Below, one piece after another: positions 1 to 51,749 of a stretch of DNA of 51,749 nt. Under the pieces are notes generated by a model. It saw only the letters and a list, made by a program, of their open reading frames with translations. It did not search any database and had not been told where the DNA came from. The stretch is taken from the NCBI RefSeq assembly GCF_000337775.1, contig NZ_AOLQ01000030.1, forward strand, positions 1 to 51,749, read 5' to 3'. The stretch is from Haloarcula vallismortis ATCC 29715. GTDB lineage: Archaea > Halobacteriota > Halobacteria > Halobacteriales > Haloarculaceae. A program made the position numbers and the translations under genes. Position 1 is the first letter of the stretch, and every line of letters begins with the position of its first letter.

Positions 1-62
1 CTCGGCTGAGCCCAGCCTACGAGCGGGAGATTCAGGGCTTCTGGGACTGTTGTTGAGTATTG

Positions 63-98
63 TAGAATAGTATTCTATTTTAGAATAGCACACTATTC
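63..98. repeat. AATAG/CTATT repeat cluster downstream of the par operon
   Basis: The cluster contains the perfect odd palindrome TAGAATA-G-TATTCTA at 63-77, followed by further TAGAATAG and CTATTC copies. The same words recur upstream of parA (1474-1530), inside the parA 5' end (1363-1434) and far to the right (48850-48872). The location just beyond the last gene of the partition operon suits a centromere-like (parS) or operator role. The repeat itself is seen directly; the function is inferred. Confidence 0.6.
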
Positions 99-494
99 AT
101 CTGATTCTGAAGAAGCAGATTCGCGGGCTTGTCCGAACCGTTCGGCCACTTCGTCGACGAGGTCTTCCTCCACGACAGTTCGGAGGAGCGCGTCCGTCAT
201 CTCCCGAACGACGATATTCTGGTAGCCCTGCTGATTGAGCTCGCGCTCCAATTCGTACTTCAGCCAAGAATCGAAGTCCTCGATCGTAGCCTCACGGGCA
301 TAGAAGGGGCGCTGTTTGGCAGCCTCGTAGCTGAACGCAGTATCGGTTATCGGGTCACGCGGCTCGACTGAGTCCTGAGTCGAGGTCTCCTTCGTCGTCT
401 CCGGTTCGGACACCTCATCCGTATCCTGTGGTTCGTCGTCCGGTTCATCTTCAAGCGTCTCTCCGAGGTCGGCAAACGGATCATCATCAGCCAT
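93..494 (-). CDS. Small acidic partner of ParA (putative partition protein)
   Basis: This is a 133-residue, very acidic protein encoded directly downstream of parA. Its start codon overlaps the parA stop by 8 bases, so the two are almost certainly translated from one mRNA. Residues 1-50 are a D/E/T-rich, probably disordered tail. Residues 50-120 are compact and mixed helical, with a conserved-looking DSWLKYELE segment and alternating charge suggestive of a DNA-binding or dimerising helical domain. No standard ParB nuclease-like fold or ribbon-helix-helix signature is clear. Position makes it the likely centromere-binding adaptor that stimulates ParA, as small second genes do in other parA operons. 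That role is inferred from context only. An alternative is a simple accessory or autoregulator of the operon. Confidence 0.7.
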   Translation of the reverse strand: MADDDPFADLGETLEDEPDDEPQDTDEVSEPETTKETSTQDSVEPRDPITDTAFSYEAAKQRPFYAREATIEDFDSWLKYELERELNQQGYQNIVVREMTDALLRTVVEEDLVDEVAERFGQARESASSESDE

Positions 495-1443
495 GGCGGA
501 CCACCTCCCCGGCCTCGACGATGTGCGCCAGCTCGTCGAAACACGTTAACTGGTCACAGTCGGGATCATAGTCGAGTAACGGCTTGCGCTCCCCGTAGGC
601 CTTCGTGATGCTGGTACGGTCCCGAATGCCCGGTGAGGGTTTGAGGTCGCCGGCGTCAACGGCCTCCCAGTCTGTGATCCGCGCGAAATTCGGAATACGG
701 TCCTGAAGGCTATCGTGGGAATTCAATCGTTCGAGGAGCTGTCGATCCTGAGTCTGCTGGTCGATACGACCGCTCAGCATATTCGGGACCAACGCCAGCA
801 CGTCCACGTCCATATGCTGACGAAGTGGGGAAATTTGACGCTCAATAGTTCGCTCAAGGCCAGCCATCGCCTCGTTTCCAGGTGCAAGGGGAAGAACCAA
901 ATTTGCCGTCGCAACTAGTGCGTTGTCCGTGAGTCGGGATCGGTACGCCGGCGAATCCGTGACGATGTAATCGTAGGTGTCCTCGAGAAGTGGGTCGACG
1001 ACCTCCCGCTTGAGCAGCGCAGAGGGCTGGAAGACGTCGCCAACCACGATCTCCCGCTCAACCTGCTCGAGATCCTCGCTGGAGGGGAGAATGTCGAACT
1101 CGTAGCCGGTATCATAGACGACAGAGGTTGGGTCAGCATCGTCGAAGAAGACATCACCAATGGTTTCCTCGGTGTTGTGGTATTCATCGTCATAGCCTAA
1201 TCCGACGGATGCGTGACCGTTCGGATCAAGATCAATAAGAAGAACATCGTGATCTTGAGCGGCCAGCTGTCGAGCGAGGTTGACTGCGATCGTTGATTTA
1301 CCAACGCCCCCCTTCAGCATACACACCGACACAGCGCGAGAGTTCCCGTCAGTCTGTACCGAGCTATATGGGCTATTTGGGCTATTTGTGCTATCTATAC
1401 TATTCTTGCTATCTGAGCCACTCATACTATTCAACAGTATCAT
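487..1443 (-). CDS. parA: ParA/Soj-family partition ATPase
   Basis: The product is a 318-residue member of the MinD/ParA deviant Walker ATPases, which move plasmid copies over the nucleoid together with a DNA-bound partner. The deviant Walker A motif KGGVGKST lies at about residues 44-51, followed by LLIDLDPNGHAS (Walker A' region) and YIVTDSPAYRS (switch II/Walker B). The core is normal length for a plasmid ParA. The start is uncertain: ATG at 1443 or ATG at 1425. Both fall inside a stretch where the DNA is a 9-base tandem repeat and the protein is correspondingly low complexity (NSx repeated). The gene overlaps the following small acidic gene. Repeats of the same AATAG type lie upstream and downstream, suggesting autoregulation by the partition complex. 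The assignment is confident. Confidence 0.93.
   Translation of the reverse strand: MILLNSMSGSDSKNSIDSTNSPNSPYSSVQTDGNSRAVSVCMLKGGVGKSTIAVNLARQLAAQDHDVLLIDLDPNGHASVGLGYDDEYHNTEETIGDVFFDDADPTSVVYDTGYEFDILPSSEDLEQVEREIVVGDVFQPSALLKREVVDPLLEDTYDYIVTDSPAYRSRLTDNALVATANLVLPLAPGNEAMAGLERTIERQISPLRQHMDVDVLALVPNMLSGRIDQQTQDRQLLERLNSHDSLQDRIPNFARITDWEAVDAGDLKPSPGIRDRTSITKAYGERKPLLDYDPDCDQLTCFDELAHIVEAGEVVRHG
1363..1434. repeat. 9-base tandem array inside the parA 5' coding end
   Basis: Eight consecutive 9-base units start at 1363, 1372, 1381, 1390, 1399, 1408, 1417 and 1426. Seven match the pattern RCTATnTnn closely; the unit at 1417 is degenerate. Units are codon-phased and encode the serine/asparagine-rich ParA N-terminus. 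The core word CTAT(T/C) matches the AATAG words in the flanking intergenic repeats, so this is probably iterated binding-site DNA that happens to be translated. Confidence 0.75.
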
Positions 1444-1792
1444 CCCTCACGACTTAACTCTGTGGTGAATAGTTTGAATAGTATTCTATCCTTCCCGATA
1501 AGGCTATTTTAGAATAGTAATCTATTCCTAAATAGAGTGGATAGAAGAAGAGAACGTAGGATCAGGAAGAGTTCTAACATCGACCGAAGCTCAGACTCGA
1601 TAGCGCTCAGTTGACTGGACGACCACTCAAACAGGCCCACAACAAACGAGGAACACGACTATCAGGAGAAGTGATCCGTCGCTACGGAAGTCACCATTTC
1701 AAATTTATCGGAGAAATGCCCCGTGGCTGGAGAGACTCACCCAGACCTCTAGTAAGACTTTTTACTGTTCCCGGAATAGTGGTAACTACCAA
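1444..1792. promoter_or_regulatory. Divergent intergenic region with AATAG repeats (parA / TA pair)
   Basis: This 349-base non-coding stretch separates parA (leftward) from the winged-helix gene at 1793 (rightward). At 1476-1486 is the palindrome GAATA-G-TATTC, and at 1510-1530 a near-palindrome TAGAATAGTAATCTATTCCTA minus one base at its ends. These lie where the parA promoter and operator should be. On the right, CTTTTTACTG at 1758-1767 is a reasonable archaeal TATA box 26-35 bases upstream of the ATG at 1793. Bases 1560-1740 hold no gene I can support. Confidence 0.55.
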
Positions 1793-2467
1793 ATGTACGA
1801 GGTGCTCGATGACACGGCGGCGCAGGTCATCCTCGCTATCGAGAGTGGTGACTCTATCCGCCGTGTCGCACAACACCTTCACACGCCGTACGAGACGGTG
1901 AGACAGGCTGTGAACCGTCTCGAAGACGCAGGCTACATCAGTTATGATGATGGCCTCTCCGTCGTCGACGAGCGCGTGAGAGACGCCGCACGCGATCTCG
2001 TGACTGCCAGCGCCGGCGTCAGTCCGCCTTCGATTGAGGAGGCATACGTCATCCCACAGTTCGGTGACCGACCGTACGCGTTTACGCGGATTGACGCCGT
2101 CTACGTATGGACCCAGGGTGGCTATCAAGTCGGTCGTGACCCCGATGACTATCCGCTTTTCCTAGCCGTCCGCGAGCAAGACGTCGACGCCTGGGAGACG
2201 TTTTTCGAGGCGTTCGACCTCCCCACCGCATTCGAACGACAGCCCCGAGACGGACTGGATGGATCGCTACAGATCGTCCTTGAGCCACGCCCGTCACTCG
2301 ACGTCAATCACGTCGAAGGGTACCCGGTGATCCCGAGAGCTGAGACGATCGAGTACATGCGCGAGAACTACGCCCAGTTCCAGTCGGGGCTGGCGATGCT
2401 CGACCGGATGTACGAAGACCTCGACCTCGGCGTCGCATATCGTGAGACGGAACGGGCACAGACATGA
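1793..2467 (+). CDS. Winged-helix protein, likely antitoxin-type partner of the downstream nucleotidyltransferase
   Basis: This is a 224-residue protein. Residues 8-50 read as a winged helix (SIRRVAQHLHTPYETVRQAV followed by a wing, YISYDDG). The remaining 170 residues form an acidic alpha/beta domain that I do not recognise by motif. Its stop overlaps the start of the next gene (ATGA at 2464-2467), a nucleotidyltransferase. A transcriptional-regulator-like protein coupled to a minimal nucleotidyltransferase is the layout of AbiE-type and related toxin-antitoxin modules, so an antitoxin or autoregulator role is likely. An alternative is a stand-alone regulator that shares an operon. The TATA-like CTTTTTACTG upstream supports the chosen ATG and a leaderless mRNA. 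Confidence 0.65.
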   Translation: MYEVLDDTAAQVILAIESGDSIRRVAQHLHTPYETVRQAVNRLEDAGYISYDDGLSVVDERVRDAARDLVTASAGVSPPSIEEAYVIPQFGDRPYAFTRIDAVYVWTQGGYQVGRDPDDYPLFLAVREQDVDAWETFFEAFDLPTAFERQPRDGLDGSLQIVLEPRPSLDVNHVEGYPVIPRAETIEYMRENYAQFQSGLAMLDRMYEDLDLGVAYRETERAQT

Positions 2468-3159
2468 GCTTCAACAACCGGAGTGACGCACTCATCGAAC
2501 TGCTCGAGGAACTCACGCAATCGGGGCACGAGTTCGTCCTTGTCGGCGGCTACGCTGTCTCCGCGTTCAACGCACGCTTCTCCACGGACCTCGACATCGT
2601 CGTCGCACCTGACTCCAAGGCTGAATTCGTCGAATTCCTGCAACAACAGGGCTTCGAGGAAACAGACAGCCACGCCAAGGAATGGTTCTACGACACCGAA
2701 GTGATCGAGTACGAAAAGCGGCTCACGCCGCAACAGCCGATCGGCTTCGATCTTCTGGTGAACGGACTCGGGTGTCGCCAAACAGAGGCACAGTGGTCGT
2801 TCGACTACCTATACGACCACAGCCACCAGCAGGAGGTGAGTGGGGGGACGGTGACGACGACTGCCAGAGTTATCGATGGGGCAGTCCTCGTCGCGGCAAA
2901 ACTCCACAGCGGCCGTGAAACAGACCTTCGGGACGTCCTGGCAGTGGCAGAAGAGATCGACCTTGACGCTGTCACGCCCCACCTACGGCGAGGGGACGAC
3001 GATGCGTTACGGAAGCAGCTTGAGCGTGGACTGGAAATCTTGGAGAGCGACGAACTCAAGCACGGATTTCGGAGCGACTTCGGGGCCTCAGCTGTTTCAG
3101 AACAAACGGTCGACGCCCTTCAGGAGTATCTGAGAGAACAGGTGAATAGATTGGATTGA
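2464..3159 (+). CDS. Nucleotidyltransferase (AbiEii/DUF6036-like)
   Basis: This is a 231-residue protein with a DNA-polymerase-beta-type nucleotidyltransferase signature near the N-terminus. A GG pair lies at residues 28-29 and a D-L-D metal-binding pair at residues 42-44 (VGGYAVSAFNARFSTDLDIV). A further acidic strand follows (IGFDLLV), then a region ARVIDGAVLVAAKLHSGRETDLRDV typical of the AbiEii/DUF6036 group. Such enzymes transfer nucleotides to RNA, tRNA or protein, and several act as toxins. The partner is the winged-helix gene that overlaps its start by 4 bases. Function as a toxin is inferred from family and pairing. A housekeeping modification role cannot be excluded. The gene is convergent with the helicase operon that follows. 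Confidence 0.75.
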   Translation: MSFNNRSDALIELLEELTQSGHEFVLVGGYAVSAFNARFSTDLDIVVAPDSKAEFVEFLQQQGFEETDSHAKEWFYDTEVIEYEKRLTPQQPIGFDLLVNGLGCRQTEAQWSFDYLYDHSHQQEVSGGTVTTTARVIDGAVLVAAKLHSGRETDLRDVLAVAEEIDLDAVTPHLRRGDDDALRKQLERGLEILESDELKHGFRSDFGASAVSEQTVDALQEYLREQVNRLD

Positions 3160-3177
3160 GCGTTAGTAGTGGCTATA

Positions 3178-3211
3178 GACTATTCTGCGAACACTTGATT
3201 GTCGAATAGTC
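3178..3211. repeat. Inverted repeat GACTATTC-N18-GAATAGTC between convergent genes
   Basis: Perfect 8-base arms at 3178-3185 and 3204-3211 are separated by 18 bases, in the 58-base gap between two convergent genes. The arms contain the same CTATTC/GAATAG word as the partition-region repeats. The spacer is long and there is no T-run next to it, so a protein-binding site is more likely than a terminator hairpin. Confidence 0.5.
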
Positions 3212-3217
3212 GGATGA

Positions 3218-6200
3218 TCACTCCACTAAGTCCATCATCGGGCGAAGTTCCGATTGAATATCCGCTATCTGATCCAGGCCCCAATTAAACCGCTCTTCTA
3301 CGCCAGCGTCAGTAAACCGAAGTGACGCTCGTACGTCCCGACTCTGGTCGTGTTGTAGAAGTGCGAGGGCATACGCAAGCATCTGGGGTCGATAGTGCTC
3401 TGCGAGTTCAGTCGATGTCGTCGATGAAAGGTCGTTTGTCTTGTAGTCAATAATGTGGTAGGCCTCTGGCGTAACGAGCAGCCGGTCGATATCACCGACA
3501 ATCCGAGACCCATCAATTCGGGCGACAACAGAGTATTCATCGTAGACCGCTTGGAGCTGGGCATTCGCCTCGACCTGATTCACAAATTCCACCGCATCAG
3601 CGGCGTGCTCAACAGCATCGTGGAGGTCTGATTCCGTCGGTTCCTCACCATTCATCCGACTCAGACGTCGAATCAGGGCTGTCCACTCGTCTCTCGAGGG
3701 ACGGAGTTCGTTGATCCGGTGGACCACCGTTCCAAACGTCGTTGGACTCAACCCGACCGACTCTTCACGCTGAGAGTAACTGTGCCCGTCCGAAGATGCA
3801 TCCGCCACCGCATTAACGAGCGTCGTGGCTGCGATCCGTTTTGCCGGTGCCAACGATGGCGGTTCAGGAATCGAGATCTCCGGTGCCGAATCCACAGCAT
3901 CGTCGTCAGTATTCCAGGCGACCGGACGCGGCGGACTCTGAATCGTATAGCTGGCTTCTCCGATCTCTCCAAGGGCTCGCTCCTCCCGAATTGCTCGGGT
4001 GAGGAGAGTGCCATCGAGGAGTGCCGGCTGAAGCCAGTCTCGCCACCGATCGGCCTCGTCAAAGGCCGCTGGCTCGTCAAGCTGGATAGTGCCGGATTCG
4101 TCGACGTCGATCTTGTGGGTTCCGCAGAGCAGTAGATGATCTCGAGTCCGCGTACATGCAACGTAGAGAAGTCGCTTCGACTCCGCTCGCTCCTGGGGCA
4201 ACGACTGTCGGTTGGCGTACTCGTGGACTGCCGTCTTCTCAATCGAGAACGCATCATTCAGATTCGGCCCACCAACCGCCGGCAGCGGTGGCGCGTCATC
4301 AGTCCCGTCTACGAGCCGAACGTATCCATGGTCGTCGACCGACCGCCCAAAGTTGAGATCGCTTCCGAGATCAGGAACGGTGACGATCGGGAACTCGAGT
4401 CCTTTCGCGGAGTGGATCGTCATGATCCGAACGCCCTCAGCGTCACCAGGAATATCGGCCTCCCCCTCGCGGGGGTCGATTTCGGCTTGGCGGTCGATCC
4501 GGTGGAGCAACCCGGCAGCGGTGTGAACGCCGTTCTCACTCCAGGTGCGGACCTGATCACGGAACTTCTCGACGTTCGCGACGGCCTGTCGACCGCGTTC
4601 GTCAGCACTCACACTCGCCAGATACCCGGTGTCGTCGATCACACGGGACAGCAGGCGGTTCCACGGGAGGACGCCATCCTCGGACGGCGTCGCACAACCG
4701 CTGAGGGTCCGCCACGTTGTGAGAAGGTCGAATGCGTCCGCGAGTTGAGGATCGTCCGTCTCGGCGAGGGCATCCCATACTGAATCAGCCTCTGCGACAG
4801 CCGGTGCAAGGCGATCATCCGCGAATCCGAACAGCGGCGACCGAAGCACCCCGTAGAGGGAGACATCGTCCTGTGGATCACCGAGTACCCGAAGCAGGTT
4901 CGTGAGCGCCTGGACCTCAGGCGTATCGTAGAACCCGACGCCACCGACGACAGTGTAGGGGATGTCGTACTCCTCGAGAGCACGCTGATACCGATCTAGA
5001 TGGGTTCGGCGCCGGAGGAGGATTGCCGTGTCGTCCGGCGTAGCATCGCGATGGACACCTGTATCGGGGTCTTGGACTTGCGGCGGATCGTCGAACAGGT
5101 GGGTCAGTCGAGCAGCGAGCGCTTGGGCCTCGGCCTCGATTGTGTGATCAAGCGCACCTTCGGCAACCGGATGGTCGTCCCCAAAGAGCTCCGCTGCCGT
5201 ATCGGCGTCGTCGGGCACAGCGAGATACTCGACGCTCCCGGTCAGTCCCTCGATGTCCTCTACCTGGTCGCGCTCAGTGGTCAGGTCCTGTGGTGGCGCT
5301 TCAAAGGGGAGGTGGTCGTCACCTTCCGGCTTGAACAGGTGGTCGAAGAGTTCGTTAAGGAACGATAACGGCTCGTCCAGCGTCCGGAAGTTTCCGGAGA
5401 GTTCGAGCGTGGTCGGACTCTCGGCATCGCTGCCGGGAACGTGGTCAACCCCACGGGCCTCGTTGACGGCCTGAAGTTCTGCTCTCGCCGCCCCGAACGT
5501 CGTCACGTCGGCGCCACGGAATCCGTAGATGCTCTGTTTCTCGTCGCCGACCAGGAAGACGTTCGACGCCGTCTGCTCGTCGACGCCCGTGAGGAGCTTG
5601 ACTAACTCCCACTGGCGCGGGTCCGTGTCCTGGAACTCGTCGACCATCACGGCCGCATACTGCTCTCGAAGCCGCTCCGTGACCGCGTCGTTGGCTCGCA
5701 GGAATTCGAGGGTCGTCTCGATCACGTCGGGAAAGTCGAGCGTATCGCGGCGATCCTTCTCGGCTGTGTAGGCTGCGAGGACGTCGTCGAAGACCCGAAG
5801 CAGAGCGAGCGCGTAGTGAGCACTATTCGCTTCCAGTTCCCCGGGCGTCGTCTCAACGGCGTCTTCGTGCGGTTCGACGGCCGCGATGGTCGCGTCGATG
5901 GCGTCCTTCAGGTCGTCATAGACATCTCCGTACTCACCCCAGTCGTCCCGGTCACCGACAACGTATCCCGAACTGCTGTACAGGCCGCCGTTCTTCTTCT
6001 CACAGGCCTCGTACAGCTCGAGGATTGCGCGCTGACAGTCGCGGGGATCGCTTTCCTGGGGGTCGTCAGGGAGTGTCGTCGCGACCTCGGAGAAGGCCCG
6101 GTAGGACCGAAGGCCGTCCTCGTCGGCGATAGCGGCCTCGCGGTCGACACGGCCCGCAACCGTGCGTAGCTGGTCAAGGAGTCCGTCCGCATACAGCGTC

Positions 6201-6853
6201 TGTCGAGCGTCGGCAGCGTCGAGATCACAAACGACCTCCCAGCAGATATCGACGTAGTCGTCGACCTCCGCATAACGCCACGCCTCAAGGACAGACTCGC
6301 TCTGAGGGCGCTCATCGAGTAATCCAGTGAGTACATCGACCAACTGGTCACGGCCCCAGAGCTGAGCAAGGAGCTTCACGTCGTCATCGTCCTGGTTGCG
6401 TTCGAGGAACTCCGTCACGGCTTCGCGTTGGAGTGTCGCAGCGCCGTCTTCGTCGAGCACGTCGAAGCCGAGCGGGACCGGAGCCTCGACAGCCCGTTCT
6501 CGCAAGAGCCGGGTACAGAACGCGTGAATAGTGTGGACGTAGCCGTCCTCCAGATCGTCGAGGACGTTTCGCCAGCGCTGATACGCCGCCGGCGAGTCAG
6601 CGGCCTCGAGTCGGTCGTAGACCTCTTCGCGAACGCGCTCGGTCAGTTCGGCAGCAGCCTTTCGCGTGAAGGTAATCGTGACGATATTCTCCGGCGTGAG
6701 CGATGGATTCTCGGCCAGTATCGTCACGTACCGCTCGGTGAGCGTCGTCGTCTTCCCTGTCCCGGCGCCGGCAGTGATCGCGACGTTCCGGCCCTGGATG
6801 AGCGCGTCCTCCTGTTCCTCAGTGAGCTGAATCTCCTCGGATTCCTCAGTCAT
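3218..6853 (-). CDS. AddA/RecB-like UvrD helicase-nuclease
   Basis: This 1,211-residue SF1A helicase unwinds double-stranded ends and carries its own nuclease. Walker A AGAGTGKTT is at about residues 28-36, and motif II VDEFQDTDPRQWE follows in the first third. Later come GDEKQSIYGFRGAD (motif III), IMTIHSAKGLEFPIV (motif V) and LLYVACTRTRDHL (motif VI). The C-terminus has a PD-(D/E)XK nuclease core, VGDIDRLLV followed by IIDYKTND. This order and length match AddA. It overlaps the end of the AddB-like gene by 8 bases, so the two subunits are co-translated and likely form a heterodimer. The known roles of AddAB are double-strand-break repair and degradation of foreign linear DNA. On a mobile replicon either is possible. 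All key motifs look intact. Confidence 0.9.
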   Translation of the reverse strand: MTEESEEIQLTEEQEDALIQGRNVAITAGAGTGKTTTLTERYVTILAENPSLTPENIVTITFTRKAAAELTERVREEVYDRLEAADSPAAYQRWRNVLDDLEDGYVHTIHAFCTRLLRERAVEAPVPLGFDVLDEDGAATLQREAVTEFLERNQDDDDVKLLAQLWGRDQLVDVLTGLLDERPQSESVLEAWRYAEVDDYVDICWEVVCDLDAADARQTLYADGLLDQLRTVAGRVDREAAIADEDGLRSYRAFSEVATTLPDDPQESDPRDCQRAILELYEACEKKNGGLYSSSGYVVGDRDDWGEYGDVYDDLKDAIDATIAAVEPHEDAVETTPGELEANSAHYALALLRVFDDVLAAYTAEKDRRDTLDFPDVIETTLEFLRANDAVTERLREQYAAVMVDEFQDTDPRQWELVKLLTGVDEQTASNVFLVGDEKQSIYGFRGADVTTFGAARAELQAVNEARGVDHVPGSDAESPTTLELSGNFRTLDEPLSFLNELFDHLFKPEGDDHLPFEAPPQDLTTERDQVEDIEGLTGSVEYLAVPDDADTAAELFGDDHPVAEGALDHTIEAEAQALAARLTHLFDDPPQVQDPDTGVHRDATPDDTAILLRRRTHLDRYQRALEEYDIPYTVVGGVGFYDTPEVQALTNLLRVLGDPQDDVSLYGVLRSPLFGFADDRLAPAVAEADSVWDALAETDDPQLADAFDLLTTWRTLSGCATPSEDGVLPWNRLLSRVIDDTGYLASVSADERGRQAVANVEKFRDQVRTWSENGVHTAAGLLHRIDRQAEIDPREGEADIPGDAEGVRIMTIHSAKGLEFPIVTVPDLGSDLNFGRSVDDHGYVRLVDGTDDAPPLPAVGGPNLNDAFSIEKTAVHEYANRQSLPQERAESKRLLYVACTRTRDHLLLCGTHKIDVDESGTIQLDEPAAFDEADRWRDWLQPALLDGTLLTRAIREERALGEIGEASYTIQSPPRPVAWNTDDDAVDSAPEISIPEPPSLAPAKRIAATTLVNAVADASSDGHSYSQREESVGLSPTTFGTVVHRINELRPSRDEWTALIRRLSRMNGEEPTESDLHDAVEHAADAVEFVNQVEANAQLQAVYDEYSVVARIDGSRIVGDIDRLLVTPEAYHIIDYKTNDLSSTTSTELAEHYRPQMLAYALALLQHDQSRDVRASLRFTDAGVEERFNWGLDQIADIQSELRPMMDLVE

Positions 6854-9800
6854 CGCTCATCACCGCCTCAATGTCCTCGTCGTCGCGAACACGGAGCGGA
6901 ACGTACGCAGCATCATCCTCGTGGACCTCGTCGACGAACTCCCGCTTGCGGTGATGGCGGACATCGCACGCCCGCCGGTAGTCACAGTACCGGCAGTTCG
7001 CACCGCGGGCGGACAGGAGCGTCGTATGGAACCGTCCGTTGCCGATTGCCTCGTCGATCTGGCCCAACCACTCCGGAACGATATCGTTCAGGAAGCGGCG
7101 AAGTTCGACCTCTGAATCGAACTTCGACTCGACCCCGCGTGGAACCTTGAGGTCGTTGGGGGGTCGCACCTGATAGTACGTCGCTGAAAGCGTTCCCTGC
7201 TCGAACAGATCCCCGTCGACGACGTTGGCCGCAGCGAGCAGATAGATGGGGAGCTGGAACTTCGTGCCGCCGGTCGTCTTCGTCATATACGGTGCTCGAC
7301 CAGTCTTGTAGTCGTAGAGCGTGAGCGTCGGTTGTTCGCCATCCCGACTCACGTCAACGCGGTCGATGTATCCCCGAATCGAGACAGTCGAGCCGTCCGG
7401 TCGCTCAACTGTGAACGGCCCAGCATCCGAGTCGGGAAGCCCCTCGCCGAACGGGGCTTCGAACAGGTGTGGGCGGCCGGCGCCGTCCCGCGAGAGCTCG
7501 TTGTCGAGGAAGGTAGCGAACAGCCCCTGTTCCGGCGCGTCGTGAGGTTTGCTCCCGGCCTCGTACGGAGCGCTCTCGCCCTCACCCAGGCCCGCGAACA
7601 TCTCCGCCTTCCACTGCTCATAGAACAGGCCGTCGTACTCGAAGTCAGCGTCTCGAAGTTCATCGACGGCAATCTCGCGGAGATGGGCGGCCAATTCGTC
7701 CCGGTCAAACGCGGTGAGGTCAACACCGTCTTCGGCCTCGTCCTGTAGATCGGCGAAGAACCGTTCGAGGACATCGTGGACGTACGATCCGGTTTCGAGC
7801 GGCGTAGGGACGACCTCGACGTCATCCGGATCCTCGATTCTGAGTACTTCGTCAGCGTAGAACTTGAACCCACACTCGACGTATCGCTCGATGCGACTCG
7901 CGCTGTAGGGTTCCCGCTCCGACGGAGGGTATACCTCATCGACTGTCTCGGGATCCAACACGCCGTCGTGGTCGGAGAGGCCAGCCGTTCCCCTGTTGGC
8001 CGCACAGTGGAGTCCCCGGTCCGTGCGCTTGGTCTGCTCGGGGGAGAGATCACCTCGGTCGCCGGCGCGGCTGACTGCCGCACGCCGGTCGGCCGTTGCA
8101 GCGACGTGCCGCTGGAGGTCTTCGCGAGAGCCCACGCGATCGTCGACGCCGTCTTCGGGGTCGATGCCAGTCACGCGCTGGAGTTCGTCGAGGACCGGCG
8201 ACCGGACGACGGCGGATTCGTCGTCGCCCGTCTCTGGGGTGGTGATCGTGAGTTCGTCAACGTTCGCGAGCAGCGTCGCGAAGAGATAGCGCCCCCGGAG
8301 GCGCTCGTCGCCAGTGTCGAACCGCGGATGGGCGTCGGTCATCTCCTCGAAGAAGGCCGGGCGTTCCGGCGTCACCGGGAAGTGCTCGCTCGTCAGTCCC
8401 ACGAGGAACACCTTCTCGAACGAGCGCATCCGGGCGTCGAGCAACCCCATCACTTCGACGTGACCGCCAGCAGCGCGCTGCGGAACCCGGATCGGAACAC
8501 CATCGAACGCACGGGTGAACAGTGCCAACGGGGAGAGATCGCTATTGACCGCCGCCAGCGACTCGAACGAGGAGAGGACCTCGTCTACGAGGTCGTAGGC
8601 TCGCTGTTCGACGGCTTGCTCGGCACCGCTAGCGTAGTCTTCCGTCGCCGTTTCCAGATCGAACTTGGCGTCCAACAGCCGGCGGAGCGTCTCGATTGCG
8701 TCTTCAACGTTCCCCGTTCGGAGCGTCTCGAGTGTAGCTAGCAGATCCTGGATCAGCACCTCTGCCTCATCGTCGACATCGTTGAGGAGCGGTGACACCG
8801 AAACCGTGTCGCGCCGGCGGGCAGCTGCCGTAATGGCGTTGGCCTGGTCGCTATCGACGATATCGACCAGCGGATTCGCCAGTAGCGACGTGAGGTCCTC
8901 TGCGCGTGGATCCGGTTCGGCGAGGTTCAGGAGGTCGTGGACGACGCTCCCGGCGAACGTCCGGTTCAGCTGTGAGGCGGCGGTCGTGACGTGCGGGATG
9001 TCGAACGTATCGAACGTGTCCTCGACGTACCCCGAATGGGCCTCGGTCCCGGGGACGACGACAGCCAGGTCGTCGGGATCGCGACCATTGGCCAACTCAG
9101 TCCGGAGCTCGCGAGCGACGAAGCGAATCTCGCGCTCGGGCGTCGGGAGTTCACGCCACCGGAGCGCGTCTGGAGCAGGGACGGTGTGGGGATCCGGGCG
9201 GTAGAGCGACTCGGTGATCGTTCCGAAAGCCCGCCCTGACTCGTCGACGGGCTCGAGTTCCACTGTTTCAAAGTCAAGTGCGTCGTAGACCTCCAAGGCG
9301 TCCTCCGCAACGGCGTCGACTCCGCTCCGGCCATCCTGATGGAGCGGCAGTAGTGCGATCAACGGAAGTTCGTCGGCGAGGCGTTCGATGAGGCGGCGTT
9401 CGACGGGGCGGAACTCGTGATACCCGGAGAGGACGACGACATCCAGTTCCGTGGAGAGCGCCGATAGTGACTGCTCCGCCGTCGCCACGGCGTCGAACAT
9501 TTCTCCCCGGGTACAGACCCACTCGTCGACGTAGTCAGCGTGGAGATTCCGGTAGTGTCGGTACGCGTCGACAGTGGCTGTCGCGATACGGTCATCGAGA
9601 GCGGAGCCCTCGAACTCCGCTACGAGCGCGTCAGCGGTACCGACGCCGGCGTCGTCGAAGAGTGAGAAGCGACTACTGAACGAATCAGCGAGGGCGGCAG
9701 AGGCCGGTTCGCCGGCGAGTGCGCCATCTGTTTCGGCTGTCGTTCTGTCAAGCGCGTACTCCGCCAGTCGGCGATTCAACTGCCCGGAGAGGGGTTGAAC

Positions 9801-10034
9801 CGGGCCCTGGAGGTCCTCGTACCAGTCACGAACGACCGCATCGAGCGTCTCGGCACGAAGACGGAGAGGTTCGTGCGAAGCGGCCCAGCGGTCCTCGACC
9901 ATACTCCGGCGAGCGTCGTTCCGCGTTATGTAGAGGATTGAACCAAGAAGGTCATCAGCCACCTTGTCCGCCCGTTCAAAGGCAGCTTGTTCCAAACGTG
10001 AATGTCTGGAACCAGTTAGAAGCGTATTATTCAT
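6846..10034 (-). CDS. AddB-like inactive helicase with Fe-S PD-(D/E)XK nuclease domain
   Basis: This 1,062-residue protein is the first gene of a two-gene operon with the AddA-like helicase. The N-terminus begins LLTGSRHSRLEQ, where AddB proteins usually carry a Walker A loop. The GxGKT residues are absent, so ATPase activity is unlikely. The C-terminal third is a RecB-type nuclease, with SASRIERYVECGFKFY, IRGYIDRVDV and LYDYKTG supplying the metal and catalytic residues. The motif CRYCDYRRAC (C-x2-C-x5-C) near the end, together with the upstream Cys in VECGF, is the four-cysteine iron-sulphur staple of AddB/Cas4-type nucleases. The expected role is the second strand-cleaving subunit. Length is normal for the family and no frameshift is visible. 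The start ATG at 10034 is the first available. Confidence 0.87.
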   Translation of the reverse strand: MNNTLLTGSRHSRLEQAAFERADKVADDLLGSILYITRNDARRSMVEDRWAASHEPLRLRAETLDAVVRDWYEDLQGPVQPLSGQLNRRLAEYALDRTTAETDGALAGEPASAALADSFSSRFSLFDDAGVGTADALVAEFEGSALDDRIATATVDAYRHYRNLHADYVDEWVCTRGEMFDAVATAEQSLSALSTELDVVVLSGYHEFRPVERRLIERLADELPLIALLPLHQDGRSGVDAVAEDALEVYDALDFETVELEPVDESGRAFGTITESLYRPDPHTVPAPDALRWRELPTPEREIRFVARELRTELANGRDPDDLAVVVPGTEAHSGYVEDTFDTFDIPHVTTAASQLNRTFAGSVVHDLLNLAEPDPRAEDLTSLLANPLVDIVDSDQANAITAAARRRDTVSVSPLLNDVDDEAEVLIQDLLATLETLRTGNVEDAIETLRRLLDAKFDLETATEDYASGAEQAVEQRAYDLVDEVLSSFESLAAVNSDLSPLALFTRAFDGVPIRVPQRAAGGHVEVMGLLDARMRSFEKVFLVGLTSEHFPVTPERPAFFEEMTDAHPRFDTGDERLRGRYLFATLLANVDELTITTPETGDDESAVVRSPVLDELQRVTGIDPEDGVDDRVGSREDLQRHVAATADRRAAVSRAGDRGDLSPEQTKRTDRGLHCAANRGTAGLSDHDGVLDPETVDEVYPPSEREPYSASRIERYVECGFKFYADEVLRIEDPDDVEVVPTPLETGSYVHDVLERFFADLQDEAEDGVDLTAFDRDELAAHLREIAVDELRDADFEYDGLFYEQWKAEMFAGLGEGESAPYEAGSKPHDAPEQGLFATFLDNELSRDGAGRPHLFEAPFGEGLPDSDAGPFTVERPDGSTVSIRGYIDRVDVSRDGEQPTLTLYDYKTGRAPYMTKTTGGTKFQLPIYLLAAANVVDGDLFEQGTLSATYYQVRPPNDLKVPRGVESKFDSEVELRRFLNDIVPEWLGQIDEAIGNGRFHTTLLSARGANCRYCDYRRACDVRHHRKREFVDEVHEDDAAYVPLRVRDDEDIEAVMSDD

Positions 10035-10169
10035 CGAATACTACTCAACAAGAGGTCCGCCTCACTTCACTTTTGGCGAGAAAACCGAATTAGCGAGAAA
10101 TACTCAGCAACACCAAATATGTCAACAGCCCGCTGAAATACATGCTGTTCCAATCGGGCATGGACGAAT

Positions 10170-11723
10170 TTAGAACAGCTGTTCGCGAATCTCTGTGCAG
10201 TTCTCAAGTGTCCGGTTGTCAATCTGTTCGTTGACATCCTCGATGGACGCATCCTGAGGTACAATTAAATCAAGGTACTCCAAGATGAGATCCGCATAGA
10301 GTTCGCGAGCACGGATGAGGAACGTGCTAGCAAGGAATTCCTCGTCCTCGACTGTAATCCACTCACCATCGCTCGGTTCGTCTGGGAGTGTTGTATCCTC
10401 GTGTACGACCTTGTTACGGTAGTCATACAGTGTTCTGAAGAACTCTCCTATCCGCTTTGACGACCAATTGCGAGCGTTCTGCTCACCCAGAAGCACTGCC
10501 GTCCGAACACCGAGGCGATATCTATTCCCACCAGGGGAGCCACCTTTCAGCACGGTCGTTTCGCAGCCAACGACACAATCGACTAATTGATCCTCGAGGG
10601 ACTCCCGGCTGAACATTCGCTCGAACCGGGCCAGCGGGTTCTGAAACTTGTCATGCCCAGGGGCGATTCGATGTCGATGATCCCTCCACAGCCGAGGAAT
10701 CTCCAGGGCACGATCTTCAGCGATATGCGTTCCTGTCGTCGAACTTGGACACTCGAATTCGAGCTCGAAAGTGACCGGTGTCGAAATCCCGTGGTACGTT
10801 TCCCAGCCCGGAACCACGTTGTAGCCCTTCTCGTATCCAACAATTCCTAACGGGCAGAGAAGCCGCAGACACCGACGAACGCTCGCCGCGAGATACTCGA
10901 TCACCTCGGTCAGCTGCTGCCAGGGATAGACGTCGGCCGGTGTGACGTCGAAGTCGGGACGTTCCCAGGGGCTGATTTCGGTGTCATCGATTTCGCGAGC
11001 TATCTCTCGATAGGGCCGCCGGCGTCGGAGACCGATTTCTAGTGCTGCGTTCGGGCCGCCTGCATCGAGCGTCTCGACTGGCTCGAGGACGCTCGTCCCC
11101 GGGGCCTCGTGCGTCGCGATTCCAGCTTCCTCTAAGCGGTCTAAGGGACGAATCCGGAGGGTGTCAACGGCGTATGGTCCCAGATAGTCCGGGCTACCTT
11201 GGATCTCCGTTTCGAGGTCGATCTTGATGTCTGGCTCGATGGAGGTGTTCTTCAGAACGAGCAGGAATCGGGAGTATTCTCGATCGGTGAACCGGGGCTC
11301 GAACTGCTCCTCGAAGGCAGCTGTGAAGGCATCCTCGTCGAACTGAAACTCGCCGGCGTAGTTCAACACGACCCCGACGAACTCGAACAGTCCCCGTTCG
11401 ATAGACTCGACACGGTTGGCTTCGGATAACTGATCGTCGTCGGGAGGATCCGAGAGCTGATCGTAGATGACTTGGGCCGCCTCTGCAAATTCACCAGCAT
11501 AGAGGGTATCGAAGAGATCCCTGTCGTCGAAGAGATCACCGGGAGCTGGAGCCGAGACTTCCTCGGTGTTCTGCATAAACCCGCCAGTACTCAGCTGATT
11601 GAACGTCCGTGTTGGTGGATCGACATCCACGTCGGAGTGCTGCTCGATGACGGCTTGGACTCCATCTTTGATTAGTGGGCGCACATCAGCGCCCCACTCA
11701 GGTGGCATTCTATCAGGGACCAC
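10170..11723 (-). CDS. HEPN (Apea-like) domain protein
   Basis: This is a 517-residue protein of unknown function. Near residues 435-441 it has YDYRNKVVHED, an R-x4-H motif typical of HEPN domains, many of which are RNases in abortive-infection or toxin systems. The surrounding helices (LEDQLVDCVVGCETTVLKG ... RIGEFFRTLYD) fit the Apea-like HEPN layout. The N-terminal 400 residues are acidic, with an N-terminal helical part and a central domain I do not recognise. It lies 24 bases after a membrane coiled-coil protein and is surely co-transcribed with it. A membrane partner plus a HEPN effector would suit an infection-sensing module, but that is inference. A start at ATG 11708 (residue 6) is also possible. 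Some Apea-HEPN proteins may not be catalytic. Confidence 0.7.
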   Translation of the reverse strand: MVPDRMPPEWGADVRPLIKDGVQAVIEQHSDVDVDPPTRTFNQLSTGGFMQNTEEVSAPAPGDLFDDRDLFDTLYAGEFAEAAQVIYDQLSDPPDDDQLSEANRVESIERGLFEFVGVVLNYAGEFQFDEDAFTAAFEEQFEPRFTDREYSRFLLVLKNTSIEPDIKIDLETEIQGSPDYLGPYAVDTLRIRPLDRLEEAGIATHEAPGTSVLEPVETLDAGGPNAALEIGLRRRRPYREIAREIDDTEISPWERPDFDVTPADVYPWQQLTEVIEYLAASVRRCLRLLCPLGIVGYEKGYNVVPGWETYHGISTPVTFELEFECPSSTTGTHIAEDRALEIPRLWRDHRHRIAPGHDKFQNPLARFERMFSRESLEDQLVDCVVGCETTVLKGGSPGGNRYRLGVRTAVLLGEQNARNWSSKRIGEFFRTLYDYRNKVVHEDTTLPDEPSDGEWITVEDEEFLASTFLIRARELYADLILEYLDLIVPQDASIEDVNEQIDNRTLENCTEIREQLF

Positions 11724-11747
11724 TCTATCCTTCCACTTAGTTCACCG

Positions 11748-12437
11748 TTAGACCGGCTGATTCTCGTCCGCCGCGTCCGTCGTGTCATCATCCACTGACC
11801 GCTTGGGTGACTCGTCCGATACCTCCGAAATTTCTCGATAGAGGTGTAGGAATACGTAGCTGAGACCACACACCCACGCTGCGAACACAGCAATCAAGCG
11901 CACTCTCGCTGATCCGAACTCAGTTGCTAGTCCCAGTACACGAAGGAGGTACGCGAGTGAAGGCACAACGACCGCCAAGAGAATCGCGATCACACTCGCT
12001 TTGAGAGTTCCTGTTACATTCGCTGGGTCAAGAGCTTCATAACGGCTCACGAGTCGCTGTCGTTCGTCGGTGAGTGCTTCCCGTCGACTCCGCAGCTGGA
12101 GCCAGCGGCGATGGTTTCGATTATGCCGTCTGGCGCTCTGGATGTCGGCTTGAACGTTCGCCGTCTGTGACTCTTCTGACTCGCGATAGAACTCCCGTTC
12201 CGGTGAGAACCGGGGTTTTTCGACATACCGAGGCTCGTCAATATTGTGCGTCTTGTCCTCGATATCGGTCTGTTCTCTATCGAGACCGCGAAGCTTGGCG
12301 TCGATCTCCTCAAGCCGGCGGTTGATCCAGTGGCGTTCGGCCTTGAGATTCGAGAGGTTACTGACTAAGAGGGCGGTCAGAATCCCGATAAAGACGCTTG
12401 CCGAAGTAGCGAGTGCGGCGTAGAAACCTGCGGGCAT
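11748..12437 (-). CDS. Membrane-anchored coiled-coil protein
   Basis: This is a 229-residue protein with one N-terminal transmembrane helix (about residues 5-27, FYAALATSASVFIGILTALL). A long charged helical or coiled-coil segment follows at about 30-135, rich in E/R/L heptad-like spacing (LKAERHWINRRLEEIDAKLR). Two more transmembrane helices lie at about 145-200. The tail is acidic and disordered. The layout is a hairpin anchored at both ends with a coiled-coil domain on one face of the membrane. It is first in an operon with the HEPN gene, 24 bases downstream. I do not recognise the family. Sensor or anchor for the HEPN protein is a reasonable inference only. Confidence 0.68.
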   Translation of the reverse strand: MPAGFYAALATSASVFIGILTALLVSNLSNLKAERHWINRRLEEIDAKLRGLDREQTDIEDKTHNIDEPRYVEKPRFSPEREFYRESEESQTANVQADIQSARRHNRNHRRWLQLRSRREALTDERQRLVSRYEALDPANVTGTLKASVIAILLAVVVPSLAYLLRVLGLATEFGSARVRLIAVFAAWVCGLSYVFLHLYREISEVSDESPKRSVDDDTTDAADENQPV

Positions 12438-13068
12438 ACGTTCGTAGGTGGGGTGTTGGTCCTCCGTCGGTACAGGAATTCATTTCGTCGGCATTTAAAA
12501 GACCTGCATACATGCCGAAGGCGGGTCAAAAACAGTCTCATAGATCTTCTCGGACGCAAAATTACAAGTCCAACTCTATCAGCGAAGCTACGCTTGGGAA
12601 CCGCAGCAGGTCGAGGATCTCTTGAACGACATCGACTACGTCTATCGCCGGCGCTACGGCTCTCCGAACGCTCGTATCGTGACTACTGCGCCATCTGATT
12701 TTGACAGCAACGACACGAACGGGAATTCAGACGTCTACCACTCCTCCGGGCCGTTGGTCCTCAACGCAAGAGGAAAGCAGGACATGATGGGGTCGGAGTG
12801 GACCGTTTACGACATAATTGACGGGCAACAGCGAGACTTCTCTTGGTAACTCTCGAATCAGGGCTTGTGCGTAGTTTCACCCTGGTCACTCCGCGCTGCT
12901 TCCGGAGAGTACAGGGGGACTCTTCACCCCAATCGTTTCCTGAGAGTCCGAACTAAATCTGCTCGCTCCAGGGAATCGACGTAAGCCTGACCAACCACCA
13001 TTTCCTGAGACCTGTCAGATCCACCCCGCCCTCCCCGAGAGTGACCCACTCCTGCAACCCGTCACCGC
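12438..13068. other. Gene-poor segment holding a DUF262 remnant
   Basis: This 631-base stretch lies between two leftward genes. Its only coding trace is the rightward DUF262 fragment at 12512-12849. Bases 12850-13068 show no gene, RNA or strong repeat that I can support. The segment reads like the scar of an eroded or deleted restriction gene. Confidence 0.6.
12512..12849 (+). pseudogene. DUF262 (GmrSD-type) N-terminal remnant
   Basis: Read in the frame of 12544-12849, the DNA encodes KLQVQLYQRSYAWEPQQVED and, after about 60 residues, TVYDIIDGQQR. These are the two hallmark motifs of the DUF262 ParB-like NTPase/nuclease domain, YQR-x-YxW and DGQQR. The reading frame is broken: a TAG at 12541-12543 cuts it off from the likely original ATG at 12512, which sits in another frame. 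After DGQQR the sequence runs into DFSW and a stop where DUF262 proteins continue for hundreds of residues. It is therefore a frameshifted or nonsense-bearing 5' fragment of a type IV modification-dependent restriction gene (GmrSD-like) or a related DUF262 defence gene. Confidence 0.75.
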
Positions 13069-13962
13069 TCACTCAGCGTCCTGAATCACGCAGTCAAGCT
13101 GTATCAGCGTCCGCTCCGGAACCCATTGGCGGAACTCAACGGAGCTCTCGTCGAAGTCGATGCGGACAGTCGGATTCGGAGGAATCGTATCGGCCGTCCG
13201 GAGGCTGAGTCGCACCTGCGCAGTACGCCGTTCCGTGTCACTTCTGGAGAGCAGGTCGTCAACTACCTCGTCTCCACGTACGTCCGCGCGTCCCGAATCA
13301 CCCCGTTCCTCGCCGGTGACGTCGATACGCTCTGTTCCGGCCTCGACGGACGTCACTGAGAGAGACAGCTGTTCGTACGCAGCGACGGCGGCGTCCTCGA
13401 ACCGCCCCCGAAACCCGTCGTCGCGGAACGAGACGGAAGTCCACTCGGACAGGTCAGGGTGATCTCGGAGAGCCTGGACGGTTCCCGCAGCGAGATCACT
13501 ATCGTCTGCCCGGACCGCGAGAAGGTTCGTTCCTGGGTTGAAGGTGGCGACAGTCGTGACGCGCGCGTCCTCCGACACGGAAAGCTGTGCCTGCGTTCCG
13601 TCCTCCGGGACGCTACACACGACGTACACGCGGTCGTGCAGCTCCTCAACCGCGCGAACTTGCCCGCCGAATCCTCCGGAGTCGGTGAGGTCGGCGAGTT
13701 CGGACGGAGACATGTTTGTCAGCCCGGATAGTCGGAAGTAGTGGACCGTTTGTGGAGCCGCGTAGCGCGCCTGGGCAGCCGCTTGGCGGAGTTCGACCTG
13801 TGAGAGTTCATCGAGGAACTGCTCGGGATCGTCATCGTCGCCGAGTTCGCTTTCGATGTCGGCCGCGGCAAGCGCTCGGTGGAGCGCAGCATGAGAGGGG
13901 AGCTCCAACAAAAGATTCACTGGAGACACATCGTCCGCAGTTGGGTTTACAGGGAAGGTCAT
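13069..13962 (-). CDS. Unrecognised acidic haloarchaeal protein
   Basis: This is a 297-residue soluble acidic protein without transmembrane segments, cysteine clusters or a nucleotide-binding motif that I can see. Residues 1-75 are helical and charged. The middle, roughly residues 75-190, alternates short strands and helices (VYVVCSVPED, ARVTTVATFNPGTN). The C-terminal 100 residues look beta-rich (VRLSLRTADTIPPNPTVRIDF). It is transcribed away from the DUF1156 gene that starts 107 bases to its right, so the two share a divergent promoter region. It could belong to the defence island's left edge, but nothing in the protein shows a function. Confidence 0.6.
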   Translation of the reverse strand: MTFPVNPTADDVSPVNLLLELPSHAALHRALAAADIESELGDDDDPEQFLDELSQVELRQAAAQARYAAPQTVHYFRLSGLTNMSPSELADLTDSGGFGGQVRAVEELHDRVYVVCSVPEDGTQAQLSVSEDARVTTVATFNPGTNLLAVRADDSDLAAGTVQALRDHPDLSEWTSVSFRDDGFRGRFEDAAVAAYEQLSLSVTSVEAGTERIDVTGEERGDSGRADVRGDEVVDDLLSRSDTERRTAQVRLSLRTADTIPPNPTVRIDFDESSVEFRQWVPERTLIQLDCVIQDAE

Positions 13963-14031
13963 ATCTCGAAAGTATCTCCTCCGGTTCGTTATTCTTCTGC
14001 TTGGTCGCTCTCGACGCCGCGCTGTTCCGCA

Positions 14032-14040
14032 TTTTTATAT
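14032..14040 (+). promoter_or_regulatory. TATA box of the first DUF1156 gene
   Basis: The sequence TTTTTATAT is the strongest AT run in the divergent gap. It lies 29-37 bases before the ATG at 14069, the spacing of a haloarchaeal leaderless promoter. It decides in favour of the ATG at 14069 rather than the upstream in-frame ATG at 14039. Confidence 0.65.
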
Positions 14041-14068
14041 GGCTCGTCCGGATAGAGTGGTACAACTA

Positions 14069-16747
14069 ATGTCTCAACAGGAACAGAGCGAACGGGAAGA
14101 AGCGCGTCCCGATCTCCCTATTGAAGACGGGTTCCCCATTGAGCGTGTCAATGAAATCGCCGAAAAAGAAGGGCGAGCGAAGCAATGGTATCGCCCGATC
14201 TATACTATGCATAAATGGTGGGCACGCCGGCCTGGCTGTCTCTTTCGTGCCATCTCCCTATACTCACTTCTCGACGAAAACACGACCGCAGATGACGTTG
14301 AGGTATACGAGCCGGGAGAGAATCAGCAACTCGGGAACAATGGATTGGACAAGGACGACCTTATCAAGGCGATTGGCAACGTCGATATGGACGATCCAGA
14401 ACCTCTCTGGGGCTTTTATCCGAAAGATGTCAGGATAAAGGATAAGAAGATTCTGGATCCGTTTATGGGTGGTGGAACGTCATTGGGCGAGGCATCCCGT
14501 TTCGGCGTAGATTCGGTCGGTATTGACCTCAACCCAGTTGCATGGTTCATTACTAAGAAGGAACTTGAATCGGGTGAAACTGATGTCGAAGAACTTGAAT
14601 CAGCGTTCGAACAGGTCAAAGGGGACGTAGCCGACGAAATTCTCGAGTACTACAGGACGGACTGTCCTCACGGTGATCACGATGCTGATGTGATGTATTC
14701 GTTTTGGGTGAAAGAAATTGATTGTCGTTCCTGCGGGCACACCATTCCCTTACATCAAGATCTCCGTATCGGGAAGGGACGGTATGAGAATGACGATAAA
14801 TATAACGTACTCTGCCCTGACTGCGATTCAGTTATTTTAGTCGATGATTGGCGTGAAGAATGTGGGTGTCAAGAATGCGGGTACGAGTTTGTGCCTGAGC
14901 AGGGGAACGTCGATTACGGGGATTATATCTGTACAGAATGCGGTCAAAAGTATTCTATCACTGAACAGATTGAAGAGGGGGAAGAGTTCGATCTACGACT
15001 TTACGCTTTGGAATATTATTGTAGGCATTGTGACCAGCAGGGTGCATCGAAGTCAACTACGAAAGGTTATAAATCAGCTTCAGAGCGAGATAGAGAGCGC
15101 TATCGGGAGGCTGAACAAGAATGGAAGAACTCTGAATCTCTTCGTGAGTTCGTTCCGAACAAGTCAATTCGCCCCGGGTGGAAGACCGATGCAACCCAAT
15201 TTGATGGGACTATGCCCGGAAACGGGAATCTACCTCGGCATGGGATCGAAAAATGGACAGATATGTTTAATGACAGGCAGCTTCTGGCTCTTGCTAAACT
15301 TCTTAAGTCCATCAACGATATTGACGATCAAAATACGAAGGAATACCTTCTGCTGACCTTATCTGGGACACTTCGCACAAATTCAATGATGGTTGGCTAC
15401 GATTACTCATACAACAAGATTGTGAATATTTTCAAATCCAACTCGTTTGATCCGCCTCGAGAGATGTGCGAGGGAAATGTATGGGGAACAGAATATGGAC
15501 GAGGCACTTTCGAGTCTATTTGGGAAATGGTGAAGCGGGGGGTGAAATATGCGAATTCACCTACAGAACGCTACGTGAAAGACGGTGAAACACACGAAAC
15601 AGAAGAATTCAGCCAACCATTCGGAAAGAACACCACTATCCACCAAGGGGATATGCGCCTCATTGAGGCTGAAGATGAATATGACGCGGTGATAACTGAT
15701 CCGCCGTACTATAATAATATACTCTACTCTGAACTCTCTGATTTTTTCTATGTTTGGCTAAAGCCAATGCTTGAAGGAGAGTACGATTGCTTCGAGCCTG
15801 AACACACCCCACGTGCTGAGAGTATCGTTGTGAATCCGGCTTCAAACAAGGGTAGTGAAGAGTTTGAGTCAGAGCTAAAACAGGCATTCTCCCGTATTAA
15901 CACGGCGTTGAAAGAGAATGGAACGGTGACCTTCACGTATCACCATAGTAACTCTGAATCTTGGGGAGAACTGCTTGAGTCCCTCTGCGAAACGGGATTC
16001 GAGGTCACCGCTACGTACCCCATCAATTCTGACCTGAACAAATTTATGAAAGGGGAAGCAGTCGCCTTTGATATCGTTATTGTTGCTCGTCCAACAGAAA
16101 GTCGCCAGCCGATCTCATGGGATTCGCTCCGGCGCCGAATCGTCCGAACCGCACGAGAAACCCGTGAAACACTGGAAGAGAATCGAGAACTCGCAAGTGG
16201 GGATATCGGTGTCATCGAGATGGGGAAGTGTTTCCAAGAGTATTCTCAGCATCACGGTGAGGTTCACCGTGCCGGCGATGTAATGTCCGCAAAGGAGGTC
16301 GTTGATGAAATCTACGGCATCATTCAGGACAACGACCGCGGCGAACAGGACATCTATCGGGACCTGCTCGAGGAGTCGAACCCGACGTACAACGACCTGA
16401 ACAAGCACCTCAAGCGGTCGGACGCGTCGGAGGAGCAGATGAAGGACATGCGGCTGTTCCGTATGGAGGGCGGCGACTTCGTCCTCACCAAGTGGGACGA
16501 CGAGAAGCGCCAGGCGTACGTCCAGAGCAAGGTCGAAGAGGGCAACGGCGACCTCACCACGCTGGACAAGGCACACTTCCTCCGCTACCGCTTCGAACAG
16601 GGGAAGTCCACCAGCGAGTACCTCGAAGACTGGGACATGGACGAACTCCGGGAACTCTGCGAGGGGCTGGCGGAAGCAACCGGTGACGAGACGTACCTGA
16701 AGATGATTGGCGTCGATACCTCGCTGGCGGAATTCGGCGAAGAGTAA
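14069..16747 (+). CDS. DUF1156 Zn-ribbon adenine-specific DNA methyltransferase, copy 1
   Basis: This 892-residue protein belongs to the DUF1156 / COG1743 family, predicted N6-adenine methyltransferases with inserted zinc ribbons. The family N-terminus is intact (GFPIERVNEIAEKE, MHKWWARRPGCLF). The SAM-binding motif DPFMGGGTS is at about residues 130-138, with IDLNPVAWF following. The catalytic DPPYY is at 544-548. Between them at least four CxxC pairs form zinc ribbons (for example CRSCG, CPDC, CQECG, CTECG). The first 2.25 kb is clearly AT-richer than the island, while the last 420 bases switch abruptly to GC-rich codons and become almost identical to the end of copy 2. This suggests recombination. 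It presumably methylates host DNA as the self-marking part of a defence system. The short recombinase gene follows after 53 bases. Confidence 0.9.
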   Translation: MSQQEQSEREEARPDLPIEDGFPIERVNEIAEKEGRAKQWYRPIYTMHKWWARRPGCLFRAISLYSLLDENTTADDVEVYEPGENQQLGNNGLDKDDLIKAIGNVDMDDPEPLWGFYPKDVRIKDKKILDPFMGGGTSLGEASRFGVDSVGIDLNPVAWFITKKELESGETDVEELESAFEQVKGDVADEILEYYRTDCPHGDHDADVMYSFWVKEIDCRSCGHTIPLHQDLRIGKGRYENDDKYNVLCPDCDSVILVDDWREECGCQECGYEFVPEQGNVDYGDYICTECGQKYSITEQIEEGEEFDLRLYALEYYCRHCDQQGASKSTTKGYKSASERDRERYREAEQEWKNSESLREFVPNKSIRPGWKTDATQFDGTMPGNGNLPRHGIEKWTDMFNDRQLLALAKLLKSINDIDDQNTKEYLLLTLSGTLRTNSMMVGYDYSYNKIVNIFKSNSFDPPREMCEGNVWGTEYGRGTFESIWEMVKRGVKYANSPTERYVKDGETHETEEFSQPFGKNTTIHQGDMRLIEAEDEYDAVITDPPYYNNILYSELSDFFYVWLKPMLEGEYDCFEPEHTPRAESIVVNPASNKGSEEFESELKQAFSRINTALKENGTVTFTYHHSNSESWGELLESLCETGFEVTATYPINSDLNKFMKGEAVAFDIVIVARPTESRQPISWDSLRRRIVRTARETRETLEENRELASGDIGVIEMGKCFQEYSQHHGEVHRAGDVMSAKEVVDEIYGIIQDNDRGEQDIYRDLLEESNPTYNDLNKHLKRSDASEEQMKDMRLFRMEGGDFVLTKWDDEKRQAYVQSKVEEGNGDLTTLDKAHFLRYRFEQGKSTSEYLEDWDMDELRELCEGLAEATGDETYLKMIGVDTSLAEFGEE

Positions 16748-16800
16748 TCCCGAGCCCGGACTTCGGCACTTCCAGTTTCGGAATCCGAGTATCGGGCGTT

Positions 16801-17472
16801 ATGGCTCCGACACGCGAGAAAGCGCTCACGGAACGGGACTTCGAACGACTTCTCGATGGCGCGCGTCGAATCGACGACGAGACTCAACGGTTCGAAGCTC
16901 ACGCGGTCATCCTGCTAGGGGGGCGGCTCGGCTTTCGGCCGGGAGAACTCACACACTTCGACGAGTCTTGGGTAGATCGGCAGCGCCAGATCGTTCACGT
17001 CCCCGATCACGCTCCTTGTCGGGATGGCCGTGATGGCGAGATCTGTGGCTATTGCCGACAGGCCGTCGAGCAGCGGATACGCCACGACCAAGAGGCGTCG
17101 TTCGACGAGATCGCCGAGCAGTACTGGCAGCCGAAGACGGACGCGGCCTCCCGTCCGATCCCGTTTCACTTCTCCGCGCGGGTGGAGCTCGCCGTCGAGT
17201 CACTCGCCAACGAGTACGGCGGTTGGCCGTATTCGTTTTCGACGCTACAGCGGCGACTCGACGCCGCGCTCGAATGTGCGCGCTCGCTCGATAGAACTTC
17301 GACATCTCTACACGGGCTTCGGGCGACGGCCGCGTCGTATCATGCATCTCGCGGGCTCGAACTGGCCGCCTTCCGGTCGATGTTCGGGTGGGAGGATCTC
17401 GCAACCGCGCGCCAGTACCTCAATATCGACGGGGCGATGACACGCCGTGCGCTCAGTGATATCCACTCGTAG
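16801..17472 (+). CDS. Short tyrosine recombinase/integrase
   Basis: This 223-residue protein contains essentially only the catalytic domain of a tyrosine recombinase. The first arginine lies in GGRLGFRPGELTHF, the H-x-x-R box in LHGLRATAASYHASRG, and the nucleophile region in ATARQYLNIDG near the C-terminus. A Cys-rich insertion (CRDGRDGEICGYC) between motifs is something I associate with haloarchaeal members of the group. It lacks the usual N-terminal core-binding (SAM-like) domain, so it may be truncated or dependent on a partner. It sits between two DUF1156 paralogues in the same orientation. That raises the possibility that it rearranges them, though it could equally be left from integration of the cassette. 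No tRNA gene or clear att direct repeat is visible next to it. Confidence 0.82.
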   Translation: MAPTREKALTERDFERLLDGARRIDDETQRFEAHAVILLGGRLGFRPGELTHFDESWVDRQRQIVHVPDHAPCRDGRDGEICGYCRQAVEQRIRHDQEASFDEIAEQYWQPKTDAASRPIPFHFSARVELAVESLANEYGGWPYSFSTLQRRLDAALECARSLDRTSTSLHGLRATAASYHASRGLELAAFRSMFGWEDLATARQYLNIDGAMTRRALSDIHS

Positions 17473-17808
17473 GGTCTACTGCTTCGCCGTACGGAGACCT
17501 CAGTAGAGTACTACCCGCTGCGCATTCTTCACTTGTGGGGACGTGACTCTCTCTTCTTGAGGGAAGTCTAGTGTCTGACTCTTTGCTTGACGGCGATCCA
17601 TCATTGTAACGTGGTTGCTCAATGAGGCGCAAAAATCTACGGGAACTGGTCAGCCGGGATCTGTGCGATCTAAAGCCCGTTGCTGATTTCGCCGTTATCC
17701 GCTGAGGAATGCGCAGCGGATATTGTGCACGTCGTCCGCGAATTCGTCGAGAAACCGTGTTCCGGGCGCGGATTCAAACTCAAATCGTCCAACTCCCGGT
17801 CAGTATCG
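17473..17808. other. Non-coding gap between recombinase and second DUF1156 gene
   Basis: This is a 336-base stretch. I see no tRNA, convincing hairpin or repeat. The last 129 bases are open in frame with the next gene (from TTG at 17680) but encode an atypical peptide without similarity to the start of the two paralogues. The natural start is therefore the ATG at 17809. No strong TATA box stands out. Confidence 0.5.
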
Positions 17809-20472
17809 ATGACCCGCGACGGACGGACTGGCGGGGACGAGGACACCTCGCTGCCCATTGAGCGCGGTTTTCCCATCGAGCGGGTGAACGAGATAGCCGA
17901 GAAAGAGACTCGGGCGAAACAGTACTACCGCCCCATTTACACGATGCACAAGTGGTGGGCACGCCGCCCGGGTTGCCTGTTCCGTGCCATCTCGCTATAC
18001 TCGCTCCTCGACGAGAATACGACCGCGGATGACGTCGAGGTGTACGAGCCCGGTGAGAACCAACAGCTGGGGAGTACCGGACTGGACGAGTACGATCTCG
18101 TCGAGGCGATCGGCGATGTGGATATGGACGATCCCGAATCGCTGTGGGATTTCTATCCGAAGGACGTCCGCATCAAGGACAAGAAGATTCTGGACCCGTT
18201 CATGGGTGGCGGGACGTCGCTCGTCGAAGCGTCACGATTCGGGGTGAAGTCCCGCGGGATGGATCTAAACCCCGTCGCGTGGTTCGTGACAAAGACGCAG
18301 CTCGAAGCCGGGCAAGTCGATGTTGACGAACTACAACAGGCCTTCGAGCGATTGAAAGACGACGTAGCAGAGGAAATCCTCGAATACTACCGTACGCCCT
18401 GCCCGAACGGTGACCACGACGCCGACGTGATGTACAATTTCTGGGTCAAGGAACTCGACTGCGTCTCCTGCGGACACACAGTTTCACTCCTGAAGGACTA
18501 CCGTGTTGCGTCCGGGCGGTACGAAGACGATGGGAAATACTACGTATTCTGCCCGGATTGCGGAACGGTGACCCTGAGTGAGGATTGGCACGAGGAGAGC
18601 CACTGTCACGAATGCAACTACGAGTTTGTCCCCGAAGATGGACCGGTCACCCGTGGCGGTTACTACCACTGCTCGGAGTGTGGCCAGAAAGAATCCATCA
18701 CTGACGCTATTGCTGATCAGGGATCGCCGGAGAAACGGCTCTACGCCGTCGAGTACTACTGCGAACATTGCGACCAACAAGGGTTGGAGAAGAGTTCGTA
18801 CAAAGGTTACAAACAACCAGACCCCGCTGATGAACGCCTCGTTGAGGAAGCGAAGCGGGAGTGGGAAACTCGAACGGACTTACACGACTACGTACCTGAT
18901 GAGCAGATTCCGGAGGGCGCTATCACGGCGGCTTCAGCGATAAGTGGAAACGACGTGTTCCAGCATGGAATCGAGAAGTGGACAGACATGTTCAGCGAGC
19001 GCCAGCTTCTCAATCTGGCAAAGATGATGCAGGCCATTGATCGTATCGACGGGAAGTCCAGTGATTACCTCCTGCTGGCGCTCTCGGACTCGCTCCTATC
19101 CTACAACCTTCTGACGATGTACAATTACTCGGCCAACAAGGTCGAATCCGCGCTCGCCCGTATGAAGGCGTTCCCGCCCCAGAACGATATGATCGAGGGG
19201 AATCTCTGGGGGACCGAGTTCGGCCGGGGAACGTTCCGTAACATATGGGATATGGTTATTCGAGGCGTTGAGTACGCGAATGCACCGACGGAACGGTACG
19301 TCGAGGATGGGGAGACGAAGGAGACGCCAGAGTTTGCCCAACCAATTGGCAACGGTTCCGAAGTCTACCAAGGTGATATGCGGCTCATCGATGCCACTGA
19401 CGAGTACGACGCTGTGATCACTGACCCCCCGTACTACGACAACATCATTTACTCCGAAGTAGCGGACTACTTCTACGTCTGGCAGAAGATTCTACTTGAA
19501 GACAAGTATCCGGGTTTCGACCAAGAGAAGACGCCGCGAGCGGACTCAATTGTGACTAATCCGTACCTGGGGAAGACCGCAGAGGACTTCGAACACGAGA
19601 TGGGTGAGGCGCTCGCTGTAATCAACGAGGCTCTCAAGAGTGACGGGATGCTCGCATTCACGTACCATCACAGCGATGAAGAGTCGTGGGGCGAACTCCT
19701 CGAATCGCTCTGTGAGAATGACTTCGAAGTGACGGCGACGTATCCGATCAACTCTGACCTGACCAAATTCATCGGTGGCGAAGCCGTCGCGTTCGATATC
19801 GTTATCGTCGCACGTCCCACAGAGGATCGACAGCCGATTTCGTGGGATTCGCTACGCCGCCGCATCGTACGAACGGCCAGAGAAACCCGTGAAACACTCG
19901 AAGAGAATCGGGAACTCGCCGGCGGAGACATCGGCGTCATTGAGATGGGGAAGTGCTTCCAGGAGTACTCTAAGCACCACGGCGAGGTCCACCGCGCCGG
20001 GGAGTTGATGTCCGCGAAGGATGTCGTCGATGAGATTTACGGCATTATCCAGGACAACGACCGAGGTGAGCAAGATGTTTATCGAGATCTTCTCGACGTA
20101 AATGACGCAACGTACAACGACCTGAACAAGCACCTCAAGCGGTCGGATGCGTCCGAGGAGCAGATGAAGGAGATGCAGTTGTTCCGGTTGGATAATGGTG
20201 ACTTCGTCCTCACCCAGTGGGACGACGAGAAGCGCCAAGCGTACGTCCAGAGCAAGGTCGAAGAGGACAACGGCGACCTCACCACGCTTGACAAGGCCCA
20301 TTTCCTCCGCTATCGCTTCGAGCAGGGAAGGTCAATCAGCGAATACTTCGACCGGTGGGACGCTGACGAACTCCGAGAACTCTGTGAGGGGCTGGCAGAA
20401 GCGACCGGCGACGAGACGTACCTAAAGATGATCGGCGTCGATACCTCGCTGGCCGAGTTCCGTGACGAATAG
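17809..20472 (+). CDS. DUF1156 Zn-ribbon adenine-specific DNA methyltransferase, copy 2
   Basis: This 887-residue close paralogue of copy 1 is alike over nearly its full length. The N-terminal MHKWWARRPGCLFRAISLYS box is identical. The SAM motif DPFMGGGTS is at about residue 129 and the catalytic DPPYYDN at about 539. The zinc-ribbon cysteine pairs are conserved (CVSCG, CPDCG, CHECN, CSECG). The middle region, after the zinc ribbons, differs most from copy 1 and may be where target specificity resides. The 3' 400 bases are nearly identical to copy 1. An in-frame upstream TTG at 17680 would add 43 residues unlike the family, so the ATG at 17809 is preferred. It converges on the dGTPase gene with a 15-base gap. 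Expected role: host DNA methylation within the DUF1156/DUF499 system. Confidence 0.9.
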   Translation: MTRDGRTGGDEDTSLPIERGFPIERVNEIAEKETRAKQYYRPIYTMHKWWARRPGCLFRAISLYSLLDENTTADDVEVYEPGENQQLGSTGLDEYDLVEAIGDVDMDDPESLWDFYPKDVRIKDKKILDPFMGGGTSLVEASRFGVKSRGMDLNPVAWFVTKTQLEAGQVDVDELQQAFERLKDDVAEEILEYYRTPCPNGDHDADVMYNFWVKELDCVSCGHTVSLLKDYRVASGRYEDDGKYYVFCPDCGTVTLSEDWHEESHCHECNYEFVPEDGPVTRGGYYHCSECGQKESITDAIADQGSPEKRLYAVEYYCEHCDQQGLEKSSYKGYKQPDPADERLVEEAKREWETRTDLHDYVPDEQIPEGAITAASAISGNDVFQHGIEKWTDMFSERQLLNLAKMMQAIDRIDGKSSDYLLLALSDSLLSYNLLTMYNYSANKVESALARMKAFPPQNDMIEGNLWGTEFGRGTFRNIWDMVIRGVEYANAPTERYVEDGETKETPEFAQPIGNGSEVYQGDMRLIDATDEYDAVITDPPYYDNIIYSEVADYFYVWQKILLEDKYPGFDQEKTPRADSIVTNPYLGKTAEDFEHEMGEALAVINEALKSDGMLAFTYHHSDEESWGELLESLCENDFEVTATYPINSDLTKFIGGEAVAFDIVIVARPTEDRQPISWDSLRRRIVRTARETRETLEENRELAGGDIGVIEMGKCFQEYSKHHGEVHRAGELMSAKDVVDEIYGIIQDNDRGEQDVYRDLLDVNDATYNDLNKHLKRSDASEEQMKEMQLFRLDNGDFVLTQWDDEKRQAYVQSKVEEDNGDLTTLDKAHFLRYRFEQGRSISEYFDRWDADELRELCEGLAEATGDETYLKMIGVDTSLAEFRDE

Positions 20473-20487
20473 TGCCTCGGAAGACCT

Positions 20488-22113
20488 CTATTGCCGCATA
20501 ATTGTGTCCTGAAGGGACCCGGGCCGCGCCCCTGACATTCGTTCATACATCTCGACGGCCTGTGTCTCGGTCATGTTCGAGATCATGTCGGCTACAATGC
20601 GAGCCCGTGCAGGATCGTCGTCCTCGTTGGTGTTGCTCAGCCGTTCACGATAGGGTTCCAGTATCGCGGACGTATCGACCGAGTTCGGCGCTGCTTCGTC
20701 GTACAACAGTTCGAACAGCTCGTCGATGACCTGAATTTGTCCTCTTTGCTGTCCCCGGAGGGTCGGATTACTGATGACGTAGTAGAAGGTCAACTGTTTT
20801 AGAATCTCGATTTCCTGTCGTAGCTCGTTGTCTACGACCAGTGTCGGATTGCTATCAGCGTCGTGTTCGCCGAGTTCGACGTATTCTCTGTCGTCGGGGT
20901 CCTCCTCGGTCGCCTCAAGGTACCAACTGATCATAGACGATGAGAACTCGTTCAGGAGGTTGCGTTCTGACTGGGACCCCTCGTATGGCGTATAGAACTC
21001 TTCGACGACCGTCGCAAAATCACGGAGTTCTACGAAGAAAGAGAGGACGTCCTCGATTGACGCATCGACGTCTGTGTCGTCGTCGATGTACTGGCCGAAA
21101 TCGTGGAGTTTCATGTCGTACGACTCGGCATATGATCGGAGCAAGTCGGTATGCTGCTCGATATCGTCGTCTTCACCAAAGTCGTCCGGGAGCTGATTGC
21201 GGAGTTCTCCCGCTTCTCGCAGCAATTGGTCGAAGGGGAGCAGCCCACTTCGGTAGAAATCCTCGACGTCATGAATCGCATACGTCAGGTCGTCGGCGTA
21301 GTCCATTATCTCGGCCTCGAGGATCTTGTTCCGGCCGTCAGCGGTCCCAGCTCGCGCGAAATCGAAGTACCCCTCTTCCGACGGATAGTATCCCCACTTG
21401 TCGTCTGTGTCTTCGTCCGTATTGGCGTCTGCCGCCCTCGACCAGGGATACTTCTGGATGGCGTTGAGGGTCGCCCTAGTCAGATCAATACCTTCGATAC
21501 CCGAGCGATGCGACCCCAAGCGGGTCACGGCACGGAACGATTGTGCGTTCCCCTCGAACCCCTGTACCTCTGATTCGTCTTGTTCCCCACTGTCGTGGTT
21601 TTTGTTGCTCCCCTTATTTTCACCATCTCTTCCGTCGCCGTCCGTGTCTTCGCAGTTTTCCTCTTCTTCGTCTTCACTCGACTTTTCCCTCACTTTGTCA
21701 TCAAGAAGCTCTTCGATCTCGTGACCGAATGGTGGGTGGCCGATGTCGTGAGCCAGACACGCTGTCTCGACAACTTCAGGGTCGAGATAATTCTCGAGGT
21801 TCCCGAACTCGTCCTCATAGAAATCCTCAAGCAGTTCGGCGAGTCTTCGCCCGACCTGTGCGACCTTCAGTGAGTGAGTCAATCGGTCGTGATACAGGTA
21901 TGACTCACCCGCGCGAGCGACCTGCGTGACATCCTTGAGCCGACGGAACTCTCGACTGTACAGGATCCGATCCCGGTCTCGCTCGAATGGACGCCTCTGA
22001 TCTTCCGTATCACGGTTTACACTCTTTCCCGACTCTTTTTCTGGATCGTACCCGGAACTCAAATCTTGATCGAGATCTGATGGGCGGCGATCACGAGGAA
22101 AGTCCGCTGTCAT
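20488..22113 (-). CDS. dGTPase-family HD-domain dNTP triphosphohydrolase
   Basis: This 541-residue protein has the full HD metal-binding set of the Dgt/SAMHD1-like family, which cleaves dNTPs to deoxynucleoside and triphosphate. The set is H80 in DRLTHSLKV, H122-D123 in CLAHDIGHPPFGHE, and the distal aspartate in EAEIMDYADDLTYAIHD. The preceding SREFRRLKDVTQV and the following ATLNAIQKYPWS are typical of dGTPases. An unusual insertion of about 45 residues, very rich in E, D, N, G and S, follows the HD motif and precedes FEGNAQSFRAV. It is transcribed with a small winged-helix protein 11 bases upstream. Bacterial dGTPases are known antiviral enzymes that empty the dNTP pool. Here it sits between DUF1156 copies 2 and 3, next to the DUF499 ATPase, so a defence role is likely but inferred. 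Confidence 0.9.
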   Translation of the reverse strand: MTADFPRDRRPSDLDQDLSSGYDPEKESGKSVNRDTEDQRRPFERDRDRILYSREFRRLKDVTQVARAGESYLYHDRLTHSLKVAQVGRRLAELLEDFYEDEFGNLENYLDPEVVETACLAHDIGHPPFGHEIEELLDDKVREKSSEDEEEENCEDTDGDGRDGENKGSNKNHDSGEQDESEVQGFEGNAQSFRAVTRLGSHRSGIEGIDLTRATLNAIQKYPWSRAADANTDEDTDDKWGYYPSEEGYFDFARAGTADGRNKILEAEIMDYADDLTYAIHDVEDFYRSGLLPFDQLLREAGELRNQLPDDFGEDDDIEQHTDLLRSYAESYDMKLHDFGQYIDDDTDVDASIEDVLSFFVELRDFATVVEEFYTPYEGSQSERNLLNEFSSSMISWYLEATEEDPDDREYVELGEHDADSNPTLVVDNELRQEIEILKQLTFYYVISNPTLRGQQRGQIQVIDELFELLYDEAAPNSVDTSAILEPYRERLSNTNEDDDPARARIVADMISNMTETQAVEMYERMSGARPGSLQDTIMRQ

Positions 22114-22124
22114 CTAAAACGATG

Positions 22125-22358
22125 CTACGCGGTCGCAGAAACGTCACTTGCGAGCTTATATTTGAAACCAGGAGTAGTCGAGATCATCCCCTCGTCGATC
22201 ATCGTCCGGAGAACCTGCTTTGCTTCTCTCCGGTCCTCGACGGAGGTTTCGTTGAGCAGATAGTTGATGCTCACAGCCTCGCTTCGATCAGAGAGTTTCT
22301 CGATGAATTCCGATCTAAGGCTTTCCTGTGAGATCGCTGTTTCTCTGGCGCTCATCAC
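22125..22358 (-). CDS. Small winged-helix protein in operon with the dGTPase
   Basis: This 77-residue protein is built of helices followed by a two-strand wing (VLRTMIDEGMISTTPGFKYKL), the shape of a minimal winged-helix DNA-binding or protein-interaction domain. It precedes the dGTPase gene by 11 bases in the same direction and faces the DUF499 gene across a shared 162-base promoter region. It may therefore regulate either transcript, or act as a small control subunit of the dGTPase. ATG at 22358 or 22355 could be used. The TATA box at 22383-22391 suits either. Confidence 0.65.
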   Translation of the reverse strand: MMSARETAISQESLRSEFIEKLSDRSEAVSINYLLNETSVEDRREAKQVLRTMIDEGMISTTPGFKYKLASDVSATA

Positions 22359-22382
22359 ACGCAGATTTTCTGCCCGGCTACA

Positions 22383-22391
22383 CTTATAATC
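22383..22391 (-). promoter_or_regulatory. TATA box of the wHTH-dGTPase operon
   Basis: On the minus strand the sequence reads GATTATAAG, 25-33 bases upstream of the ATG at 22358. This matches a leaderless archaeal promoter. The divergent DUF499 gene has a weaker candidate around 22486-22495 (TTCATAAGG). Confidence 0.6.
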
Positions 22392-22520
22392 TGTTATCGG
22401 CCGGATCCTCTATCGCGCCGTTAGATCCGGGTCATCACCGCACTGGTATCGGTACTGACCGCGACAGGACGTTTAGATGTCGCACATTCATAAGGCGATG
22501 CCCCATCTTATCGGACAACG

Positions 22521-25500
22521 ATGAGTGCGGACGCCATTCCTGAGACGACGATCGACGAGACCCTGACGCTCAGTCGGGAGCTCACGGAGGGGGATAGCCT
22601 TGTCAAGGGCCAGATTCGCCTCTACGACGTAGAGAGTGACGCGGGAACCCTCGAGTCTGATGCAGAGCGCTTCTTTGACCGGACGCTCCTGACCGAAGGG
22701 CTTGAGGACTCGCTGAAACGCCTCCGGGACACGATCCAGGGCGAGGACAACACGCGCATCCACGAGATGTACGGCCCCTACGGGACGGGGAAGTCCCATC
22801 AGATGGTGGCGATGTATCACTGCTTCGACGCCCCGGGAACTGTCGAAGAGTGGGCCGACGGTCGCATCGAAGGACTAGATGATACGCTCCCGCGTGATGC
22901 CCTCCCGGTCGTCGTCTCCCTCCAGAAAGAGCAGTACGAGCACCTGTGGGAGCCGCTTTTCGAAGCCCTCGACTACGACCTCGACGAGTCCGAGTACGAG
23001 GACGGCGGCTACCCTGATATCGACACGATCACCGACGCCGTCGGCGACCGGACGGTCGCGTTCCTCGTGGACGAACTTGAGGACTGGTTCGGATCACTCG
23101 AGGGTCGCCGCAAGAGCGCGAACAAGGGCTTCCTCCAAGCGCTACTCGAGGCGACCTCGCGCACGAACCTCTTCGCTATCATCTCCGTGCTGCGCGAAGG
23201 ATCCGATGTCCACGACATCCTGTCCCGCCAGGAGCGCGTCGAGGTCAACATGTCCAACCAAGTCGATATCCGGGAGGTGCTGCGCCACCGCCTCGTCGAG
23301 CCCGGTTCCATCGACCAATCGAAGATGCGCGACTTGGTTGACGAGTACATCGAGGCCTACGCCGAAACGGACTACGTTGACCTCCCGGACGGCCTCCGTG
23401 ACGAGATGTACGAAACGTACCCGTTCCATCCGGAACTCATCGACGCGCTCAAGACGCGGTACTTCGCCGAGACCGAGTCGGGCGCGACCCGGGGAATGCT
23501 CTATCTCTTCGCGAAGGTTCTCGTTGACCGTCACCAGCAGACCGACCTCATCACTCACGGTGAGGTTGACGCCGTCGAGTACAACGACGAACTCACCCGC
23601 ATCAACGTCGAACACGCCCGCCCCGACCGCTGCTACGACGACATCGTCGAACGCCTCGCCGACGCGGACATCGACTACGGCCGCGACATCCTCAGCACGG
23701 TCCTCATCTACTCGCTCACGCCCGGTCTCGACGAGGGCGCGACGACGTCGGACATCGTCGTCGGCACGTTCCACGCCGGCGACCGCGTCAACGACATCAT
23801 CGTCGATCTCGAGCGCCTCCAGGGCGAGGTCTACCACCTGTGGCAGTCCGACGACCGCTTCGTCATCCGAGAGGACGAGAACCCGCGGTCACTGATTCGG
23901 AACGCCGCCCGCGACGTCGAGCCGGGGGAGGCGATCGAACTCATCGGCGACACCGTCGAACGCCTGTTGGGCTCCAACTCGTCCGCGGTCGGGTTCAACG
24001 AGGACGGCGAACTGGAGAGCGTCCCGGACAGTCAGAACGTCAAGGTCGTCGTGAAGAACGGTCCGTGGGACGCCGACAGCGTCGCCGAGATCATCAAGAA
24101 CCAGCCCGCCGGCCGCCAGTGGCGCAACACGCTCGTGTTCGTCCAGCCGAAGAACGGCAAGACCATCTCGACGACGTCCCAGCAGGAGAAGTTCCTCAGT
24201 AAGGCCCGGGAGGTCATCGGAGCGCGGCTCCGTGAGGACGACCAGAACCTGAGCGAGGAGATACGCGAGGATATCGCGGAGCTCAAAGGCGAGTACGAGG
24301 ACGACCTCCTCGACCGCTTGGAGGGCGCGTACGGAGAGGTCATCGACGGCGACGACCTGCTCAACGAGTTCGAATACGCCGCGGAGATGACGCTTGAGAA
24401 CTTCGTCGCCGCGGAGGACGAACTCGACGCCGGGAACATCGCGGCCGCTGCCGAAGCGGACCCGTTCGACCTCCAGCGCCATGCTTGGGACATCGTCCGC
24501 GACCGTCTCGACAGCCGCTCCGAAACCTCCGTCGAAGACATCTACGAACAGTTCCTGATGGACCCGACGTATTCGATCCCGGGCAGCGTGCAGGCGGTCG
24601 CCAACGCCGTCGAGGACGGCCTAGACGACAAGCCCGTGCTCGCCCACGACGGGAGCCAGTTCAGCGACGAACTCCGGAACCTCGACCGCGACACGACCCT
24701 CGTCCTGGAAGAGGAAGTGGACAAGTGGTCGGTGGACGACATCACGTCCACGCTCCAGCGCGAGTTCAGCGGCGGCACCACGGAGGTCGATATCGGCTCG
24801 TTCGAGCTCGAAGTCCTCGAGCGGACGGACGTCTGGATCGTCGATGACGACCCCCACGACGCGATCATGCGCGCGGTCGGTCGGCTCGCCAACGAAGACC
24901 ACTACGTCCTGGTGAGCGGCAACGAGATCGTCTCCAAGGCTCGGTCCGACGCGAAGCTCCGGGACGTCTCGGACGCGCGCGAGATTGGCGCTCCCGAGGT
25001 AAGCGAGCGTATCGAGGAGACCATCGACGCCGCCGGCGAGGCCGACACGTCCCAGGTCCTCACCGCGATCAGGAACGACACCGAGGTGTACCTCCCGCAG
25101 GACGACACCGAAGGCGCGTTCCACGGGGCCGTGAACACGCTGCTGTCCGAGGGCTATAAGCTCAAAACCGAGGGCGACTACGTCGGTTCGCTGGGCGACC
25201 GCGACCCGACAGCCGTCGTGATCGTGCCGATGGTTCCCGACAACGTCGGCGAGCGCATCCTGGAGTACATCGGCGATCTCGACGAGGAAGCGACGTTCCA
25301 AGTGGGAGACGTTCAGAGGGAGTGCGCCCCGGACCACGACGAGTCCGCGGTTCAGCACTTCCTCCTCGACCACCTCGGCGAGAGCGACCCGCACTACGTC
25401 GTGGGAGCGACCGGATCCGAAGATCCCGGCGACTGGTTCCCAGGAGCCGGCTTCCGTATCCCGCCCGAGACCGGATGGACGTTCGAGTATCAGGGCAACA

Positions 25501-25748
25501 ATCCGTCTGAACTCCGCGACAAGTGGCAGGACTCCCACGAGTCGGGCTCGGTCGCCTACGGATCGGTATCGTTCACGACGGAGGGCGACAGCGGTGCGCC
25601 CGAGTCGCTTCAGGGCGTCGCTGAGTTCCAGAAGGCACACACGGACCTCCAGCTCGAACTCGGCCAGTCACACGAGACGGTCGCCGATCTCCTCGAGAAT
25701 ATCCCGGAGTCCGCCTCCGGCATCGACGTCACGATTCAGTTCGAGTGA
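22521..25748 (+). CDS. DUF499-type AAA+ ATPase
   Basis: This 1,075-residue P-loop ATPase resembles the DUF499 / COG1483 family. The Walker A motif GPYGTGKS is at residues 85-92, preceded by EMY. A Walker B motif VAFLVDELEDWF has its Asp-Glu at 184-185, and a sensor-like region LFAIISVLREGSD follows. The C-terminal half (after about residue 450) is helical and acidic, with repeated alpha/beta wing-like modules (EVYLPQDDTEGAFHGAVNTL), suggesting DNA- or protein-binding domains. DUF499 ATPases are known neighbours of DUF1156 methylases in prokaryotic defence islands. Here DUF1156 copy 3 follows after 39 bases in the same direction. The likely role is the energy-using, possibly DNA-translocating core of the system. 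The gene is strongly GC-rich, unlike copy 1. Confidence 0.85.
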   Translation: MSADAIPETTIDETLTLSRELTEGDSLVKGQIRLYDVESDAGTLESDAERFFDRTLLTEGLEDSLKRLRDTIQGEDNTRIHEMYGPYGTGKSHQMVAMYHCFDAPGTVEEWADGRIEGLDDTLPRDALPVVVSLQKEQYEHLWEPLFEALDYDLDESEYEDGGYPDIDTITDAVGDRTVAFLVDELEDWFGSLEGRRKSANKGFLQALLEATSRTNLFAIISVLREGSDVHDILSRQERVEVNMSNQVDIREVLRHRLVEPGSIDQSKMRDLVDEYIEAYAETDYVDLPDGLRDEMYETYPFHPELIDALKTRYFAETESGATRGMLYLFAKVLVDRHQQTDLITHGEVDAVEYNDELTRINVEHARPDRCYDDIVERLADADIDYGRDILSTVLIYSLTPGLDEGATTSDIVVGTFHAGDRVNDIIVDLERLQGEVYHLWQSDDRFVIREDENPRSLIRNAARDVEPGEAIELIGDTVERLLGSNSSAVGFNEDGELESVPDSQNVKVVVKNGPWDADSVAEIIKNQPAGRQWRNTLVFVQPKNGKTISTTSQQEKFLSKAREVIGARLREDDQNLSEEIREDIAELKGEYEDDLLDRLEGAYGEVIDGDDLLNEFEYAAEMTLENFVAAEDELDAGNIAAAAEADPFDLQRHAWDIVRDRLDSRSETSVEDIYEQFLMDPTYSIPGSVQAVANAVEDGLDDKPVLAHDGSQFSDELRNLDRDTTLVLEEEVDKWSVDDITSTLQREFSGGTTEVDIGSFELEVLERTDVWIVDDDPHDAIMRAVGRLANEDHYVLVSGNEIVSKARSDAKLRDVSDAREIGAPEVSERIEETIDAAGEADTSQVLTAIRNDTEVYLPQDDTEGAFHGAVNTLLSEGYKLKTEGDYVGSLGDRDPTAVVIVPMVPDNVGERILEYIGDLDEEATFQVGDVQRECAPDHDESAVQHFLLDHLGESDPHYVVGATGSEDPGDWFPGAGFRIPPETGWTFEYQGNNPSELRDKWQDSHESGSVAYGSVSFTTEGDSGAPESLQGVAEFQKAHTDLQLELGQSHETVADLLENIPESASGIDVTIQFE

Positions 25749-25787
25749 GACGCACATCTAAATACGATACCGAGCCCATCATTCCCC

Positions 25788-28406
25788 ATGTCTGATTCGA
25801 ACGCTTCGCGGTCTGATCTCCCCATCGAGCGCGGGTTTCCCATCGAGCAGGTGAACGACCTAGCCGACCGTGAGGGCCGGGCGAAACTCCACTACCGGCC
25901 GCTGACGACCATGCACAAGTGGTGGGCCCGGCGGCTCGGCTGTGTCTTTCGTACGATTTCGCTGTACTCGCTCGTCTCCGATCCCGACCGAGTCTCCGTT
26001 CGAGACCCGGACAAGGAGGATCACGACCTCACAGAGTTCGACGAAGCGTCCGAAAGAGCGGACACGGCAGATATCAAGGAGATGATCGAGAGCGTCGATT
26101 TGGCCAACCCCGACGCCATGTGGGATCTCTACTCCAAGGACATCCGTGTCGAAGACGCCGACGTTCTGGACCCGTTCATGGGCGGCGGGACGAGCCTCCT
26201 CGAAGCGATCCGATTCGACGCGGACGTGACCGGTGTCGATCTGAACCCCGTCGCGTGGTTCATCACGAAGAAGGAGCTCGAGGCCCACAGCGTCGATCCC
26301 GACGAACTCCGAGACGCTTTCGAGGACGTCGAGGACGCGGTCGCCGAGGAACTCCAGTCCCAGTACGAGACAGCGTGTCCCAACGACGAAAGTCACGTCG
26401 CCGATGCTGTCTACGCGTTCTGGGTCAGGGAACTCGACTGCACGTCTTGCGGCGAGACGGTCCCGCTGTTCAAGGACTACCGAGTCGCCAAGGAGAGGTA
26501 CGGGAACGACAATAGATATCACGTCTATTGCCCGGATTGTGGGAACATCTTCCTGACGGACGATTATCAGACTGAGACGATTTGCCCGGATTGTAGCAAT
26601 GAATACGTCCCGGAGAATGGCCCCGTTTCCCGGGGTGGAAATTACGGCTGCCCTTCGTGCGGTCTAAAGTACCCAATCGTGGATGCGATCGCCGACGGCC
26701 AATCGTACGCTGAGTCTCTCTATGCCCTCGAGTATTACTGCACCGAGTGTGAGGACGAGGGGAAAGATCGCCCAACATACAAGGGATACAAACAAGCGAA
26801 CGAAGAAGACATCGAGCGTTACGAACGGGCAGCCGATAGCTGGAGGAGCGAAGATACCCTCGCCGACTATGCTCCGCAAGGGGACATCCCCGAGGGTGCG
26901 ATTACGACTTCGTCATCGGTCAGCGGAAACGACGTCTTCCGTCACGGATACGAATCGTGGCAGGACATGTTCAACGACCGCCAGCTGTACTGCCTCTCGA
27001 CGCTCCTCCGCGCGATCGACGAGGAAGTAGACGATCAAACCATCAAGGAGTACCTTCTGCTGGCGTTCTCGGACTCGCTGATGTTTCAGAACAACTTCTC
27101 TACCTACAATATCAACGCCACGAAGATCAAGGGAATATTCCGAAAGAATTCGTTCATGCCTACGGTTGAGTACGTGGAGAACAACGTTTGGGGGACGAAG
27201 GCTGGCCTCGGAACGTTCAGCAATACCTGGGCGAAAATCGTTGATGGCGTCGAGTTTGCTCACTGGCCTACGGAGCGATACATCAAAAACGGGGATAATG
27301 AGGAGACCGCGCCGTTCGAGAAGCCCGTTGGAGGCGAGTACACGATACATCAAGGCGACCTGCACGACGTGGATCTGGAGTCGGAGTACGACGCGATTAT
27401 CACCGATCCTCCGTACTACGACAACGTCGTCTATTCCGAGGTCTCCGACTTCTTTTACGTCTGGCAGCGTCTGTTACTCGGTGACGAATACGAGGGTTTC
27501 TCGCCCGAAACAACCCCGCGCGAGGAGAGCATCGTCGCCAACCCGGCAGAGGGGAAAGATTCAGATTCGTTCGAATCAGAACTTAGAAGCGCGTTTTCGC
27601 GGATGCGCGAAGTTCTATCGGACGACGGCGTTCTTGTGTTCACGTATCGACACGGCGACGAGGATACCTGGGGAACGCTTCTCGAATCACTGTGCGACGA
27701 AGGCTTCGACGTTACCGCGACGTATCCGATTTCCGCGAACCTCAGCGAGTTCGTCGTCGGCGACGAACTCAACTTCAGTGTCGTCGTCGTCGCTCGTCCG
27801 GCGACGAACCGAGAGCCAATTAGTTGGTCGTCGCTCCGCCGGCGTGCTCACCGGGGCGCGAGCGAGACGCGTGAAAAGATTCAGGCCGGACAGACGCTCT
27901 CTGAGGGGGATATCAGCATCGTCGAGATGGGGCGCTGTTTCCGCGAGTACTCGAACCACCACGGGAAGGTACATCGCGGGGGAACAGTGATGTCGACGAC
28001 GGAGATAGTCAGCGAGATCTACGACATCATCTCCGGGAACGTCACACCGGACGAGATCTACCTCGACCTCCTCGAGATGGACGAGCCCACCCTCGACGAC
28101 GTGACTCGGTTCTGTCGAGGGACCGATATCGACCCCGATGATCTTCGGCGACGCGCCCTGTTCGTTACTGACGACGGTTTCGAGTTGACGGACTGGCGTG
28201 CAGAAGAGCGAATCGAATACCTCCGCGGGCGATCCACAGAGGAATTGACGCCGCTCGAAGGAGTGCAGTTACTTCGCTATCGGGACGCGCAAGACGTGAA
28301 GCCAACTGATGAACAGCGTGACCTCAACGTGACCTCGGAAATGATCGACGTCGCAGAGGAACTGGCGACGCTGACTGGAGACGAGGGCTACGAGGCCCTC
28401 TTCTAA
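25788..28406 (+). CDS. DUF1156 Zn-ribbon adenine-specific DNA methyltransferase, copy 3
   Basis: This 872-residue protein is the most divergent of the three paralogues but keeps the family marks. These are GFPIEQVNDLADREGRAK, MHKWWARRLGCVF, the SAM motif DPFMGGGTS at about residue 128, the catalytic DPPYYDN at about 540, and zinc-ribbon pairs (CTSCG, CPDCG, CPDCS, CPSCG). The C-terminal domain, after about residue 700, is shorter and only weakly like copies 1 and 2. It follows the DUF499 ATPase by 39 bases and is probably co-transcribed. A TATA-like TCTAAATACG around 25759 could add an internal promoter. Because of its position it is probably the original partner of the DUF499 ATPase, with copies 1 and 2 as additional specificities. 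That order of acquisition is inference. Confidence 0.9.
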   Translation: MSDSNASRSDLPIERGFPIEQVNDLADREGRAKLHYRPLTTMHKWWARRLGCVFRTISLYSLVSDPDRVSVRDPDKEDHDLTEFDEASERADTADIKEMIESVDLANPDAMWDLYSKDIRVEDADVLDPFMGGGTSLLEAIRFDADVTGVDLNPVAWFITKKELEAHSVDPDELRDAFEDVEDAVAEELQSQYETACPNDESHVADAVYAFWVRELDCTSCGETVPLFKDYRVAKERYGNDNRYHVYCPDCGNIFLTDDYQTETICPDCSNEYVPENGPVSRGGNYGCPSCGLKYPIVDAIADGQSYAESLYALEYYCTECEDEGKDRPTYKGYKQANEEDIERYERAADSWRSEDTLADYAPQGDIPEGAITTSSSVSGNDVFRHGYESWQDMFNDRQLYCLSTLLRAIDEEVDDQTIKEYLLLAFSDSLMFQNNFSTYNINATKIKGIFRKNSFMPTVEYVENNVWGTKAGLGTFSNTWAKIVDGVEFAHWPTERYIKNGDNEETAPFEKPVGGEYTIHQGDLHDVDLESEYDAIITDPPYYDNVVYSEVSDFFYVWQRLLLGDEYEGFSPETTPREESIVANPAEGKDSDSFESELRSAFSRMREVLSDDGVLVFTYRHGDEDTWGTLLESLCDEGFDVTATYPISANLSEFVVGDELNFSVVVVARPATNREPISWSSLRRRAHRGASETREKIQAGQTLSEGDISIVEMGRCFREYSNHHGKVHRGGTVMSTTEIVSEIYDIISGNVTPDEIYLDLLEMDEPTLDDVTRFCRGTDIDPDDLRRRALFVTDDGFELTDWRAEERIEYLRGRSTEELTPLEGVQLLRYRDAQDVKPTDEQRDLNVTSEMIDVAEELATLTGDEGYEALF

Positions 28407-28448
28407 CCTTGGTGCACTTTGATACCTCCGTAATTCGAGGACGACATC

Positions 28449-28844
28449 ATGAGTGATATCGATGCCGTCGCGGGGATGTACAATATCGTCGATCGAGAGA
28501 GGCGTGAGACAGCTGACTATCAGGTCCCTGTCGAGGAGTTCATAACGATGCTCGAGAGCCACGATATGCCACAGGAGATCTGTGTGGTGGGGCTCGACGA
28601 TGTCTTAGCCAGAGACGAGAAACTACAGGAGTACCTCATTGATACGATGCGCCGAGAAATGGATTACCTCAACGGTCAGCGACCACTGCCAACCGTTCAA
28701 TTTACAGTTGAAGGCGAGTTCCAGAGCGTCAGGGACTCCTTCGAAGTCGAAATAGACGGAGAGTTCTATGGTCTCAGTCCCGTTTTCGGACGGCAGATGA
28801 AGCAGCGAGAACCCGGCTGGTTGGTGACGACATTTAGGATATAA
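28449..28844 (+). CDS. Unrecognised small acidic protein following DUF1156 copy 3
   Basis: This 131-residue protein follows the third methyltransferase by 42 bases on the same strand, so it may be the last gene of that operon. It has an N-terminal helical half (VEEFITMLESHDMPQEICVVG) and a beta-rich C-terminal half (LPTVQFTVEGEFQSVRDSFEVEIDG). No metal-binding or nucleotide motif is visible. I do not recognise a family. Similar-sized helper proteins often accompany DUF499/DUF1156 genes, but I cannot tie this sequence to any of them by motif. Confidence 0.6.
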   Translation: MSDIDAVAGMYNIVDRERRETADYQVPVEEFITMLESHDMPQEICVVGLDDVLARDEKLQEYLIDTMRREMDYLNGQRPLPTVQFTVEGEFQSVRDSFEVEIDGEFYGLSPVFGRQMKQREPGWLVTTFRI

Positions 28845-28887
28845 CGCTACTTATGACTCTGTATCGTGTAACTTCGACCTATAGAAC

Positions 28888-29670
28888 TCAATTTAACATA
28901 AATGAGAGGACTTCCAGAATATCTTCTCCTTCATCAGTCAACTGGTATCGATTCTCGTCACCTCGTGGGATCATTTTCACGTACCCCCACTCGAGCAGGG
29001 GATCGAGCACCTTCTCGTCGGCCGGGTCATAGTAATGTCGAACTTCGGAGCGCTCATACTCAGACAGTAGGGAAAGATCCATAGAGAACTCTACTACCTC
29101 TCGTTTTATCACGTATCCCCGGTCAGTTGCCTCCTCCTGTATGAATTCCAAAACTCGAAGGAAGTCCCGATGAGGGCTGCTGAAAGGATATTGGGGGAGT
29201 GTCTGTGGATCTTGAATGTCTGTAGCAATCTGCTCCCCATAGTATGATTCTGCTCGCACATAATAGGGAGTTGCATCTGTGGAAGTCGCTGCTATCGCTC
29301 CTGCAATGGCGGTAATCTTACTTCCTGTAGTAATATTCAGATAGATTTCCGTGTTGTCGGACTGATAGCGTGTAATCACATCACCAGCCCCCAGAACTGC
29401 ACTATTCAGATCGAAGAAATCACATTCTGTTATCTCAACGTCAATATCTTCCTCTTCTAGCTTGCGTCGGACCTCGTCCCGGCAAGCCCTCCCTTTGGAG
29501 ATATCCTCATCTATACTTTCCTCAGCGGATTCTTCAGAGTTTGAGACGGTCTCCCCATTGTGTGCTATCAGGATGACCTTGTCTGCATTACTTTCTATTG
29601 GGGGACGATAGACTCGCTCGCGTTCGTATCCCTGAAAGGCGATATGAACCTGTTCTGTCCCCAGATACAC
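28888..29670 (-). CDS. CARF-like winged-helix regulator (HFX_2341/DUF6293-like)
   Basis: This 260-residue protein starts with a Rossmann-like domain (QVHIAFQGYERERVY ... ADKVILIAHNG). It carries the phosphate-binding-like loop LNITTGSKITAIAGAIAA at about residues 113-130, the position where CARF domains have their N-T-G-G-T-K loop. The C-terminal 90 residues are a winged helix ending in a strand-turn-strand (WGYVKMIPRGDENRYQLTDEGEDIL). This two-domain layout is that of the archaeal HFX_2341-like regulators, thought to sense a nucleotide second messenger. No CRISPR or cyclase gene lies in the window, so the ligand is unknown. It faces the gene at 29835 across a 164-base region with G/C-run repeats, likely its operator. 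Confidence 0.78.
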   Translation of the reverse strand: MYLGTEQVHIAFQGYERERVYRPPIESNADKVILIAHNGETVSNSEESAEESIDEDISKGRACRDEVRRKLEEEDIDVEITECDFFDLNSAVLGAGDVITRYQSDNTEIYLNITTGSKITAIAGAIAATSTDATPYYVRAESYYGEQIATDIQDPQTLPQYPFSSPHRDFLRVLEFIQEEATDRGYVIKREVVEFSMDLSLLSEYERSEVRHYYDPADEKVLDPLLEWGYVKMIPRGDENRYQLTDEGEDILEVLSFMLN

Positions 29671-29716
29671 TATCTTCTATTGGCATTTTATCGAGGATAA
29701 GGTTATCGCTCACCTG

Positions 29717-29814
29717 TTTCCAACTGTGGTTGGAAAGTGCTAGAAGGACATCGAACCCCCCTGAATCAAATCGAATCGTATGGGGGTTTAGACACTTTAT
29801 GGGGTGATCCCCCC
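29717..29814. promoter_or_regulatory. Operator-like region between the CARF-like regulator and gene 29835
   Basis: Three elements lie in the divergent gap. The first is a perfect 8-base-stem hairpin, TTTCCAAC-TGTG-GTTGGAAA, at 29717-29736. The second is an inverted pair AACCCCC (29754-29760) and GGGGGTT (29782-29788) with a 21-base spacer. The third is GGGGTGATCCCCCC at 29801-29814, immediately after the TATA element CTTTATG (29795-29801). The TATA box is 34-40 bases before the ATG at 29835. The C/G runs around the TATA box are well placed for repression by the neighbouring regulator. Function is inferred. Confidence 0.55.
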
Positions 29815-29834
29815 TACTATGAGGTACAGAAATC

Positions 29835-30473
29835 ATGTCCGTCGAAAAGCTGAAAGAAACCATCGTCGAACACGAAGATTCAACTCGGAGCGCAGAGGAT
29901 CAGGCGGAAGTAGCCGCCTACCTCTGGGAGAACGACTACACCCCAGTGAGTGACGGGATCAAGCGGACTGAGTTGGAAGAGGAACTCGAGAACGCAGAGG
30001 TAGATATAGAACATAGTGTCGAGACTTGTTTGTTAAATCTGCGCGACTTAGACTTCGTGCGCAGATGGATTAACGGACCGCAGATCCTGGTCATTCACGA
30101 TGAGCAGGGTGTTGTTAATGGCGAGCCGTTAGAGGAGATGGTCGAGGAGGAACAGACCGCCCTGATCGAGGCGATCCAAGACGAAGATCCTCCCGAAGAA
30201 GGATCTGAAACCATAGCAGACGGCGGAGAACCGCCTACTCTACGGAAAATAGCGGCAGAAACCCTAGACGTGGGTGCGAGTGTAGTTGAGACCGAACTCA
30301 AAGCGGGGGAGATGGTGCCGGATCAGATGGAAAAGCACCGGAAGGTTGTGGAGGCTATTGAGGAGGCCGACCGCGAAAAGAACGGGGACTATCACGCTCT
30401 TCGCTTCATCCACAATCCCTATCGATACTCACTCACGACCAAGGCTGTCAGCATATGTGAAGAGTCTGAGTAA
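29835..30473 (+). CDS. Unrecognised acidic protein, probable target of the CARF-like regulator
   Basis: This 212-residue, very acidic protein has no transmembrane segment. Residues 20-85 read as a helix-rich winged-helix-like unit (YTPVSDGIKRTELEEELENA ... NLRDLDFVRRW). A disordered E/D/P stretch follows at about 95-125. A second helical domain (TLRKIAAETLDVGASVVETELKAG) ends in a short beta segment. Its promoter region carries the operator-like repeats shared with the divergent regulator. The next gene, a small membrane protein, starts 11 bases downstream, so the two form a pair. The enzyme class is unknown. Lower GC than the flanking DUF499 region suggests separate acquisition. Confidence 0.6.
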   Translation: MSVEKLKETIVEHEDSTRSAEDQAEVAAYLWENDYTPVSDGIKRTELEEELENAEVDIEHSVETCLLNLRDLDFVRRWINGPQILVIHDEQGVVNGEPLEEMVEEEQTALIEAIQDEDPPEEGSETIADGGEPPTLRKIAAETLDVGASVVETELKAGEMVPDQMEKHRKVVEAIEEADREKNGDYHALRFIHNPYRYSLTTKAVSICEESE

Positions 30474-30484
30474 AAGATGAATTT

Positions 30485-30814
30485 ATGTCTGGCTCAGGAG
30501 AACCGACCAACGACAGTCAAAAGCAATCCAAACCATCAGGGCTCAGGAGATGGATAGTTAGTCTTCTCGGAGCAGACTCCGTTCTACATCGCTCAGTAGG
30601 AGTGTCCGTCGAAAGTATCATCGAATTTCTAGTCTTTGGAATGCTTGCGGCTGTGTTCACCGGAGTGGTTACAATATTACACCTCGGGACGGATTTTACC
30701 CTTCCTGCCTATCCCGCCAGTATAGTGTTTGTTTGGTCGGGAACGGTCATTGAGATCTGGAAGCAAAAAACTGGGTTTCTGACTTTAAACAACACTGTCG
30801 AAAGAGATTCTTAG
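30485..30814 (+). CDS. Small two-helix membrane protein
   Basis: This 109-residue protein has a polar S/Q/K-rich N-terminus (residues 1-20), a possible amphipathic helix at 21-40, and two transmembrane helices at about 46-68 (IIEFLVFGMLAAVFTGVVTI) and 76-93 (LPAYPASIVFVWSGTVIEIW). It lies 11 bases after the acidic gene at 29835 and is presumably expressed with it under the CARF-like regulator. Two-helix membrane proteins paired with a CARF-controlled gene recall effectors that damage the membrane, but there is no sequence proof of that here. Confidence 0.6.
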   Translation: MSGSGEPTNDSQKQSKPSGLRRWIVSLLGADSVLHRSVGVSVESIIEFLVFGMLAAVFTGVVTILHLGTDFTLPAYPASIVFVWSGTVIEIWKQKTGFLTLNNTVERDS

Positions 30815-30823
30815 CTATCAGAA

Positions 30824-32620
30824 TTACATTAGTGCCCAAGGGCCTTCTTGAGAAACGGTAACACCTTCTTCCATCTGCTGAAGGAAGTACAGCGTAACTT
30901 CGCCGTGGTCGGCGTCTGTATTGTTGGTGTAGACGGGGACGCACGTCGTCTCGTGTTGCGGATATCGCGGGCGGTCGTCCTCGTCCCTCTTGCCGCACGC
31001 GTCCTTGATACGGGACTTCGTCCACTGACCCTGGTTTTCAAGGTCCGGCTTGTTCGGTCCGTACGTCGAGAACGCGATGTCGTTGATCACGCGGGCAGCG
31101 AAGGTCGCCGGATTACTGATTGCGAACGGTCCGGTCGTGTCGTAGACATCTGAGAGGTCGTCTTCAGACACGTCCTCTAAGCAGAGACGGCCGTGCTGTA
31201 CTGCGTCGAACACGTGGAGTTCGGGATATTTGAGCGCAAGTGACTCGAGTAGATACTCCCGAGTGAGGCGTTCGTACTCGTCGCAGGCGAACTCGTCGTC
31301 GGGTGAGAGCACCTCCACTTCGCCACCAGTATTGGTCACAGAGAGACGATCTCGATGGTACTGGGGACAGAGGAATGCCATCCGGTCGGTGTCGGTGAGA
31401 TACGCGTAGGCGAACATCCGGGACCGCGAGGCCGAATCGTTCGCCGGGTTCTTTCCTTCTTGGTAGTACTTCGAATCAAGGACGGCCAGCGTTTCGTCGC
31501 CGTCGGTCAGTAGGTGATCGGGCTCGTGAGCGGCCTTTGCGTTCCCCTCGAACGGATAAAGCCGGTGTTCGTCCTTGCACTCGACGTCGGACAGTCGATC
31601 CAAGTGGTCGAGGGCTCGCAGCGACTCGACTTCCCGGCTGAGAACTCGCTGCGTATAGTCTTGGAATAACGAGTCCATGCTCAACGCGTAATCCACGAGC
31701 AGCTCCTCGGGGCCGCCGCCGGTCTGTCCCAAGAGGGCTGACGAGAGGATCGACTGTGACGTGTGAACCGCCCGGCGATAATAGTGGCGTTGCCGGTGAA
31801 GGTCGGCCAGCGAAAGCCGCCGGTACTCCCCGAGGCGCTTTTGACTGCTCTGTATCCCGCGATCTTCGATTTCCTTCACCTGATTGTGGACCATCGACAG
31901 CAGGAAATCCTGCCGCGGATGCTGGTGGCCGTCGCGCTCCTGCTGAAGTAACCGTAGCAAGAGTTTTCCCGCCATGTGGATGGCCTCGTTCACCGGATTC
32001 GCGTAATCGACCTCTGTCTCCACCCACGTCGGTTCCGGGTTTCCCGTCGCGTGATTCATCAGCGTCTGGGCGACGTCAACCGACCCGAGTCCCTCGTACC
32101 CGTTCCGACGTCGGATATTGAGGTCCCGGATGAAGCCCTTCTTCGTGATGGTCTTGACGCCGTGTACGTAGTTGATAGCCAGGATAGCGATGAGCTGGGA
32201 CGCTTCGATCTCACCGGCAATCAGCTCCTCGAGCGGGATACCGTAGTGTGACTGTGTACGGTCGATATCGTAGACTGTGAGGAGCATTCGGATGACGTTC
32301 TCCCACTCGATTTTCGGCTCGACCTGAACGCTCATCCCGGGCACGAGTTTGACGATCCCCACGACGTCGGAGGGTTCGACGTGGAGCGAGTTTTCCACGA
32401 TCCGAGCGGAGAGGACGTGAAGCGGCCCCGAGCCGCTGTCGTCTGCTTCCGGACGGAGTCGCGGGCGTTTCTTCACGTACCGGCTACCTTCCCGGACGAA
32501 GTTCGCTGCCCGGAGTTCGTCCCGGAGACTCTCCGGGTCACAGCCTTCGACGATCAGCTTCCGATTTTCCTGGACGGAACAGAGTTCCGTGCCGTACTCA
32601 CATCGGAGTGCGTCACTCAT
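30824..32620 (-). CDS. McrC-like PD-(D/E)XK nuclease subunit
   Basis: This 598-residue protein, counted from the ATG at 32620, matches the McrC family. The N-terminal beta-rich domain includes VGIVKLVPGMSVQVEPKI. A central helical part carries MLLTVYDIDR and a conserved DFLLSMVHNQVKEIEDRG. The nuclease core around residues 365-390 has a PD followed by LAVLDSKYYQ, the D-x-K pair. McrC pairs with an McrB-type NTPase to cut modified or foreign DNA. The start is set by its 8-base overlap with the end of the McrB-like gene. A longer in-frame reading up to 32704 would add a basic R/P-rich tail unlike the family. The catalytic residues look intact. Confidence 0.85.
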   Translation of the reverse strand: MSDALRCEYGTELCSVQENRKLIVEGCDPESLRDELRAANFVREGSRYVKKRPRLRPEADDSGSGPLHVLSARIVENSLHVEPSDVVGIVKLVPGMSVQVEPKIEWENVIRMLLTVYDIDRTQSHYGIPLEELIAGEIEASQLIAILAINYVHGVKTITKKGFIRDLNIRRRNGYEGLGSVDVAQTLMNHATGNPEPTWVETEVDYANPVNEAIHMAGKLLLRLLQQERDGHQHPRQDFLLSMVHNQVKEIEDRGIQSSQKRLGEYRRLSLADLHRQRHYYRRAVHTSQSILSSALLGQTGGGPEELLVDYALSMDSLFQDYTQRVLSREVESLRALDHLDRLSDVECKDEHRLYPFEGNAKAAHEPDHLLTDGDETLAVLDSKYYQEGKNPANDSASRSRMFAYAYLTDTDRMAFLCPQYHRDRLSVTNTGGEVEVLSPDDEFACDEYERLTREYLLESLALKYPELHVFDAVQHGRLCLEDVSEDDLSDVYDTTGPFAISNPATFAARVINDIAFSTYGPNKPDLENQGQWTKSRIKDACGKRDEDDRPRYPQHETTCVPVYTNNTDADHGEVTLYFLQQMEEGVTVSQEGPWALM

Positions 32621-33845
32621 AGGCGCTGACGCCCATCTCCCGTTCTTCAGCCTCGGCTTCCCTGGCCGCGAGGTCGATCGCCGAGGATAGGTCGAAGGCC
32701 TCAAACTGGTCGTCGAGCGTCTCGTAGTGCGTCGCCAGTTGGTTGATCTGGGGGAGCGACGCGCTGTTCAAGAGCCGGGGAGCAATATAGGTCGAAAACG
32801 CCTGCCCGACCGCTGTTGCTTCTTCGCTTTCGTACGGCCCGCCTTCCTCACAGGCACTCTTGAGGAACTTCGTGACGTCCACGTAGTGCATCGGTCCGAA
32901 CTCCATGATCCCTCCTTCGCCGCTCGTCGTCGTTCCGTTGTTGACACCGTCGTGGTGGCTCTCGAAGAGGTCGTGAAGCCGTTCCTGGTCAATATCGATG
33001 TCCGGCCCGAGTTCGCCGATCCAGTCGTCGAATAAGTCCGCTCGCTGGTCGTCCTCGTAGCGGCTCAGTTCTACCATCGCAAACCGGCGGGTGATCGCGT
33101 TGTCGAGTTCGTTGACCGTCCGGTCCGACATGTTCATCGTGCAGATGATCTTTACGTCGTCGTTGAGGGTGAGACTGTTCCCCTCTTCGTCACGGAAAAT
33201 CGCCTGGTCGTAATCCTCGATGGCCGTGTACAGGGGGCCGAAGACCTGGGAGATGTCGGCTCGCGTTATCTCGTCGATGATGACGCCCCAGTTGTCGTGA
33301 TACTCGTTCGCTTTCTGAATGCCCTGAGAGACGCAACCAGCCTGACGGACGTACTTGATTTCGCCGTCGTCGGTCTCCGGCTGGATGCTGCCGGTGATGT
33401 CCGCGGGCGTCCAACTGGGCGTCGCGGTGGAGATAGAGTAGTTGATACAGGTTTTCAGGGCGAGTTGCTTTGCGAAGTAGGTCTTCCCAGTGCCGGTTGG
33501 ACCGTAGAGGACGATCGGTTTTCCGACGTCGAGGGCGGTCTCGGCGTTCTTCTGTACAGTGTCCGGAACGCGAATGTCGCCGAGATCGTCGTTCCGCTGG
33601 GCTACGGTCTGCTTAACCGAGAGAGGTGCCGTCTGAGAGGTTAAGATTGCTTGCTCGATTTCAGCGCCGCTTCCTGGAACGTCTACATCGATGTTCCGTT
33701 CTTCGACTAAGTATCGGATGGCATCGGGGTCGCTGGTCTTGTTGATGAATTCTTTCGCTTGTGCCGCACCGCTGAGGATGAAGCCGCTGAATTCTTCCGC
33801 CTCCTCCCGATCGTAGTCCTCGAACCGCGGTTTCCCGCTACTCAT
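32613..33845 (-). CDS. McrB-like AAA+ NTPase
   Basis: This 410-residue protein is the motor subunit for the McrC-like nuclease encoded downstream with an 8-base overlap. Walker A GPTGTGKTY lies at about residues 113-121. Walker B is NWGVIIDEITRAD, followed by the McrB-type signature CTMNMSDRTVNELD (the MNxxD GTPase-type loop) and the arginine finger region AITRRFAMVEL. The N-terminal 100 residues are helical and acidic and do not resemble the DUF3578 or EVE target-recognition domains of classic McrB. Target choice is therefore unclear and the type IV label is provisional. The TATA box at 33869-33879 gives a leaderless promoter for the pair. Confidence 0.88.
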   Translation of the reverse strand: MSSGKPRFEDYDREEAEEFSGFILSGAAQAKEFINKTSDPDAIRYLVEERNIDVDVPGSGAEIEQAILTSQTAPLSVKQTVAQRNDDLGDIRVPDTVQKNAETALDVGKPIVLYGPTGTGKTYFAKQLALKTCINYSISTATPSWTPADITGSIQPETDDGEIKYVRQAGCVSQGIQKANEYHDNWGVIIDEITRADISQVFGPLYTAIEDYDQAIFRDEEGNSLTLNDDVKIICTMNMSDRTVNELDNAITRRFAMVELSRYEDDQRADLFDDWIGELGPDIDIDQERLHDLFESHHDGVNNGTTTSGEGGIMEFGPMHYVDVTKFLKSACEEGGPYESEEATAVGQAFSTYIAPRLLNSASLPQINQLATHYETLDDQFEAFDLSSAIDLAAREAEAEEREMGVSAYE

Positions 33846-33868
33846 TATCCTAAGCCTGTCACGGGCGT

Positions 33869-33879
33869 CTTATAAAATG
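33869..33879 (-). promoter_or_regulatory. TATA box of the mcrBC-like operon
   Basis: On the minus strand the sequence reads CATTTTATAAG, 24-34 bases upstream of the ATG at 33845. This is a near-ideal haloarchaeal TATA element and fixes the operon start. Confidence 0.7.
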
Positions 33880-34002
33880 TCCCTGTCAGAGTACGATTGA
33901 TTCTGTTCTTCGGGTCAAAATGAGAGGGGTTCTTGAGCGTGTACTACCCACTCGAGTAGATGGTCGCAAGAAAAAAGAGAGTGACAGTGTTCTGTCTGGC
34001 TA

Positions 34003-34890
34003 ATGGGCGAGATTAATCTTTTCCGCGTCTCTGACGAGGGGAGTGTTACGGAGATACCACCGGATCCCGTAGAGCTTGAGAGGAACGTACAGAATCTTAT
34101 TGAAGAGAATTTGGAAGAGTTACTCGGGATCACTTTCCTGGAGTCGGAATACAGTACTGGCGAGAAGCATGGCGGGAGAATTGATACATTAGGACTTGAC
34201 GAGAACAATTCTCCAGTTATTATCGAGTATAAGAAGACACAAAATCAAAATGTTATCAATCAGGGGCTATACTACTTCGACTGGCTCGTTGACCACAAAG
34301 CCGAATTTGAGAATTTAGTACACGACAAAATAGCATCGGATCGAGAGGTAGATTGGAGTTCACCCCGACTCGTCTGCATTGCCCCAGACTTCACGAAATA
34401 CGACTCACACGCCGTGGAGCAGATTGGTCAAAATATCGAGCTTATGCGGTTTGAGCAGTACTCAGGTGGACTCCTACTTCTCGAGCTTCTCAACGTCGTA
34501 GAATCTTCGGATGAAACCGAATCCAGCCGGGAGTATACCACCGTCGGAGAGAAAATTCAGCAGGCGAGCGATGACTTACGCCGCCTGTTCGAAGAGCTTG
34601 ACGAGTTTGTCCTGTCACTAGGGGACGATATCCAGAAGAAAGAGCTCAAGTACTACTTTGCTTACAAGCGCATCCAGAATTTCGTATGCGTGTATATTAC
34701 CCCAGATAAAGGCGAAATCCGGGTGTACCTGAAGATCGACCCCGACGAGCTCGAAACAATGCCAGATATCGGAAGGGATGTTACGAATACCGGCCACTAT
34801 GGAACCGGAGATCTAGAGCTCACTATCTCTGAGAAAGACGACCTAGAAATCTGCAAGGAGTACATAGAATTGAGCTACGATGGAGTATGA
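34003..34890 (+). CDS. DUF91/DUF5655-type PD-(D/E)XK nuclease-like protein
   Basis: This is a 295-residue protein. Residues 25-85 have the PD-(D/E)XK layout seen in NucS/DUF91-like proteins: a helix with LIEENLEELLGI, then GRIDTLGLDENNSPVIIEYKK, which supplies D and E-x-K. NQGLYYFDWLVDHKAEF follows. The C-terminal 110 residues (LFEELDEFVLSLGDDIQKKEL ... FVCVYITPDKGEIRVYLKID) match the DUF5655 type of small domain. Proteins of this pairing are commonly annotated as putative endonucleases in defence regions. The gene is clearly AT-richer than the neighbouring mcrBC pair and SNF2 gene, suggesting a separate insertion. No partner overlaps it, so it may act alone. Its substrate is unknown. Confidence 0.75.
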   Translation: MGEINLFRVSDEGSVTEIPPDPVELERNVQNLIEENLEELLGITFLESEYSTGEKHGGRIDTLGLDENNSPVIIEYKKTQNQNVINQGLYYFDWLVDHKAEFENLVHDKIASDREVDWSSPRLVCIAPDFTKYDSHAVEQIGQNIELMRFEQYSGGLLLLELLNVVESSDETESSREYTTVGEKIQQASDDLRRLFEELDEFVLSLGDDIQKKELKYYFAYKRIQNFVCVYITPDKGEIRVYLKIDPDELETMPDIGRDVTNTGHYGTGDLELTISEKDDLEICKEYIELSYDGV

Positions 34891-35027
34891 TGTCAGAACC
34901 TCATATAATGTCACCGCTCAGCTCCTCCATCGTCTGGAGAATATCTCGGTGATTGGGAACCGAATTTTCTGACCCCAGCAGCGGTATCTACACAACGCAT
35001 TTGACAGTCAGAGCTATCTATGCAGGT

Positions 35028-36785
35028 ATGGATGATGAGGACCTCGTCGATGTCGAGATCGCACACGAGGCTCCTGACGATATATCGGACGCTTACACCT
35101 CTGAAGCATCGGAATTTCCGTTTCACCGTCTCACTGTCGTTGCAAACCGGCTGAGTGCGGGCCAACCTGACACGGAACTCCGGTCACTCTCGAGCGTCGA
35201 TGAAGAGCAGGTCAAACTGCTCGAACACCAGGTTGACGCCGCCCATCGGGCGCTGTTCGAGATGGACGGGAAGGCCTTGCTGGCCGACGAGGTCGGGCTC
35301 GGGAAGACCATCGAGGTCGGAATGATTCTGAAGGAGATGCATTACCGGGAGACGGACGATTCGGTCCTCATCCTGACGCCCGCTCAACTCGCAAAGCAGT
35401 GGCAAGGCGAGCTACGGGAGAAATTCGGCCTCGACTTCGTCTGTAACTACGACGGCGAGTTCCAAGGATTCGACGCCCACGACCGCATCATCTCGAGCAT
35501 CGACACGGCGAAAAGCGACCGATACCGTCACAGCGTTCTCTCCCGAAACTGGGACGTCCTCGTGCTGGATGAAGCCCACTACGTCAAGAACGAGGACACT
35601 GATCGGTACGAACTCATCGACAAGCTCACGTACGACTACGCGTTCTTTCTCACGGCCACCCCGATTCAGAACGAGCTGACTGACCTCTATAACATCGTTT
35701 CCCTGCTTCGGCCGGGCTTGTTCGGCAGCCGGGAAACGTTCCACCACTACTTCGTGGACAACGGTCAGGACACGCTGGTGAACCGTAACGAGCTTCAGCA
35801 GCGTCTGCACCAAGTGATGATTCGGAACCGGCGAGCCGAGACCGACATCGACTTTACGAACCGAGAGATCGATACGCGCACATTCCAGCCGAGCAATAGC
35901 GAGCGCGAACTATACGAAGCCGTGACGGACTACGTTCGAGAAGCGTACAGCGAGGATCGGGGACAGAAGTTGGTGTTAATGATGCTGCAAAAGGAGGTCG
36001 TGAGCAGTCCTGCAGCCCTCAAGAAGACGATTCGAAAACAGCTAGACGCGAACAACGAACTCACGCATCGAAGCGAGCTGGAGACGATTCTGGAGAAGAT
36101 CGATGCCATCGAGACGGTTACCAAACAGGAGCGGCTCTTCGATATCGTCGAGGAAGCACGCGAGCACGTCGAGATGGGGCGCGTCATCGTGTTCACGCAA
36201 TTCCGAGCGACTCAACAGCAGGTCTTGGAATCGCTTCAGGAACAAGGGTACACGACCCACGCTTTCCACGGCGGACACTCAAGTCAGGAAAAAGAAGATA
36301 TCGTGGATCGGTTCCGAGAGGAAGGCGGGGTTCTCGTCTCGACGGACGCGATGAGCGAGGGGCGAAACCTCCAGTTCTGTAACATTATGGTGAACTACGA
36401 CCTGCCGTGGAACCCGATGAAGGTAGAACAGCGCATCGGTCGGATCCACCGAATCGGCCAGAAGCGAGAGGTGTTCGTGTTCAACATGGCGCTTGAAGAT
36501 ACGATCGAGGAGTACGTGCTGGAACGGCTGTACCACAAGATCGACTTGTTCCAACAGACCGTCGGAGAGCTGAGCACGATCCTCACGCGGCTCGAAGACT
36601 CCGGAAAGGGATTCGAAGACGAGATCTTCGAACGCCTCGTCAACGCGGACTCCGATGCGAACCTCGAAAACGATTTCGAAGCGATGGCGGTTGATCTCGA
36701 GGAACAGCAGGAGCTCTCCGAGAAGGTAGAGAACTTCAACAGCGCTGTCTTCGAGAACTTCGACCTGGGTGCGACCGATGACTGA
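35028..36785 (+). CDS. SNF2/RapA-type helicase-like ATPase
   Basis: This 585-residue SF2 ATPase has motif I DEVGLGKTIE at about residues 86-95, motif II LDEAHYVKNE at about 180-189, and motif III FLTATPIQNEL. The C-terminal lobe has VIVFTQFRATQQQ, TDAMSEGRNLQF and motif VI QRIGRIHRIGQ. It is a compact, RapA-like version without extra N- or C-terminal nuclease domains. The ATG at 35028 is chosen over an upstream TTG at 34953 because the added residues are not conserved-looking. The next gene's start lies inside its stop region (ATG at 36778, stop ending 36785), so the two are translationally coupled. SNF2 ATPases are frequent motors in DISARM-like and DUF499/DUF1156-associated defence loci. 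This one could belong to the island's system or form a separate two-gene unit. Confidence 0.87.
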   Translation: MDDEDLVDVEIAHEAPDDISDAYTSEASEFPFHRLTVVANRLSAGQPDTELRSLSSVDEEQVKLLEHQVDAAHRALFEMDGKALLADEVGLGKTIEVGMILKEMHYRETDDSVLILTPAQLAKQWQGELREKFGLDFVCNYDGEFQGFDAHDRIISSIDTAKSDRYRHSVLSRNWDVLVLDEAHYVKNEDTDRYELIDKLTYDYAFFLTATPIQNELTDLYNIVSLLRPGLFGSRETFHHYFVDNGQDTLVNRNELQQRLHQVMIRNRRAETDIDFTNREIDTRTFQPSNSERELYEAVTDYVREAYSEDRGQKLVLMMLQKEVVSSPAALKKTIRKQLDANNELTHRSELETILEKIDAIETVTKQERLFDIVEEAREHVEMGRVIVFTQFRATQQQVLESLQEQGYTTHAFHGGHSSQEKEDIVDRFREEGGVLVSTDAMSEGRNLQFCNIMVNYDLPWNPMKVEQRIGRIHRIGQKREVFVFNMALEDTIEEYVLERLYHKIDLFQQTVGELSTILTRLEDSGKGFEDEIFERLVNADSDANLENDFEAMAVDLEEQQELSEKVENFNSAVFENFDLGATDD

Positions 36786-37965
36786 TGCTACGCTCCCCGT
36801 CACGCAGTCAAGACTAACTGCGTTCGCTCGAGAGTATCTGCAAACCATTGGCGCATCCGTCCACGAAGACGGACCTCGATGGCACGTCAACCTCCCCGAC
36901 TACGTCGATGTCGAGTTCAGCGACGGGAGCGAGTTCGAAGTCGTCCTCGAAACAGACTCTAGTGAACAAGGAGGACAGGATGAATTCGTTCTGGCCCCGG
37001 AGAGTGAATTCGCTCAACAGTTACTCGACGAAGCGATTTCGATATCCCCCGTCGGTCGGCTATCGGTTACCGACGAACTCTCAGGAGGCGAGTACCAGTA
37101 CCCCGACTGGGTCGTAGAAAGCGACCTCCAAGTCGTTGATGCTTCGTTTATGCCATATTACGACCGTGAGGCGGTGTTCGCGGTCGTGCAGATCGGCGTC
37201 GAAACGGTGAGCGAATACCAGACACAGTTCCTCGAAGCCGTCAGCATCGACGCTTCGTCACAGGAGGAATTGACCGGTATGGCCGAGACTGTCCTACAAT
37301 CCTTCTACGACCCTAAGAACGAGCCCGGAGACAGCGGTTGGGAGGACAACAGTACCGAGTCGATCGGAACGGAAGTCTTCGAAGCAGCCGTCAGCGAGTG
37401 CCAGCAAACTGCGCTTGATAACGTTCGTGAGGCCATCGCCGATATCCGTGAGTCGGCCTCGCGTGCTGCCGATGCCGAGTTTGATGAGTATCGACAGCTA
37501 CAGAATCAACAACTGAGCGACCTTCGAGATGAAATTGATTCGGTGACGACCCGTCTTCAGAATGTCGCGGATGACGTCGATACCGCGCCGTCCCACGAAG
37601 ACAGGATTGATGCCCTACAAAAACGAGAAGAGCTCCAAGCGAAGCAAGAGGAACTCGAGAAGAAGCGAGCAGACATCCTCGAATCGAAACAACATGGATT
37701 CGAAGACAAGCGGCGCGAGATCTATCAGCGTCATCATCTCGAAGTTCAGACGAAGCCAGTAGCGACTACACTGGTGTCGTACGAGCGTGGCGAAATCGAA
37801 CTCCGACTTGCTGATTGCGGGCGGAACGAGACTATGCGGGCTCCCTATGCAGCAGGTGCCGGATATACAGACACGGTCAACTGTCCAAGTTGCCAGGCGA
37901 AGCTCTCGCCTGATAACCCTGTCAAGATGGGGGTCACGGGATTGCGGTGTCGAAAGTGTTTATAA
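36778..37965 (+). CDS. Coiled-coil protein with C-terminal zinc ribbon, coupled to the SNF2 gene
   Basis: This 395-residue protein is counted from the ATG at 36778, which overlaps the end of the SNF2 gene by 8 bases. Residues 1-170 are an acidic alpha/beta domain. Residues 190-310 are a long coiled coil rich in E, Q, K and R (LQNQQLSDLRDEIDSVTTRL, ELQAKQEELEKKRADILESK). The last 80 residues are beta-rich, with CPSCQAK and CRKC forming a zinc ribbon that ends the protein. It looks like a dedicated partner that links the SNF2 motor to DNA or another protein. I know of no named family for it. An effector nuclease motif is not visible. Confidence 0.72.
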   Translation: MTDATLPVTQSRLTAFAREYLQTIGASVHEDGPRWHVNLPDYVDVEFSDGSEFEVVLETDSSEQGGQDEFVLAPESEFAQQLLDEAISISPVGRLSVTDELSGGEYQYPDWVVESDLQVVDASFMPYYDREAVFAVVQIGVETVSEYQTQFLEAVSIDASSQEELTGMAETVLQSFYDPKNEPGDSGWEDNSTESIGTEVFEAAVSECQQTALDNVREAIADIRESASRAADAEFDEYRQLQNQQLSDLRDEIDSVTTRLQNVADDVDTAPSHEDRIDALQKREELQAKQEELEKKRADILESKQHGFEDKRREIYQRHHLEVQTKPVATTLVSYERGEIELRLADCGRNETMRAPYAAGAGYTDTVNCPSCQAKLSPDNPVKMGVTGLRCRKCL

Positions 37966-38300
37966 TACTGAATATTGGCTCGTCGTTTTTCGCCGTTCGA
38001 TAGCTCCACAGCAATCTAGTTCTTTCGAGAAACAAATGAAAGACAGTCTCTAGTGAATCGGGCAACATAGTGGGTCCTCTAGAAGCTTTTTGAGTTTCAT
38101 CAATTATCATTCAATAATCCAACCATTATATCCGGATAGTGCCTGCATCTGTTGAGTGAGAATTGGAGATCGTCGAACGAGTGGCCCTACGTACTGAGTT
38201 GCGTATCATCTCCTTGTGTCCTATACCTATTGTAGGATGGAACAAGAAGATTTCACGGGGATGGCCGTGTTCGTAGGCTATAGGAATTGTCAACCCACTC
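37966..38300. other. AT-rich intergenic gap
   Basis: This 335-base gap lies between the coiled-coil gene and the end of the Shedu-type gene. It is AT-rich with scattered stops in all frames. I see no gene, RNA structure or strong repeat. It may hold transcription ends for the two convergent units. Confidence 0.5.
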
Positions 38301-39353
38301 TCAATCGAGCTTTGTCTGGTACGCTTCGACCAACCGCTCCCCCTTTCTTGCAAGTTCGCTATACGTCACTACGTCAATCCGGTTGAGAAAGCTGTTATAG
38401 ACGCGAAGTCCCTCCCGTTCATCCGAATTTAGGTCTGCCCCGATAACCACAGTACCCCGGGGTTTCAACATATCTAACCCATCTCGTCGGAGGATTCCAT
38501 CGCGGCTCGCTTCGATTTCATTGATGTAGTTTTCCACTTGTGAAACAGCTTCTGAGAGATCTGCACTCGGCCGATAATTGTCGTGAGACCGGTCTTCAAC
38601 CATTACTGTGTGATCTGGTTTCTTGATCTCAAAAATGTCGTAATATCCATTCACAGTTTCGAGACAAAAATCGACCTCTTCATCCCGCGTTAGCTCTCGC
38701 TCGTCACGGTTATCAACATATCTGGCACCAAATATCCAAGGGTGGCTCTCTAAGAACTCCTGATATTCTCGTTCAGGTTCTCTCGATTGGATCAGTTCTC
38801 GAAATTCATCGATTGCATTACGTGCTCGAGCCCTACTAATGAGATATTCTACATTAACAACGTCCTCTGGTAACTCATCAGCAAATCCCTCGATATCATC
38901 AATAGCAGGTTCAATTTCACTGACGCTCTTGATGAGTTCAACAGCTAATTCTTCAGATTCTTCGGTATCTGTAGATTCGATACTCTCAATAGCTGCTTTT
39001 GCTGCCTCAACTGATGGGGCATCCTTTGCGAGAATTACGTGATTCCCCCTTTCCAGATTTGCGATATCCTCGAGATTATCCAGTAGAGCAATTAATCGCT
39101 GTAATTCATCAGGCTGACATCGGAAGATCGTCTCCTCTTCGACTTCGATCCTGCTGTCGGTGAGACGAGACTTCCAGAATGAAATGACCTTCTTGCCGGA
39201 GTCAGAGGCAATCACCTCAAAAACGTTAACTGATTTGAACGTCCTTGGACCATCCTTAATCGGATAGTGAGCGACATGACGAAGTCTATCTTTGTCCTCA
39301 AGAGGGACTTCAATCTCATATATCTCCCCGTCAAACGTCTGCTCAATTTCCAT
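38301..39353 (-). CDS. Shedu-type (DUF4263) nuclease
   Basis: This 350-residue protein has the C-terminal DUF4263 domain found in the single-gene Shedu antiphage system, a PD-(D/E)XK nuclease. Visible marks are EYQEFLESHPWIFGARYVDN, then EVDFCLETVNGYYDIFEIKKP with the catalytic D and E-x-K, and RGTVVIGADLNSDEREGLR followed by SFLNRIDVVTYSEL. The N-terminal 190 residues are beta-rich, then helical, as in Shedu proteins with variable sensing domains. It is transcribed alone, with TATA-like CTTATTAAATG upstream on its strand. The low GC content sets it apart from the orc gene to its right, which suits a separately acquired defence gene. Confidence 0.87.
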   Translation of the reverse strand: MEIEQTFDGEIYEIEVPLEDKDRLRHVAHYPIKDGPRTFKSVNVFEVIASDSGKKVISFWKSRLTDSRIEVEEETIFRCQPDELQRLIALLDNLEDIANLERGNHVILAKDAPSVEAAKAAIESIESTDTEESEELAVELIKSVSEIEPAIDDIEGFADELPEDVVNVEYLISRARARNAIDEFRELIQSREPEREYQEFLESHPWIFGARYVDNRDERELTRDEEVDFCLETVNGYYDIFEIKKPDHTVMVEDRSHDNYRPSADLSEAVSQVENYINEIEASRDGILRRDGLDMLKPRGTVVIGADLNSDEREGLRVYNSFLNRIDVVTYSELARKGERLVEAYQTKLD

Positions 39354-39373
39354 ATCTTATTGTCAGAGAGACC

Positions 39374-39384
39374 CATTTAATAAG
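39374..39384 (-). promoter_or_regulatory. TATA box of the Shedu-type gene
   Basis: On the minus strand the sequence reads CTTATTAAATG, 21-31 bases upstream of the ATG at 39353. This spacing is consistent with a leaderless transcript. Confidence 0.6.
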
Positions 39385-39567
39385 TCTAATCGACAAGCAG
39401 AAAGGTAGAACCGGAAGTGCGTGAGTTTCCGGGAAATGCTAAAATCATAAACATAGAATCAACGTATACAGGATTGAACTCACTCAATCACTTACAGTAA
39501 CAGATTGCATATACTGTTCTTTCCGGAAACAACCCGGTCAGGCTTTTGTAACCTGGCTCGAAATCAG

Positions 39568-39582
39568 TCTGTCAGAGACAGA
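39568..39582. promoter_or_regulatory. Small hairpin abutting the first orc start codon
   Basis: A perfect 6-base inverted repeat, TCTGTC-AGA-GACAGA, ends on the A of the ATG at 39582. In a leaderless or short-leader mRNA this would sit at the transcription start, where it could act as an operator or affect translation initiation. Function is inferred. Confidence 0.4.
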
Positions 39583-40610
39583 TGATTCGCGATGCTCGCG
39601 TCCTCCGCGCCGGGTTCGTCCCTCGGGAAGTTGAGCATCGCGACGCCGAAGTCAACCACCTCTCCAGCGTTCTTGAGCCCATCACGAACGGAGAACCCGC
39701 CGACACGGCCATCGTCACTGGACCCAGCGGCGCCGGCAAGACCTGCATCTCGCAATTCGTCACCGAACGACTCCGGGAAGAGGTCCTCGACGTTGAGGCC
39801 ACCTACGTCAACTGCTGGCGTAACTACACCCGGTTCCGGACGCTCTACCAGATCCTCGACGACCTCGGCGCCACCATCGACATCCACCGCCAGTCGACGC
39901 CGCACGACGAACTCGTCGACCGCCTCCAGCAGCACGACGGCCCGCGAACCGTCGTCATTCTCGACGAGGTTGACCAACTGGAGGACCCCAGTGTCATTTA
40001 CGACCTCCACAGCCTCCCGCAGTTCGCGATTATCTGCATCGCGAACAAGGAAGAGGAGCTGTTCAGCCGCGTCGACGACCGCCTCGTGAGCCGCCTGCGC
40101 TCCAGCGAACATGTCCGGATGGACAAGTACCACGACGAGCAGCTGTACGATATCCTGAGTGCGCGGACGAAGTGGGGACTCGATGAGGACGTCATCATCG
40201 ACGACCAACTCTACCGGATCGCCGACGCGGCCGCCGGCGACGCCCGCCTGGCCATCGGCATCCTCCGAACCGCCGCCGGCAAAGCAGATCGCGAGAACCA
40301 CGAGCGGATCACCGACGACATTCTCCTAGACGCCGCCGAGGATGCTCGGGCCCAAATCAAGCAGAAGAGCCTCGACTCGCTCACACCGCACCAGCGCGTC
40401 GTCTACGACATCGTTCGCGAGCATGGCCCGGTAGGGCCGAGCGAGATTCACGAGCGCTATTCCGAGGACGTCGATGATCCACGGACGAAACGGACTGTTC
40501 GGACGTACCTCTCAAAGATGGAGCAGTACAACCTCCTCGAGGCGGAAGGGACGAGTCGGGACCGAGAGTACTCGCTCGTCGATTCAGCGGCTGCGTCGCC
40601 GATGCAGTGA
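39582..40610 (+). CDS. Orc1/Cdc6-family replication initiator, copy 1
   Basis: This 342-residue archaeal initiator has Walker A GPSGAGKT at residues 46-53, Walker B VVILDEVDQLED with the Asp at 128, and the sensor region QFAIICIANKEEE. An Orc-type LVSRLRSSEHVRM is followed by the lid helix GDARLAIGILRTAA. A C-terminal winged helix (GPVGPSEIHERYSEDV ... RTYLSKMEQYNLLE) binds origin repeats. It is shorter at the N-terminus than copy 2. The upstream gap (39354-39581) has only weak GGAAAC-type words and no clear origin repeat array. This copy may therefore act at the repeats near copy 2 or be a regulator. It ends 18 bases before the convergent SRAP gene. Confidence 0.9.
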   Translation: MIRDARVLRAGFVPREVEHRDAEVNHLSSVLEPITNGEPADTAIVTGPSGAGKTCISQFVTERLREEVLDVEATYVNCWRNYTRFRTLYQILDDLGATIDIHRQSTPHDELVDRLQQHDGPRTVVILDEVDQLEDPSVIYDLHSLPQFAIICIANKEEELFSRVDDRLVSRLRSSEHVRMDKYHDEQLYDILSARTKWGLDEDVIIDDQLYRIADAAAGDARLAIGILRTAAGKADRENHERITDDILLDAAEDARAQIKQKSLDSLTPHQRVVYDIVREHGPVGPSEIHERYSEDVDDPRTKRTVRTYLSKMEQYNLLEAEGTSRDREYSLVDSAAASPMQ

Positions 40611-40628
40611 CTGTGACCCCGTCAGCTA

Positions 40629-41315
40629 TCAGGAACTGAACTCGCCGAGGCCCGATTGCTCGTGGTCCAGCGGCTCGATGACCTGGGGATCGTCGTTGCC
40701 GGGGTTGTTGACCCGCGTCGAGATCTCGTAAGCGTCTAGATCGTCCTTCGGATACGGCTGACACAGTTCCTTGCGGGTGTCCGGATCTGCGGCGAGCCAG
40801 TCGGACTCAGCGTCCTTTGGGAGGACGACCGGCATCCGGTCGTGGATTGAGTTCATCAGGTCGTTCGGCTCCGTCGTGAGAATCGTGACGCACGAGATCC
40901 TCTCGTCGTCGCCCTCCCAGACGTCCCAGAGCCCGGCCATCGCGAATGCGGGGTCGTCCTCCCGGTAAATCCGGTAAGGCTGCTTCGACCCGCCGTTCGA
41001 CGATTTCCACTCGTAGAATCCTGAAGAGAGGACGAGACAGGGACGTGATTCCCACGCCCGCTCGAAGACGCGTTTCTCGCCGGCAGTCTCGGAGCGAGCG
41101 TTGATAATGCCCTCCTCGGGCTCATCCGCCCAGAACGGAATCAGCCCCCAGTGATAGGCGTCGATCTCGTCGGAGGCCTCGTTCGTGATGATGTAGAGAT
41201 CCTCGCCAGGAGCGATGTTGTATCGGGGTGTGTACCCACCGTCCGCGACGACCTCGGCATCGAAGCGGGCCTCGAGGTTAGCCTGGTCGATAAAGAGCGA
41301 GTTTCGGCCACACAT
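40629..41315 (-). CDS. SRAP/HMCES-family (YedK-like) abasic-site peptidase
   Basis: This 228-residue protein is counted from the ATG at 41315, which makes the second residue the catalytic Cys2 (MCGRNSLF). That cysteine forms the covalent thiazolidine bond to abasic sites in single-stranded DNA. Other family residues are visible: YNIAPGE, the Asn and Glu of INARSETA, FYEWK, and the His of SIHDRMPVVL. An in-frame ATG further upstream (41345) would bury Cys2 and is rejected. The role is protection of abasic single-stranded DNA during replication. Its neighbours are a replication initiator and, further right, a DNA polymerase, which suits a replication-associated function. Length is normal for the family. 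Confidence 0.92.
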   Translation of the reverse strand: MCGRNSLFIDQANLEARFDAEVVADGGYTPRYNIAPGEDLYIITNEASDEIDAYHWGLIPFWADEPEEGIINARSETAGEKRVFERAWESRPCLVLSSGFYEWKSSNGGSKQPYRIYREDDPAFAMAGLWDVWEGDDERISCVTILTTEPNDLMNSIHDRMPVVLPKDAESDWLAADPDTRKELCQPYPKDDLDAYEISTRVNNPGNDDPQVIEPLDHEQSGLGEFSS

Positions 41316-41381
41316 ACATCTGGGTCTGACCGGGAGAGTCTTCAACGTATCTGGAAATGTGAACGGCTCTGAATCGTGCTG

Positions 41382-41972
41382 TTAGAGCTCGGTCGGGGGC
41401 AGTAGCTCACAGAGAACAGCTGCTTGGTCAAGAAGTGCGTCGAAGAGCCGTTCAGTCGGTCGATATAGCGCGTGGTGTTCATCAACAGAGTATGGGGTTT
41501 TCTCATCATCTGTGTGTGAGAGAAATCCGCACTCGAGAAGCGGAGCAAGGGTAGTATCCAGGGCAGTTCCGGAACGGCCAGATTCGGCTTCAAGAGTGTG
41601 TCGAGGGAACTCAGAAAGGAACCGCGTACAGCAACTCAGTACGTGAGCACGTCGATCGGCGAATAGTTCGTTGAGCGCAGTACGATGGGTGCGTGTCCAA
41701 TACTCGTCGATTTTTACGTATGTGCGTACGATAGGGGAAAGCTCGTTCAAGGAACCATTAGCATGGACGATTCCAAGGTCGTTGAGCGCATGTTGGTCTT
41801 TGGTGTCCAAAGACTCGCCGAGGGGATGGAGAACAGTTTGAAGCGCCTCGTGGTACCGCGAAGTGAGAAATTCCCCGGCAACAACGTGGGCGTTCACGAT
41901 ATTTCGAGTTGGGTGCATTGACTCGTGGTGATCGGGGTTTCGGTGGTCAACGTGGGTTCGTGGGTAGCTCAT
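41382..41972 (-). CDS. Unrecognised haloarchaeal plasmid protein
   Basis: This 196-residue protein is rich in His, Leu and Thr and mostly helical. The C-terminal half has a possible winged-helix-like segment (LAPLLECGFLSHTDDEKTPYSV). No catalytic motif is visible. Its promoter side holds one of the four TTAACCAACA spaced inverted repeats (42045-42090), 73 bases before the start codon. The divergent neighbour is the first gene of the polymerase operon. It could be a regulator of that operon, but this is speculation from position. Confidence 0.6.
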   Translation of the reverse strand: MSYPRTHVDHRNPDHHESMHPTRNIVNAHVVAGEFLTSRYHEALQTVLHPLGESLDTKDQHALNDLGIVHANGSLNELSPIVRTYVKIDEYWTRTHRTALNELFADRRAHVLSCCTRFLSEFPRHTLEAESGRSGTALDTTLAPLLECGFLSHTDDEKTPYSVDEHHALYRPTERLFDALLDQAAVLCELLPPTEL

Positions 41973-42044
41973 AGAGCACCTCTTCCAACGTGGCGTTGAG
42001 CATTAACATACCGAGCAGTTAGGCTCAAGATTGTAGCTGTGAAG

Positions 42045-42090
42045 TGTTAACCAACATATCGCCGTCGATTCGCACCAGTGTTGGTTAACA
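42045..42090. repeat. Spaced inverted repeat, site 1 (best copy)
   Basis: TGTTAACCAACA at 42045-42056 and its exact complement TGTTGGTTAACA at 42079-42090 are separated by 22 bases. It lies in the 272-base divergent gap between the gene at 41972 (leftward) and the polymerase operon (42245, rightward). Three further copies occur at 45648, 48777 and 50255. This is probably an operator for a dimeric or tetrameric plasmid regulator. Confidence 0.75.
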
Positions 42091-42244
42091 CGAAGGCCGC
42101 TCGATTCAGGAACTATTCTCGGAAACGGGTTCAAAACAGAGACTACTCGGGACTGTACCGGGATTGGAGGGGATCACATCGAGTTTCCTGAAACGTGGAA
42201 GCGACACGCCGCGGCTTATCGGGAACGTAGACCTCTAGTCGAGT

Positions 42245-43177
42245 ATGGGAGAACACTCAACGTCGAACCGATTGGCGGTGGACCAGCCGACACGGGGAGC
42301 TGACCACAATCGGTCCCTTGCTGACCAGGCCGATCCGGCTACAGACGAGATGCTGTTGCCGTCACTAGACGACGGCGTCACACTGCTCGACGTGGAAGGA
42401 AGCCGCGGCGTCCCGATCCTGCAGTCACTCGTGCTCAATCACCTCCTCCTCCACGACGGCCCTGCCTTCTGGGTCGACGCAAACGGGCACGCGACGACGC
42501 CGACACTCGCTCAGATCGCCCCCAGCCGGCGATTACTTGACCGAATCCACGTCGCACGGGGATTCACCGCCTACCAGCACTACGGCGCCGTCTGTGATCT
42601 CCCGACGGCGGTGAATCAGTCCATCCGGGAATCGACGACCAACGACACCGTACGAGATCGGCAGCCAGCGGATAGTGACGGTGAATCACCATACACTCCG
42701 TCGCTCATCGTCGCTCCGGCCGTCGACGTCGAGTATCGTGCTGATGACACCCTCGGAGATCGCCACGCCGACACACTCCAGGCCCGTACACTCACTCGAT
42801 TGGCGACCTATGCCGACGGCTACGACATTCCAGTACTCGTCACTCGGAGCGAGCGCGACGAATTCACCGAATCGGTTGCGACGGTCGCCGATCATCACCT
42901 GGAGTGCAAGCAAACACGAATGGGGCCGCGAATCCTCGGCGAGGACTTTGAGACGCTCGTCTACCCCGTCGACGACGGCGCGTACTACCAGACGACGTTC
43001 GCCTACTGGCGACAACTGCTCGAAGCCCGTGCAGCGCAGGTCGGCGTGGAGCCGACGACGCCGTCGACGCCAACACCGGATAGTGTCGGAAGCGGTGTCA
43101 CAGTTGATGGAGAGTCGGTGGCAGTCGGAACAGATCCGCTGCTCGATGCGTGGACAGCCAGCGCTGGAGGGCGATAA
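42245..43177 (+). CDS. RecA/RadA-like fold protein with degenerate P-loop
   Basis: This 310-residue protein is first in a tight three-gene operon with a small protein and a family B DNA polymerase (gaps of 3 and 2 bases). Residues 45-115 resemble the RecA/RadA core: LLDVEGSRGVPILQSLVLNH where a Walker A would be, then FWVDANGHATT, and RIHVARGFTAYQHYGAV, very like the RadA segment after the Walker A strand. The P-loop lacks the GKT residues, so ATP hydrolysis is unlikely. The tail (residues 255-310) is T/P/S-rich. A polymerase-loading or recombination-mediator role is plausible from context. I know of no named function. The TATA-like GCTTATCGG about 30 bases upstream supports this start. Confidence 0.68.
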   Translation: MGEHSTSNRLAVDQPTRGADHNRSLADQADPATDEMLLPSLDDGVTLLDVEGSRGVPILQSLVLNHLLLHDGPAFWVDANGHATTPTLAQIAPSRRLLDRIHVARGFTAYQHYGAVCDLPTAVNQSIRESTTNDTVRDRQPADSDGESPYTPSLIVAPAVDVEYRADDTLGDRHADTLQARTLTRLATYADGYDIPVLVTRSERDEFTESVATVADHHLECKQTRMGPRILGEDFETLVYPVDDGAYYQTTFAYWRQLLEARAAQVGVEPTTPSTPTPDSVGSGVTVDGESVAVGTDPLLDAWTASAGGR

Positions 43178-43180
43178 CCG

Positions 43181-43486
43181 ATGGGCCGTACAAACCCGAC
43201 GTACCGGGACGCACTCCGGGCCATCGAGGAACGCTGGGCGGACTTCCGGCGGGCACTGCGACGTCGCGACCAACCACGGTTCGACCAGCTGTGGGAGTAC
43301 GCTCGTGAGCACGCCGACGCGAGCGGGCTACTGAACCATCAGAACCCGCTCCTCCCCGCGCTAGTCAGCATCGACCTCGAACAGGAAGCTCGTCTTGATG
43401 ATCACGAAGAGCGTCTGGCGGAGCTCGAAGCCGCGGTCGACGCCGCCGGTGACCAGGAGGACGGCTTGCCAGAATCAGACACCTGA
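43181..43486 (+). CDS. Small helical protein between RecA-like and polymerase genes
   Basis: This 101-residue helical, charged protein starts 3 bases after the RecA-like gene and ends 2 bases before the polymerase start, so the three are one translational unit. Residues 1-65 are R/A/E-rich amphipathic helices (YRDALRAIEERWADFRRALR). Residues 68-90 form a short coiled coil (LDDHEERLAELEAAVDAA). It probably bridges or stabilises the polymerase complex, but only the position supports that. Confidence 0.65.
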   Translation: MGRTNPTYRDALRAIEERWADFRRALRRRDQPRFDQLWEYAREHADASGLLNHQNPLLPALVSIDLEQEARLDDHEERLAELEAAVDAAGDQEDGLPESDT

Positions 43487-43488
43487 CG

Positions 43489-45651
43489 ATGCCCTTCACT
43501 ATCGACTTCTTGGACGACGGGCGCATCCTCAAGTGGGACGCCACCGACGACGGCGCCGTCGCGACGGAGCGCGACGACTACACGCCACGGTTCTACGTCG
43601 CTGCTCGCGACCCTGACGCCAACATCGATCTTACTGCGCTCCAGTCGTTCTACGACCAACACCCCGACGTCGTCGCGACCGAGATAGTGACGCAACACCC
43701 AGGATTCCGTCGCGATGAGGAGTCTGTCCTCGCCGTCGACGTCGCCCACATCGACCGCGTCACCCCACTCGCCCGGCAGGTACGCCAGCTGTCGGCCTAT
43801 CCAGTCGGGGATCTCGCCTGTTTCAACGTGGACTTTTCGCGAGAGTTTCGATACTGCCTTGAGGAAGACATCGATCCGACGCCGGCGAGCGAGCTGTCGA
43901 CGCTCCGGCTCAGCGTTCCGGTGACTGAAACGAGCAACGACGTCTACGGGGAACTGTCTGTCGCCGGCGATACTGTTATCGGCTCGCCGACGGATCTCCT
44001 GACCGCCGTCCAGGGGGCACTCGACGCACACGATCCGGACGTCTTGGTCTGCTCAACCAGCGAGATCGTCCCGACCCTGTACGAGATGGCGACGGACGCC
44101 GGCGCCGATGACTTCTCGCTGAGTCGGTGGCCGGACGTCGATTATCAGCAGCTCGCGAGCCGGTCGACGTACTCGAGCTACGGCCGCGTCGGTCACTCCC
44201 CGGCGCGGTACAACGTCCCCGGCCGGGCGATCATCGACGAGTCGAACACGTTCTTTTACGGGGAGACGAACCTCGACGGCGTCCTCGACCTCGTGTCGCG
44301 CTCGAAAAAGCCAGTCCAGGAGCTCGCGTGGGCGTCGATCGGGAACGTGCTCACCGCGATTCAGATCTGCGAGGCCCACGACCGCGGCGTCCTCGTCCCG
44401 TGGAACTCCTGGCGCCACGAGTTCTACAAACCGATGGGGACGCTCCACGACGCCGACCGCGGCGGCTTCATCTTCGCGCCCGAGGTCGGCGTCCACAAGG
44501 ACGTTCACGAACTCGACTTCTCGAGTCTCTATCCGAACATCATCTGTACCCGGAACGTCTCACCCGACGTTATCCGGTGTGACTGCCACAGCGACCGCGA
44601 CGACGTCCCCGGCCTTGGGTACTCGATCTGCGACGACCGGGGCTACCTCGTCGACGTGCTGCAACCGATCATCGACGCACGCGACGAGATCAAGGCGGCC
44701 ATCCGTCGCGAGAAGGAACGAGACGACCCCGACGACGACCGGCTGACGGAACTCGAGGGGCGGTCGGGAGCGCTGAAATGGATCCTCGTCGCCTGCTTCG
44801 GGTATCAGGGGTTCAGCAACGCGAAGTTCGGCCGCATCGAGTGCCACGAAGCGATCAACGCATTCGCTCGCGAGATTCTGCTGTCTGCGAAACAGCGGCT
44901 GGAAGCCGGCGGTTGGCGCGTCGTCCACGGCATTGTCGACTCCATCTGGGTGACGCCCGATCCCGACGTTGACGACGATGACCGCGAGGACCTCGTGGCG
45001 CTTGCGACAGAAATTACGGAGGACGTCGAGATTCGGCTCGAACACGAAGCCCGCTACGACTGGGTCGCGTTCGTCCCGCAGCGCGAGAGCGACGCCGGCG
45101 CGTTGACGAAGTACTTCGGGAAAGTCGCTGATGCCGACGAGTTCAAAGTGAGAGGTATCGAAGCGCGGCAGCGCTCGACACCACCGTTTATCGAGAAGGT
45201 CCAGCGGGACTGTCTCGAACAATTTGATGCGACTCGATCGCCTGACGCGGTCATCGATCGTCTTCAGGACGCAGTCACGCGCCTACATGCTGGAACGGTC
45301 CCAATCGAGGACCTCGTCGAACGGAATCGTGTCTCCAAGCCCCTGGAAGGGTACACGCAGAACACCCAGAACGTGGCGGCCCTGAAACGGGCTCGCGACC
45401 AGGACCTCGCTGTTCATCCTGGACAAGATATCGAGTACGTGGTCGTCGACGAGGAGAAGAACTCACGAGAGCGGGTCGCCCTCGCCCACGAGGAGATCGA
45501 GACCTACGACGCCTCGTACTATGAGACGCAGCTCGTTCGAGCCGTCGAAAGTCTGCTGTCACCACTCGGTTGGGATCGGACGGAGATTCGCCGGGAACTC
45601 GCGGAAACTCGGGAAGCGAACGTGACTGCCTTTACTGATAGCGGAGATTAA
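43489..45651 (+). CDS. Family B DNA polymerase with degraded proofreading domain
   Basis: This is a 720-residue plasmid-type family B polymerase. Motif A, ELDFSSLYPNIIC, has the catalytic Asp at 343. Motif B is KWILVACFGYQGFSNAKFG, and motif C is VHGIVDSIWV with Asp 484. These are intact, so polymerase activity is likely. In the N-terminal exonuclease region the expected D-x-E (motif I) is replaced around STLRLSVPV, and DPDVLVCSTSEIVPTL has lost the Exo II Asp. I cannot find proofreading residues. It is the last gene of a three-gene operon. Its stop codon lies inside the left arm of one of the spaced inverted repeats, and the origin region starts directly after. It probably replicates or repairs this replicon, with low fidelity if no exonuclease is supplied in trans. 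Confidence 0.88.
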   Translation: MPFTIDFLDDGRILKWDATDDGAVATERDDYTPRFYVAARDPDANIDLTALQSFYDQHPDVVATEIVTQHPGFRRDEESVLAVDVAHIDRVTPLARQVRQLSAYPVGDLACFNVDFSREFRYCLEEDIDPTPASELSTLRLSVPVTETSNDVYGELSVAGDTVIGSPTDLLTAVQGALDAHDPDVLVCSTSEIVPTLYEMATDAGADDFSLSRWPDVDYQQLASRSTYSSYGRVGHSPARYNVPGRAIIDESNTFFYGETNLDGVLDLVSRSKKPVQELAWASIGNVLTAIQICEAHDRGVLVPWNSWRHEFYKPMGTLHDADRGGFIFAPEVGVHKDVHELDFSSLYPNIICTRNVSPDVIRCDCHSDRDDVPGLGYSICDDRGYLVDVLQPIIDARDEIKAAIRREKERDDPDDDRLTELEGRSGALKWILVACFGYQGFSNAKFGRIECHEAINAFAREILLSAKQRLEAGGWRVVHGIVDSIWVTPDPDVDDDDREDLVALATEITEDVEIRLEHEARYDWVAFVPQRESDAGALTKYFGKVADADEFKVRGIEARQRSTPPFIEKVQRDCLEQFDATRSPDAVIDRLQDAVTRLHAGTVPIEDLVERNRVSKPLEGYTQNTQNVAALKRARDQDLAVHPGQDIEYVVVDEEKNSRERVALAHEEIETYDASYYETQLVRAVESLLSPLGWDRTEIRRELAETREANVTAFTDSGD

Positions 45652-45688
45652 CCAACATCATCGAAGTACGCTGCGAGTTGTTGGTTAA
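45648..45688. repeat. Spaced inverted repeat, site 2
   Basis: TTAACCAACA at 45648-45657 and TGTTGGTTAA at 45679-45688 have a 21-base spacer. The left arm includes the TAA stop of the polymerase gene. Unlike the other three sites, it does not precede a gene start, which argues for a role other than simple promoter control at this copy. Confidence 0.75.
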
Positions 45689-45733
45689 GACTGAACCTAA
45701 CCGTGTTGATTAGGGGCAGGGAGAATACATCGC

Positions 45734-45760
45734 CCACACACCCCTCGTCCAGAGTGAAAA
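45734..45760 (-). repeat. Origin-type repeat, inverted copy
   Basis: This 27-base sequence, read on the minus strand, has the core TTCACTCTGGACGAGGGGTG. It is identical base for base to the plus-strand copy at 46124-46150. Opposite orientation and the trailing G-run fit an ORB-like initiator site. Confidence 0.78.
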
Positions 45761-46123
45761 CTAATCGGGGGAGTCGGGGGGTCCACGTGAAACGGAGGTT
45801 CGCATGAACGAGAAGTACGGAAAGACGGCCAGAGACGGGTGAACACGGAAGGAACAAACCGACAAACACGAGCGGCGGTTCGTAACTACCCGGACGAATG
45901 CCACTTTCGTCCTTCTAGTCGTATTGAATGCACTTGGGGAGTGGTAAGCAGCAGATGGTAATAAAGGTTCTAGGTAATACTATGCGAATTGGTATGTTTG
46001 GAAGATCGTCGGCTGTGTAATCACCGTCTTGTTAGTGTAGCTGTCTCACATCCTGTGATTTCAGTGGTTTTCTCCCATCCCGTCCGACGGTTTTCGTCCA
46101 GGCAACCGGGACACTCTCGATGC

Positions 46124-46150
46124 TTTTCACTCTGGACGAGGGGTGTGTGG
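46124..46150 (+). repeat. Origin-type repeat, first direct copy
   Basis: This is the exact 27-base partner of the inverted copy at 45734-45760. The two enclose 363 bases, including the most AT-rich part of the intergenic region. Confidence 0.78.
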
Positions 46151-46368
46151 GTTCGATTCCGTCATTCGTGGATTGTGAGACGTTAAGAGAATAATCGACG
46201 TCTTGACGATTAATCTCCCAGCACAGCGTCCTTTTGGGGAGCGAGTTCCTGTTCTACCTCGGTAGCCCGGAATCAGGAATCCAGATTCCAAGCGAACTGA
46301 TTGCGCGCTCCGCGTTGGTTCGCCTGGAGATGTAGTCCTCGTTGTGGGAACATTCGATGGAATCACGC

Positions 46369-46804
46369 TATTCACTCTTGATCGGGGGTGCCGACACACT
46401 CTCGTCTCTACTACTCGACGATCACATCCGACCCTCATTCATCACGACCGGCGTTTCACTCTGGACGAGGGGTGTCTGCCGTGCGTCAGACACTCGTTTT
46501 TATCGTGTTCTCTCAGGGAAATGATTGATTACCGCGTCCAAGTTACACTCTGGACGAAGGGTGTGGTCTTGAGGAAGTTCTCGGCTCACCAAGTGAAGGG
46601 CTATTCACTCTTGACCAGGGGTGTGGCAAACCCGCTTGAGTCCGGCGTTTTCACTCTGGATTAGGGGTGCCAGGCTACGCTGCTAGCTATCGACCAGAAT
46701 CCGATTTCACTCGGGACTGACTCGACTCTTTGTGAGGCTGATACGGTAGAGACAAAACATCAGAAGACGACAATAGCTCGATTTACACTCTTGTCGAGGT
46801 AGCC
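46369..46804 (+). repeat. Cluster of direct origin-type repeats (class A)
   Basis: All copies are on the plus strand and begin at about 46369, 46453, 46542, 46602 and 46648, with degenerate copies at about 46704 and 46781. The common pattern is TTCACTCTKGAnnAGGGGTG, with either GGAC or TGA(C/T) in the middle. Spacing is irregular (about 45-90 bases), unlike iterons of bacterial plasmids and like archaeal origin recognition boxes. The last degenerate copy lies about 40 bases before the orc start, so initiator binding may also repress its own gene. Confidence 0.75.
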
Positions 46805-46843
46805 AAATCATTAAGTAGGTTCCTTCCGCGATGTCTGATATTG

Positions 46844-48121
46844 ATGGCTGAGGAACCGTCCCAACTCTCTGACTTCGACGGCCGCTACGAGGACCCCGCC
46901 GACGATCCCCTCTTTGACTTTGATGAAGATGATCCCGACCGAGCCAATATTTTCGCTCGGAAGGAACTGCTGAAGGTGGGTCACGTCCCTGAAAGTGGAC
47001 GTATCGTTGGCCGGGATGGCGAGATCAAAGCGGTTGCTGCTGAACTCAGGCCGATCGTCCGTGGTGATCCGCCCAACAACGTGATTATTTACGGCAAAAC
47101 GGGAACGGGGAAGTCACTGGTTGCCCGACACGTCACCGAACGAGCACGGCGAGCCGCGGAGTCGAACGGTGTGTCCGTAGGCACGGTCTATGTCGACTGC
47201 GCGCAGCACAACACACAGACACGCGTCGCCAGGACGGTGACTCGTTCACTCAACGAGACGGACGAGACTGACTTCGATATTCCACGCGCAGGGATTGGCA
47301 GCGGTGAATACTACGACTACCTTTGGGAGATTCTGGATACTGCCTACGAATCGGTCATCATCATTCTCGACGAGGTGGACCGGCTCGACGACGATGATAT
47401 CCTCATGCAGCTGTCGCGGGCTCGCGAATCTGGGAAAGCCGATTGCCACCTGGGCGTCATTGCAGTCAGCAACAAGATCGAGTACCGCGATCAGCTGAAC
47501 GAACGCGTCAAGTCCAGTCTTCGCGAAGAAGAATTCGTCTTCCAACCGTACGACGCGAATCAGCTGCGGGAGATTATGAAACACCGTCGGGACGCGTTCC
47601 ACGATGGCGTTCTCTCAGATGACGTGATTCCGCTGACGGCGGCACTCGCTGCCCAGGAACACGGTGACGCCAGGAAGGCTATCGAGATCCTCCGTCACGC
47701 CGGCGAGCTTGCCGAGCGAGAAAACGTCGACACGGTCGTCGAGGAGCACGTCCGCGATGCACAGGAATGGGCAGAAATCGACCGGTTCGAAGAGCTACTA
47801 CGCGGGTCGACGACCCAGGTCAAATTCATCCTCTATTCACTCGCGCTGCTCACTGAGGAGAATCCCAACGAGGAGGGGTTCTCGACTAACCGCATTTACG
47901 AACGCTATAAGACGACGACAGAGAAGGCTGATGCGAAGACGCTCAGCGAGCACCGTGTCTACGAACTGTTGAAAGAGCAGGCGTTCCTCGGCGTCGTAGA
48001 ATCAACCCGGACCGGTGGTGGTCGGGGTGAAGGCAGTTATCTTGAGCATCGGCTGGTTCAGGATACCGGTATCGTATTGAAATCCGTACTCCGGGACAGC
48101 CGGCTGGAAGATTTGGCCTAG
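46844..48121 (+). CDS. Orc1/Cdc6-family replication initiator, copy 2 (origin-linked)
   Basis: This 425-residue archaeal initiator is counted from the ATG at 46844 (an in-frame TTG directly before it is ignored). Walker A GKTGTGKSL is at about residues 84-92, Walker B IIILDEVDRLDDD has the Asp at 176, and the sensor is GVIAVSNKIEYRD. The lid helix is GDARKAIEILRHAGELA. The C-terminal winged helix (NRIYERYKTTTEKADAKTLS ... EQAFLGVVEST) contacts origin repeats. An acidic N-terminal extension of about 40 residues precedes the family box LLKVGHVPES-RIVGRD. Repeat arrays of two kinds flank the gene (upstream TTCACTCTGG class, downstream ACGACGGAAAC class), so this is very likely the initiator of the replicon's main origin. 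Confidence 0.93.
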   Translation: MAEEPSQLSDFDGRYEDPADDPLFDFDEDDPDRANIFARKELLKVGHVPESGRIVGRDGEIKAVAAELRPIVRGDPPNNVIIYGKTGTGKSLVARHVTERARRAAESNGVSVGTVYVDCAQHNTQTRVARTVTRSLNETDETDFDIPRAGIGSGEYYDYLWEILDTAYESVIIILDEVDRLDDDDILMQLSRARESGKADCHLGVIAVSNKIEYRDQLNERVKSSLREEEFVFQPYDANQLREIMKHRRDAFHDGVLSDDVIPLTAALAAQEHGDARKAIEILRHAGELAERENVDTVVEEHVRDAQEWAEIDRFEELLRGSTTQVKFILYSLALLTEENPNEEGFSTNRIYERYKTTTEKADAKTLSEHRVYELLKEQAFLGVVESTRTGGGRGEGSYLEHRLVQDTGIVLKSVLRDSRLEDLA

Positions 48122-48173
48122 CTCACGTTTCAGGGGGCTCCGCGCACCCCTGGTCACGAGTGTATTTCTCGAT

Positions 48174-48290
48174 ACGACGGAAACGTGGGGTGGGTGACGA
48201 AACGACGGAAACGTGGGGGGTGAGGTGCCTGACGTCGTGGCCACAGTCCTTCCACCGGCCTCCAGTTACGACGGAAACCTGGGGTGGGTC
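48174..48290 (+). repeat. Three ORB-like repeats downstream of orc copy 2 (class B)
   Basis: Direct copies of ACGACGGAAACGTGGGG start at 48174, 48202 and 48268. The third has CCTG in place of CGTG. Each is followed by a G/T-rich run (GGGT). The GGAAAC core with a trailing G-string resembles the classic archaeal origin recognition box and differs from the class A repeats upstream of the gene. Confidence 0.75.
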
Positions 48291-48325
48291 GCTTCCCTCT
48301 TCGAGTCCATCCGGGTTGATTGGAC

Positions 48326-48382
48326 CCATTCACACTGAGGGGTGTGTGGTAGGCAGGACCCATTCACACTCTGGGGGGTGTC
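48326..48382 (+). repeat. Two diverged class A-like repeats downstream of orc copy 2
   Basis: CCATTCACACTGAGGGGTGT begins at 48326 and CCATTCACACTCTGGGGGGT at 48359. They share the TTCACnCT ... GGGGTG frame of the upstream class A repeats but lack the GGAC centre. They sit directly after the class B set, so both repeat types occur on this side. Confidence 0.6.
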
Positions 48383-48436
48383 CTCTATAACGCTACTAAC
48401 TGCCTGAAATAGCACCGGCCACGGTTTCGGCGCCGT

Positions 48437-48760
48437 CTATTCGTCGGGACTGACAGGGCCTTTATATTGGGAACGCACTTTTTCACCTTCTCGCCACTGC
48501 CAGTAGTAGTAGCGATTGTCGTTGATCTCCTTGATCGTAATCGTCGCTTTCGAGGGAACATCATCTGGGAGATCATCGGGACGCTCGTCGATCTCGTCCT
48601 CCTCTGACTTTTCGTCGAGACGGGCCTCGCGAGCTTTGTGTTCTGCGAGTTCCTCGGCGTAGCGTGCGACCTGCTGGAGCTGATCTGGGGAGTAGTCGTT
48701 GAGTGTGTTGACGATGTCTGTCGGGAGATCCGCCGGCGGCGTGGGTGGCTCGTAGGACAT
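48437..48760 (-). CDS. DUF6788-like small protein
   Basis: This 107-residue protein is counted from the ATG at 48760 (MSYEPPTPPADL). A 14-residue-longer reading would run into the spaced inverted repeat and is less likely. It has an N-terminal helix pair (IVNTLNDYSPDQLQQVARYA), an acidic linker with DERPDDLPDDVPSKA, and a short C-terminal beta domain. That domain's sequence (ITIKEINDNRYYYWQWREG, then KVRSQYKGPV) is characteristic of the DUF6788-type proteins found on many haloarchaeal plasmids and viruses. Function is unknown. The spaced inverted repeat at 48777-48817 ends 17 bases upstream of the start, so this gene is likely regulated by the factor that binds it. Confidence 0.72.
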   Translation of the reverse strand: MSYEPPTPPADLPTDIVNTLNDYSPDQLQQVARYAEELAEHKAREARLDEKSEEDEIDERPDDLPDDVPSKATITIKEINDNRYYYWQWREGEKVRSQYKGPVSPDE

Positions 48761-48776
48761 CAGCGGTCGCCTCGTG

Positions 48777-48817
48777 TTAACCAACAGAGCGGCTGTCACC
48801 AAAGATTTGTTGGTTAA
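48777..48817. repeat. Spaced inverted repeat, site 3
   Basis: TTAACCAACA at 48777-48786 and TGTTGGTTAA at 48808-48817 have a 21-base spacer. The site lies 17-57 bases upstream of the DUF6788-like start, across the position where its promoter must be. Confidence 0.75.
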
Positions 48818-48849
48818 TCAGATTTCGTTCGTCGCCGGCTAAAGCGTAC

Positions 48850-48872
48850 GAATAGCATACTATTCTAGAATA
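48850..48872. repeat. AATAG/CTATT palindromes far from parA
   Basis: GAATAG-CATA-CTATTC (48850-48865) overlaps the perfect 12-base palindrome TATTCTAGAATA (48861-48872). These are the same words as in the parA region at the left end of the window. The site lies just before the stop of the wHTH gene at 48883 and 90 bases upstream of the DUF6788-like gene. It is probably a second binding site for the partition protein, or the TATA-rich promoter of the latter gene. Confidence 0.6.
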
Positions 48873-48882
48873 GAATGTACCG

Positions 48883-49296
48883 TTAGACGTCGTCGGGGCG
48901 TGGCGCGTTCTCGTACTTGACCATCTTCTCGGGCTTGTCAGAGATGGTGTCGTAGATCTGCTGGAGCGTCTCCTCCGCCGCGAGCAGGTTGTGAGCGTCT
49001 AGGAACTCGCGACCCTCTTCGGTGAGGCCGTAGAACTTCCAGGGATATCCCTGCCGGCGCTGATCATCGTCGAGGGCGACCTCTCGGACGATGCCGGCGT
49101 CGATGAGTTTCTGGATGTGCTTGTAGACAGTGGCATCACTCACGCTGGGGTTGAGTTCCTCGAGCTCGTACATCGAGGGGAGCTGGTCGGGGTGCTGCAG
49201 GATGTTGCTGATCAGCGCGAACCGCGTCTGCTGCGTTACGAAGTGGACGAGTTCCCGTGGTGTCGTCTCGTCACTGTCACCAAGGCTGTCATCCAT
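48883..49296 (-). CDS. Winged-helix transcriptional regulator (PadR/MarR-like)
   Basis: This is a 137-residue protein. Residues 15-85 form a winged helix: RFALISNILQHPDQLPSMYE, then SVSDATVYKHIQKLIDAGIV as recognition helix, then a wing ending in YPWKFYGLTEEG. A C-terminal helix (LAAEETLQQIYDTI) is suited to dimerisation. Many such small regulators occur on haloarchaeal plasmids. It is a candidate for the protein that binds the TTAACCAACA repeats or controls the origin genes. No evidence within the sequence links it to a particular site. Confidence 0.78.
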   Translation of the reverse strand: MDDSLGDSDETTPRELVHFVTQQTRFALISNILQHPDQLPSMYELEELNPSVSDATVYKHIQKLIDAGIVREVALDDDQRRQGYPWKFYGLTEEGREFLDAHNLLAAEETLQQIYDTISDKPEKMVKYENAPRPDDV

Positions 49297-49384
49297 AGCA
49301 GTGTATTCGACTGAATCTACCTAAGTAGTTTACTCTGAGGTAAACTGCTTGGAACAGATCGGCCTGGACGTAAGAATACGGGAA

Positions 49385-50203
49385 TCACAGCTGCGATGGG
49401 AGACGGCCATCTGGGCGGGGCACACGCCCGTTTTTGATTTCGTGATCGACGCGACGCAGGTGCTTACAGCCACCCTCGGGTGAGCGTTGCTGCCAGTCGG
49501 GACAGGTACACGATTCGTCGACTACGTCGACTTCGTACCGATTGCCGGACGTGGACTGGACCTCGTAGCGACCACCTTTCGAGAGAAGCGAGATGTCCAT
49601 CGATTCGTTGACGGCGCGCTTCGTGCGTGGTTCGAGGTCAGCCTGTGGCCGTGGGTCATCGTCGACGACCAGTCGGTTGCGAACGTCACCGGATCGACCA
49701 CCGTCCGGGGCGACGGCTTCTGCAGGACCGCCGAGCCGTTCGAAGAGTCGTTCCTCGATTGGATGGCCTTCCGGCCAGAGATAGTGGACTTCGCGGCGCT
49801 CGCGATGGTCGTAGGAGCCACACGCGGCTGCGCTCCCCATCCAGACGCGCCAGGCACCCAGCGCAGCCATCACGTCGACGATGATCCGTGGGACGGTCTG
49901 GTGGTCGTCGGGGAAGAACACCCGGAAGCGGGTACACGCCTCCTGAGGCGGGACAGTTTCCCACCAGTCTTCGCTGGCGCTCCAGCTGTCGAACATCGCG
50001 TCGTCGCTGCCGTAGCCGACCGTGACGCCGTCGATCGGCGTCCAACCCGTCGGGAGGTGGTCTGCCTGCCCCTCGAGTATCCGGAGGACGGCGTATCGAA
50101 GGTACTCGTGGGCTTGGTTGTCCGTCGTTCGGGCGACCTGGTCGTGCTGCTCGGCGACGTGCTCGGCTTCCTCGAGGACCGTTGTGAGATAGTCGTCAGT
50201 CAT
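49385..50203 (-). CDS. SWIM zinc-finger protein
   Basis: This 272-residue protein has a C-terminal SWIM motif C-x-C-x11-C-x-H with C232, C234, C246 and H248 (CTCPDWQQRSPEGGCKH). It is preceded by a beta segment GRYEVQSTSGNRYEVDVVDE. SWIM fingers bind DNA or proteins in transposases, helicases and recombination mediators. The N-terminal 180 residues are acidic and mixed alpha/beta, with YLWPEGHPIEERLFERLGG, and match no family I know. The spaced inverted repeat site 4 lies 52-93 bases upstream of the start codon, so it seems to belong to the same regulon as the DUF6788-like gene. Confidence 0.8.
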   Translation of the reverse strand: MTDDYLTTVLEEAEHVAEQHDQVARTTDNQAHEYLRYAVLRILEGQADHLPTGWTPIDGVTVGYGSDDAMFDSWSASEDWWETVPPQEACTRFRVFFPDDHQTVPRIIVDVMAALGAWRVWMGSAAACGSYDHRERREVHYLWPEGHPIEERLFERLGGPAEAVAPDGGRSGDVRNRLVVDDDPRPQADLEPRTKRAVNESMDISLLSKGGRYEVQSTSGNRYEVDVVDESCTCPDWQQRSPEGGCKHLRRVDHEIKNGRVPRPDGRLPSQL

Positions 50204-50254
50204 GGTTCGCGGAGGTCAGAATGCGCCTCCGCCCCTCTGCGGGCGCAGAAAAAC

Positions 50255-50296
50255 TTAACCAACGAAAGAGGGAAAATCCGGCAATCTGTTGGTTAA
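50255..50296. repeat. Spaced inverted repeat, site 4
   Basis: TTAACCAACG at 50255-50264 and TGTTGGTTAA at 50287-50296 have a 22-base spacer. One outer-arm base differs from the other copies. It lies upstream of the SWIM gene. Confidence 0.73.
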
Positions 50297-50359
50297 TAGA
50301 TTTAGCGAGCAACCGGCTCTTCGAGCACGTCGATGAGTTCCTCTGCCGTCCGACTAACC

Positions 50360-50734
50360 TTACCTCGTCAATATCTCATCGAGGCCAGATTTCTCAATCA
50401 ATAGGAGTGCCATCGCACCAAGGAATACGAACCCAATTAGGGTGCCCAACAACCCGAATACGGGATGGATTACTGTCGAGATAATGCCGGGAGCCATCCA
50501 AATCAGGATGATACCGGACAGAACGAACCCCGTCGTGTAGCGGATGTTCCAATATTTCGCGGACGTATAGATCCCTAGGAAGATACCTGTAAGCATGAGC
50601 AGGTACACTAGTCCTGCTACGACCGGCCCAACGAACTCCTTGATGAACACGACGATCAAGAAGACGCCGACCGGCGGGACAAACACCTCCTGTAGACCGC
50701 GTCCGACTCCATCAGCTCCCGTTGGCGCCGGCAT
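50360..50734 (-). CDS. Small multi-pass membrane protein
   Basis: This 124-residue protein has about four hydrophobic segments: residues 18-32 (FVPPVGVFLIVVFIK), 35-56 (VVAGLVYLLMLTGIFLGIYT), 68-90 (GFVLSGIILIWMAPGIIST) and 95-115 (FGLLGTLIGFVFLGAMALLL). The N-terminus is short and Gly-rich, and the last residues are charged. No charged or polar motif within the membrane segments suggests a transporter or enzyme. Haloarchaeal plasmids carry many such orphans. Function is unknown. Confidence 0.65.
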   Translation of the reverse strand: MPAPTGADGVGRGLQEVFVPPVGVFLIVVFIKEFVGPVVAGLVYLLMLTGIFLGIYTSAKYWNIRYTTGFVLSGIILIWMAPGIISTVIHPVFGLLGTLIGFVFLGAMALLLIEKSGLDEILTR

Positions 50735-50855
50735 ACAATCTCATCTAAAGTGCCGAGTGACAAAAACAGCCACCCGATACGCTAGCAACACAAAGCGATT
50801 CTGAGTATGGTAACAAACGAACAGCGGAGTACCGAATCGAGCGCTGGATAATCCT

Positions 50856-51722
50856 TCAATTTTCGAGTGTCTCAACGATTTTCTCTGCTGTGGTACTAAT
50901 CCGGCCGAGCCGCTCGCGAACGACCTCGGGATCGTCCGACTCCCAGGCTGCGAGGTAGAACGCTGAGCCGCTAGTGTCGAGCCCGCAGTACCGCCCGACG
51001 ACGTATGCGACGGCTTCGGCCTCGACTTCGCGTTTCGACCGCTCAGTGTCGTCGTCGACGTCGAAGTGGAGCAGGGCGTGCGCGCATTCGTGAACTAGCG
51101 TCCGGGCGAGATCAGCGTCGTTCTCCCGATCCTGAACCTCGACACGCGGCTGCATATCGACCAGACTCAGATGCTCACAGATACCCTTCGCCTCGCCGTG
51201 TGTCCACTCCTCGGCTGGAACGATTCGCACCGTCACGCCGAGCTCATCAGCGGCGGCAGTCAACTGTTCGACGAGGTCGCCGGCGTCGCCGGTCGCTTGC
51301 GTGTCCAAGTCGGGAAGTGGCTCGCCCTCGGTCTGGGAGACATCGAACACCGGCGCGGGCTTGAACCCGACCAGTCCCTCCGACCATTCCTCGGGCGGCT
51401 TCTCGTCGTACTCACAGTCACTGTCCTCGTGGTAGCTCGGCGAGTTCTCGCACTCCGGGCACTGCTTCGTGATGATCGGCGCCCAGATCCAGATGGCCGA
51501 CTCCCCCTCCTGGACGTGCCGGTCGAATTCCTCCTGCCACGTTCGGTAGCCCGCGACGCGCGTCGCCTCGGGGTACTGCTGCTTGATGAGGAGCGTGTTC
51601 CGATACGAGTAGTCGTGGAAGCGACTCTGGACGTCGAGCCACTCCTGAAACTCCTCGCTAGCCTGCGCGTCGTCGACGCCGGCGACGAGCTCATCGATCC
51701 ACTGCTCGATCGTACTGTTCAT
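50856..51722 (-). CDS. ArdC-like antirestriction protein with ImmA/IrrE-type metallopeptidase motif
   Basis: This is a 288-residue protein. Residues 15-80 match the N-terminal ArdC/DUF1738 layout, a single-stranded-DNA-binding domain: FHDYSYRNTLLIKQQYPEAT, then VAGYRTWQEEF and ESAIWIWAPI. An unusual Cys-rich insert at 88-103 (CPECENSPSYHEDSDC) could bind zinc. The C-terminal half has the metallopeptidase motif HECAHALLH (H211, E212, H215) with a downstream Glu in EVEAEAVAYVVGRYCG. ArdC proteins shield incoming plasmid DNA from restriction during transfer. On a replicon full of restriction genes this would help entry into hosts with other systems. Family assignment is good; the activity is inferred. 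The protein is complete, starting 27 bases inside the window edge. Confidence 0.8.
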   Translation of the reverse strand: MNSTIEQWIDELVAGVDDAQASEEFQEWLDVQSRFHDYSYRNTLLIKQQYPEATRVAGYRTWQEEFDRHVQEGESAIWIWAPIITKQCPECENSPSYHEDSDCEYDEKPPEEWSEGLVGFKPAPVFDVSQTEGEPLPDLDTQATGDAGDLVEQLTAAADELGVTVRIVPAEEWTHGEAKGICEHLSLVDMQPRVEVQDRENDADLARTLVHECAHALLHFDVDDDTERSKREVEAEAVAYVVGRYCGLDTSGSAFYLAAWESDDPEVVRERLGRISTTAEKIVETLEN

Positions 51723-51749
51723 CTCGTCGTCTCGCGTGTCGGTCTCCTC

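Follow-up and report, generated by a model that had tools for sequence, protein, structure and literature searches.

The combination of a DUF499 ATPase, a DUF1156 methyltransferase and a helicase has already been described as Hma (PMC8565338), and DUF499-centred BREX-related systems are likewise described in PMC12839542, contrary to a first-pass annotation of the DNA analysed here, which knew of no described system that combines three methylase copies with a dNTP hydrolase. Hma, which corresponds to BREX-related Type-1 (PADLOC; PMC8565338), comprises a helicase with a fused PD-(D/E)XK nuclease, a methylase and an ATPase, while Type-2 contains DUF499, DUF1156, DUF3780 and an HKD-nuclease helicase. 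Type-3, as presented in PMC12839542, combines DUF499, DUF1156, a SNF2/BrxHII-like helicase with no fused nuclease and a small fourth protein of iSTAND type adjoining the methyltransferase with an active PglZ.

Haloarcula vallismortis ATCC 29715 carries a predicted antiviral defence system of seven parts that is common to many haloarchaea and is a cousin of BREX. It lies on contig NZ_AOLQ01000030.1 (GCF_000337775.1), positions 1-51,749 of the forward strand, and these 51,749 nucleotides are referred to as the window. With a probability of about two in three, the locus is a haloarchaeal DUF499-centred, BREX-related (Hma-like) restriction-modification system, nearest to the PglZ-type (Type-3) and with McrBC instead of PglZ, a reading to which gene content, conservation, intact catalytic motifs, lack of a detectable PglZ and tree position all point.

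The locus displays the general components of DUF499-centred BREX-related systems, namely DUF499, a DUF1156 protein with a zinc-finger insert and a SNF2/BrxHII-like helicase. It shares with Type-3 the nuclease-free helicase, the small fourth protein and the same side of the DUF499 tree; it differs in that PglZ was not found, McrB and McrC are present instead, the helicase is distributed over two genes and some of the present loci have extra methyltransferases. The HmaB and HmaC profiles match, although the locus does not display the nuclease-helicase fusion of Type-1 and contains in addition McrBC and a 131-residue protein, termed p131; the NCBIfam models DUF1156_antiphage (152/1000) and DUF499_antiphage (57/1200) remained far under cut-off. 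Neither DUF3780 nor a PLD/HKD domain, distinctive of Type-2, is present. BREX (Types 1-6) has in common with the locus a BrxC-like ATPase, a BrxHII-like helicase and, as predicted here, methylation, but it contains PglZ, which was not found, and BrxL and BrxA are absent among the scanned genes. DrmA and DrmB of DISARM (YprA helicase, DUF1998) were not among the scanned ORFs, and matches to DrmD/DrmA profiles reflect the shared SNF2/SF2 helicase fold only. The first-pass proposal of a DUF499/DUF1156 defence system that is neither classical BREX nor DISARM is supported, with self-marking by methylation as its predicted element.

Seven protein families recur in haloarchaeal loci

Comparison of 42 haloarchaeal loci revealed seven protein families that each recur in 38-42 of them: the DUF499 ATPase, the DUF1156 N6-methyltransferase (1-3 copies), the 131-aa protein, McrB, McrC, the SNF2 helicase and a 398-aa partner. 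The eighth most frequent neighbour family is found in 11/42 loci only. The result was replicated in 44 loci named by organism, all from Halobacteria, and one locus (G061) is a minimal seven-gene arrangement with nothing inserted between the genes. All seven families are contained in the window at 14039-37965. The first-pass annotation covered 14032-28844 and set its cluster limits there, which is too short: this span does enclose the methylases, DUF499 and p131, but it omits McrBC (30824-33845) and the helicase pair (34953-37965) on the 3' side and includes a dGTPase and a recombinase that are not core.

Many of the loci are plasmid-borne, and ParA, Orc1/Cdc6, PolB and a Shedu-like gene are located on the window contig, for which no terminal overlap indicating circularity was found. 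These features would suit a plasmid segment rich in defence genes that is inherited en bloc and lacks functional unity, an explanation that is nevertheless very improbable, as the flanks of the loci are not conserved, some loci reside on large (3-4 Mb) contigs and gene order changes while the seven families persist. Gene order varies between the clades of the 42 loci, gene content is constant and the gaps between core genes are filled by 69 different families, a pattern that speaks against the mere common inheritance of a plasmid segment. That the seven families belong together as one system is well supported. A search for DUF499 relatives in viral contigs returned none.

Methyltransferases, ATPase and the variable slots

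The three DUF1156 N6-adenine methyltransferases are encoded on the plus strand. M1 (14039..16747; PF06634, 3.4e-10; HmaB, 8.2e-39) is an extra copy that the tree places as sister of the M2 group. M2 (17809..20472) has orthologues that lie upstream of DUF499 in the loci of clade A; its ORF reaches a TTG at 17680, the likelier start being the ATG at ~17809. M3 (25788..28406) belongs to one orthologous group that in clade A immediately follows DUF499 on its downstream side. PF06634 scores above cut-off in all three, and, in agreement with the first-pass description of three complete paralogues, each retains an intact motif I (DPFMGGGT), DPPYY and several CxxC pairs. The zinc-finger insert is nested, with motif I at about residue 140, DPPY at about 553 and the CxxC pairs in between. 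No further DUF1156 genes were found in the whole genome. Three copies are not a defining trait of the system, since most loci have one methyltransferase and three occur in 7/42. Shuffling of TRDs between M1 and M2 by the adjoining recombinase was considered and rejected, DNA identity being just 72-74% and neither near-identical tracts nor inverted repeats being present. The recombinase (16801..17472, plus strand; PF00589, 2.7e-6) is confirmed as a tyrosine recombinase; it is a passenger outside the conserved set. In two plasmids that were inspected its relatives occupy other contexts, and one relative adjoins a DNA methyltransferase of a different type.

The DUF499 AAA+ ATPase (22521..25748, plus strand) is HmaC/BrxC-like (HmaC, 1.4e-17) and is the core component found in 42/42 loci. 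Its original assignment is borne out by PF04465 (1.3e-11; 43.5 bits against a cut-off of 23), a Walker A motif (GPYGTGKS) and a Walker B motif (DELE). In the DUF499 tree the loci with McrBC are monophyletic (100/99) and group with PglZ-type loci apart from the Type-1/2 representatives (100/99). This places the system on the side of the tree that contains PglZ (Type-3).

Between M2 and DUF499, on the opposite strand, lies an intact dGTPase-family HD triphosphohydrolase (20488..22113, minus strand; TIGR01353, 1.6e-78), which matches NCBIfam antiphage_dGTPase at 2.3e-66, below cut-off. The first-pass annotation recognised this enzyme correctly and built on it a model of methylation, DNA inspection and dNTP depletion. 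The integrity of the gene, its position and the anti-phage members of its family are compatible with that model, which is now extremely unlikely: the dGTPase adjoins none of the other 41 haloarchaeal loci and none of the 44 organism-named loci, its slot in clade A relatives holds other genes or is empty, and it occurs in 2/39 genomes with DUF499 versus 13/204 without (Fisher p=1, genomes treated as independent). On account of this lack of co-localisation the dGTPase was rejected as effector; it is a passenger, a separate cargo. Co-occurrence with DUF499 and DUF1156, suggested earlier as a check, thus fails for the dGTPase and holds for McrBC and the helicase pair, which had been overlooked. 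Nor does the dGTPase have the winged-helix partner ascribed to it; the sole winged-helix gene seen nearby encodes an HFX_2341-like CARF-wHTH regulator (28888..29670, minus strand), beyond both the annotated span and the methyltransferases. Together with the integrase and a PDC-S18/DUF5655 candidate defence protein (34003..34890, plus strand; PADLOC PDC-S18, 6.2e-132), this regulator is, like the dGTPase, variable cargo; the regulator and the PDC-S18 gene each occupy a variable slot. A 297-aa protein (13069..13962, minus strand), present beside window-type (clade A) loci (9/42), is possibly accessory.

McrBC, the helicase pair and p131

The core McrC-type PD-(D/E)xK nuclease (30824..32704, minus strand; PF10117, 2.6e-7) probably starts at ~32620, leading to an 8-nt overlap with the core McrB-type AAA+ GTPase (32613..33845, minus strand), which displays the canonical NxxD signature. 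The PD...DSK motif of McrC and the NxxD motif of McrB are retained in 40/40 homologues. This McrC subfamily was identified in 38/39 genomes with this DUF499 and, at comparable similarity, in 0/204 others (one degraded copy, G067), an association with a Fisher p of ~1e-43 when each of the 39 and 204 genomes is treated as independent. A PglZ-like HMM matched 10/10 PglZ-type loci and none of the McrBC-type loci, and no Pfam PglZ (PF08665) match was obtained in the H. vallismortis genome; the absence is a result of profile searches for a fast-evolving protein. The locus is read here as a swap of effector from PglZ to McrBC.

The association of McrBC with methyltransferases has been noted previously (PMC11090510). 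The present pair shares with type IV McrBC restriction the NxxD GTPase and the PD-DxK nuclease but is tied to a DUF499/BREX-related complex, and no modified-base-binding domain was recognised in McrB by Pfam or NCBIfam. McrB and McrC form a separate minus-strand pair, and PMC8565348 describes complementarity between BREX and a type IV enzyme on a plasmid. Two cooperating systems could accordingly be envisaged, a BREX-related module (DUF499, methyltransferase, p131 and split helicase) with an unrecognised effector of its own and a type IV McrBC directed at modified virus DNA that the module fails to stop. This arrangement is unlikely, though the most credible of the alternatives, in view of the near-absolute mutual dependence described above and of a McrB devoid of a known reader domain. 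Moreover, the module would be left with no recognisable nuclease, because Pfam detects no nuclease domain in the helicase or in its partner.

The core SNF2/RapA-type helicase (34953..36785, plus strand; 610 aa; 38/42 loci) is followed by a core coiled-coil/zinc-ribbon protein of 398 aa (36769..37965, plus strand), characterised by hhalign and AlphaFold2. The latter matches full-length BrxHII-like helicases of ~1000 aa at their C-terminus (hhalign 92.8%, E 3.9e-7), and the two proteins are probably the N-terminal (610-aa) and C-terminal (398-aa) halves of a split BrxHII-like helicase; a Foldseek search of the PDB with the 398-aa protein revealed nothing significant. No component is better conserved than the helicase (71-83% identity), and BREX, according to PMC13326643, restricts phage via inhibition of phage DNA replication. 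The helicase alone might in principle act as effector, blocking or stripping replication for instance, with McrBC merely clearing debris, but this is improbable given the catalytic residues kept in 40/40 McrC homologues, which indicate selection for cutting.

The small core protein p131 (28449..28844, plus strand) had been annotated as unrecognised, and indeed no acceptable match was found in Pfam, NCBIfam or PADLOC; its recurrence in 41 A/B loci by HMM makes it a real part of the system. It is a homologue of the small protein encoded after the methyltransferase gene in PglZ-type loci of haloarchaea (hhalign 97.9%, E 4.4e-13), with no homology detected to the bacterial 166-aa counterpart. Its AlphaFold2 model (pLDDT 93.6) revealed nothing significant against the PDB by Foldseek, the P-loop-like fold matches being weak (E>=0.13), and no match among viral structures. 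The haloarchaeal homology and these fold matches make p131 a candidate iSTAND-like sensor. A DUF3780 identity was rejected, since neither Pfam nor an hhalign comparison with a DUF3780 protein gave a match.

Proposed mechanism and implications

In the mechanism preferred here, one or more DUF1156 methyltransferases would mark host DNA with N6-methyladenine, each at its own motif. The DUF499 ATPase, p131 and the two-part SNF2/RapA-type helicase may then assemble on DNA and check it for these marks. Where the marks are missing, the complex would activate McrBC, the GTPase translocating and the PD-DxK nuclease cutting, while extra methyltransferases with diverged middle regions may add or change motifs. 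Methylation, this order of events and McrBC as effector are predictions from sequence. It is an evenly balanced proposition that the loci represent a BREX-related subtype, confined to haloarchaea in these searches, in which McrBC replaced PglZ and was rewired to cut unmarked DNA under DUF499/p131/split-helicase control, the core locus in addition serving as an insertion site for a changing set of accessory defence genes.

How PglZ contributes to BREX has been a long-standing question, and recent evidence indicates nuclease activity; McrBC normally cuts modified DNA. A PglZ-less relative with a well-understood nuclease-translocase pair would provide independent evidence for a cutting role of PglZ, and the McrBC version of the system offers a measurable activity. 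In dozens of haloarchaeal genomes the 131-aa and the 398-aa protein are annotated as hypothetical; both are now placed in a defined system, which would be a BREX-like one open to testing in archaea by means of virus-host pairs.

Gene content of the locus and its conserved core

Searches of Pfam, PADLOC and NCBIfam confirmed the three DUF1156 methyltransferases (M1, 14039-16747; M2, 17809-20472; M3, 25788-28406; all forward), the DUF499 ATPase (22521-25748, forward), the dGTPase (20488-22113, reverse) and the tyrosine recombinase of the first-pass annotation, as well as a 131-residue protein, p131 (28449-28844, forward), which none of the three recognised. In PADLOC the three methyltransferases are labelled HmaB-like, and DUF499 is labelled HmaC-like. 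Beyond the originally proposed span lie a McrC/McrB pair (30824-33845, reverse), a PDC-S18 gene, an SNF2 helicase (34953-36785) and a 398-residue coiled-coil/zinc-ribbon protein (36769-37965). The window covers one contig of 51.7 kb from end to end, in a 3.9-Mb genome; Orc1/Cdc6, PolB and ParA genes suggest that this contig is plasmid-derived.

Searching 243 genomes of the order with DUF499 and six further window proteins revealed DUF499 homologues of at least 46% identity in 39. Homologues of p131, McrC, the 398-residue protein and the SNF2 helicase (the last 71-83% identical) map to almost exactly this set of genomes and to the DUF499 loci within them. Per-genome sets, counted by hand from the protein searches and compared by Fisher's test, placed McrC in 38 of 39 DUF499 genomes and 0 of 204 others (p about 1e-43; close subfamily, leaving out a degraded copy in genome G067 and distant McrCs), p131 in 38/39 and 2/204, and the SNF2/398-residue pair in 37/39 and 1/204. 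The exceptions are visibly degraded or partial, with DUF499 alone (G211) or with a fragmented methyltransferase and no helicase (G180). When 25-40 kb around most of 42 loci were taken and all gene models clustered, seven families, namely DUF499, DUF1156, p131, McrB, McrC, SNF2 and the 398-residue protein, were present in 38-42 loci, while the next commonest neighbour, a UvrD homologue, occurred in 11. Each locus was drawn with its genes in their order, and the result was rechecked in named genomes, all of them Halobacteria and many overlapping the first set.

In the window, UvrD belongs to an AddAB-like pair of UvrD-type helicase and PD-(D/E)XK nuclease (3218-10034), also found 3' of the PglZ-type locus L177. 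An HTH/nucleotidyltransferase pair (1793-3159) resembles AbiE-type toxin-antitoxins; in L140 and L157, homologous pairs immediately precede DUF499. A 297-residue protein (13069-13962), with no NCBIfam or Pfam match, is kept beside loci of the window type (39-45% identity), and a Shedu homologue (SduA C-terminal; 38301-39353) adjoins the system.

Variable order, methyltransferases and cargo

Gene order varies while content stays. Window-type loci (clade A) run M2, DUF499, M3, p131, McrC/McrB on the other strand, SNF2 and the 398-residue gene; clade B has the 398-residue and SNF2 genes reversed before DUF499, then one methyltransferase, p131 and McrC/McrB; in a third arrangement the methyltransferase adjoins the helicase. 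In a tree of 69 methyltransferases, M3 and the clade A counterparts that likewise follow DUF499 form one fully supported group, M2 falls in a second, upstream group, and M1 is sister to the latter. Across the family, conservation falls from 0.6-0.7 in the flanking parts to 0.45-0.56 in the zinc-finger target-recognition region (residues about 250-550), a sequence pattern consistent with recognition of different motifs. Three methyltransferase copies were counted on the drawings of 7 of 42 loci, and the trio is therefore variation rather than definition.

Slots between core genes hold 69 different families of at least 150 residues, some of which look like defence genes (GmrSD/DUF262, Gabija GajA-like, Fic, Mrr, CARF, HEC-05/06). 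In the window the dGTPase occupies the slot between M2 and DUF499; several clade A relatives have nothing at that position, and the others carry different genes there. The proposed association of dGTPase with DUF499 did not hold (2/39 against 13/204 genomes, p = 1); in G026, which alone among the other DUF499 genomes has a dGTPase, the two genes lie ~550 kb apart. Like the dGTPase, the genes for the recombinase, the CARF-HTH protein and PDC-S18 are cargo. In L125 (Halospeciosus flavus, 8000-22000), a recombinase 71% identical to that of the window (16801-17472) lies directly upstream of DUF499, the methyltransferase gene is in three pieces with insertions and the helicase pair is absent.

Relationship to PglZ-containing systems

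Haloarchaea also have ten DUF499 loci that are more distant (28-30% identity), each with a compact operon of DUF499, a ~300-residue protein, a DUF1156 methyltransferase and a ~130-residue protein. The ~300-residue protein is PglZ-like: its PF08665 matches are marginal (5.7e-4 and 0.021, below cut-off), its motifs MD..S.RE and DHGY are invariant, and it is clearly homologous (HMM 2.6e-18; hhalign 98.4%) to its counterpart in bacterial operons of Klebsiella and Ensifer, which have the Type-3 layout of DUF499, PglZ-like protein, DUF1156, small protein and SNF2. Type-3 systems are defined by PglZ, iSTAND and a nuclease-free BrxHII-like helicase (PMC12839542), and the main text of that paper does not mention McrBC. 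The PglZ-like HMM matched no McrBC-type locus, and Pfam PglZ had no match in the host's own genome. In the DUF499 tree the McrBC-type loci form one group (100/99) on the PglZ-type side, apart from the Type-1 and Type-2 representatives (100/99), a placement subject to a long-branch warning. Such compact PglZ-type operons occupy L175, L176, L177 and L110-L119, and the window-type SNF2 helicase was not found in the 17-20 kb around each.

The ~130-residue protein and p131 are homologues (hhalign 97.9%, E 4.4e-13; HMM matches in 10/10 loci). The predicted p131 structure (pLDDT 93.6) has its best, non-significant fold matches (E 0.13 and above) mostly among RecA/AAA-type P-loop proteins. Fold matches, homology and position together suggest that p131 is the iSTAND sensor of Type-3 systems, which evolves fast; the bacterial 166-residue counterpart was not recovered as a p131 homologue.

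The closest solved structure to the SNF2 protein is RapA (1.8e-39). In a profile comparison with four full-length (~1000 residues) haloarchaeal BrxHII-like helicases, the 398-residue protein was co-linear over 251 columns with their C-terminal thirds (92.8%, E 3.9e-7). Since this alignment is in part coiled coil and a Foldseek search gave no significant match, its homology to the helicase C-terminus is only probable. A second haloarchaeal pair, in L168, L169, L170, L171, L172 and L173, joins an SNF2 helicase 54-59% identical to that of the window to a longer protein (675-1185 residues) starting with the 398-residue domain; DUF499, McrC and DUF1156 were not found nearby, and the pair is possibly another undescribed system.

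McrBC as the putative effector

The first-pass annotation knew of no described system joining three methylase copies to a dNTP hydrolase; DUF499/DUF1156/helicase systems are already known (PMC8565338, PMC7641849, PMC12839542). An association of McrBC with methyltransferases and with DISARM-like systems, without DUF499, has been noted (PMC11090510). No text was found in which DUF499 is described together with McrBC, p131 and a split helicase; supplements may contain such a description.

Catalytic motifs are intact in M1-M3, DUF499 and SNF2, as are McrB NxxD and McrC PD..DSK (40/40), and co-occurrence of the core families is strict. By analogy with established BREX, BREX-related and McrBC knowledge, self would be marked by N6-adenine methylation, the ATPase complex would inspect DNA and McrBC would be the cutter. 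The strongest rival holds that McrBC is a complementary type IV module. Because no modified-base reader was recognised in McrB, control of McrBC by the complex is favoured over classical type IV behaviour.
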